This document shows positions 1 to 34,917 of a stretch of DNA of 34,917 nucleotides, in pieces; positions within the stretch are counted from its first letter, which is position 1, and the number at the start of each line of letters is the position of its first letter. The notes beneath the pieces are model-generated. The model ran no database searches. It had not been told where the DNA came from and was given only the letters and a program-made list of their open reading frames with translations. Both the position numbers and the translations under genes were made by a program. The DNA lies in IMG/VR virus record IMGVR_UViG_3300027898_000025, positions 1 through 34,917 of that record; one strand, written 5' to 3'. Source of the DNA: a virus.

Positions 1-2
1 TG

Positions 3-2483
3 CCGCATCGCGACGGCGGCGGCGGCATCGTGCCAGGAGCCGGGCCATTCGGCATGCCGGGATCGTCGCCCATGCCGGTTTCGCTTCAGGTCATGGCGTT
101 ACCGCAGCATGGCATGCCGGGCAATCCGATCGTCGGCGGGCCTCCCAGGCCGCCGAATGCACCACCGTCGAGCTGGGGTTCGACTTACGCCAACCCGAAC
201 GATTACGGCGGCATGCTGAGCGGCCTCGCGCACTCGATCCATTCAAGCGGGATCATGGGCCAGCGCCGCGGCGGCCTCGTGCGGCGTGCCGATGGCGGCG
301 GCGGGATCATGCCGCCCAACATGCTGGCCCCTCCCACGGGCGATGACGCAAACACTTTCGTCATCGATGCGTCCGCGGCTCCGCAAGCAGGTGCGGCGCC
401 TTCGGTCGCGGGTTTCTGGACTCAGCATGGAGCGACGCCGGCTGCGGCGCAGGGCATTCAAGCCGCAGCCGAGAGCGAAAGCGGGCTCAATCCGGGGGCG
501 CCTGGCGATAATGGCACCAGCCTTGGCCTTTATCAGCATCATGGCCCGCGCCTTGACGCCCTCAAGGATTACGCAGCTACTCAAGGCGGATCGCCGACCG
601 ATCCTAACATACAGAACCAATTCGCTCTTTCGGAAGTGAACGGCGGCGATCCGCTCGCGACGAAACACTGGGATGAAATCAAATCCCAAACCGATCCCGG
701 CAAAGCGCAGGCCCTTTGGGAAAAATATTTCGAGCGTCCGGGATTGGCTTCTAGGAGCGCTTCAGTTCAGCCACAGGGTATCGCACCCTCCGCCCCGGCC
801 TTCATGGGTCAGGTCACCGATACTGGCGAGCCCTCGATGGGTGCGGGTCCGGCTTCGATGGGGCCGCCGCCTGCGCCCTCTGAGATGGATCGGCTGAATA
901 TGCCGGGCACCGATCCATGGCTTGCCTTGGCTGCGGCCGGATTCGGCATGGCCTCGGGCACGTCGCCCTTCGCAGCCGCGAACATCGGCCGCGGAGCTGA
1001 AGCTGGCATCAACTTCCTCGAACAAGAGCGCCAGATGCTGCCGGAGCAGCGCTTGCGCACAGCGCAAGCCGAACAGGCCGAAGTGACGGCGGGACTGACT
1101 GAGGCCCAGCTCGACTACTACGCCAATCATGGCATCAACACCTTGAACGGCAATCTGGCGCTGGCTGGGAAAGCGCTCACCGGAGCCGGTGCGGGGCAGA
1201 TCAGCGCGACGAATGGAGGTGTCAGCCAAGCGCCATCGATGATGACCTTGCCGAACGCGGGGGTTCCGGTGCCGACCGGTGGCGAGGCAAATCCGCAGTT
1301 TCAGCAGCTCGACGAGGCATATCGGCAACTCGACTTTCTTGCCGGGGCTCCGATGCTTCCGGCGCAAAAAGCGCAGATTATCGAGCAGATCGCCCGGCTA
1401 CGCGATACGGACCCGCGTGTGGCCGCTGCCAAGGCTGGGATGGCGGCGCAGGCTCAGGTCGCGCCACACATCCAAGAGGCCGGCGGCAAGAAAGCCGCCG
1501 AGCTGGGATCGACGATCACAATGAGCCGCGATGGAACCATGTATCTGGGGACTCAGCCCATCTGGACTTCTGCCATTCCGAGGCCCTATGTGACTTCGGC
1601 TGCGGAGGCAACGCCAACGGACCCCGAAGGGACGCCGCATGAGGGCTTTCGTGCGCGACCTATGCCCATTCCGGTAGGAGGTCAGCAACCTGCGGGCGGC
1701 GGTATTGCCCCCGTTCCTGGGTCGCCCGCAGCTATCGCCATTCCAAATCCGCCCTCTGCGCTGGCGGCTCCTCATCAGGCCAATCCTAACGCGCCGATTG
1801 GTGCCGATTGGCAGACGGGATTGTCGCCGGAGGCTCTGGGCCACGCGGAAGAGGCAGGTAAGACACGAGGCGAAGAGGAGCAGAAGGATCGTCAAGAGAC
1901 AATCGAGGGCGGTGTCGCCGCCCAGCAGCAGCAGGCAATCCTATCGAGGCTAAAGGATGACGCGCCGCAATTCACCCAAGGCCCTTTCGCGGGCCACGTC
2001 CAAGCGGTCAACACCTATCTGCGTGCCATGTTCGGAACTCAGGTCCCGCAGGTGGCGTCCTATGAGGATTTCATCAAAAATGCCGGGGCATTGACCCGCG
2101 CGGCAGTGCGCGAGACTTCATCTCGGGCGGCGGTTCAAGAGTTCAAACTTATTGACGCGACGTTGCCCAGCCCCGATATGTCGCCGCAAGGCCTCAATCA
2201 GGTGGTTAACGAATACCAGGGATTGAACGATTACAAGATAGCCAAAGTGCAGGCCCAGCAGGCGTGGGAACAGCAGCATGGCGGCACCGGCAATGTCCAG
2301 GGTTTTGAGACCGATTTCCAAGCCAAGGTTTCACCTTATGCCTTTGTCTTCAATCGGATGGACCCTGACGAGCAGCGTGGTCTTGTAAGTCGGATGCGCG
2401 CGACCTCGGCTGGTCGTGCCGAACTCGGCCATCTAGCGCAGCAACTTCAGTATGCCAAGAACGCCGGGCTTGAGCCGCAATGA
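3..2483 (+). CDS. Virion-associated lysozyme / internal structural protein, 5' partial
   Basis: The frame is open to the left edge, so the true start probably lies upstream; a GTG at 30 is the first internal candidate. Counting from that GTG, residues 1-105 are low-complexity Gly/Pro/Met-rich, with Arg-Gly patches (QRRGGLVRRADGGGG near 78-92). Residues about 125-238 match the phage tail-lysozyme family (Phage_lysozyme2 type): AAESESGLNPGAPGD, then NGTSLGLYQHHGPR. E150 in the ESG motif is the likely catalytic glutamate. The rest (about 300-817) is Ala/Gln-rich and mostly helical, typical of proteins ejected with the DNA or of the tail tip. Expected role: local cutting of peptidoglycan during DNA entry. 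It overlaps the next gene by ATGA. The lysozyme fold is confident; its place in the virion is inferred. Confidence 0.8.
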   Translation, partial: PHRDGGGGIVPGAGPFGMPGSSPMPVSLQVMALPQHGMPGNPIVGGPPRPPNAPPSSWGSTYANPNDYGGMLSGLAHSIHSSGIMGQRRGGLVRRADGGGGIMPPNMLAPPTGDDANTFVIDASAAPQAGAAPSVAGFWTQHGATPAAAQGIQAAAESESGLNPGAPGDNGTSLGLYQHHGPRLDALKDYAATQGGSPTDPNIQNQFALSEVNGGDPLATKHWDEIKSQTDPGKAQALWEKYFERPGLASRSASVQPQGIAPSAPAFMGQVTDTGEPSMGAGPASMGPPPAPSEMDRLNMPGTDPWLALAAAGFGMASGTSPFAAANIGRGAEAGINFLEQERQMLPEQRLRTAQAEQAEVTAGLTEAQLDYYANHGINTLNGNLALAGKALTGAGAGQISATNGGVSQAPSMMTLPNAGVPVPTGGEANPQFQQLDEAYRQLDFLAGAPMLPAQKAQIIEQIARLRDTDPRVAAAKAGMAAQAQVAPHIQEAGGKKAAELGSTITMSRDGTMYLGTQPIWTSAIPRPYVTSAAEATPTDPEGTPHEGFRARPMPIPVGGQQPAGGGIAPVPGSPAAIAIPNPPSALAAPHQANPNAPIGADWQTGLSPEALGHAEEAGKTRGEEEQKDRQETIEGGVAAQQQQAILSRLKDDAPQFTQGPFAGHVQAVNTYLRAMFGTQVPQVASYEDFIKNAGALTRAAVRETSSRAAVQEFKLIDATLPSPDMSPQGLNQVVNEYQGLNDYKIAKVQAQQAWEQQHGGTGNVQGFETDFQAKVSPYAFVFNRMDPDEQRGLVSRMRATSAGRAELGHLAQQLQYAKNAGLEPQ

Positions 2484-4504
2484 GCAGCCTCGATGACGCT
2501 CTTTCGGTGCTGAATACCGGCTTGGCTCAGCCGCCCCCGGCGAATGCCGGCGCGCCTCCGGCCGCCGCGCCGAGCAGTTTCGATCAGTCGCTCAGCATTT
2601 TGCAGAGCCCTGAAGCGTCGGCACCGTCTTCTATGCCCATGCCGGTGCCGACCTATCCCTCGCGACCATCCGGCGTTGCGGCGGGGATGGGTGAGGGATG
2701 GCTTGATGTTCTAGCCGCCGGAGCCCAAGGCACCCGTCCCGATGTTAAGGGCATGCCGGCCTATGGTTATCCTGGTTATACGGCTGCTCCTGCCCCGGAC
2801 CAATGGACCTATCAAGAAAGCGGCTTGGTTCCGCATGGCGATACGCAGGTAGTTCTCCGCGATCCCGATACGGGTGAACAGAAAGTCTATATGCGTAATC
2901 CAGCGATGGAAGAGAGCGCTGATCTCGGATACGGCATTAGACCGAACCTTCCGGCGTTAGGTCGCGCTCTCGGCTATGGCATTCCCGAGCCCGGCATTCC
3001 GGCGGTGGCGATACCTCGCGCGGTCACTGCGGCGCAAATGTTGGCTCAAGATTTTGCGCGAAGTGGGGTTGATCCAACTATTCCCGTCCTCGCCCAAGGG
3101 CCAGCTTCTGGCTATGCCGCCTCGGTCATGTCGAAGCTTCCTGGCTTTTCTGGGCCGATCGTTCGTGGCATGCAGCGCACCGCGGCGCAAACTGGAGCCT
3201 CTGCTGATCGGACGGCCGCGCTCTTCGGGTCGGCTGGCAGCCAGAACATTAGCGAAGCTGCGGAAGAGGGGGGAGCTGCGGCGCAGACTGGAATTAAGAG
3301 CTTCGACAAGGGCGAGGCCCCCGCTGGCATGAGCGCGGCCGACATCATCGCTTCGCCGACCAAGGCGTCGAGTTTTGCGGCTAAGTCCGGTGCGCTCTAT
3401 GACCGGTTCTGGGATCAGATGGACCCGAGTATCCAGATTCCGCTGGAGAATACGCTTGAGGCGCTTAAGGGGCCGATCGAGCGGTTCCCGTCCAATCCCT
3501 CTCTTGGTCAACAGATCACCAATTCAAACCTCCAGTCGCTTTATCAAAAGGCAGCGTCGAACGGCGGAACCTTAACGGTTCCAGAGTTGAAGGAGTTCCG
3601 ATCCTTCATCGGTCGCGCGATGGGGGAGCCTGCATTGGCCGGCGGCAACGATATACCGCGTGGGGATCTGAGCGATGTTTATCGGGGAATGTCGCAAGAC
3701 CTCGAAGGGGCAGCTGCTGCGCAAGGCCCGCAAGCCTCTCGGGCTTTCGAGGCGGCAAATTCCTACTACAACGCCGGCAAAGGGAGGATAGATCAACTTG
3801 AGCCCTTGCTATCCGGCTCGCCTGAACAGACCTTCGCGGCAATCAATCGTGCGGCCGGGCAAGGACCATCGGCAAATGCTGGACTATTGCGATCCCTACA
3901 GCGATCGCTCCCCGATGCCGATTGGGGGAATGTAGGGGCTGCTGTACTGCGCAAAATGGGAGTCCCGACTCCGGGTGTCGGGCCGCAAGACGCCTTCTCG
4001 CCAGCGAGCTTCGTCACCAATTGGAACAAGCTCTCCGATGCTGCGAAGGATACGCTATTTGGTGCGCAGGGAACCGATCAGCGTGATGGCATCGAGGCGC
4101 TGACCCGCGTTGCCGGCGCGCAAAAGGCGATGACCCGATTCGGCAATCCGAGTGGGACGGCCCACATGGGGGCGACGCTCGGCGAGGTCGGAGTCGGGGT
4201 GACTGCTCTGGAGAATCGTGAAGCATTGCTGGCGCATCCGATCATGACGACTCTAGCCATCGCCGGGGGTTACGCAGCGCCACGCCTGCTGATGAATCCT
4301 TCCATCGCGCGGTGGCTCTATCAGATGCCGTCAACCATCAATCGCGCTCCGACAGTGCAAGCCGGAATCCAACGTGTGCTCGGCGGCCTGGATAATGTCG
4401 TCAGGTCGGATCAGGGATTGGCACCTTTCGCGGCGCAGATGCGGCAGTCTGTGGCTCCCGCAGCCTCCGTGCCACAGCCTCAGCGCCCCGAGCTAAGGCC
4501 GTGA
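2480..4504 (+). CDS. Putative internal virion / DNA ejection protein
   Basis: 674 residues, starting at an ATG that overlaps the previous stop (ATGA). The N terminus carries a short motif twice, SLDDALSVL near residue 3 and SFDQSLSIL near residue 33, separated by a Pro/Ala linker. The middle (about 190-480) is Ala-rich and helical and contains LTVPELKEFRSFIGRAM and a later AFEAANSYYNAGKGRI segment. That architecture is common in ejection-type proteins encoded beside phage virion lysozymes. No enzyme motif is visible. Position directly after the lysozyme gene and before the portal supports a virion role. No named family can be assigned with certainty. Its last 104 bases are overlapped on the other strand by a possible small membrane-protein gene. 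Confidence 0.6.
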   Translation: MSSLDDALSVLNTGLAQPPPANAGAPPAAAPSSFDQSLSILQSPEASAPSSMPMPVPTYPSRPSGVAAGMGEGWLDVLAAGAQGTRPDVKGMPAYGYPGYTAAPAPDQWTYQESGLVPHGDTQVVLRDPDTGEQKVYMRNPAMEESADLGYGIRPNLPALGRALGYGIPEPGIPAVAIPRAVTAAQMLAQDFARSGVDPTIPVLAQGPASGYAASVMSKLPGFSGPIVRGMQRTAAQTGASADRTAALFGSAGSQNISEAAEEGGAAAQTGIKSFDKGEAPAGMSAADIIASPTKASSFAAKSGALYDRFWDQMDPSIQIPLENTLEALKGPIERFPSNPSLGQQITNSNLQSLYQKAASNGGTLTVPELKEFRSFIGRAMGEPALAGGNDIPRGDLSDVYRGMSQDLEGAAAAQGPQASRAFEAANSYYNAGKGRIDQLEPLLSGSPEQTFAAINRAAGQGPSANAGLLRSLQRSLPDADWGNVGAAVLRKMGVPTPGVGPQDAFSPASFVTNWNKLSDAAKDTLFGAQGTDQRDGIEALTRVAGAQKAMTRFGNPSGTAHMGATLGEVGVGVTALENREALLAHPIMTTLAIAGGYAAPRLLMNPSIARWLYQMPSTINRAPTVQAGIQRVLGGLDNVVRSDQGLAPFAAQMRQSVAPAASVPQPQRPELRP

Positions 4505-4613
4505 GAATCGTCCCGAGCCATAAGGCGAACAGCGTGATCCAGATCAGGTCGAGCGTGATCTGGAACATCAGCCCGTAGACGAGCGCAAACGATGCCACAA
4601 ACCAGCGGTTCAC
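4401..4613 (-). CDS. Possible antisense small membrane protein (70 aa)
   Basis: Reading the minus strand from a GTG at 4613 gives 70 residues: two adjacent hydrophobic helices (about residues 4-21 and 22-40, including ALVYGLMFQITL and WITLFALWLGTIL), then a basic and Pro-rich tail. Codon third positions are GC-rich as in real genes here, and it fills the 87-base gap that the plus-strand genes leave at 4505-4591. Against it: no clear ribosome-binding site, and overlap at both ends with plus-strand genes. The frame is open further upstream without an ATG close by. It could be a holin-like or other small membrane protein, or a chance frame. Confidence 0.35.
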   Translation of the reverse strand: MNRWFVASFALVYGLMFQITLDLIWITLFALWLGTILTALARGAEAVARRLREPQTAASAPRKVPIPDPT

Positions 4614-4816
4614 GCGCCATATATAGTGACAGGGCGAAAGCCTTGTCAGCCCTATTGCCGGAAGGTTGGTCCAATAGGGAGATTTTGATAGCACTTGGGA
4701 AATGTGCGGCAGCTCAAATGCTCTTAATCGCCGAAGCCGGAGGGTCTCCTGTTGAGGAAATATTTCGATGGTGGAGCGGCAGCATCGAAAACATTCTGGC
4801 TGAGCACGGGAAATGA
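4592..4816 (+). CDS. Small hypothetical protein (74 aa)
   Basis: The reading has good coding character (LPEGWSNREILIALGKCAAAQMLLIAEAGGSPVEEIFRWW) and ends in an ATGA overlap with the next gene, which supports translation. It is mostly helical, with no recognised family. The ATG at 4592 is the only ATG near the start; a TTG about 45 bases further on is possible. Residues 8-13 read RAIYSD, and the same peptide, encoded by nearly the same bases, opens the next gene. It is the first of five small genes between the ejection-type protein and the portal. Confidence 0.6.
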   Translation: MPQTSGSRAIYSDRAKALSALLPEGWSNREILIALGKCAAAQMLLIAEAGGSPVEEIFRWWSGSIENILAEHGK

Positions 4817-5031
4817 ACAGAGCTATATATAGTGACGACGTCATCGGCGATGGAATGGCGATCTTCGATCGCCTGCCGAAGCGCGTGCGCGATCGGCTCA
4901 ATGATGGCATCGTGACTCAGAAGGTGGAGGATATGGCCGTCATTGCCAGGGTGATCCGGACCCGTGGCGAGGACGAGGTCCTGCGGCTTCTGCGCGAAGC
5001 CGATCAGCAGAGGCGGGACGGGAAACTCTGA
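4813..5031 (+). CDS. Small charged helical protein (72 aa)
   Basis: Begins MNRAIYSDDVIGDG and continues with an alternating acidic/basic helical stretch (IFDRLPKRVRDRLNDG, then EDEVLRLLREADQQRRDG). The ATG overlaps the preceding stop (ATGA) and its own stop overlaps the next start (TGATG), so it is translationally coupled on both sides. No cysteine, signal peptide or known motif. Family not recognised; it could be a small regulator or assembly factor. High charge and length resemble many uncharacterised phage proteins. Confidence 0.65.
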   Translation: MNRAIYSDDVIGDGMAIFDRLPKRVRDRLNDGIVTQKVEDMAVIARVIRTRGEDEVLRLLREADQQRRDGKL

Positions 5032-5306
5032 TGAAAACCATCTACGCTAAACATGCGCCCTACGATGACGGTACACTCGGCTTGGTATGCAACGAGATGG
5101 AGTTGTGTGGGGCACCAACGATCCGCGTTATCCAGATCGCCGAATGTTTTTACGCAGTAGAGGGTTCCCATAGGCTGGCAAGCGCTCATTACCTCGGACT
5201 CGAGCCTAAGCTGATCGTTCTACATGCCGATCTTCCTGGCATTCCGCGCATCTCCCAAGATTTGCCAGTATATGATTTTACTCATGTTTGGGTGATAGAA
5301 TCATGA
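5031..5306 (+). CDS. ParB/Srx-like small protein (91 aa)
   Basis: The central segment FYAVEGSHRLASAHYLGLEPKLIVL (about residues 40-64) has the G-x-HR-x-A-A-x-LG pattern of the ParB N-terminal/sulfiredoxin-like fold, which binds a nucleotide in other members. Only this minimal domain is present, with no helix-turn-helix, so it is not a partitioning protein by itself. Three residues (E, H, R at 44-48) are the ones expected at the nucleotide pocket. It sits in the chain of overlapping small genes before the portal. Function in the phage is unknown; phage ParB-like proteins include DNA-modifying and nuclease-like members, but nothing here singles one out. Confidence 0.6.
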   Translation: MKTIYAKHAPYDDGTLGLVCNEMELCGAPTIRVIQIAECFYAVEGSHRLASAHYLGLEPKLIVLHADLPGIPRISQDLPVYDFTHVWVIES

Positions 5307-5617
5307 GCGAATACAAATATTTGTGGGGATATCGCTTCCGGCGCCCTCGGGAGTTGAGCTATACATGCGGATCTTTTTTGCCAGAAGAGACTGAGAAGGT
5401 CAATGCACTCATGGCTATCGCGGCGACGGCAAGAGATCCGGCCGATGATCTTCTTGTCGGGTTTTTGTTGCCTCCTGCTATCGCCGCCGCGCTTATTGCC
5501 GCGTGCGAGAGTGGTGATATAGTGCAATTCGCACACGAGTTTCGGGCGATGCAGGTTCGCAGTCCTGCGGTAAGTGGCGACAGTGACATAGATTTGCCCC
5601 CGCTTCGGTATGATTGA
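5303..5617 (+). CDS. Small hypothetical protein (104 aa)
   Basis: The preferred start is the ATG at 5303, which overlaps the previous stop as ATGA; a TTG 15 bases upstream is less likely. The protein begins MSEYKYLWGYRFRRPREL, has a middle Ala/Ile-rich helical segment (AAIAALIAAC region, residues about 56-70) and an acidic Pro-rich end. It is somewhat AT-richer than the portal downstream, as are its neighbours, which may point to a separately acquired small-gene cassette. No known family seen. Confidence 0.6.
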   Translation: MSEYKYLWGYRFRRPRELSYTCGSFLPEETEKVNALMAIAATARDPADDLLVGFLLPPAIAAALIAACESGDIVQFAHEFRAMQVRSPAVSGDSDIDLPPLRYD

Positions 5618-5790
5618 TGGCGCAGTCGGTCGATATTCCGTTTAGGCAGCGCGAAGAATGTGGGGGTTTCTATTACGCCGTCGGGATACCGCAATGGGCT
5701 TGGGACCAGATTGCTAGATTGGAGGAAGAGCGTCTGGCGAAGCGTTGGCTTACCAAGAGTGAGATGAATGTGATGTTCGGCGATGGATAA
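5617..5790 (+). CDS. Very small hypothetical protein (57 aa)
   Basis: An ATG overlapping the previous stop (TGATG) opens a frame of 57 codons ending in TAA at 5788-5790. The product starts MAQSVDIPFRQREECGGFYYAV and ends with a charged helix (DQIARLEEERLAKRWLTKSEM). The stop is followed only six bases later by the portal start, and the GGATAAGG around the stop could serve as the portal ribosome-binding site. Codon use and coupling argue for a real gene. Function unknown. Confidence 0.65.
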   Translation: MAQSVDIPFRQREECGGFYYAVGIPQWAWDQIARLEEERLAKRWLTKSEMNVMFGDG

Positions 5791-5796
5791 GGTCTG

Positions 5797-8037
5797 ATGG
5801 CGCAATCTGCCGGCCTTGGCGATTTCCGCCCGATCGATGACGGGAACGCCACCCGACTGCCGGAGCAGATCAGGCGTGAGCTTGCCGGCCGTGATGCGCT
5901 GACTTTGGTCGTGGCGAACGACGCCGATGAAGGGCTCGCCATCGCCAACCAAGACGAGGAAGATGACGGTCCGCGGCCGTCGTATCTGCGCGGCGATTTC
6001 GATGCCAATCTCGCCGAGAAAATGAGCCCCGGCGATCTAGCGGTCATCGCTTCGCGACTGCTGGAAGGCGTCGAGGCCGACCTGGCGACGCGGCGGGAAT
6101 GGGAGAAGATCGCCGAGCGGGCGCTGGAATATCTCGGGCTGATTTTCCAGGAGGCGAGCGGCGTCCCGCAATCCGAGGGCAGCATATCTAAGGTGTGGCA
6201 TACCTTGATGCTGGAGGCCTCGATCAATTTCTGGGCTAATGCGTATGCCGAGTTTCTGCCGGCCGATGGCCCGGTCAAGGTGCGTGACGACAAGCCGATC
6301 CAGCCGCGACCGACTAATGCGCCGGATGTTTCGCCGATCTCGCCGGATATGGAGGGCGACCGAGACGAGAAAGCCGAAGCATTCGAGCGTATATTCAACC
6401 ACTTCCTGACCGTTACCGACAAACAGTATTATCCAGATTTCTCGCGGATGTTGTGGTCCCTCGGCCCTATCGGCACTGAGTTCCGCAAGGTTTATTACAA
6501 TCCGCTAAGGCGCATGATCGTCAGTGAATGGGTCAAATCGACTAACCTAATCGTTTCTAACGACGCGATGCATCTTACGACCGCGGGCCGAGTGACCGAG
6601 CGGATCATGATGCGCCATGCCGAGGTCAAGCGACTGGAGCACATGGATTGGTGGATCGACAATGAGTCGCTGATGCAGCCGATGGAGACGCCGACCGGCT
6701 TTGAGAAGAAGGTCGGCGAAATCGAGGGCATCCGGCCCGGTCCCGAGCTTCCCGCCGATCACCGGCATACGATCTATGAGTCCCGTTGCGAATGGGATCT
6801 TCCTGATTTTGAGCATGAAGAAGAAGGAAGACTGACCGGGCTGCCATTGCCGTACAAGATCACCGTCGATAAGGATTCTCGACGTATCAAAGAGATACGG
6901 CGTAATTGGAAAGAGGGCGATGAGAATTTCGAGCCGCGTCAACGCTATATCATGTTTGGTATGGTGCCGGGGTTCGGTTTCTATTCGCTCGGTTTCGCGC
7001 ACATCCTCGGTAATACCGAACGCGCGCTGACCACCCTGGAGCGTGAAGTCATCGACGCTGGAATGCTGTCGATCTTCCCTGGTCTGCTGGCCGCTAAGGG
7101 CTCGATGCCGCGGGGCACGACGCAGATCGCGATGGGGCCGATGGGTGTCCAGGAAATCGACCTGCAAATGAAGCAGCGTATCCAGGACGCGGTCATGGGT
7201 CTGCCGTATAAGGACCTCTCACCGCAGGTCATGGAGCTGTCCGAAAAGCTGGAGCAGAACGGCCGCAAGCTCGCGGCGACGGTAGAGTTGCCGGTTGGTG
7301 AAGGCACTGCGGACATTCCGGTCGGCACGATGATCGCGATGATCGAGCAGAGCACGAAGGTCATCGCCGCCGTTCACAAAGGGCTGCATAACTCGCGGCA
7401 GCAGGAATTAGAGCTGCTGAAAGAACTTCTCGCCGAGAATCCCGAGCAGTTGATGCGGATGGCGAAATCCTCTGGCCAGCCATGGCTGGAAGAGGACGAG
7501 TTCAGCGATATCAATTTGGTTCCGGCCAGCGATCCGAACACAGCGAGCCACATTCATCGGGTCATGAAGGCGACGGCGCTTGGGCAATTGGCGCAGATGT
7601 TCCCGGATTTGGCGAACCGGCAGGCGATCTTCCGGCGGCTCCTCAATGTGCTGCAAGAGCCCAATCCGGAGCAATATATAAACGAGGCTCCGGCACAGTC
7701 CGCGCCTACCCCGCAGCAGCAGGCCGCGCAGCAAAAATTGCAGGCGACGCAGCTTCAGACGCAGGCGAAGATGGCTGACACTCAGACGCGCGCCCAGACT
7801 TCGGCCGCCGATCAGCGAGCCAAGGTACAGATCGCAGCGATGGGCGAACAGACGGAGCGGCTCAAAACCGCAGCCGAAGTCAAGGGTGACGCGGATAAGT
7901 TGCAAGCCGACCGTGCCGAGGGTATCGTCGATCGTCAGCACGAGACGCAATTGGCGCGAGAAGAGCATGCCCACGATGGGGCGCAACAGCAACAAGAGCG
8001 ACTGTTTCCGAATGTAACTCCCAAGAGGGCTTTCTGA
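5797..8037 (+). CDS. Portal (head-tail connector) protein
   Basis: 746 residues, the usual size for portal proteins of short-tailed phages. It would form the ring through which DNA enters and leaves the head. The N-terminal 100 residues are acidic. The core (about 130-560) contains NYAEF-type and tryptophan-rich segments, FRKVYYNPLRRMIVSEWV, and the stretch PVGTMIAMIEQSTKVIAAVHK. That last stretch closely matches what I know from portals of uncultured podovirus-like phages. The last 120 residues are Gln/Ala-rich coiled coil (QQQAAQQKLQATQLQTQAK). Only one cysteine was noticed. Neighbouring head genes and size agree. The start follows a 5-base gap after the 57-residue gene, and the stop overlaps the next start. 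Confidence 0.85.
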   Translation: MAQSAGLGDFRPIDDGNATRLPEQIRRELAGRDALTLVVANDADEGLAIANQDEEDDGPRPSYLRGDFDANLAEKMSPGDLAVIASRLLEGVEADLATRREWEKIAERALEYLGLIFQEASGVPQSEGSISKVWHTLMLEASINFWANAYAEFLPADGPVKVRDDKPIQPRPTNAPDVSPISPDMEGDRDEKAEAFERIFNHFLTVTDKQYYPDFSRMLWSLGPIGTEFRKVYYNPLRRMIVSEWVKSTNLIVSNDAMHLTTAGRVTERIMMRHAEVKRLEHMDWWIDNESLMQPMETPTGFEKKVGEIEGIRPGPELPADHRHTIYESRCEWDLPDFEHEEEGRLTGLPLPYKITVDKDSRRIKEIRRNWKEGDENFEPRQRYIMFGMVPGFGFYSLGFAHILGNTERALTTLEREVIDAGMLSIFPGLLAAKGSMPRGTTQIAMGPMGVQEIDLQMKQRIQDAVMGLPYKDLSPQVMELSEKLEQNGRKLAATVELPVGEGTADIPVGTMIAMIEQSTKVIAAVHKGLHNSRQQELELLKELLAENPEQLMRMAKSSGQPWLEEDEFSDINLVPASDPNTASHIHRVMKATALGQLAQMFPDLANRQAIFRRLLNVLQEPNPEQYINEAPAQSAPTPQQQAAQQKLQATQLQTQAKMADTQTRAQTSAADQRAKVQIAAMGEQTERLKTAAEVKGDADKLQADRAEGIVDRQHETQLAREEHAHDGAQQQQERLFPNVTPKRAF

Positions 8038-8672
8038 TGACCAGCCATCACGCATCGCTTCGCCACGAGGAGCAGTCAAAGGCTGAGGCGCACGCCCGCA
8101 GGGCCGGCTACAAGGTCGGCGGTCATGTGGATGAGGAGCAGGATCGCAAGCAGACGGCGGAGATGATCCACAAGCACGAGCGTCATGATCACAAAGGCGA
8201 ATCGCTGACGCGATACCGAGCTGGCGGCGAAGTCAAAGGCCGAGAGGCTTGCGCCCGTCCTGATCGTCGCGCTCGTGGCGGCAAAGTCGGCAAGGGACCG
8301 AGCAAGGTCAATATTGTTATTGCGACCGGCGGTGGCGCTGCTGAGCGCCAGCAAGCTCAGCAGCAAGGCATGCAGATAGGGGCGCGTCTCGCGGCTTCTG
8401 CGCCGCGCCCACCGATGATGCCGCCTCCTGGCGCCGGTCTTCCTCCTGGATCCGGAATGCCGCCGCCTGGGGTAATGCCGCCTGGCGCTGGACTTCCTCC
8501 CGGCGCGTTGCCGCCGCGGCCCGGCATGCCGCCAATGAAACGCGGTGGCGGCATCTATCCGCTACACAACGCCGGATCGGGCGGTGCCGAAGGACGGCTG
8601 CAAAAGGCGGGACTCGAAAATCTCGTGCCGGTGAAGGCGCATAGTCGCCGGAAAGCTGGGGGGCGCGTATGA
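8037..8672 (+). CDS. Basic Pro/Gly-rich phage protein with RPDRRARGG motif (211 aa)
   Basis: Residues 1-60 are His/Lys/Glu-rich and helical. Residues 61-84 (RAGGEVKGREACARPDRRAR then GGKV) match almost exactly a segment of the 116-residue protein encoded at 16121-16471. Residues 120-175 form a Met/Pro/Gly repeat (PPGAGLPPG, PPGVMPPGAGLPPG), and the C terminus is basic (KAHSRRKAGGRV). The start overlaps the portal stop (TGATG). Such basic, disordered proteins are often found beside phage portals. A role in DNA binding or head assembly is possible but is only inference. Confidence 0.6.
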   Translation: MTSHHASLRHEEQSKAEAHARRAGYKVGGHVDEEQDRKQTAEMIHKHERHDHKGESLTRYRAGGEVKGREACARPDRRARGGKVGKGPSKVNIVIATGGGAAERQQAQQQGMQIGARLAASAPRPPMMPPPGAGLPPGSGMPPPGVMPPGAGLPPGALPPRPGMPPMKRGGGIYPLHNAGSGGAEGRLQKAGLENLVPVKAHSRRKAGGRV

Positions 8673-8881
8673 CGGATCTTTCTGCCGCTGCGCGGGAAGC
8701 CCTTCGTGGTGCTGATGGCCGATATGTCGGGCTTATAAGGCGATCCACTTTTTTCGAGCTGTGTAACGCCGGATTCATGGATACCGAAGGTCGCTTGACT
8801 GAGGAAGGATTGGAATACGTGCGAGCAGCTCGGCAAGCGCCGCGCGCTGCTATTCCCCGCCGGCCTGCGAGTAATCTTTGA
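8669..8881 (+). CDS. Small hypothetical protein (70 aa)
   Basis: Starts at an ATG overlapping the preceding stop (ATGA) and reads MTDLSAAAREALRGADGRYVGL, then RRSTFFELCNAGFMDTEGRLTEEGLEYVRAA. The segment F-x-L-x-x-x-GF-x-x-x-x-GRLTEEGL resembles the C-terminal helix and wing of small winged-helix or phage excisionase-like folds, but this is only an impression. It lies between the portal-linked protein and the head assembly genes. Confidence 0.55.
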   Translation: MTDLSAAAREALRGADGRYVGLIRRSTFFELCNAGFMDTEGRLTEEGLEYVRAARQAPRAAIPRRPASNL

Positions 8882-9075
8882 TTCCCCTTCAGGAATTCGT
8901 CGATCGCCTCCGGCGCGAGATCCAAGACGAAGTGGATTCGCGATCTGTGCCGGTGCTTAAAGGTTCGTGCGCAGACTTCGGCGATTATATGGCTGCGGCC
9001 GGGGAAATTCGCGGATTGGCGAAAGCACGAGAAGTCCTAGATGAATTAATAAGGAGAGTGAACAGTGGCGAATAG
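8878..9075 (+). CDS. Small helical protein, TTG start (65 aa)
   Basis: The only usable start is TTG at 8878, which overlaps the previous stop as TTGA, copying the ATGA couplings seen elsewhere. The product is a charged amphipathic helix-forming protein (LQEFVDRLRREIQDEVDS, then AKAREVLDELIRRVNSGE). Its final codons contain the AAGGAG ribosome-binding site of the following GTG-started gene, with which it overlaps by 11 bases. No recognised family; it resembles small phage proteins of the scaffold-neighbourhood type. Confidence 0.55.
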   Translation: MIPLQEFVDRLRREIQDEVDSRSVPVLKGSCADFGDYMAAAGEIRGLAKAREVLDELIRRVNSGE

Positions 9076-9580
9076 TCCTTTAGCGACGAACACGACCATC
9101 CATGGCTATGTCCGTTACAATGCGCGAACCGAAATACTCTCCTGCGTCGGCGATCTTTCCGATATGGAGTTGTTCGGTACGCAGTTGATCGTCGCTCCCT
9201 ATGTTCATAGCGGCTTGATGTGGTCCGACAAGTTGGGGTTCCCGCGCGAGGAACGTTTATCGCTCCCACGACTATATGAGCTTTACGACAGCAGCGTGGG
9301 CTTTGTGATACGCGAGCACTCGGTTGAAAGCATCTACACCGGCAAAGTGCTGCTCGTGGTCAAGATCGGCTCGGAAGCTGACAAGCTCGGGCTCCGTATC
9401 GGTGATTGGGTGGTAACTCTGCAAGAGAACACCCGGCAGGTCTCAATCACATCGTTATCGGCCGAGAAAAGCCGGGTGCTCGAATTTGTCGGCGTCAAGT
9501 ACGCCGCTGGTTGGCCTTGTAAATTCCTATATGAATCAGATGTTTACGCGCGGATCTCCGACCCTGATATGGTGGTATGA
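9065..9580 (+). CDS. GroES-like fold phage protein (171 aa)
   Basis: A GTG start preceded by AAGGAG at good distance. The centre has the strand pattern of the Cpn10/GroES barrel: FGTQLIVAPYVHSG (37-50), then YTGKVLLVVKIGSEADKLGL (91-110) and RIGDWVVTL (111-119). The family template is xGxxVLVxxY ... GxVxxVGPxA ... VGDxVVF. It ends in SDPDMVV, an ending I associate with phage proteins of this type encoded between portal and scaffold genes. The expected GroES mobile loop is replaced by about 35 residues with no clear GGI motif. It may act as a head assembly chaperone or as a virion part. The PDZ-like look of the central motif is probably a coincidence. Confidence 0.55.
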   Translation: MANSPLATNTTIHGYVRYNARTEILSCVGDLSDMELFGTQLIVAPYVHSGLMWSDKLGFPREERLSLPRLYELYDSSVGFVIREHSVESIYTGKVLLVVKIGSEADKLGLRIGDWVVTLQENTRQVSITSLSAEKSRVLEFVGVKYAAGWPCKFLYESDVYARISDPDMVV

Positions 9581-9915
9581 TGGGAAAACGTCGTCCCGTT
9601 GCTCGCGACCGAGATGTCACCTCTTGGGTTGAAAGCCTCTCTCCAGGAAGCCATCGCGGAAATGCTACGAACCTTGCGGTTCCGCGGGTCCTGGGCCGAC
9701 GCCCAAGAGCCCGAGATCGGAATGTTGCGTCATGGTTTGATGATGTGATCGATTTCCAAATCGATGTTACTGATGAATCCACTGTCAATCCGATGGGCGC
9801 GCGCTATCTTGGCCTCGCACCCCTTCGATCCCCGGGCCATCTAAAGCGTGAAGGTGGCATGATCATCAATCCTTGGGGACCGAAGATCATCGAAATCTAT
9901 CCGGTGGAATCATGA
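9577..9915 (+). CDS. Hypothetical protein with internal repeat (112 aa)
   Basis: Starts at ATG 9577 (ATGATG, overlapping the previous stop). A short motif occurs twice: RRPVARDRDVTSWVES near residue 5 and RRPRARDRNVASWFDD near residue 41. The DNA copies have diverged, so the peptide seems to be what is kept. The second half ends with a Gly/Pro segment (GGMIINPWGPKIIEIYP) like an extended beta tail. No known family. It lies just before the scaffold-like gene, with which it overlaps by ATGA. Confidence 0.6.
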   Translation: MMGKRRPVARDRDVTSWVESLSPGSHRGNATNLAVPRVLGRRPRARDRNVASWFDDVIDFQIDVTDESTVNPMGARYLGLAPLRSPGHLKREGGMIINPWGPKIIEIYPVES

Positions 9916-10940
9916 GTGGATCTCGACAATCCGATCTTCCCAATCCGGACGAGCTTACGCGCCAGCCCGGCTCGCCGTCTTCCGGAGGAGGAGAAGCACC
10001 GACGCCGGAAGAGGCATTAGAGGAGGCTCGCGCCTATACGGCGCGCATTGAGCGCGAGCGCGATACCGAGCGCCAGCGCGCATCCGAGGCCACGAGACAG
10101 CGAGATGAGGCGGAGACGCGTGCCCGCACTGCCGGCGACGCCGCCGTCTCTTCGCAGGAACGCGAACTGCTGGCCGGCATTCAGGCGCAGAAGACGATTA
10201 TCGATCAAGCCGAGCAGGAAATCGTGGTCACGCAATCGGCGGGCGATGCGGTGGCGACGGCCAAGGCTTTCCGCCGCATGTCTGCTGCCTCTGCCCTGCT
10301 GGATCGTTTCGAGGGACAAAAGGCCTGGATTGACCAGCAGAAGACCGCCCGGCCGCAGGAGGTCGAGCGGCAACAACAGCCAACCCGAGATCCATCGATC
10401 GTTAGCGTCACGACGCCGGGCGGCACGATGGATGCCACGCCATCGGCAAAATCATGGATGGACAAGCATCCCCGCTTCTATGATGACTCCGCCTATTACA
10501 ATCACGCGGTTGCGGCTCATTCGACGGTCGTCGCCGATGGCATCCGCGAAGGAACGCCGGCCTATTTCCGCGCTCTCGACGATGCGATGGCGCGATACGA
10601 GCGATTCGAATCCTATGAGCGTGGAGATGGAGGACAACAACAGATGCCGAACGGTCAGCAGCAAGCTCAGCGGCGTGGGCCATCGGCATCCTCGATGGGC
10701 GCCCCGGTCTCGCGATCAAGCGTGCCTGTCACCAATCGCAATGGAGTGCCATCGCCGGAGGCAATCGCTCGGCATATCGGCCCGGCCGTGACAGTCGATG
10801 ATCTTCGCGAATTCGCCAGGCATAACGGCTACAAAGGCGAGGAAGGCTTCCAAGCCTACCTCAAAGAGCAGCAAGCGATCATCGATATACAGCGCGCTGG
10901 CGGCGACGCTGGTTTGCGGGTTGATGGAGTTTATCGATGA
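9912..10940 (+). CDS. Putative scaffold protein (342 aa)
   Basis: The ATG at 9912 overlaps the previous stop (ATGA) and is preferred over an in-frame TTG 39 bases upstream. After a Pro/Ser-rich start, residues about 30-155 form a long charged coiled coil (EEALEEARAYTARIERERDTER and onward). A Gln-rich linker follows, then a more ordered C-terminal part with HPRFYDDSAYYNHAVAAH and a final helix ending RVDGVYR. Acidic coiled-coil proteins in this place, between portal and major capsid genes, are typically scaffolding proteins that guide capsid assembly and then leave. No protease domain is visible. The call rests on architecture and position, not on a sequence match. Confidence 0.6.
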   Translation: MSGSRQSDLPNPDELTRQPGSPSSGGGEAPTPEEALEEARAYTARIERERDTERQRASEATRQRDEAETRARTAGDAAVSSQERELLAGIQAQKTIIDQAEQEIVVTQSAGDAVATAKAFRRMSAASALLDRFEGQKAWIDQQKTARPQEVERQQQPTRDPSIVSVTTPGGTMDATPSAKSWMDKHPRFYDDSAYYNHAVAAHSTVVADGIREGTPAYFRALDDAMARYERFESYERGDGGQQQMPNGQQQAQRRGPSASSMGAPVSRSSVPVTNRNGVPSPEAIARHIGPAVTVDDLREFARHNGYKGEEGFQAYLKEQQAIIDIQRAGGDAGLRVDGVYR

Positions 10941-11623
10941 GCGACTCGGATAATCTGCCTGGCGGCATGGAATCTCCCGAGAAAGTTGATCGGCGCAAAC
11001 GGGTTCGCACACCGGAAGAGAAACTGGAGATGCTCGCCAATCTCTCCAAGGCCAGGGAAGCCAAGTCTGGCAAGACGCGTGGGCGGCCCGCTTTTCGGGA
11101 GATGACGGAGCGGCTACCCAAGGTGCGTGCGCCTGAGATTACCGGCGATATGTCTCCCGAGCAAATGCTCGACGCTATCGGTTCCGGCGAGGGGCTGACT
11201 CGCGAATCGCGCGTCGGCATTACTGCTGCTTTCGATATTCCGGAGCGCGGTCGTCGAGAAGGATGGGATTATCAGTGGTGGCCCACCCATTATGTTGGTG
11301 AGGAAGTCGATCCGTCCTATCAAGTCGAGATCGCCCGCGGTTCTTGGTTCCCGGTTCCGGCCTCGCATTTCCCACAGCTTTGCCCGCCCGGCTGGAAGCG
11401 CCCGACAATCGACCGCGAGGGAATGCGGCTCTATATGCGGCCGATGCGGCTAACCGAAGAGGCTCGCAACGAGGCGGCGCAGATGGCCTATAGGCAGAAG
11501 ATGGATCGGCTTGCTGCCGCTCAGGCTGGTGACGCCGGCCGTGACATGGCCCGCCGTGTCGGGGGCGACCGTTGGGGGGATGCGGGCATTCGCGTCGAGG
11601 GCGACACGAAGCCGTTGATATGA
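10937..11623 (+). CDS. Conserved phage protein, Trp-rich core (228 aa)
   Basis: The N terminus is highly charged and Lys/Arg-rich (VDRRKRVRTPEEKLEMLANLSKAREAK in two stretches, residues 17-43). The core, residues about 105-170, contains EGWDYQWWPTHYVGEEVD, then RGSWFPVPASHFPQLCPPGW and RLYMRPMRLTEEAR. The core motif is familiar from hypothetical proteins between scaffold and capsid genes of uncultured podovirus-like phages, where its function is not known. The C terminus is an Arg/Gly-rich helix. The ATG overlaps the scaffold stop (ATGA), and the stop overlaps the start of a 26-codon gene. Confidence 0.6.
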   Translation: MSDSDNLPGGMESPEKVDRRKRVRTPEEKLEMLANLSKAREAKSGKTRGRPAFREMTERLPKVRAPEITGDMSPEQMLDAIGSGEGLTRESRVGITAAFDIPERGRREGWDYQWWPTHYVGEEVDPSYQVEIARGSWFPVPASHFPQLCPPGWKRPTIDREGMRLYMRPMRLTEEARNEAAQMAYRQKMDRLAAAQAGDAGRDMARRVGGDRWGDAGIRVEGDTKPLI

Positions 11624-11700
11624 ACTTATTCATAGTTGCTATTGGCTATGCCATCCTCGTTTATGTGATTACTTTTGTAGCTCTAAATTATCTGATATGA
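11620..11700 (+). CDS. 26-residue single-span membrane peptide
   Basis: ATG at 11620 overlaps the previous stop (ATGA), and its own stop TGA overlaps the ATG of the next gene (ATGA at 11697). The translation, MNLFIVAIGYAILVYVITFV then ALNYLI, is one hydrophobic helix that fills the whole product. Exact coupling at both ends makes chance unlikely. The DNA is clearly AT-richer than its neighbours. It could be a tiny holin-like or host-membrane modulating peptide; no family is recognised. Confidence 0.6.
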   Translation: MNLFIVAIGYAILVYVITFVALNYLI

Positions 11701-11984
11701 TGATCGAAGAGGATATCGAGCGGCTTGCAGAGCAACTTTCAATGGGGCGCGACGCCCCCTCAGTGATTGAGGAGAGTTGCGAGATCGAGATCACGCCAGA
11801 GATGATTGAGGCGGGGCGCGATAAGGTTTACACGCATATATCAGGACTGATCTCCGCTACGGATTCGTCTGAAGCGGAAGAAGCGGCGCGGGATATTTTT
11901 TGCGCAATGATTCGCGCACGCCGGCATCCAGCTAAGATTTCGATCTTGTACCCGGATGCGCCTTGGCGACCTCTTCGAGATTAG
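11697..11984 (+). CDS. Small acidic protein (95 aa)
   Basis: Starts MMIEEDIERLAEQLSMG, coupled to the membrane peptide gene by ATGA. It is strongly acidic and helical (EITPEMIEAGRDKVYTHISGL, then SSEAEEAARDIFCAMIRA) and ends APWRPLRD. The ITPEMIEAG...Y region resembles the small protein family seen in many alphaproteobacterial phages (tP-M-EAG), whose function is unknown. Its last 53 bases overlap the end of a convergent minus-strand gene. Confidence 0.6.
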   Translation: MMIEEDIERLAEQLSMGRDAPSVIEESCEIEITPEMIEAGRDKVYTHISGLISATDSSEAEEAARDIFCAMIRARRHPAKISILYPDAPWRPLRD

Positions 11985-12123
11985 ATTTCATCGAATTAAA
12001 CATCTCAAATAGGCGTTGATCTGTAACTCCTAATCGGTTCAGTATTTGGAACACTCGTTCCATATCCTGCCTAAGGTCTTCGATCTTTTCCGTTTGGTTC
12101 AGCTCTACCCATGTCTTTGGCAC
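11932..12123 (-). CDS. Minus-strand small protein, probable C-terminal part of a frameshifted gene (63 aa)
   Basis: Minus-strand frame starting at GTG 12123: MPKTWVELNQTEKIEDLRQDM, then ERVFQILNRLGVTDQRLFEMFNSMK. It is a charged helical protein with convincing coding character. No ribosome-binding site precedes the GTG. The frame is open further upstream and there reads RIARFSGSTIRREPTDS, which looks like recognition-helix sequence. That region abuts the stop of the 42-residue frame at 12173-12301. Dropping one base at that TAG joins the two into about 122 residues. I therefore read it as the second half of a split gene, perhaps a small regulator; a separate small protein is the alternative. 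Confidence 0.55.
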   Translation of the reverse strand: MPKTWVELNQTEKIEDLRQDMERVFQILNRLGVTDQRLFEMFNSMKSNLEEVAKAHPGTRSKS

Positions 12124-12172
12124 AGAATCCGTTGGCTCGCGCCGAATCGTCGATCCCGAGAACCGCGCGATT

Positions 12173-12301
12173 CTACTCGTCCTTTCGGATCGAGTCCAGG
12201 ATCGCCCGGAATTGCTCGCGTGTGAGCTTCGGCTTACGCGTCCGTCCCCCGGTGAGGCTGTCGGTAAGTGAGCCTCTTGCCAGCGATCCCCTTGATCGCA
12301 T
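12173..12301 (-). CDS. Minus-strand small protein, probable N-terminal part of a frameshifted gene (42 aa)
   Basis: ATG at 12301 on the minus strand is preceded at 7 bases by GAGGT, a good ribosome-binding site. The product is basic at first (MRSRGSLARGS), then KPKLTREQFRAILDSIRKDE and TAG. The ending looks like the first helix of a helix-turn-helix domain that stops too soon. Skipping the T of TAG continues into RIARFSGSTIRRE in the next frame. It may be a complete short protein, but the continuity of motif across the stop suggests a broken gene or a +1 frameshift. Confidence 0.5.
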   Translation of the reverse strand: MRSRGSLARGSLTDSLTGGRTRKPKLTREQFRAILDSIRKDE

Positions 12302-12439
12302 TATCGGGACCTCGCACGAAGATTTCTCTTGACTGATGATGGCCTAACCGCTAACCGCTGATTAGATCGAGCCATGGTCCGCGCGTGATCGGCTCTCAGC
12401 AACCGACGATCTGACCTGAAGGCGCTCTGAGGGAACGAT
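12302..12439. promoter_or_regulatory. Divergent intergenic region between minus-strand island and capsid genes
   Basis: This is one of the few non-coding gaps in the plus-strand run, and genes leave it in both directions, so promoters for both are expected here. A TTGACT at 12329-12334 followed at 17 bases by TAACCG is a weak sigma70-like candidate for the capsid side. CTAACCG occurs twice in tandem at about 12344-12357. No strong -10 box is evident, so the exact promoter is not assigned. Confidence 0.35.
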
Positions 12440-12458
12440 CTGAGACATGGAGTCTCAG
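12440..12458 (+). promoter_or_regulatory. Hairpin holding the ribosome-binding site of the next gene
   Basis: CTGAGAC and GTCTCAG form a perfect 7-bp stem around the loop ATGGA. The GGAG that would serve the GTG at 12461 (8 bases away) begins in the loop and ends in the stem, so folding would limit ribosome access. This is seen directly in the sequence; control of translation is inference. Confidence 0.4.
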
Positions 12459-12460
12459 GC

Positions 12461-13105
12461 GTGGCGACCCTCACTCTCGCCCCATTCGGTCTGCGGCCCA
12501 CCCGCAATCTCGGCGCCCAAGCCCCGACCTATCAGGCAAACCTCTATCTAATCAAAAAGAGCTATAGCTCTGCGATCGGCTTCGGCGATCTGATCGAGAC
12601 CAGATCAGGCTCCGGCGTCTATGGCTATGTCGGCATCTACACAGCGGGCGATACCCATTCATTGGGCGTCTTCGGTGGGTGCCTGCCGTACTTCGATACG
12701 GTGCTCCAGCAGACGATCAACAAGCAGTGGTATGCTGGCACAGAGAGCCCGTCAGGGGATATCTATTGCTTGGTCTACGATGATCCGACGATCGTCTTTA
12801 CCGCTCAGTTAGGCGGTACGAACGCTTCAAATCCAGGGAATGTCCTTGACCGGGGCGGCAATATCGATCTGGCGCAGAACGGCTCCCCCAATACTTCGAC
12901 GGGGGTGAGCACCGCCTATCTCGACGCCACCACCTACAACAACACCACGGCAACCTTACCCCTACGCATCGTCGGGTTGTCGATGATGTTCCAGCCTGGC
13001 TATGACCCGACAACCCTACTGCCGACCGCGGCGAGTCAGCCTACCAATAACTATCTCGATGTGGTGCTCAATACTTCCGAGTATCGCACATCTACCGGCA
13101 TCTGA
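12461..13105 (+). CDS. Putative capsid decoration / head accessory protein (214 aa)
   Basis: GTG start with GGAG 8 bases upstream. The protein opens MATLTLAPFGLRPTRNLGAQ and is Thr/Ser/Gly-rich with beta character (YGYVGIYTAGDTHSLGVFGG, CLVYDDPTIVFTAQLGG). It ends NNYLDVVLNTSEYRTSTGI. Proteins with the APFGLRPVRN-type start directly before the major capsid gene are common in uncultured podovirus-like phages, where I take them as head-surface or stabilising proteins. No enzyme motif. The following gene's ribosome-binding site, GAGGAG, overlaps its stop codon. Confidence 0.6.
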   Translation: MATLTLAPFGLRPTRNLGAQAPTYQANLYLIKKSYSSAIGFGDLIETRSGSGVYGYVGIYTAGDTHSLGVFGGCLPYFDTVLQQTINKQWYAGTESPSGDIYCLVYDDPTIVFTAQLGGTNASNPGNVLDRGGNIDLAQNGSPNTSTGVSTAYLDATTYNNTTATLPLRIVGLSMMFQPGYDPTTLLPTAASQPTNNYLDVVLNTSEYRTSTGI

Positions 13106-13116
13106 GGAGTTAGGCC

Positions 13117-14025
13117 ATGGCAGTCAATTCCTCAAATATTCCGGCCCTGCTGCTTCCTGGTGTTCGTAAGATCACTGGAGATTACGCGCAGATCCCGACC
13201 CAATACTCGCGCGTCTTCGCCGAAAGCCAATCGGATCTGCAAGTCGAGCGCACGATCGCCGCCCGCTATTTGCCGCTCGCCGGACTCAAGATCACCGGCA
13301 TGCCGACGAACTTCGACAATGGCGCTGGCCAACGCTACGTCTACTCGCATATCCACGTCGCCATCGGTCTCGGTTACTCCTTCACCCGAGAAGCGATCGA
13401 CGACAATCTTTACAAAGGCCAATTCAATCCGACCAACCTCGGGCTGATCAAGTCCTTCCGGCAGACCAAGGAGATCATCGCGGCCGATGTGTTAAATCTC
13501 GGGAATATCTATAACGCCGCGATCGGCGGCGATGGCGTGGCTCTGTTCTCGACCGCGCATCCGGTCGATGGCCTCACCGTCCCGAACACTCCGGTCAATC
13601 AGGTCGGCCTCAACGAAGCCACCCTACTCTACGGCAACAACATCATCCGCCGCTTCCGCGACAACGCCGGTCTGCTCCAAGGCGCGCAAGGCAAGATGCT
13701 GATCGTGCCAGTTGAGCTGCGCCATGTCGCCAAACGGCTGATGGAAACGCCGCTTCGCACCGGGACTGCCAACAACGACATCTCGGCGGTCAAGGAATAC
13801 GGCGATCTTGCCGACGGCTACTTGGTCATGGACTTCCTGACCAGCCCGTACCCCTGGTTTATCGCGTCCGACCAAGGCGGGTTTATCCATCTCGTCCGCG
13901 TGCCGTTCGAATCGAGCATGCAGGTGGATTTCTCGACGGACAATCTTTTGGTGAAGGCTTACGAGCGCTATTACCTTGGATACGATGATTGGCGCGCCGG
14001 GTTTGGCAGTTTTCCCACCAATTAG
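13117..14025 (+). CDS. Major capsid protein, Mu gpT-like / HK97 fold
   Basis: 302 residues, near the usual 300 for the Mu-like major head subunit family. GAGGAG lies 7 bases before the ATG. Features of the family include the N-terminal YAQIPTQYSRVF segment, GYSFTREAIDDNLY in the middle, LFSTAHPVDG and a C-terminal AYERYYLGYDDWRAGFGS. It forms the icosahedral shell. No cysteine is seen in the sequence, unlike the fibre proteins downstream. Position after scaffold-like and accessory proteins fits. No N-terminal prohead-protease domain is seen, which agrees with a separate scaffold. Confidence 0.85.
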   Translation: MAVNSSNIPALLLPGVRKITGDYAQIPTQYSRVFAESQSDLQVERTIAARYLPLAGLKITGMPTNFDNGAGQRYVYSHIHVAIGLGYSFTREAIDDNLYKGQFNPTNLGLIKSFRQTKEIIAADVLNLGNIYNAAIGGDGVALFSTAHPVDGLTVPNTPVNQVGLNEATLLYGNNIIRRFRDNAGLLQGAQGKMLIVPVELRHVAKRLMETPLRTGTANNDISAVKEYGDLADGYLVMDFLTSPYPWFIASDQGGFIHLVRVPFESSMQVDFSTDNLLVKAYERYYLGYDDWRAGFGSFPTN

Positions 14026-14056
14026 TGCATAGGCTGCACCCGAAAGGAGCCGCCTA

Positions 14057-15337
14057 ATGGGCGCTACCAACTTCACCGGCCCGCTCTTCGTCAGCGGGGA
14101 TCTTGAGCAGCTTGAGGCGTCTCCGGGCGGCGCGATTCTGCTGCCGGACCCAAACCCGGATCGTGGTCCATCGATGCTGTTCGGCGGCTACGGCTATCCC
14201 GATACACGCTATACCTTTCTCAAGGATCTGGTGCAGGGCTATCCGGGCCGCGTGCCGGAACTGCTGACCTCTGGGCAGGTCGTCAGCAACAACGCGATCC
14301 CGGCAGCGCATGCGACCAACAGCCTGGTTACGACGGCGCACACGACCTCTGGTACGGCGATGACCTTGGTCACGACTGCGGCCTACGGGATCACGCCGAA
14401 TATTCCGATCATCCCGTTTACCGGCATATTGAATGCCGGCGCGGTGGTCACGGCGCCGATCGTGCTCGATTTTGGTTTCTGCTACGGCACCACGACGACC
14501 GGTTCTACCGCACAGACTGTAACCGTGCTGGACTCGACCTTGTTCATGGTGGGCATGCCGTTGGTCATTTCGTCGGCCGGAGCTGCAACGGGCGCGCTCA
14601 CGCCGCTGCTGACCTACGTGACCGGCATGCCGACATCGACCACTATCACGATACATGATGCTGCATTGCAAGCAGGCTCCTTCGCGATCGGCACGGGAAA
14701 TTCTTGGCCGACCAGCGAGTTCGGGCAAGTCGAGCCGGTATCACATCTTCCGATGTTGGCGGCCGGCCCCGGTCTGTTTCTCGATCCGCGCCAGGGGATT
14801 GCGCGGGGCATCGTAACGACAGTTTCGGCCGGAGCTAGTGCCAGTAATCATATCGTAGTCCATGGCTGGGATGTCTATTGGCAGCCGATGACCGAGTCGA
14901 TCGCGCAGGGGTCGGCAACCAACTACGGCAAGAAAGCCTTCAAGGCGATCAGTTCGATTGTGCCGGACTTCACCGACGGGACGAACAACTACACGGTCGG
15001 TACATCGGATGTGTTTGGCTTTGCCCAGCGCTGCGATCTCCTTGAGGAAACTATGGTATGGTGGGGCGGGGCGCTGAGTGCTGGCGCCAATTATGGCTTT
15101 GTGGCAGCCGACACGACCAATCCAGCGACAACCACTACTGGCGATGTACGCGGCACGATCCAGACTTCGGCGATTGGCGGAGGCACGGGCCTTGGCTCGA
15201 CTGCCTCGAACGGTTCGGTTTCGACGATTACAGTTTCAGGCAACCGGTTACGCATGCAGTCGGCGATGACGGTGTGGCAACAGACCCAGAACCGGTTGAG
15301 TCAGCCACAATTCGGCTTCGGACAGCCCCAGGTGTAG
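14057..15337 (+). CDS. Structural protein following the capsid (426 aa)
   Basis: Strong ribosome-binding site AAAGGAG, 8 bases before the ATG. The first 90 residues (GATNFTGPLFVSGD, LLPDPNPDRGPSMLFGGYGYPDTRYTFLKD) are more structured. The rest is Thr/Ala/Gly-rich beta-type sequence, with two cysteines noted, and it ends WQQTQNRLSQPQFGFGQPQV. It looks like a virion surface or tail protein; the fold is not recognised. Location directly behind the major capsid gene suggests a head or head-tail component. Confidence 0.55.
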   Translation: MGATNFTGPLFVSGDLEQLEASPGGAILLPDPNPDRGPSMLFGGYGYPDTRYTFLKDLVQGYPGRVPELLTSGQVVSNNAIPAAHATNSLVTTAHTTSGTAMTLVTTAAYGITPNIPIIPFTGILNAGAVVTAPIVLDFGFCYGTTTTGSTAQTVTVLDSTLFMVGMPLVISSAGAATGALTPLLTYVTGMPTSTTITIHDAALQAGSFAIGTGNSWPTSEFGQVEPVSHLPMLAAGPGLFLDPRQGIARGIVTTVSAGASASNHIVVHGWDVYWQPMTESIAQGSATNYGKKAFKAISSIVPDFTDGTNNYTVGTSDVFGFAQRCDLLEETMVWWGGALSAGANYGFVAADTTNPATTTTGDVRGTIQTSAIGGGTGLGSTASNGSVSTITVSGNRLRMQSAMTVWQQTQNRLSQPQFGFGQPQV

Positions 15338-15340
15338 TCG

Positions 15341-16081
15341 TTGAATCCGGTTCGCGTTACACTGACGCTCGGAGCGGCTTCCGCAACGGTCATCGCAGCC
15401 TCGCAGACGCCGGTTAGCGGCACCGATCTTACTTTGGTCGGCGGCGGAACAGTCACGCTTGATGCGGCTCGCCGAGTGCTCCTTACCTACGGCAACGAAG
15501 CGTCGGCACGGACTTTGGTCGTCGCCGGTACTGACCGCTCCGGCAATGTCCAGACCGAGACGCTTGCGGTCCCGTCTGGTGGTTCCGGCACAGTCTATAC
15601 GCATCTCGATTTCCTGACGGTCACAAGCCTTTTGCCGCTTGGAGGCGGTTGGACGGCGGCGGTTACGGTCGGCACCAACGCGGTCGGCTCGACGCCATGG
15701 ATTCAGCGCGAATGGGGTCAGATCGGCAAGATGGGTGTGCTGATCTCAATCGCGGCGAGCGGCCCGACCTCGCAGCTCGAATGCACCTGGGATGACATCA
15801 ACGCTGTCCAGGAATTGCCGCCATGGGGCGCATCGCCGGAGCCGCAGAGTGCTGTCCCGCCGCTGGCGATCATTGCCCCTGCTTCCGAGGCAATCTTTGC
15901 GCCGACGACGGGATTGGCGCTCGGGACTCAGAGCTGGGCTGGCATCACCTCGACTGGCGGCGGAGCCGTGAGTGCATTCGATGTGCCCGTCTTCGCTATT
16001 CGCGCAACGCAGACGGCCGGTTCCGGTACGACCGTCTTGTACGTGATCGAGACCACCGGAGATCGTAAGAACGCGTTCTAG
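15341..16081 (+). CDS. Beta-rich structural protein, TTG start (246 aa)
   Basis: No ATG or GTG is available at the right place; TTG at 15341, four bases after the previous stop, is the only reasonable start, with AGGTG just upstream. The sequence alternates short strands and Gly/Thr turns (VRVTLTLGAASATVIAAS, LTLVGGGTVTLDAARRVLLT, WTAAVTVGTNAVGST) and looks like an immunoglobulin-like or jelly-roll virion protein. Low cysteine. It could be a decoration or tail-tube-related protein. Confidence 0.5.
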   Translation: MNPVRVTLTLGAASATVIAASQTPVSGTDLTLVGGGTVTLDAARRVLLTYGNEASARTLVVAGTDRSGNVQTETLAVPSGGSGTVYTHLDFLTVTSLLPLGGGWTAAVTVGTNAVGSTPWIQREWGQIGKMGVLISIAASGPTSQLECTWDDINAVQELPPWGASPEPQSAVPPLAIIAPASEAIFAPTTGLALGTQSWAGITSTGGGAVSAFDVPVFAIRATQTAGSGTTVLYVIETTGDRKNAF

Positions 16082-16120
16082 GACGCGGTGCCGACGGTTC
16101 GCAAACAGGAGTTAGATTGA

Positions 16121-16471
16121 ATGAAAGACGGTCATTCCGGGCACCACAAGGAAGAGCACAAGGCTCATAGCGAGCACCATCACCACGCTGGCCACAAGGG
16201 CGCGGTTGTCCATGTCCATGCCAAAAAGAAGGGCGGCAAGGTCATGGAGGACGAGCGGACCAAGGAAGAGGTCAGCGAGGAGATGGAGGGCCACAAGCGC
16301 GGCGGCGAGGTCAAGGGCGAGGAAGCTCGTCATAGGCCTGATCGGCGGGCGCGGGGTGGACGCATGACGCCAAAATCTCCCTTTAGCGGGGCCGACACTG
16401 GCCGCGCATCCTACCAGTCCACGGTCAAGGGCGTGGACGAAGGCGGAAAGGGCAAAGAAGTCCGCCCTTAG
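16121..16471 (+). CDS. His-rich basic protein, paralogue of the protein after the portal (116 aa)
   Basis: AGGAG at 16107-16111 sits 9 bases before the ATG. Residues 5-33 are His-rich (HSGHHKEEHKAHSEHHHHAG), a possible metal-binding stretch. Residues 60-82 read RGGEVKGEEARHRPDRRARG then GRM, nearly the same as residues 62-84 of the protein at 8037-8672. The rest is charged and disordered. The two thus share a module (GGEVKG-x-EA-x-x-RPDRRARGG) placed in two structural operon positions. Function unknown; binding DNA, metal or a head surface are all possible. Confidence 0.6.
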   Translation: MKDGHSGHHKEEHKAHSEHHHHAGHKGAVVHVHAKKKGGKVMEDERTKEEVSEEMEGHKRGGEVKGEEARHRPDRRARGGRMTPKSPFSGADTGRASYQSTVKGVDEGGKGKEVRP

Positions 16472-16477
16472 CTCGCG

Positions 16478-16695
16478 GTGGCCGACTTGATGCGGCGGAG
16501 CGCCGCCGGCTGCCGCGGAGCGACTTTGCGCTCCCAGGAAAGGGCGAGGGACCGAAAGGTTCTGGTCCCGGCTCTTATCCGATCGAAGACCGAAAGCACG
16601 CGATCAATGCGCTTGCTCGCAGTTCAGGCAAGCCTGTCGAGGCGGCGGTACGCCGGAAGGTACATGCGAAGTACCCTGGCCTTGGGGAAGACTAA
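16478..16695 (+). pseudogene. Conserved small phage/bacterial protein gene with a frameshift near its start
   Basis: From the stop at 16693-16695 back to about 16490 one frame reads LDAAERRRLPRSDFALPGKG, EGPKGSGPGSYPIEDRKHAI and then NALARSSGKPVEAAVRRKVH before AKYPGLGED. I recognise this as a conserved small-protein family (FALPGKG...SYPI-D--HA-NALAR...AVRRKVHAKYP). No ATG, GTG or TTG exists in that frame. The GTG at 16478 is one frame off, and adding one G after its TTG codon would give MADLDAAERRRLP, exactly the expected beginning. So one base seems lost, in nature or in sequencing. A CTG start at LPRSDF, with GGAG upstream, is the other option. Its stop overlaps the next start (TAATG). 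Confidence 0.65.
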
Positions 16696-16940
16696 TGGCC
16701 GATTTCACGATCATGCCCGGCACGTTTCACGTTCGCGTGAACGATGGGCATTCCTCAGAAATCTATGAGATCGAGGCGGAGTCGCCAGATGAGGCGATGA
16801 CTAAGGCTGCCGTGAAGTGGGCGGCGCGTCCCGTTCGGCGCCGTCGGTCGCCTTCGCACACCGAAGATCATCTTGCCGAAGTCGCAGAGGATGTCGCAAA
16901 GGAGGAACCCGGTGCCGCAAGGCGTTCCCGGAACTCCTAG
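16695..16940 (+). CDS. Small hypothetical protein (81 aa)
   Basis: The ATG overlaps the preceding TAA (TAATG). It reads MADFTIMPGTFHVRVNDGHS, then SEIYEIEAESPDEAMTKAAVKWAARPVRRRR, and finishes with an acidic helical tail. The EIEA-S-DEA---A pattern is typical of a small beta-alpha unit that many phage proteins use, without a known function. Its end overlaps the start of the tail adaptor gene by 29 bases and contains that gene's AAAGGAGG ribosome-binding site. Confidence 0.55.
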   Translation: MADFTIMPGTFHVRVNDGHSSEIYEIEAESPDEAMTKAAVKWAARPVRRRRSPSHTEDHLAEVAEDVAKEEPGAARRSRNS

Positions 16941-17730
16941 TGGGCTCTACGATTTTTCGCTCAGCAACGGCGAGGTCGTGCTGGAAGCGTTCTCACGCTG
17001 CCAGATCCGCGCGACCTCACTGACCGTTTATCACATGCGGGACGCCTATCGGTCGCAGAACCTATGCCTCCAAGCCTGGGCCAACAAGGGCGTCAATCTC
17101 TTCCAGCAAGTTCAGGGCGTCGTCCAGCTTGTCGTCGGGCAGGGCACTTATCTGATGCCCGACAACATCGTGTCGATCACCGATGCCTACTACAATACAA
17201 TCCTCTCGACCGGACCTGGACCGGATTGGGATGCTCCGGTCAACGACTGGCTTGAACCGCAGGTATCGGCCGATCCACAAGTGGTGATCACTCAGAGCCA
17301 GGACCGCTGGCTGATGCCGCGAGGTCGCGCCGACATCGCGATGATCCCGAACAAACAATATGATGGCTTGCCGACTATCTACTGGTTCAACCGGTTGGGG
17401 CCGCCTGGCCAGACCACGCTTACTTTCTGGCAGCCGCCACTATTCGGCTACCCGCAAGCCGCAGTCACCTATTTTGCGTTACGACAGATCCAGGACGCCA
17501 ATCTCGCGAATGGCGAGACACCTGACGTAGCGAACCGCGCGCTTGACGCGCTGTGCGCCGATGTGGCCTTCCGTCTGGCTCGCAAATATGCGCCGCAACT
17601 GATCGGCGCTCCGAATACCGGTGGCTTGCTCGACGACAAGATGGAATCGTGGGCGTTGTTCGCCGCCGAGGATACCGAGAAGGCCGAGGTGTTCATCGCA
17701 CCTCGGCTCGCTGCATACTGGAAAGTGTGA
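16912..17730 (+). CDS. Tail adaptor / head-tail connector-type structural protein (272 aa)
   Basis: The start is GTG at 16912 because AAAGGAGG lies 6 bases before it; an upstream in-frame TTG has no such site. The sequence MPQGVPGTPSGLYDFSLSNG, EVVLEAFSRCQIRATSLT, then RDAYRSQNLCLQAWANKGVNLFQ and VGQGTYLMPDNIVSITDAYY matches a widespread podovirus virion protein (LSNGEIV-EAFERC-IR ... R-SLNL-L--WAN-G-NLW). That protein is usually encoded between capsid and tail genes. The last part (ALDALCADVAFRLARKYAP) is helical. A role in closing or extending the portal is likely; the precise ring is not known. Confidence 0.65.
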   Translation: MPQGVPGTPSGLYDFSLSNGEVVLEAFSRCQIRATSLTVYHMRDAYRSQNLCLQAWANKGVNLFQQVQGVVQLVVGQGTYLMPDNIVSITDAYYNTILSTGPGPDWDAPVNDWLEPQVSADPQVVITQSQDRWLMPRGRADIAMIPNKQYDGLPTIYWFNRLGPPGQTTLTFWQPPLFGYPQAAVTYFALRQIQDANLANGETPDVANRALDALCADVAFRLARKYAPQLIGAPNTGGLLDDKMESWALFAAEDTEKAEVFIAPRLAAYWKV

Positions 17731-17734
17731 TCTG

Positions 17735-18478
17735 ATGGGCTGGGCTGATCGCGCTGGTCAGGCTACGGTCGATCCGCAAAGGCCACGTGCCTTCGGTGTG
17801 TGCGACGACTGCGGAGAATGGTACAATCGGCACAATCTCCGTGATCAATACGAGTGGTACGGCGCCGAGCTGACGGATACGCATCGGCGCGTCTGCGCTC
17901 GATGCCTTTCCAAGCCACAGGATCAGCTCCGTCCGATTTTGCTGCCGCCCGATCCGGTTCCGATCATTGATCCACGCCCGGAATATCCTAGCGTCCTGCA
18001 AAATCAGAATGGGTTTTCGTACTACGTCGGCCCACAAGGCACGACCATTATCAAACCGGTCGTCGCCGAACTCGACCCGACGATGCCGCTACCCAACAAA
18101 GCGGCGGTGCTGGCATCGGCTGCGAGTGGATGGGGCGAGCCGATGCCGGCGACTCTGATCGACCGCGGCGGCACGATCACGCTCTCTGGCGTTGGGCAGA
18201 TGATCACGGCCCCGAACCCTGCGCGTACCTATCTCTTGCTGTTCAATCCGGCGTCTGGGCTCTTGGCGGCAGCGCAGGGCATGCCGCCGGTCTTGGGGAT
18301 CTCGTCCGCCAATGTGCTGTCTCCAACCCAGGCTGAGACTGGGACGATCTTCGTGGGAACCGGATCAGGAGTGCTGCAAAACGGCACGAAGATTCCTCCG
18401 GATCCCGTATGGCTAGGTTCCGTTTGGGTGTTGGGCTTGATTCCCGGCCAGCCGTTCTTCGCTTGGGAGAATGGCTGA
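17735..18478 (+). CDS. Zinc-ribbon structural protein (247 aa)
   Basis: ATG at 17735, 4 bases after the previous stop. Four cysteines in two pairs, C23-x-x-C26 (VCDDCGEWY) and C54-x-x-C57 (VCARCLSK), form a likely zinc ribbon at residues 20-60. A Pro-rich linker (LLPPDPVPIIDPRPEYPS) and a beta-rich C-terminal half follow (TITLSGVGQMITAPNPARTYLLLFN). The second half resembles a carbohydrate-binding or virion beta-sandwich. It bridges the tail adaptor and the fibre module and has no signal peptide, so it probably stays cytoplasmic or in the virion. The stop overlaps the next start. Confidence 0.55.
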   Translation: MGWADRAGQATVDPQRPRAFGVCDDCGEWYNRHNLRDQYEWYGAELTDTHRRVCARCLSKPQDQLRPILLPPDPVPIIDPRPEYPSVLQNQNGFSYYVGPQGTTIIKPVVAELDPTMPLPNKAAVLASAASGWGEPMPATLIDRGGTITLSGVGQMITAPNPARTYLLLFNPASGLLAAAQGMPPVLGISSANVLSPTQAETGTIFVGTGSGVLQNGTKIPPDPVWLGSVWVLGLIPGQPFFAWENG

Positions 18479-18924
18479 TGCGCTGGTTGGCACTCTTCCT
18501 CTTGCTGATCTCGACGCCGGCATGGGCGACAAGCTCGATTGACCCGAATCAGCCGGCCGGGACAACTTATACCTCGGAACCGACCCGGAACAATTTCGCG
18601 GCTTTTGCCGCCGATGTGAATGCCCAGCAGAATTGCAATCGCGGTTCTATCCCCCCAGCCAATCCGCAAACTGGATATTGTTGGCTGAATGTCCTGAGTC
18701 CGACGACATATTGTTATGAAGTTTATTCTGGCTCGGGGTGGGTTCCGGTTTTTGCGATGTATCCGACGACCAATACTGTGGCTATGGCCGTGCAGCTACC
18801 GATTACCGCCCAGGCGATATTGACCGATGATTCAGGTAGATATCTGCTGACCGATCCTTCAACGGGCTCCCTGCTCACTACTCCTACGACAACATTTTCG
18901 GTGTGGCAATGCGTCGCGCAGTGA
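18478..18924 (+). CDS. Exported small fibre-like protein, paralogue A (148 aa)
   Basis: ATG overlaps the previous stop (TGATG). Residues 1-17, MRWLALFLLLISTPAWA, are a classical signal peptide with an AWA cleavage site. The mature part starts TSSIDPNQPAG and contains TRNNFAAFAADVNAQQNCN, TGYCWLN, YCYEVYSGSGWVPVFA. These match the protein at 20763-21236 residue for residue in many places, including all four mature cysteines. The C terminus has short repeats (ILTDDSGRYLLTDPSTGSLLT). The RNNF-x-A...D-N--Q segment resembles a small domain seen near the start of phage fibre proteins. Role unknown. Confidence 0.6.
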   Translation: MRWLALFLLLISTPAWATSSIDPNQPAGTTYTSEPTRNNFAAFAADVNAQQNCNRGSIPPANPQTGYCWLNVLSPTTYCYEVYSGSGWVPVFAMYPTTNTVAMAVQLPITAQAILTDDSGRYLLTDPSTGSLLTTPTTTFSVWQCVAQ

Positions 18925-20717
18925 TTGCATTCCTGACGTTGTGGTGCGCTATTGTCTTCGGTCCTTCGGACGGACGCGCACAGAGCGCTTGTCCCGCGCC
19001 GCTACCTGCCGGCACTCTATGTTTCCCGTTTCCAGCCTACACGAATGCGGCGCCTCCTGTCACGACGCCCGCGTCAACCGATCGGACGCCCTACGTGCAG
19101 GGTTCGGTGACCCATTTCATCGGGCCGTGGGCGGTGAATGACGTTCGCCAATGGGGAGCGGTGGGCGACGGCGTGACGGATGACTCTGGTCATATCCAGG
19201 CCTGTCTTAGCGCCCAGCCGCCGGGCGGTTGCTTCGCCGGGGGCAAGCGGTATTTCATCGGTAGCGGCGTGCAGATTCCAGCCGGTTCGACCTTGGACTG
19301 CGGCTATGGGATGGGAGACCTCGGCAGCCATACCAGCACACAGAGCAACCTCAACATCTACCCGGCGCTTCTGCTGACTCCAGGCAGCGGCGAGATCACC
19401 GCCAGCGGCCCCTCGGCTCGGGTCAAAGGCTGCCTGATCCTCAACAAGAACCTGACCTTTCCGGTGGCGGATAGCAGCGGCTTCGCCGGCATCGCCGTCG
19501 CCGATAACGGAAACGCTAGTTTCAATGTGGTGGATAGCGAGATCCTCGGCTTCGATACTACGATCTGGATCACCGGCAACCGGCCTTACTTGCAGCATCT
19601 GATCCTCGATGGTACGGGGATTTCAAAAGCCGCCCTCGAAATTGATGTCGGTAACACCGATAGCGGTATCGCCGACGACGTTAAGATCCAAACTGGGCAG
19701 TCTGCACCGTTTAGTTGCCCGAACGGCGAGCGCCCAGGTACAGGGGTACGTGTGGCCGGGACGCCTATCGGCGCCGCCGGCATTTTCATGAACAATATCG
19801 TCTCGCAGCCGTTTCAGACGGCTGATTACGAGTTCGATAATTCGGTGATTGCCCAGAATATCTGGGCAGACGGCGCTGGGATTGCGTGTGGTTTTGGCAG
19901 TTCAATCGGCGTTCTAATCAATAATCCCGGAGCAACCGTACAGATCGATACCCTGACGGCCGGGGATATGAATGTGCCGCTGGCGGTCAAAAATGGGTTG
20001 CTGATCGTAAACCAGATTTACGCGGAGTTGGCTGGCAGCGACGGAATCGAAGTAGGAACAAATTCGACCGCAGGACAAATATATGCGACGCAAGTTCAAA
20101 TCGTCAGTGTAGGTCGGGTGAGCGGATATGGAGTTAACTTAGAAAATGTAAACTCTAGGTTCTCTGCAAATCAGGCAACCATCCTTAGCGCCAACGGTTC
20201 CGCGGCCCCGTATGTCGCCAATACCTCCGGCTCCAATATGTACATGGGTGGGAGCGGGAACAAACAAAACCTAGTTTACATCGGCAATCTTCGCACGGAT
20301 CTATCCGTCACCACCAGCCCCTATAGCACTAATCTGTTCGCTGGAACGGGCAGTGACCCGATGCTGGCCGGGCTGAAACCCTCTCCCGGACCGATATGCA
20401 GCGACGTTGGTAGTGGCGGTACGTGCGCATTGGATTCATCGAATAGTGACCAGAATGCTGGCACGCTTGTCATTACCGCCGGGTCGGGAGCCTTGGCGGC
20501 GGGCGAGTTCGATCTCGCGATGCCGGTTAGTTTCGCCTCTGGTCAGGCGTGTGTTGCTGCTCTACAGGTTGGAACCGGCGTTTGGGATCGCTTGGCCGGT
20601 TTTACCGTTGTGGGGCCATTGTCCGGGAACGTCGTGGCCTTCGATTGGTCAAACAATAGTGTCAACCTGACACCGGGCGAGACCTATAAATTCGCGTACA
20701 ATTGCCGCCCGCTATGA
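18909..20717 (+). CDS. Pectate-lyase-type beta-helix tailspike with signal peptide (602 aa)
   Basis: ATG at 18909 (a GTG two codons earlier is also possible); it overlaps the end of the previous gene. Residues 1-25 form a signal-peptide-like start (MRRAVIAFLTLWCAIVFG then PSDGRAQSA). Residues about 76-101 carry VRQWGAVGDGVTDDSGHIQA, the hallmark of the pectate lyase 3 superfamily used by many tailspikes. A right-handed beta-helix with repeated short strands follows to about residue 480. The C-terminal part (FDLAMPVSFASGQACVAALQ onward) looks like a separate receptor-binding or trimerisation beta domain. Expected role: binding and perhaps cutting host surface polysaccharide. Catalytic residues cannot be named by eye. 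Confidence 0.75.
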   Translation: MRRAVIAFLTLWCAIVFGPSDGRAQSACPAPLPAGTLCFPFPAYTNAAPPVTTPASTDRTPYVQGSVTHFIGPWAVNDVRQWGAVGDGVTDDSGHIQACLSAQPPGGCFAGGKRYFIGSGVQIPAGSTLDCGYGMGDLGSHTSTQSNLNIYPALLLTPGSGEITASGPSARVKGCLILNKNLTFPVADSSGFAGIAVADNGNASFNVVDSEILGFDTTIWITGNRPYLQHLILDGTGISKAALEIDVGNTDSGIADDVKIQTGQSAPFSCPNGERPGTGVRVAGTPIGAAGIFMNNIVSQPFQTADYEFDNSVIAQNIWADGAGIACGFGSSIGVLINNPGATVQIDTLTAGDMNVPLAVKNGLLIVNQIYAELAGSDGIEVGTNSTAGQIYATQVQIVSVGRVSGYGVNLENVNSRFSANQATILSANGSAAPYVANTSGSNMYMGGSGNKQNLVYIGNLRTDLSVTTSPYSTNLFAGTGSDPMLAGLKPSPGPICSDVGSGGTCALDSSNSDQNAGTLVITAGSGALAAGEFDLAMPVSFASGQACVAALQVGTGVWDRLAGFTVVGPLSGNVVAFDWSNNSVNLTPGETYKFAYNCRPL

Positions 20718-20762
20718 GACTGATAGCGTTCGTCGCCAATCCGCTGGGTCATTGAGGAGCCA

Positions 20763-21236
20763 ATGCGCCGCGTTTCCCCTTTGATCGCGGCAGCACCGAT
20801 CGCATGCTTGGTCCGCGCGATCGTCATCATCGTCGCCGTCCTGGTCCTTGGCGTGCAGCCTTTTGTTGCCAAGGCCAATAGCACGATCAACCCGGCGATG
20901 CCTCAATCCGGCGTGCCCTACAACTCAGTTCCGATCAGAAACAACTTCCAAGCCGGCGCGAACGATATCAACGGTTTGCAGACCTGCAATCAGGGCGCGA
21001 CGCCCCCCTCGGCCCCGAACACCGGATATTGTTGGCTGAACACCAGCAATTCGGCGCTTTGGTGCCGCGAAATCTACAACGGCGTGTTGAGCACCTGGAC
21101 GCCGGTCTACGCGATAAATCCGATCACGCAACAGGTTACGTTTGGGTCGTGCGCCGTCACCCCCTCACTAGCCTTGGGGTTGTACTCTGGTGGAACGCTG
21201 GGTCTCTATAGTGGAGGGTCGCTTGGCTTATATTAG
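20763..21236 (+). CDS. Exported small fibre-like protein, paralogue B (157 aa)
   Basis: GAGGAG lies 3 bases before the ATG. A long hydrophobic segment (LVRAIVIIVAVLVLGVQPFV) forms a signal peptide or anchor ending near KANS. The mature part, STINPAMPQSGVPYNSVPIR then NNFQAGANDINGLQTCNQ and TGYCWLN, LWCREIYNG, aligns closely with the protein at 18478-18924. Four cysteines sit at the same places. The C terminus is a short tandem repeat, LGLYSGGT-LGLYSGGS-LGLY. The two paralogues lie on either side of the tailspike gene, which suggests duplication. Function unknown. Confidence 0.6.
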   Translation: MRRVSPLIAAAPIACLVRAIVIIVAVLVLGVQPFVAKANSTINPAMPQSGVPYNSVPIRNNFQAGANDINGLQTCNQGATPPSAPNTGYCWLNTSNSALWCREIYNGVLSTWTPVYAINPITQQVTFGSCAVTPSLALGLYSGGTLGLYSGGSLGLY

Positions 21237-23940
21237 ACGGACTCTCTATGGGGCGCTGGTTGCCCTGGTCTCGGCTGGTCCTGCCGCGGCTCAGACAACG
21301 ACCCTTGTGGGGAATATTGCGACACCGACGACGGTGCCGATGGTATCCTTCAACAATTGTTTTTATGTCGGGCAGGGAGTTAGCGGATCAACCGGAACCG
21401 ATACCAAGCTTTGTGCGAGCACAGCGGCTGGCTGGGCGAACGCTTTCGGCTTGGCGCCGATTACGACGATCGGTTCGGGACTAACTCTCAGTTCCGGCGT
21501 CTTAGCGGCAACTGGCGGCGGCGGGACGCCCGGCGGATCAAATCAAGCTGCACAGATCAACAGCTCCGGCTCCTTTGGCGCGATCGGCCCCACAGCGAGC
21601 AACCTCTTTGGCTGGAACGCATCGGGGATCGCGACCCCAATCGTGCTGGGAACGAATCTATCGCTGTCAGGCTCGACGCTGAATGCCACTGGCGGCAGCG
21701 GAACGCCGGGCGGGTCGAACGGCCAGATTCAGTATAACAATTCCGGCGCGTTTGGCGGCTTTACCTTCAGCGGCGGCATGACGGTTACGCCATCAACCGG
21801 CGTTGTCGTGCTTGGCAATCCGGGGCCTTCCACCCTCGGCGGAATCGAGAGCATCGCGCAGGCTGCCGGCGAGTTCGTTCAGTACATCGACACATCCGGA
21901 GTCCCGCATCTGGCGACGCCATCCGGCGGCGGTAATTTCAGCGGCCCCGGAAGTGCTGTCTCCAATGACCTCGTCTCGTTCAATGGCACGTCCGGCACCG
22001 TAGGCCAGGATAGTGGCATTCTCTCGACCAACGTCGTCACCGCGGCGGCCACGCTAACTTCAAATGCCCTGACCTTGGGCGGCGGCTCCAAGGCAGTTTC
22101 CGTGCTCGGGTCTCTCGGCACGACGACGACCTTGCTGCATGGCAACGGCGCCGGCCCACCATCCTTCGGCGCGGTTGTCCTGACGACCGATGTGAGCGGC
22201 GTCCTGCCCCTGGCAAACGGCGGGAGCAATGCGGCCCTGACGGCAGCCGCTGGGGCCGTCCCCTATTCCACAGGCAGCGCGTTGGCATTGCTGGCCGCCG
22301 GCACGTCGGGGCAATTCTTAGAGTCTCAGGGCGCGGCCCCGCCGATTTGGGGCTCGCCTTCCGGTTCAGGCACAGTCGGAAGCTGCTCGACGGCGGATGC
22401 GCTGGCCTACTACGCCGCGACAGGAACGACGACTAGCTGCTTGGCTGGCGTCGGCACTTCGGGGCAGGTGTTGACCAGCAACGGCACGGGCGTTGCGCCG
22501 ACATTCCAGGCCGCTGGCGGTTTCACGGCGCCCACGCTTTCCCCCGGCTTGGCTACGACGCCGGGAACCTACAATGCCGGCGCGCAAACTCTTACATCAG
22601 GCAGCACGCTGTCGCCGCAGATTTTCTACAAGGCGGAAACATCGAGCTGCACCCTCAACTCGACCTGCAATTCGCCATCGACAAACGACACGGCTCTGTT
22701 GCCGACATTCACCAATGCGAGCCTGACGGGGACTCTGCCAAATCCGAGTACGGTGGGTTCTGGCTCGTACCAGATCGGCTATGACGGCACTCACAGCTAT
22801 TCGGTGACGACGGTCGGTGGCACCGCCAGCATCTACGGTTGCGGCACGCCCGGAACGACGGTCTCGGGAATCGCCTACCAGACTCAGTTCGTTACCGACG
22901 GCACGAATTATCAGTGCATCCCGAGCGGCGCGAGCAGTGGTTCCGGCGTGACCAGCGTCGGGCTGACGGTCCCGGCCGCGTCGATCTTCGGTGTCACGGG
23001 ATCGCCGGTTACGACGAGCGGCAATCTCGGGCTGACAACGACCGTGACCTCGGGCGGTGTACTCTATGGATCTTCTGGGACGCAGGTCGCGTCGAGCGGC
23101 GCACTGACGGTAAATGCCCTTGTCAAGGGCGGTGGGGCTGGGACGGCTCCAAGTCCCTCGTCCGTGACAGACAACGGCACGATCGTAAATGCGAGCGCCG
23201 AGCCTATCCAAGTCGCTCAGGCATATTCGACTCCGGGCGCTCTGACCGATGCGTCAACGGTCGCGGTGAACGCCGCTCTCAGCAACAATTTCACCTTGCT
23301 GATGACTTCCGGGATCGGCGCGACCCGCGCGTTGGGCAATCCGTCGAATTTGGTTGCTGGGCAAGTTCTGAACTTCGTCGTCACTCAGGACCCTACAGGC
23401 GGCCGGTTGCTGACTTTCGGGTCGGATTACACGGGGACCATTGCCCTGAATGCCGGGGCAAACGCGGTAACGCCGTTCTCGTGCGTGGCAAACACCTCCT
23501 CGACCTTGCAGTGTGCGGGCGGGGCCTCGATCACTCCGGCCATCGCGCAAAGCTCTCCGTCGAACCCGACCGGCACGACATCGACGACGCCGGTCATGAT
23601 GGGGCTCGCCGGCACGCTGACCCCACTTTATAAAACCCGCATGTTCGTCTCGATCCAAGGGACGATTGCCAATTCGACGATCTCCGATGGGGCGACGGTG
23701 CGCTGCTATTTCGGGACGAGCACGGCGCCGACCAATGGTGCCGCCCTTACCGGGACCGCGATCGGCTCGGCCCGCACAAACTCGACGCTGATCGCCGGGG
23801 CCGGGGTGCCGTTCTCATGTGGGGGCTGGGTGACGGGCCTCACAGCCAACACGGCATACTGGATCGACGCGGCGGTTGCTGCGGTTACGGGCGGGACGGC
23901 CTCGATTACCGCCGTCGATATCTCCGCAAATGAGTTCTAA
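21223..23940 (+). CDS. Large tail fibre-like protein with signal peptide (905 aa)
   Basis: TTG at 21223 is chosen because GGAGGG precedes it by 4-5 bases and because it opens directly on a signal peptide (AYIRRTLYGALVALVSAGPA then AAQ). GTG codons at 21190 and 21211 are possible. The protein is Gly/Ser/Thr-rich with tail-fibre repeats: GTPGGSN-(x)-QI-x-N-SG twice, and GTSGQ(F/V)L-(x)-S-(x)-G-(x)4-P twice. The last 125 residues (PVMMGLAGTLTPLYKTRMFV to VDISANEF) resemble a C-terminal domain found on other phage fibres. Few cysteines. It overlaps the previous gene by 14 bases. Confidence 0.7.
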   Translation: MAYIRRTLYGALVALVSAGPAAAQTTTLVGNIATPTTVPMVSFNNCFYVGQGVSGSTGTDTKLCASTAAGWANAFGLAPITTIGSGLTLSSGVLAATGGGGTPGGSNQAAQINSSGSFGAIGPTASNLFGWNASGIATPIVLGTNLSLSGSTLNATGGSGTPGGSNGQIQYNNSGAFGGFTFSGGMTVTPSTGVVVLGNPGPSTLGGIESIAQAAGEFVQYIDTSGVPHLATPSGGGNFSGPGSAVSNDLVSFNGTSGTVGQDSGILSTNVVTAAATLTSNALTLGGGSKAVSVLGSLGTTTTLLHGNGAGPPSFGAVVLTTDVSGVLPLANGGSNAALTAAAGAVPYSTGSALALLAAGTSGQFLESQGAAPPIWGSPSGSGTVGSCSTADALAYYAATGTTTSCLAGVGTSGQVLTSNGTGVAPTFQAAGGFTAPTLSPGLATTPGTYNAGAQTLTSGSTLSPQIFYKAETSSCTLNSTCNSPSTNDTALLPTFTNASLTGTLPNPSTVGSGSYQIGYDGTHSYSVTTVGGTASIYGCGTPGTTVSGIAYQTQFVTDGTNYQCIPSGASSGSGVTSVGLTVPAASIFGVTGSPVTTSGNLGLTTTVTSGGVLYGSSGTQVASSGALTVNALVKGGGAGTAPSPSSVTDNGTIVNASAEPIQVAQAYSTPGALTDASTVAVNAALSNNFTLLMTSGIGATRALGNPSNLVAGQVLNFVVTQDPTGGRLLTFGSDYTGTIALNAGANAVTPFSCVANTSSTLQCAGGASITPAIAQSSPSNPTGTTSTTPVMMGLAGTLTPLYKTRMFVSIQGTIANSTISDGATVRCYFGTSTAPTNGAALTGTAIGSARTNSTLIAGAGVPFSCGGWVTGLTANTAYWIDAAVAAVTGGTASITAVDISANEF

Positions 23941-23950
23941 GAGGATGACG

Positions 23951-24511
23951 ATGATGCTGAAAAGACTGTTCCTCGCATTTGCGTTGGTGCTCGCACTGGC
24001 GCAGGGCGCAAATGCTGCCAGCCGATCGGCATGGACCGCAGGTAACGGGGTCGGTTATACATGGACCGCCGTAATGGCGTCCGGGGATATGACCTCGCTT
24101 GCCAACGGCAGTACAGTTCTATCGAGCGCCAGCTCGATCACAAACCAGACCGCTCAAGATCAGTTTATGGATCTTGGCGGGGTCTGGACTGTTGCCAGCG
24201 CAACGCCCCCGGCCGGCGCTTACATCGGCATCTATCTAGTGCCTCTGAATAGTGATGGCGCGACGTTCGGAACGGGAGAAATGGCCTCCGGTTCGACCAT
24301 CACTCGCGCCCCGGCTGCCGGTCTTGTTTGCAGCATGCCGCAAGAAACCGCCGCCGCCACAACGACACTCGCAGGAACTTGCACCGGGATCATCATCCCG
24401 CCCGGTAGCTTTAGGATCGCCGTATTCAATGGCTCCGGTGCGGGGTTAAGTTCAACCGCGGGCAACAACACCCTGCTTTATCGTACCTACAATATCAACC
24501 TCAACAACTGA
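23951..24511 (+). CDS. Exported beta-rich protein (186 aa)
   Basis: Three in-frame ATGs occur at 23945, 23951 and 23954; AAGAGG at 23939-23944 best fits the second. MMLKRLFLAFALVLALAQGA then NAASRS is a textbook signal peptide. The mature protein is Ser/Thr/Gly-rich with strands (GVGYTWTAVMASGDMTSLAN, AGAYIGIYLVPLNSDGATFG) and two cysteines. It is likely a small adhesin- or fibre-tip-like beta-sandwich. It resembles domains at the end of phage fibre proteins that end in NLYRTYNINL-type strands. No enzyme motif. Confidence 0.55.
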   Translation: MMLKRLFLAFALVLALAQGANAASRSAWTAGNGVGYTWTAVMASGDMTSLANGSTVLSSASSITNQTAQDQFMDLGGVWTVASATPPAGAYIGIYLVPLNSDGATFGTGEMASGSTITRAPAAGLVCSMPQETAAATTTLAGTCTGIIIPPGSFRIAVFNGSGAGLSSTAGNNTLLYRTYNINLNN

Positions 24512-24515
24512 TCTT

Positions 24516-25451
24516 ATGGCATACCTTACAGGATATGCGTCGATCGCTCGACGCGCGGCATCTGGAGTAATCCCGAGCATTGCGACCAGTCATCCTTTAG
24601 CGCGGGGGCTGCTCGCCGCGTACTATCCGGCGACGGCTCCCAATGGTACATTGCAGAACCTCGTAGCAGGCGGCAACGGCAATCTGACGACGCGTGTTGG
24701 CGTTGCGGTTGGGCTTTCGCCAACTCCCGAGGGACCAGGTCTTCTTTATTCCGGCCAGGCGACAGCATCATTTGGCGGCGCATGCCCTTCGACATTTCAA
24801 TTATCTTCCGGCCAATCTCTTTTTGTGAGAATGAAACGAGGGCCAACCGTCTATCAAGGTGGGCATGTTGCTTATTTATTTGGGGTTGCGATTACTTCCA
24901 GTCCGTTCAATTGCTATATTATAGGGACGGGGCTGAACGGAAGCACGGGAAATGGGCAATTAGGACTATTGTACCAAACGACCGCTTCGTCTTACATCGG
25001 AACTGCCATACTGCCTCTAAACACGATGGCTTCTGCGGGAGCTACGTTTGGGTCCGGCGCTCCCGGCAAATTGTACGTGAATGGCGCACAAGATACGGTA
25101 ACAGGTTCGCCACCAAATGTGAACATCACCACTTACACTCCTAACCCGACTATATATCTAGGGCTACAGAATACGACCGACTCTGTCTATGCCACAATCA
25201 CTGTGGCTTATATTTGGGGACGACCCCTGAACGATGGAGAGCATCGTTATCTTGACGCCAATCCCTATTCGCTGCTGCGCTGGCCGGTTGATATCGTTTA
25301 TGATACAATTGAAAATCAAACGACGGTGCTTCCATCAGGCGTGATCGTTAATAAACCCATGATTTTCTCCCCGTTGATGCTTGCGGGCGTCGGCGGTCTG
25401 GAGTGGCTACGAAAACGCAAGATCAAGATGCGGCAATTGCGGGGGCAATAA
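24516..25451 (+). CDS. LamG/ConA-like protein with C-terminal membrane-type tail (311 aa)
   Basis: Starts MAYLTGYASIARRAASG with no signal peptide, unlike its neighbours. Residues about 25-255 form a laminin-G/concanavalin-like sandwich: HPLARGLLAAYYPA at the start and AYIWGRPLNDGEHRYLDANP at the end, which is the common phage LamG signature. The tail, residues about 281-305, is MIFSPLMLAGVGGLEWLRKR then KIKMR, a hydrophobic span followed by a basic cluster. That resembles the exosortase-type PEP-CTERM ending but lacks its PEP box. The DNA at 24800-25340 is clearly AT-richer than its flanks. Likely glycan-binding. Confidence 0.6.
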   Translation: MAYLTGYASIARRAASGVIPSIATSHPLARGLLAAYYPATAPNGTLQNLVAGGNGNLTTRVGVAVGLSPTPEGPGLLYSGQATASFGGACPSTFQLSSGQSLFVRMKRGPTVYQGGHVAYLFGVAITSSPFNCYIIGTGLNGSTGNGQLGLLYQTTASSYIGTAILPLNTMASAGATFGSGAPGKLYVNGAQDTVTGSPPNVNITTYTPNPTIYLGLQNTTDSVYATITVAYIWGRPLNDGEHRYLDANPYSLLRWPVDIVYDTIENQTTVLPSGVIVNKPMIFSPLMLAGVGGLEWLRKRKIKMRQLRGQ

Positions 25452-27395
25452 GTGCGTCGATGGCTTCTTGCGGTTCTGCTGCTGCTGTTGTTCTGCGGGT
25501 CAGCCTCGGCGCGATTTCTACCCGGCGGCGGCAGCGCGCCGATTACGACCTACACGCCGCTGTGCGGCGGATCAAACCCGACGTGCATCTATACCTACTC
25601 GACCGAGCGCCAGATGGCCTCGACCGCGACCACGGCGATCCAGGTATACCGCTCGGTCGATGGTACGATGCAGGATATCGGTTTCACCAGCGCCGGGCTG
25701 GTCAACACCGCAACCGTCGATGCATTTTGCAACGCCTCGGTCGGCGGGGTGATCTCGCGTAACTGCTTGCTCGCGCAGATATACGACCAGTCGGGCAACG
25801 CCTGCCCGATCTGGAACGCCAACGCTTCGACTATGCCGGATTATTACGTCGATCCGGGGCATCAGGGGCTACCGCGGTTCCAGGCGGTGTATCAAGGCAG
25901 CGGCGCCGTATTCAGCTTCCTGCTCGACAGCGGCGGCACGACGCAGAACCCGCCCACCCATCATTGCGCCGCCTTGACCGGCCCGGCGCAATCCTTGTTC
26001 TTCGCCGGCAACAGCAGCTATGGGGCGTTCTCTTCAGGGCAGAACGGCCTCATGGAAGGTACGGTCGCGAGCGGGCCACAGGGCGCGATGTTCGCCGCCT
26101 TCACCGGACCTTCGGGATACGCCTACGATCATTGTTTAACTTCGTCACCCTGCGGCGGCATGGATACAGAAGCGCAGGGGCCGCAGTACAATTATACTCG
26201 CACCAGCAACGATGATTTCATCGATATCGCTGCGGCTCCTACCAGCGGTAACAGCCCGTGGAACGTTTGGATCAACAACGTAAATGTCAGTGCGCCGTTC
26301 GCGCCCGATAGCGTGGTTGACGCGCTAGTGACTGGGTTCCGCATGACGTGGGGCGCGTCCGGCGATCATTCTCAGCATGGGCCGAACATCGGGCGTTCTG
26401 AATCGTTCTACAACTCGGTTCTATCCTCGGGACAGGTAGCGGCGCTTTACAGCAACGAGACCAGCTTTGTTGCGGGACTGACGACCGGGTATGTCGGTCC
26501 CGGCGACAACGCGATCGCCGGCAATGAAAACAGCTATTCGACCGGCCTCACCTCGCAAAAGGTGCTGCAATTGCAGTGGCTGTCGCAGTGCTTCTCTTTG
26601 CGCAAGTGCTATGCCGGATATGAGGGGCCGGCGCTGAACGCCTGCCAGGGCAGCGGGGCATGCGAGGATATCGGTTGGGTCAACAACATCATCGACACCG
26701 CGACCCTGAGCGCGTGGTGCGGGCCGGTGAGCGGGCTCAATAACTGCGCGGCGCAGATTTGGTACAACGAGGCGCTCAACCAAGCGAGCGACACCAACGG
26801 AGTCGGCACCGGGATCGACGCCACGGCGGTATCATCGTCGAACCGGCCAGCGATCTTGTGGTCCGGCTGCGGTACTTCGGCGATCACGGTTTGCATCCAG
26901 ACCAGCGCCACCAACTACTTCACCACAGCCGGAATCACCGTCACCGGCGGATACACGATGAGCGCGGTGGCGATGCGGACCGCGGGAACGAGCGCGAGTG
27001 CGATCCTTTCCTCGGTTTCGACCCCGGAGACTTTCATCGGGTTTGGCGCGGCGAACACCTGCACCGGCAGCGCCACATCGGGCGGCGGCGCATCGACCGT
27101 GGCCTGCAACGACAATGTGGTTCACAGCATTACCGTCGATGCCCACACGTCGCCCTCCGCATCGACGATCACCTATGCCGACGGTACGGCGGGAACGGCC
27201 AACATCTCGGCGATCGGCTACAGCGCCAGCGGGCTCGGCGTCGGCGCGACCGGCGCCGGACTCGACCCTTGCGCTTGCCAGTTGAGCGAAGTGCTGGTCT
27301 ATACCGACGCGCACAACACCAGCTACAATACGGCCCTTGGCTCATCGGGCGTCGCTCTCTTGCGTGCCAATCAGCGCGCAGTCTTCGGGTTCTAG
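25452..27395 (+). CDS. Exported protein with two arabinofuranosidase-like (GH54-type) domains (647 aa)
   Basis: GTG start directly after the previous stop. Residues 1-20 are a signal peptide ending SASA, then RFLPGGGSAP. Residues 47-125 (YSTERQMASTATTAIQVYRS, DIGFTSAGLVNTATVDAFC, AQIYDQSGN) match the pattern of the catalytic domain of GH54-type alpha-L-arabinofuranosidases and of phage LamG-like relatives. Residues 376-445 (CFSLRKCYAGYEGPA, EDIGWVNNIIDTATLSAWCG, AQIWYNE) repeat the same pattern, so the domain is duplicated, joined by GYVGPGDNAIAG (346-357). Twenty cysteines were counted, an even number, which suits disulfide bonding outside the cytoplasm. Binding of, or attack on, arabinose-containing glycans is possible; activity is not proven. 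Confidence 0.6.
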   Translation: MRRWLLAVLLLLLFCGSASARFLPGGGSAPITTYTPLCGGSNPTCIYTYSTERQMASTATTAIQVYRSVDGTMQDIGFTSAGLVNTATVDAFCNASVGGVISRNCLLAQIYDQSGNACPIWNANASTMPDYYVDPGHQGLPRFQAVYQGSGAVFSFLLDSGGTTQNPPTHHCAALTGPAQSLFFAGNSSYGAFSSGQNGLMEGTVASGPQGAMFAAFTGPSGYAYDHCLTSSPCGGMDTEAQGPQYNYTRTSNDDFIDIAAAPTSGNSPWNVWINNVNVSAPFAPDSVVDALVTGFRMTWGASGDHSQHGPNIGRSESFYNSVLSSGQVAALYSNETSFVAGLTTGYVGPGDNAIAGNENSYSTGLTSQKVLQLQWLSQCFSLRKCYAGYEGPALNACQGSGACEDIGWVNNIIDTATLSAWCGPVSGLNNCAAQIWYNEALNQASDTNGVGTGIDATAVSSSNRPAILWSGCGTSAITVCIQTSATNYFTTAGITVTGGYTMSAVAMRTAGTSASAILSSVSTPETFIGFGAANTCTGSATSGGGASTVACNDNVVHSITVDAHTSPSASTITYADGTAGTANISAIGYSASGLGVGATGAGLDPCACQLSEVLVYTDAHNTSYNTALGSSGVALLRANQRAVFGF

Positions 27396-27396
27396 G

Positions 27397-29070
27397 ATGC
27401 GCCGCCTCTTCGTGGCGCTCGCGCTTCTGGTGCTTGGTTCATCAGCCGCACCGGCAAGATTTTTGCCGGGTGGTGGAAGCGCATCGAGTGGCAGCGTCAC
27501 CAACGTAATCGCCGCCGCGATCACTAACGAGAACGTGCCTCCTAGCTCGTCTCCGGGCTTTCAGATCGGTGACCTGAGCGCGACCGTGACCGGCGGCGGC
27601 CCTTGCACGACCTGCACCTGGACTATGATCAACACGGGCAGCGCGGCACAGGGCAACGGATGCGGAAGCCAAAGCAACAACTTCCAGGTTGCTAATTTTG
27701 GAAGCGGCGCTGCGCACTTAGAGGTGCTGAGCAGCGGCCTGACCGCTCGGATCTGGGGTGCGACGCCGACGGCAGTATCTTCGTCATCGGAAACATATAT
27801 CTGCGCCAAGGCGACCCCAGCCGTGGGTGCGTCTTATGTGTTCGCGTTCTCGATCATCGTGCGCGCCCCGATGATCACCAGCGTCTCGCCGCGGAAGGTT
27901 CAGTACACACTAGGCGTGGCACAGTCGATACCGCTCTCGGCGACGATATGCTGGACGAATTGCCACCAAGGCGGATCGGCGCCGACGCCGACCTTTACCT
28001 TGGGCAGCGATGCGGCCTGCACCGCGTCGGGCATTTCGATCTCCGGCTCAAGTCTCAATCTCAGCTCGTCCTACGCTGGCGCTGGCGTTTGTCACATTGT
28101 AGTTGCGGCGACTGGTGCGAACTGCGCGGTCCTCGGCTACGTCACGGCTACGCCGACGACGTGCAACGCGGCCGTTAATATCACGCAAGGGGCGTATGTT
28201 GGCCCCGGCGACGACTCGGCGCTCGCTGGCCTCACTTGGTATGTTTGGGCCGAGCCATACGCCTTCAGCGCCGCCTACGCGGCGGCTGGTGGGCCGATCT
28301 GGAAGGTCATCCGCGAGAGTGATCAGCAGCCGTTCACGATCAACGCCCTATCAAACGGCGACATGGACGTTGCCACCATGGCGACCGATTGTGACACGTC
28401 GATCTGCGCGCTGGATGATCCGGTGGATCAGAGTGGCAACAGTCCGGCGAACGATATACCGGCGTGGTCTAATAGTCACGGTTCCCCGCCACCCGTGACT
28501 ATTTGGCATCCCATAGTATTGTTCAATAGTATAAACGGCTCGATGCCGGCTTATAATTCCAGCAATCCTAATGACAGGCTACTGTATAACCCCACCACCT
28601 ATACTGGCGCAGGAACAACGGGAACGCTTGGCATCGTCGCCCAAACAATCAGTGTCCCCGGATCTAATAGTTATTTGATGGCATTTAACGACGGGGTGAC
28701 ACCGGGAACATTCTTGTATTTTCCGTCATCTGGCAACGGCGGCGGTGCGGGCGTGTGGGTTGGGCCGCACAACTTCACCGGGGGAACTGGCATCCAGGAT
28801 ACAGCGCCTGCTGCGGGCGCGTTCCACAGCATCATTGCAACCATCAACGGTACGAGTTCGATCCTGGATGCGGATGGCAATCAAACTACGGGAACATTGG
28901 GGACTGCGGCTATCAATAAGCCGGCAGGAATATTTGGCGATTTCGGCGGCGGCTCCAATACGGGTAACGGCGTCGGCTTCTTTATCTTGGCGTCCGTTCT
29001 AACATCAACGCAACTCAGCGTCCTCTGCACGTATGACCAGATAAATTTTGCGACGAGTGGGTCATGCTGA
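27397..29070 (+). CDS. Exported modular protein, Ig-like plus LamG-like domains (557 aa)
   Basis: ATG one base after the previous stop. MRRLFVALALLVLGSSAAPA is a signal peptide, followed at once by RFLPGGGSA as in the preceding protein. Residues about 30-155 and 158-262 look like two beta-sandwich (Ig/cadherin-like) units. GAYVGPGDDSALAG at 265-278 repeats the linker of the previous protein. Residues 280-557 form a LamG/arabinofuranosidase-like domain with PVDQSGNSPANDIPAW in the place of the YDQSGN motif. Fourteen cysteines were counted. A perfect 11-bp hairpin lies inside the gene at 28471-28503. Likely surface glycan recognition. Confidence 0.6.
   Translation: MRRLFVALALLVLGSSAAPARFLPGGGSASSGSVTNVIAAAITNENVPPSSSPGFQIGDLSATVTGGGPCTTCTWTMINTGSAAQGNGCGSQSNNFQVANFGSGAAHLEVLSSGLTARIWGATPTAVSSSSETYICAKATPAVGASYVFAFSIIVRAPMITSVSPRKVQYTLGVAQSIPLSATICWTNCHQGGSAPTPTFTLGSDAACTASGISISGSSLNLSSSYAGAGVCHIVVAATGANCAVLGYVTATPTTCNAAVNITQGAYVGPGDDSALAGLTWYVWAEPYAFSAAYAAAGGPIWKVIRESDQQPFTINALSNGDMDVATMATDCDTSICALDDPVDQSGNSPANDIPAWSNSHGSPPPVTIWHPIVLFNSINGSMPAYNSSNPNDRLLYNPTTYTGAGTTGTLGIVAQTISVPGSNSYLMAFNDGVTPGTFLYFPSSGNGGGAGVWVGPHNFTGGTGIQDTAPAAGAFHSIIATINGTSSILDADGNQTTGTLGTAAINKPAGIFGDFGGGSNTGNGVGFFILASVLTSTQLSVLCTYDQINFATSGSC
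28471..28503 (+). repeat. Perfect 11-bp inverted repeat inside a coding region
   Basis: AATAGTCACGG at 28471-28481 and CCGTGACTATT at 28493-28503 pair perfectly around an 11-base loop. The stem is long for coding DNA. It lies at a switch from GC-rich to AT-richer sequence within the 557-residue protein gene. No run of T follows, so a plain terminator is unlikely. Confidence 0.6.
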
Positions 29071-32000
29071 TCCGGCGCTTGTTGCTGGTGGCGGCCCTGC
29101 TGATCGGGGTGGCACCCACTGGCTCGGCGCGGTTCCTGCTGCATAGCGGCGGTTCGAGTGGAACATCCTCGGGTGATGTTGCCAGCATTACCGAGCGAAA
29201 CACCGGACCATCGACGACACCGGGCTCGACTTTTCCCGCGCAATTTGCGGCAAACTTTGCACAGGATGCGGTTCCCGTCGGATCGATTGCCGTGCCGAGC
29301 ATCGGCGGATCGTCGATTGTCTATCAGAACGATTGCGCCGCCGAGGGTTGCCCGATGTGGCCGGCGCACGGCGCTTCGCCGGCATCGTTGAGGCAGGGGA
29401 TCTTCTCGGTCATTGAGCCGCAGCTCGCTAGTACTTCTGAGCAGACCGCGCATTTCACGGTGACAGCCGGCTCCTACAATACGACGACAACCGTAACTCC
29501 GGCGTCTCTAGCCGCTCATGACGATTGGGTAATGACCCTGAATCATGTCAATGATTCCTGGGTCAACACTCATCCGGCGGCAATGAATGTCCCGCACGGA
29601 ACCTATGTCGGCTGCTATGCGGACCCAACGACGCACAGCATTACGAGTTGCGGGGTTCAACAGCACGCACCGACCACGACGAGTGGCCTGATTGGGCAGA
29701 ACTGCTCAAACCAAGGGGCTGGCGCTTGTACCGGATACACCTACCTAGCCGGCGTAGCTACAACCACATCCTCCACGCTCCCTAACACGATCTACTTCGA
29801 CCCAACCGCGAGCCAGCCGTCATTAAATCCGAATTGCATCAATAACTGCGTGCGTATCGGATCGGTGGTAACCGACGCCACCACGAGCGGCGTGATCCCA
29901 TCTTTGGCAACCGTGGCCCTCAGCGGCACGGGCTCGACGACGTCAACCTCGGCGGGCTCATTGGCTGGCGCGACGACACTTACATTCGCCAGCACTCCGA
30001 CCGCGCCTCAATACGCCTTGGTTGTTGATGTAAACACTCCATCGGCAATCACGGCCGGGACTTATGTTTCAGTCACGCCGAGTTCGGGAACCGTGACGAT
30101 CTCGGCGCCGGTTACTGGCCCTGGCGTCGGATCTGGCGACACGATCAAGTTCTATACGTTCGTCCAGCTATCGGCGAACGTAACCGCCGGAGGAGTCGCA
30201 CAGGGTGATAGCGTCAATTTCAGCTATACCGTGTTGGGCTCGACCGGGACGCCGGCGGCGATCAGCTTCAATCAGACAAACAATCTGGTCACTTCGGTTA
30301 ATGTTCTTACGCCGGGTTCGGGATACGCGACCGAGGGTAGCGGGACATGGGTATTCGATTTTAATACGATCTTGAATGAGTACGGCTCGACTCAGCCGCA
30401 TCAATGCGATCAGGTTGGCGGAGCCGCGACCTTTACCGGAACTGTCTCTGGAACGAGCCTCACATCATCGGCGGTGACCGGCACGATCTCGCTCTTGCAA
30501 GTGGTTACCGACTCCGCCACCCCGCCACACACTGCTTTGATCACCGCGGGCTCCGGGTCGAGTTGGACGGTCGCGAACGGCACCCTCGTATCTGGAGCCA
30601 TGTCGTCGAATGAGCCTCTATGCATCTACGGTCAGGGCACTGTGGCGGCGAAGTACCAACTCTGGGGGCCGTACATCGACACGACGACTGGTGCGCGGCA
30701 CCCGTGGCTCTATGGTCGCGGCACCATCGAGGCGTGGACCAATGGAACCGGCTCTATCGTCGAAACCCGTCCCGTCATGGGAACCACGACGGGAATGGTT
30801 TATGTCAACTCGGTAATCCCGAGCTACACCTTCGACGCTGAGTGGACCGATAACGGAACGACGGTGCGCGGGGCCTCGATAGGATCGTCTGGGTTCAACG
30901 CGATCGTACAAGAGAACAACGGCATTTGGTATTCGGTTGGGACCACGGCCAACAGTCTCGGGCCGCCGCAGAGCGGTCGGCCGGATTGGAGCGCCAACAG
31001 CGATGCTTTCAACAACGTCATCCTAGCTTTCACGACACCAGACAAGGTGTTGTTTAAGGCGTCAGGTGCGCAACTGCCGCTTAACGATTGCCTGAGCGCC
31101 GGGCCACCCCCATCCAACTGTAGCGGGACCGCTGTTTCGGTAACGCCGGCAATCTTGCCGGCGATCTCGCTTACTAGCTGGGGCTCGCCTTCGACAATGG
31201 TGAATACCTACGTGCCGTACACGTTCGGCGGCATGGATACGAACCTTACCTTGTCGGGCGGCGGCAATCATTGGTGGTTTGGCCCGGTCCCAACGCACGC
31301 CATCTATTGGTACGAAAGCACCGATTGCTCGCCCGTAAGCAGCAGTTGCGACCGCGGCGCATCTTGGCTCAACAATCTTCGGGTTGCGTCGATAGCCGAG
31401 CTTGGCACGTTCGATGGAATACGGGAACCCGCTACCTACAATCCGGTGAACGTCGTCAGCGACACGTCAGTTTTCAGTAACCCAGCTTTCACTGATACAG
31501 TGAAAACAAAGTTCAATTTCCGTGGCGACACGAATGTCTTCGGAACTGTATCCGGCGGGGCGTATCCACATAGTCTCGATAGATCACTTGACGATCCGAC
31601 GCACTTCGTTCCTCTTCCGCCCTCTATGTATGTCCTCGAAGGCGAGCGCTTTATGCTGGATGGCTTGGAGGGATTTACCTCTGGCGATCAAATACATTAC
31701 AATCTTACCGGCAACAGCGGCGGCACTACTCTCGGCAGCGCCACGACGCTCACTTCGCTCGGCACGACGTATTATGGCATATTCCTGGATAATAGCCCGC
31801 GCGGTATGGGGTGGTCGTGGGATTCCCTGCGGGAAAACGCCACTCTTAGCCCGCCGAACGAGCCGATCGGAAAGTATTATAGGTTTCTACAGGAAGAGAA
31901 CTATGACTTTCAGTTGGCCTTCATACCTTACGTCGGAAGCGGAACCGTCGGCAGTAGTCTGACGTTTACGAAGGGATATGATCTCACAAATATCGGTCTA

Positions 32001-33182
32001 TTCACGAGCCCTCAAATCCTTTCAACCAACAACATAGCCCCACTGACAATCCTGTGGCAGGATTACTACTGGCACATGGGTGAGGAAGAAGGCGCCATGT
32101 TACAGGGCGTCGGCGGCTCAACAGCGGCGGCGGCGGTCGATAATATCATCCTCAATAATTACGCCGTCAAGAATCCTGCCGTGAACTGCGTCTTCAATGA
32201 TCTCTCGTACAGCAATCTTTGGGCCGACGAGGCGACGCAAGTACCTAATGCTAATTGGGATGCGACCAATCCGGCGACGGCGACGCGCTTCAACGGCTAC
32301 CGTAACACGACGATTACCGCAATCGGCGGACAGTCCGAGGTTTCGGCGTCGCTATTTAATGCGGGATTTAGCGGCAATACTCAGATGACTGCCGCGACAA
32401 CGGGTGCTGGATCGGCAGTCAATGTCACGTCTATCCCCGGCAGCGTATTGATCGGCGGCATCATTTACGATCAGACGACGCCGAGCGCTATCGTACCACC
32501 TGCGGGATCTAGCTTCGCATGGATTACGGCGACCGGCGGAACGACTATCACTATGTCGGGAACCACTACAGGCATTACGGCTGGCGATGTGATTCAGGTT
32601 TCAGCGAAATTGATTTATCCGCTCAACGGAGCTAATTCGGCCGCGATCCCTGGCGACAGCATAATTTCGCCGATCAACGCAGATACGGCGGATGAAGGGG
32701 TGCCAAATGGCTTTAATATCGGCACCTTTCCGCCACCGTCCACTCCCTCGATAGTAGGTGGCACGCACTATTATTGGTGTCCCGATCAAAACGGCCTCTC
32801 GGTCGGGGCGGCGGCTGGATATATCAGCACGACGCACTGCGGGATCGCGAATAGCACCATGACGCCGATCATGTTCACGGGTGGCGTACCGGTCGGCGGC
32901 ACTTCGGCAGTTAACCAGTTTCAGGTCGGCTGGGTTCCTAATCGAAGCTGCCCGACTGGTATTCCGGGGCAGTCCTCGGATTGGCAGGGTGGGTCCGAGA
33001 TCGGCGGCACGCAGTCCTACGGACTCGAAATGCTGGCGACCGTCAAATCCGACCAGGCCATCCGCGGCGTGACGGCCGACAACACGGCGGCGATCGCCAA
33101 CCTCGCGCCGTACTGGCCGCCCTCGTCCCTGGCCGGGCTCCCGAGCTGGGCGACCTCGCAAACGCTGACGCCGGGTCCGTGA
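29064..33182 (+). CDS. Very large exported fibre/adhesin-like protein (1372 aa)
   Basis: ATG overlaps the end of the previous gene by 7 bases. MLIRRLLLVAALLIGVAPTG then SARFLLHSGGSS forms a signal peptide and a variant of the ARFLPGGGSA motif. Residues up to about 550 are Ser/Thr/Gly-rich repeats of Ig- or fibre-like strands with many cysteines (DCAAEGC, NCINNC). The centre, about 700-1080, is richer in aromatics (GGGNHWWFGPVPTHAIYWYE, ILWQDYYWHMGEEEGAM) and may be a folded glycan-binding or hydrolytic domain. The acidic HMGEEEG segment could hold catalytic acids, which is speculative. The C terminus is again beta-rich. No family is firmly recognised. Confidence 0.55.
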   Translation: MLIRRLLLVAALLIGVAPTGSARFLLHSGGSSGTSSGDVASITERNTGPSTTPGSTFPAQFAANFAQDAVPVGSIAVPSIGGSSIVYQNDCAAEGCPMWPAHGASPASLRQGIFSVIEPQLASTSEQTAHFTVTAGSYNTTTTVTPASLAAHDDWVMTLNHVNDSWVNTHPAAMNVPHGTYVGCYADPTTHSITSCGVQQHAPTTTSGLIGQNCSNQGAGACTGYTYLAGVATTTSSTLPNTIYFDPTASQPSLNPNCINNCVRIGSVVTDATTSGVIPSLATVALSGTGSTTSTSAGSLAGATTLTFASTPTAPQYALVVDVNTPSAITAGTYVSVTPSSGTVTISAPVTGPGVGSGDTIKFYTFVQLSANVTAGGVAQGDSVNFSYTVLGSTGTPAAISFNQTNNLVTSVNVLTPGSGYATEGSGTWVFDFNTILNEYGSTQPHQCDQVGGAATFTGTVSGTSLTSSAVTGTISLLQVVTDSATPPHTALITAGSGSSWTVANGTLVSGAMSSNEPLCIYGQGTVAAKYQLWGPYIDTTTGARHPWLYGRGTIEAWTNGTGSIVETRPVMGTTTGMVYVNSVIPSYTFDAEWTDNGTTVRGASIGSSGFNAIVQENNGIWYSVGTTANSLGPPQSGRPDWSANSDAFNNVILAFTTPDKVLFKASGAQLPLNDCLSAGPPPSNCSGTAVSVTPAILPAISLTSWGSPSTMVNTYVPYTFGGMDTNLTLSGGGNHWWFGPVPTHAIYWYESTDCSPVSSSCDRGASWLNNLRVASIAELGTFDGIREPATYNPVNVVSDTSVFSNPAFTDTVKTKFNFRGDTNVFGTVSGGAYPHSLDRSLDDPTHFVPLPPSMYVLEGERFMLDGLEGFTSGDQIHYNLTGNSGGTTLGSATTLTSLGTTYYGIFLDNSPRGMGWSWDSLRENATLSPPNEPIGKYYRFLQEENYDFQLAFIPYVGSGTVGSSLTFTKGYDLTNIGLFTSPQILSTNNIAPLTILWQDYYWHMGEEEGAMLQGVGGSTAAAAVDNIILNNYAVKNPAVNCVFNDLSYSNLWADEATQVPNANWDATNPATATRFNGYRNTTITAIGGQSEVSASLFNAGFSGNTQMTAATTGAGSAVNVTSIPGSVLIGGIIYDQTTPSAIVPPAGSSFAWITATGGTTITMSGTTTGITAGDVIQVSAKLIYPLNGANSAAIPGDSIISPINADTADEGVPNGFNIGTFPPPSTPSIVGGTHYYWCPDQNGLSVGAAAGYISTTHCGIANSTMTPIMFTGGVPVGGTSAVNQFQVGWVPNRSCPTGIPGQSSDWQGGSEIGGTQSYGLEMLATVKSDQAIRGVTADNTAAIANLAPYWPPSSLAGLPSWATSQTLTPGP

Positions 33183-33463
33183 TGGAAGAGGGGCACGCGA
33201 TGATCGTCGCCGGCACCTTGGCCGGGTTTGGGGCATTGGCGTGGTACGTGCGCAGCAGTGCCGCGATTCAAGCCAAGGCGATGGATAAACTCGCGGCGGC
33301 GATCGAGAAGCTGCGGGACCGCCTCGATACCATAGGGGCTCCGTCCCGCGCGGAGCACAACCAGCTTGCGGCCCAGGTCAATCAGATCGCGCTGCGGCAG
33401 GTGCAGATCGGTACCGAGCTGGAAGAGCTGCGGCATTCGCGGCGCGAGGGGGATGGGGGGTGA
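33182..33463 (+). CDS. Small membrane/coiled-coil protein, possible lysis protein (93 aa)
   Basis: ATG overlaps the stop of the giant gene (TGATG). One membrane helix at about residues 6-23 (AMIVAGTLAGFGALAWYV) is followed by a long charged coiled coil (AMDKLAAAIEKLRDRLDTIG, then QIGTELEELRHSRREGDGG). This layout, one N-terminal anchor and a periplasmic or cytoplasmic coil, is that of inner-membrane spanins or holin-like proteins at the end of late operons. No endolysin gene lies next to it. The lysis role is inferred from place and shape only. Confidence 0.5.
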   Translation: MEEGHAMIVAGTLAGFGALAWYVRSSAAIQAKAMDKLAAAIEKLRDRLDTIGAPSRAEHNQLAAQVNQIALRQVQIGTELEELRHSRREGDGG

Positions 33464-33701
33464 AGTGGATCGCAATGGTGGCGATCCCATAACTTTCGTG
33501 CGGGCGATCTTTTTGGTCATCCTGACCGCGATTTTTACCCTATCAGGCTGGTCGCTATGGAAGATCAACGAACTGGACGAAGAGATCCATAATAGCTCGG
33601 CGCTCCTTGTGATCCTAGAAAACGAGGTCGTCGAGCTTCATAAGGACGTTCGGAATCTTGAAATCTACACTTATCCGTCACAGAAAATCCCGCCGCAATA
33701 A
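33453..33701 (+). CDS. Second small membrane/coiled-coil protein (82 aa)
   Basis: ATG 33453 (or GTG 33465) overlaps the previous gene by 11 bases or follows it by one. A membrane span at about residues 15-34 (FVRAIFLVILTAIFTLSGWS) is followed by an acidic coiled coil (KINELDEEIHNSSALLVILE NEVVELHKDV region). With the preceding gene it forms a pair of similar design, as holin/spanin pairs often do. No lipobox cysteine is visible, so an outer-membrane spanin is not identified. It is the last plus-strand gene of the long run. Confidence 0.5.
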   Translation: MGGEVDRNGGDPITFVRAIFLVILTAIFTLSGWSLWKINELDEEIHNSSALLVILENEVVELHKDVRNLEIYTYPSQKIPPQ

Positions 33702-33722
33702 ATACGATTTCACGGTAGTGTC

Positions 33723-33854
33723 TCAGTCTGAAATCGGGGCACCCGACTGACGCGGGCGATAGGGGCCGCGCTTTTTCGCTGGAGCCTCTGCTGCCTCAAC
33801 CAGCGCAACGATATCATCAACAGACCATAACCGATCCGAGACGCCAGCTTCCAT
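33723..33854 (-). CDS. Small conserved protein (43 aa), minus strand
   Basis: From an ATG at 33854 the minus strand reads MEAGVSDRLWSVDDIVALVE, then AAEAPAKKRGPYRPRQSGAPISD and TGA. The LWSVDDIVAL-E---KKRGPYRPR pattern is one I associate with small conserved alphaproteobacterial proteins of unknown role, some near mobile elements. AGGGGG lies about 7 bases before the ATG. It converges with the plus-strand run, its stop being 21 bases from the last plus-strand stop. The 30-bp palindrome lies 20 bases upstream of its start and could be its operator or leader. Confidence 0.6.
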   Translation of the reverse strand: MEAGVSDRLWSVDDIVALVEAAEAPAKKRGPYRPRQSGAPISD

Positions 33855-33874
33855 CGCCGGGCCCCCTAAGAGAT

Positions 33875-33904
33875 GAGGGCGGCATCCAATTGGATGCCGC
33901 CCTC
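33875..33904. repeat. 30-bp perfect palindrome
   Basis: Left arm GAGGGCGGCATCCAA (33875-33889) is followed directly by its exact reverse complement (33890-33904), centred on CAATTG. As RNA it gives a 13-bp stem with an AATT loop. No T run follows on either strand, so an intrinsic terminator is possible but not typical. A second palindrome of like length and centre lies 222 bp downstream. Confidence 0.75.
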
Positions 33905-33956
33905 GAAAGGTCTCAACAGATGGGACGCGGAATTCCGGCTATCGGGCCGGCGGTTT

Positions 33957-34043
33957 GGAGGGGTGGCCGAGTGGCTTAAGGCACCGCACTTGGAATGCGA
34001 TGCACGGTGCTGAGACACCGTGCCGTGGGTTCGCCCTCCGCCA
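33957..34043 (+). tRNA. tRNA-Ser-like gene with a deleted T-arm (probably non-functional)
   Basis: Acceptor GGAGGG pairs with CCCTCC followed by G and an encoded CCA at 34041-34043. The D-arm GCCGAGTGGCTTAAGGC and a long variable arm (GCACGGTG and CACCGTGC around CTGAGA) are class II, serine-type features. The anticodon stem CGCA/TGCG encloses CTTGGAA. The best-paired fold puts TGG in the anticodon position, while shifting the loop one base would give the serine anticodon GGA. After GTGGGTTCG the T-loop remainder and 3' T-stem (about 8 bases) are absent. It may be a decayed phage tRNA or the remnant of an attachment site. Confidence 0.6.
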
Positions 34044-34063
34044 AACGCTATGGAGCGTCTGAC

Positions 34064-34231
34064 ATGGATAGTCTATGGCAATATGCCGAGTTCGTCAAGG
34101 GCCAGATGGAATTCCATCTGGCCCTCGACGAGAAGATGGAGAATTTGGGTGCGCTTGGCGCGTGCGAGCTTTTTCATGGCGCGAATGTAGCGTCATATCC
34201 ATGTCCGCTCAAGCATGATCATGCAGTCTGA
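34064..34231 (+). CDS. Small hypothetical protein (55 aa)
   Basis: GGAG sits 8 bases before the ATG at 34064, and the product reads MDSLWQYAEFVKGQMEFHLA, then LDEKMENLGALGACELFHGA. It is acidic and helical, with two cysteines and several histidines near the end. The whole 28-bp palindrome lies inside the frame (coding about VKGQMEFHLAL), so the sequence carries both a readable frame and a strong secondary structure. The stop codon lies within another dyad at 34228-34245. Function unknown. Confidence 0.45.
   Translation: MDSLWQYAEFVKGQMEFHLALDEKMENLGALGACELFHGANVASYPCPLKHDHAV
34098..34125. repeat. 28-bp perfect palindrome
   Basis: AGGGCCAGATGGAA (34098-34111) is followed by its exact reverse complement (34112-34125), centred on GAATTC. 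It lies within the small gene at 34064-34231. Together with the one at 33875-33904 it brackets the tRNA-Ser-like sequence. Confidence 0.75.
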
Positions 34232-34245
34232 ACATAATTGTTCAG
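34213..34245. promoter_or_regulatory. Pair of small dyads around a stop codon
   Basis: GCATGATCATGC (34213-34224) is a perfect 12-bp palindrome. CTGAACA and TGTTCAG (34228-34245) form a 7-bp inverted repeat spaced by TAAT. The second has the GAAC-N6-GTTC shape of a repressor operator, but its spacing does not match the LexA boxes I know. It overlaps the stop of the 55-residue gene. Operator or weak terminator are both possible. Confidence 0.35.
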
Positions 34246-34305
34246 CGGCATGCTTCGCGGCGCTAAAATACAGCGTGTGCTGGGCATGCTTGGCGCACAG
34301 AAGGG

Positions 34306-34381
34306 GTGACCGACCAGCTGGGGACTGGCGCATCCAGCTTACAAGGCAGGCGCTCTTAACCCATGTGAGAGCTACGGCCAC
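34306..34381 (-). tRNA. tRNA-Thr(TGT)-like gene with unusual T-loop
   Basis: The minus strand folds into a complete 76-base cloverleaf: acceptor GTGGCCG/CGGTCAC (one G-U pair), TA, D-stem GCTC/GAGC with a 13-base loop and anticodon stem CCTGC/GCTGG with one T-T mismatch. The anticodon loop is CTTGTAA (anticodon TGT), the variable loop ATGC, and the T-stem GCCAG/CTGGT closes the arm. The T-loop is TCCCCAG instead of the near-universal TTCRANY, and no CCA is encoded. So the fold is seen, but function is doubtful. It may be a divergent phage tRNA, a decayed copy, or a tRNA mimic. Confidence 0.5.
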
Positions 34382-34407
34382 CGCAGAGGGTATAGGCTTC
34401 GGCCTTT

Positions 34408-34445
34408 GGCGTCCGGCTTGGTGCTGACACACCTTACCGGACGCC
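34408..34445. repeat. Two-part hairpin GGCGTCCGG ... CCGGACGCC
   Basis: Outer stem GGCGTCCGG/CCGGACGCC (9 bp, perfect) and inner stem GGTG/CACC around CTGACA, separated by symmetric 3-base bulges (CTT and TTA). The inner part GGTGCTGACACACC differs by one base from GGTGCTGAGACACC in the variable arm of the tRNA-Ser-like sequence. Confidence 0.55.
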
Positions 34446-34446
34446 C

Positions 34447-34471
34447 CCGCCCGCTTTTCCCGTCCGGGCGG
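34447..34471. repeat. Hairpin CCGCCCG ... CGGGCGG
   Basis: A 7-bp perfect stem with an 11-base loop (CTTTTCCCGTC), followed on the plus strand by TTTA. It could act as a weak terminator. It starts two bases after the two-part hairpin. Confidence 0.45.
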
Positions 34472-34523
34472 TTTAGGCAACGGTTACGTCATCTTGTGGT
34501 TCGCCACATGCTGGCGGCTCCTT

Positions 34524-34808
34524 TCATTCTGCTGCGAGGTCAAGATGCCCGGACGCGTCACCGTCCGGGTTCTCGCCGCCTGCTGACGGCATAGCCGCCC
34601 CACGCGGGAGATATCGACCGCGAGAGGCGCGAACTGCCTCCCCGGAAATCGTCAGGGTCTTTAGCGCAGCACGGACTTGTCGCTCGTCGGGGCCGCTACC
34701 GTGACGCGCAAAATGCTCAGCGATCTGCCGCGGACCAACGCCGTCCGGCGATTCGGTCGCAAGCTGAGCCAGCGCCTGCCTAACCGGTGCGCTTACCGAT
34801 CCGTAGCT
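34524..34808 (-). CDS. Winged-helix-like regulator without a normal start codon (up to 94 aa)
   Basis: The minus strand is open from a TAA at 34809-34811 to TGA at 34524-34526. It reads SAPVRQALAQLATESPDGVG, PRQIAEHFARHGSGPDERQV, then RAALKTLTISGEAVRASRGRYLPRG. This is the winged-helix pattern: IA helix, recognition helix with RQVRAALKTL, wing with GEAVR--RGRY. No ATG, GTG or TTG occurs before the domain; CTG at 34770-34772 is the only near-start codon. A frameshift from the gene cut at the right edge, whose frame stops just upstream, would explain it. It contains an 8-bp hairpin, CCCGGACG/CGTCCGGG, at 34548-34569. Confidence 0.5.
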   Translation of the reverse strand, partial: SYGSVSAPVRQALAQLATESPDGVGPRQIAEHFARHGSGPDERQVRAALKTLTISGEAVRASRGRYLPRGAAMPSAGGENPDGDASGHLDLAAE

Positions 34809-34824
34809 TTATGACCGAAGCAAA

Positions 34825-34917
34825 TTATGGAAGATGACCCCAGCGTTTTTTCGCGGCGAGTTTGGCTATTTCCCGCCGTTTCTCGGGAGTCAGGCGTTCG
34901 GCGCGCACTCGTCCGCC
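34825..34917 (-). CDS. C-terminal part of a conserved small protein, cut by the window edge
   Basis: The minus strand from the right edge reads GGRVRAERLTPEKRREIAKL then AAKKRWGHLP and TAA. The RAE-LTPEKRREIAK-AA-KRWG motif is very common in small bacterial and phage proteins, often as an N-terminal or whole-protein motif. Its start lies outside the window. The winged-helix frame begins 16 bases after its stop in another frame, so the two may be one gene broken by a frameshift. Confidence 0.6.
   Translation of the reverse strand, partial: GGRVRAERLTPEKRREIAKLAAKKRWGHLP

Follow-up and report, generated by a model that had tools for sequence, protein, structure and literature searches.

The window analysed here is a 34,917-nucleotide stretch of viral DNA (positions 1 to 34,917 of IMG/VR record IMGVR_UViG_3300027898_000025). 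Nine consecutive open reading frames on its forward strand, spanning positions 18478-33182, form a module directly behind genes of tail-tip, adaptor or baseplate type, as expected of tailed-phage fibre genes. A sequence-only reading had described these nine ORFs with Sec-type signal peptides on eight of them, and all nine were found where it had placed them. The two genes preceding the module (16873..18478, + strand) encode signal-less proteins (SP scores 0.2 and -6.2) that are tail or adaptor proteins by position and homologues. Their homologues occupy the same place, before signal-bearing genes, in two related loci (L008 and L009).

The first module gene (18478..18924, +) encodes a fibre protein of 148 aa with an SP score of 20.0 and 4 mature cysteines. 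Its signal comprises residues 1-17, with the predicted cut between AWA and TSSIDP, and is followed in the family alignment by an STI[DN]P/WLN fibre N-terminal domain. The next gene (18909..20717, +) encodes a spike-like protein of 602 aa with 12 mature cysteines, which scored 15.2 from start 18903 and 14.6 from 18909 and gave a short match to phrog_13893 (tail protein; E 2.5e-5 over 30 aa). The product of 20763..21236 (+) is a fibre protein homologous to the 18478 product (47% over 93 aa), whose N-terminal domain it shares; its predicted cut lies between AKA and NSTINP, it has 4 mature cysteines, and it scored 14.5 from an internal start and 10.5 from the first ATG, with an identical cut either way. 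A long repetitive fibre of 905 aa (21223..23940, +; score 17.4, 12 mature cysteines) follows, which matched phrog_4757 (unknown function; E 1.5e-6) and has a stretch in common with a fibre of locus L050 (47% over 89 aa). The small protein encoded by 23951..24511 (+; 186 aa, 2 mature cysteines) scored 33.4 from an upstream start and 27.0 from 23951. The LamG-like product of 24516..25451 (+; 2 cysteines) is the only module member lacking a signal (score 2.6), and its Laminin_G_3 match (E 0.0031) was below the cut-off. The module ends with three signal-bearing proteins. Two of these are cysteine-rich and have the same mature N-terminus, RFLPGGGS: the product of 25452..27395 (+; 647 aa, score 26.7), with 21 cysteines in all and 20 after the signal, whose start lies directly after the upstream stop, and that of 27397..29070 (+; 557 aa), with 14 mature cysteines and scores of 26.6 from an upstream start and 25.8 from 27397. 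The third (29064..33182, +; 1372 aa, score 21.1, 18 mature cysteines) starts at RFLLHSGGS after the predicted cut and is 27% identical over 797 aa to a protein of another locus (L022_2266).

The window proteins are called fibres because of their gene position, the shared N-terminal domain and their relatives; in Pfam and PHROG searches most of them had no significant known family. Glycan-related folds, which the earlier reading had assigned to the module, are weakly suggested by the Laminin_G_3 match of the 24516 product, by a GH43 match in relatives that was also below cut-off and by a PHROG ‘pectin lyase’ match in relatives, but no module protein of the window matched a Pfam family above cut-off. 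A phmmer search of the PDB with the 25452, 18909 and 29064 products gave nothing at E 0.1, and viral scans with the 25452 and 18909 products matched only the same virus. Structure models were of low confidence, with a mean pLDDT of 37.4 for the mature 18909 product modelled alone and 29.4 for the C-terminal 850 residues of the 29064 product.

Signal peptides were scored with a home-made semi-Markov model of n-, h- and c-regions, with tables set by hand, a pass mark of 14 and, by design, a preference for Ala at the cut. Taking each module protein from its best start, eight of nine passed (14.5-33.4), versus none of the 20 other listed forward-strand ORFs of at least 90 aa, 19 of which scored 3.4 or less and one (15341) 13.4. 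The sequence-only reading had proposed a predictor check of all nine N-termini, and with this scorer eight appear secretory, of which 20763 passes only from its internal start. By the same scorer, the module N-termini have a basic n-region, a hydrophobic h-region and small residues at -3 and -1. No mature window protein starts with Cys at its predicted cut, as a lipobox would require. Wrong start codons were rejected as the source of the signals: gene junctions fix several starts, those at 18478, 25452, 27397 and 29064 each lying no more than 7 bases from the stop of the preceding gene.

In a control set of 38 E. coli K-12 proteins, all six labelled as exported passed 14, as did 3/32 others, all membrane proteins: MalG, MalF and ActP, the last of which had been marked beforehand as possibly signal-bearing. 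The score alone therefore cannot separate a cleaved signal from an anchor. Just two of 26 lambda, P22 and T7 proteins passed, lambda Lom with a score of 17.7 and the spanin Rz, which is an anchor, with 15.7; the fibres and spikes of these phages failed, the highest being lambda orf314 at 11.6 and the rest below 0. Homologues of the 15341 product in L014 and L015 reached 14.8 and 16.2, so the scorer errs above 14, and we read this virion-type family as a probable non-secretory false positive. Such a family, near or over the cut-off without a secretory look, is what would be expected if the module’s hydrophobic N-termini were functionless products of chance or composition, as is the richness of the module proteins in Ala, Gly, Ser and Thr and the passing of 55/4000 shuffled N-termini. 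Yet the signals occur on eight of nine adjacent genes and recur in other phages, no internal window of the nine module proteins passed (0/548), and the cysteine parity described below departs strongly from expectation. Chance is therefore an extremely improbable explanation.

Members of one fibre N-terminal domain family, 18 with a signal and 7 without, were aligned. The predicted cuts of the former fall at alignment columns 0-9 and the start codons of the latter at columns 3-7. The signal is thus an exact prefix in this family, with predicted cuts falling where the signal-less homologues begin. A-x-A-like sites lie at the family domain boundary, although the scorer favours such sites. All 21 pairs within the STI[DN]P group had a signal less conserved than the domain that follows it (medians 25% vs 48%). 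A profile of the mature domain, searched against 398 genomes from the phylum to which a Burkholderiaceae MAG belongs, gave five matches, of which only that MAG’s own prophage was strong. Two weak matches (L067 and L069) led to signal-less family members, L068 had no fitting ORF and one match contained stops. Among 294 genomes of the MAG’s family, the profile found that MAG alone.

The sequence-only reading had also raised hydrophobic N-termini as virion anchors. An uncleaved N-terminus of this kind, a signal anchor or SAR-like, could keep the fibres attached to the inner membrane up to lysis, or could enter the host membrane during infection. The scorer also passes MalF, MalG and lambda Rz, and SAR endolysins offer a phage precedent (PMC6116005). 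However, the predicted cut falls where the signal-less homologues begin, the signals diverge faster than the domain, and cysteines preceding the cut in 18909, 20763 and 25452 have to be omitted before the number in each protein becomes even. These observations argue against an anchor, which we regard as quite improbable.

Cysteine numbers provided a second line of evidence. The mature forms of the eight signal-bearing window proteins all contain an even number, and the capsid protein has none; the counts of 20 and 14 given earlier for the 25452 and 27397 products and of zero for the capsid protein were reproduced. Across the window, its relatives and the control phages, the number was even in 27/30 signal-bearing clusters with cysteine versus 160/346 signal-less ones (one-sided p = 4e-6). 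In the same count, among those with at least 4 cysteines the number was even in 21/22 signal-bearing versus 115/198 signal-less ones, the latter slightly above half. Another cluster count gave 17/17 versus 60/134. In a hand-picked list (27 rows minus one signal-less protein, one partial gene and one near-duplicate, with 20763 taken from its cut site), mature cysteines were even in 23/24. The three odd clusters among the 30 were L033 17220 in the fibre region of relative G012, the antisense L081 3025 and L090 398, with a weak score; L051_4279, with 5 cysteines, is a further parity exception. Homologues of the 29064 product in G005 have many cysteines at differing places, and differences within this family are, by eye, largely close local pairs. 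An oxidising compartment is implied by such pairing of cysteines. The alternative that the host cytoplasm is itself oxidising was rejected on the signal-less counts given above, both overall and for at least 4 cysteines. The central proposal made from the sequence, signal peptides together with folding in an oxidising space, is supported, and is strengthened by the parity and the exact-prefix alignment.

The trait was also found in further tail types, one example being ppBdUSDA122-1, a named phage of Bradyrhizobium. Its annotated tail fibre WAX24263 carries a signal and 18 mature cysteines, matches the Pfam Collar family above cut-off (E 2.9e-10) and tail-fibre PHROGs (E 2.8e-28), and is encoded, with WAX24264, directly behind a gpJ-like gene. 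The predicted cuts of WAX24263 and WAX24264 would give mature N-termini AEQSSY... and VQNELV..., respectively. This fibre homology led us to reject the chance acquisition of secreted host genes. A gpJ query returned eight loci: the genes behind gpJ are signal-bearing in five (L100, L101, L102, L103 and L105, of which L100 is ppBdUSDA122-1, the same phage as L052) and signal-less in L106 and L107, and L104 ends inside gpJ. Baseplate-J-like genes, recognised by eye, lie upstream in L050, L051 and L055. Signals are absent from fibre-type genes of the related phages G013 (54% capsid identity), HTVC023P, RW and MW202675, which indicates that the trait is not needed for such virions.

The sequence-only reading had allowed that the module proteins are not part of the virion; we think they are the virion’s own fibres, matured outside the cytoplasm. 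Signals and parity would fit equally well if they were exported and disulfide-bonded but decorated or modified the host surface or matrix, or were free glycan-active enzymes released at lysis. Lambda Lom is likewise signal-bearing and lies between J and stf, and unlike fibres it is annotated as an outer-membrane host-surface protein; it is not known to have fibre features. In the G012 relative, L033 14959 matches a PHROG of ‘pectin lyase activity’ that is classed with the morons and not with tail proteins, and Bdellovibrio exports phage-fibre-like MAT proteins outside any phage (PMC10769870). Against this stand the Collar domain and tail-fibre PHROGs of WAX24263, the fibre N-terminal domain retained directly behind the signal, and RHph_Y3_1, whose protein in the slot behind gpJ has no signal and matches a tail-fibre PHROG. 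Moreover, across the 15.7 kb examined of ppBdUSDA122-1, the gpJ-like gene is the only annotated fibre gene past the tail-tip genes to lack a signal. A non-virion role is accordingly unlikely.

We hypothesize, with a probability of roughly 60%, that the module encodes receptor-binding fibres and spikes that are exported by Sec, cleaved, disulfide-bonded in the periplasm and docked on tails at lysis. The fibres would be made as Sec precursors and sent to the periplasm, where signal peptidase I would remove the signal exactly before the tail-docking N-terminus and all fibre cysteines would pair into disulfides. Heads and tails would be built in the cytoplasm in the normal way and would encounter the fibres when lysis proteins break the envelope, the fibres docking at or after lysis. 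At the sequence level there is good support for export and oxidation. The sequences show the predicted signals, the cleavage-site placement, the parity, the tail-fibre homology in a named phage and the recurrence across tail types; that the proteins are in fact exported and cleaved, that they are attached to the virion and when they dock is inferred. The odds seem about even that some tailed phages have two-compartment virions, with a cytoplasmic capsid and tail and disulfide-bonded periplasmic fibres joined only at lysis through the mature N-terminus exposed by signal peptidase. Fibres of different infected cells or lysogens could then mix freely, giving virions with receptor-binding proteins that do not necessarily match the genome.

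The standard account places the whole of tailed-phage assembly in the cytoplasm. P22 tailspikes can be added to heads outside the cell. The pIII and pVIII proteins of filamentous phages are virion proteins with cleaved signal peptides, as proposed for the module, but these phages are unrelated to tailed phages and are assembled and extruded at the inner membrane without lysis. Classical tail fibres and spikes (T7 gp17, P22 gp9, lambda stf; Phage Tail Collar family PF07484) are modular and occupy the same slot behind tail-tip or adaptor genes; those scored lacked a signal peptide, whereas the module proteins combine a Sec signal with paired cysteines. In a full-text search of open-licence papers, covering titles, starts of abstracts and some passages, no account of tail fibres with signal peptides was recognised. 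According to PMC6199706, signal peptides are absent from the target proteins of phage DGRs. The Sec-exported endolysin Lys44 of fOg44 and SAR endolysins likewise use host Sec in lytic growth, but are lysis enzymes and not virion proteins (PMC6116005). The chimeric MAT fibres of Bdellovibrio bacteriovorus are also phage-fibre-like, with a conserved domain right after the signal, but they are encoded and used by the predatory bacterium’s cell and not by a phage (PMC10769870). In the MAT fibres this domain is beta-rich and ~130 aa long, and the tip is trimeric and adhesive.

A group of soil phages appears to send its fibres through the ordinary protein-export channel, a route absent from textbook accounts of assembly. 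Signal-bearing sugar-active genes of soil viruses are often taken for auxiliary metabolic genes, and our results warn that they may be tail fibres. As ppBdUSDA122-1 has a name and its host strain is known (B. diazoefficiens USDA 122), the idea is directly testable. If true, it would give tailed phages of several tail types a second assembly route, with receptor-binding proteins travelling via Sec, and would explain the cysteine-rich fibres. It would also tie phage success to the Sec, signal peptidase and disulfide-forming functions of the host, and would make virions with shared, ‘public’ fibres possible.

The N-termini of the fibre-module proteins (18478-33182) were evaluated with a home-made signal-peptide scorer, which reads basic, hydrophobic and cleavage regions with tables set by hand and has a pass mark of 14. 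The sequence-only reading had assigned signal peptides to eight of the nine proteins (genes starting at 18478, 18909, 20763, 21223, 23951, 25452, 27397 and 29064), and this was confirmed with scores from 14.5 to 33.4. Among the other listed forward-strand ORFs of the window, 19 of 20 scored at most 3.4. The remaining one, 15341-16081, scored 13.4, and its homologues in two comparison loci (L014 and L015) reached 14.8 and 16.2; despite these scores, the family looks like a conserved, non-secretory one. In a 48 kb stretch of E. coli K-12, all six proteins labelled as exported scored above 14, as did three of the 32 remaining proteins, every one a membrane protein. Of the 26 lambda, P22 and T7 proteins scored, Lom and the spanin Rz alone passed. 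The sole module protein lacking a signal (24516-25451, score 2.6) has a weak LamG match and a C-terminal hydrophobic stretch followed by RKRK, resembling a tail anchor. The product of 20763-21236 carries a C-terminal short tandem repeat, LGLYSGG(S/T).

Cysteines are expected to be paired, and hence even in number, in proteins that fold where disulfides form. The even counts noted earlier for some products held for all eight mature proteins: 4 (18478), 12 (18909), 4 (20763, counted from the cut site), 12 (21223), 2 (23951), 20 (25452), 14 (27397) and 18 (29064). Homologues of the 29064 product (25-32% identical) have many cysteines that are differently placed, largely as neighbouring pairs as judged by eye. 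In a hand-picked list of signal-bearing proteins (27 rows, from which the signal-less 24516, a near-duplicate and a partial gene were dropped), the mature count was even in 23 of 24, the exception being L051_4279 with five; this list omitted some signal-bearing ORFs of its loci, including L033 17220 with one cysteine. An automatic count of clusters, covering ORFs of at least 100 aa in the window and 47 loci and leaving out duplicates (L001-L003, L020, L021, L049) and signal-less contrasts (L053, L054), gave even numbers in 17/17 with a signal vs 60/134 without. A second, larger count took in 581 proteins (≥200 aa; 444 clusters) from loci L001-L107, named and control phages included and E. coli excluded, and gave 27/30 vs 160/346 (one-sided p = 4e-6). 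Its three odd signal-bearing clusters were L033 17220, an antisense ORF (L081 3025) and a weakly scoring protein (L090 398). When restricted to proteins with at least four cysteines, it gave 21/22 vs 115/198.

An alignment of one fibre N-terminal domain family compared 18 signal-bearing members, stripped of their predicted signals, with seven signal-less ones; members were hand-picked, some are closely related and one is incomplete. Mature proteins started at alignment columns 0-9 and the start codons of signal-less members lay at columns 3-7, so that the predicted signal is an exact prefix to the domain. Two cysteines lie in the first 95 residues of 12 of the 18 signal-bearing members (0, 0, 1, 1, 3 and 4 in the other six), against 0 or 1 in signal-less members (Mann-Whitney p = 4e-4). 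Whole-protein counts were even in 18/18 with a signal, and 1, 3, 1, 1, 3, 3 and 2 without. In the STI[DN]P group of this family, the domain was more alike than the preceding signal in 21/21 pairs (median identity 48% vs 25%, the latter ungapped). The strongest rival explanation is that the proteins are exported but not attached to the virion, as for Lom or for the Bdellovibrio MAT fibres (PMC10769870). Both the conserved N-terminal domain and the fibre homology count against it.

A second mature N-terminus, an R[FL]L..GG-like peptide, was found in the 25452, 27397 and 29064 products and in L022_2266 of the related virus G005. [FYL]L..GG-like letters occurred in the first 12 residues of 5/45 signal-bearing vs 0/536 signal-less proteins of the larger parity set, with redundant proteins kept and the pattern picked after viewing the sequences. 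We read this N-terminus as a putative docking tag that signal peptidase would uncover.

In the window, which is part of a phage in the IMG/VR collection, a major-head-protein homologue lies at 13117, with tail or adaptor genes between it and the nine module genes downstream; the portal protein (5797-8037) is kin to a group including those of Caulobacter phage RW and Pelagibacter phage HTVC023P. Its opening 200 bases are matched at position 18771 in a 52.6 kb record, IMGVR_UViG_3300006162_000018, which has capsid and fibre proteins 100% identical to those of the window and, judging by its length, stops about 1 kb short of the window's end. Upstream of the window, locus L019 of the same virus (G001) holds two fibre-like ORFs without a signal (12111-12692 and 15564-16187; 1 and 0 cysteines), a built-in contrast to the putatively exported set within one phage. 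The upstream half of this phage also encodes, outside the fibre module, a further signal-bearing protein (L019 8743-9405, score 21.4, 199 mature residues).

A capsid search yielded 17 loci beyond the first. At capsid identities of at least 68%, signal-bearing genes were present in 7/7 records whose fibre region was covered and read (G001, the same virus, and G003, G005, G007, G008, G010 and G012). No signal was found on fibre-type genes of G013 (54% capsid identity), HTVC023P, RW and MW202675, or on those in the part of G015 (37%) that was read; a few small non-fibre ORFs of these five score 14-19. Some signal-bearing ORFs of the relatives also lie beyond the fibre region. In HTVC023P (L073), two neighbours behind the capsid gene, 29263-29919 and 29953-31338, score 14.2 and 14.0 as signal-bearing. 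Adjoining fibre genes, L025 13402-13695 (G005) and L004 11843-12151 (G003) encode signal-bearing proteins of ~100 aa, alike by eye, with four mature cysteines.

Searches with the mature N-terminal domains of 18478, 20763 and the G007 spike were not biased towards signals, since the query excluded them. Six loci were obtained, four from phages already in the comparison and two new (L050 and L051), with a baseplate-J-like gene upstream; a similar query added the prophage L055 from a Burkholderiaceae MAG. All three carry a signal 0-3 residues ahead of STI[DN]P. The L050 and L051 domains led to the named Bradyrhizobium phage ppBdUSDA122-1, where two signal-bearing proteins lie behind a gpJ-like tail protein: WAX24264 (6 mature cysteines) and WAX24263 (18). 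The latter is annotated as a tail fibre and hits both PHROG tail fibres (E 2.8e-28) and, above its cut-off, the Pfam family Phage Tail Collar. A search with the whole of WAX24263, its signal left in place, gave 22 loci, of which 13 had a signal-bearing match (including ppBdUSDA122-1 itself, one frame running off the contig end and one cysteine-free protein) and nine a signal-less one (seven distinct genes, two being represented twice). Among the signal-bearing matches, the 11 that are closed and contain cysteine have 18, 6, 6, 10, 12, 12, 8, 12, 6, 16 and 8 cysteines, and the seven signal-less ones 16, 3, 3, 12, 2, 0 and 0. A gpJ query gave eight loci, with signal-bearing genes behind gpJ in five and signal-less genes in two, one contig ending inside gpJ. 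Fibre-type genes beside gpJ were signal-less in 7/7 further named records read, of 91 with a gpJ relative; one of these, ppBeUSDA76-1 (B. elkanii), has a signal-scoring ORF (20.7, 2 cysteines) three genes further on. Small signal-bearing proteins also occur near the fibre genes at L052 14067-14426 (ppBdUSDA122-1; annotated RlpA-family lytic transglycosylase) and L050 7634-7984, which is similar by eye.

The predicted signals, the cut position, the paired cysteines, the fibre homology and the recurrence in phages of other tail types are shown at the level of sequence. From them we infer that the fibres would leave the cytoplasm by Sec export, lose their signal by cleavage, form disulfides in the periplasm and dock on tails at lysis. 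Spikes of P22 can join finished particles from outside. Literature searches of open-licence full-text papers turned up no account of tail fibres that carry signal peptides. The signal-bearing fibres would thus have the parts of ordinary tail fibres but take a new route. Such a route could provide disulfide-stabilised fibres in soil, keep glycan-binding or glycan-cutting proteins apart from cytoplasmic precursors, or allow fibre sharing.
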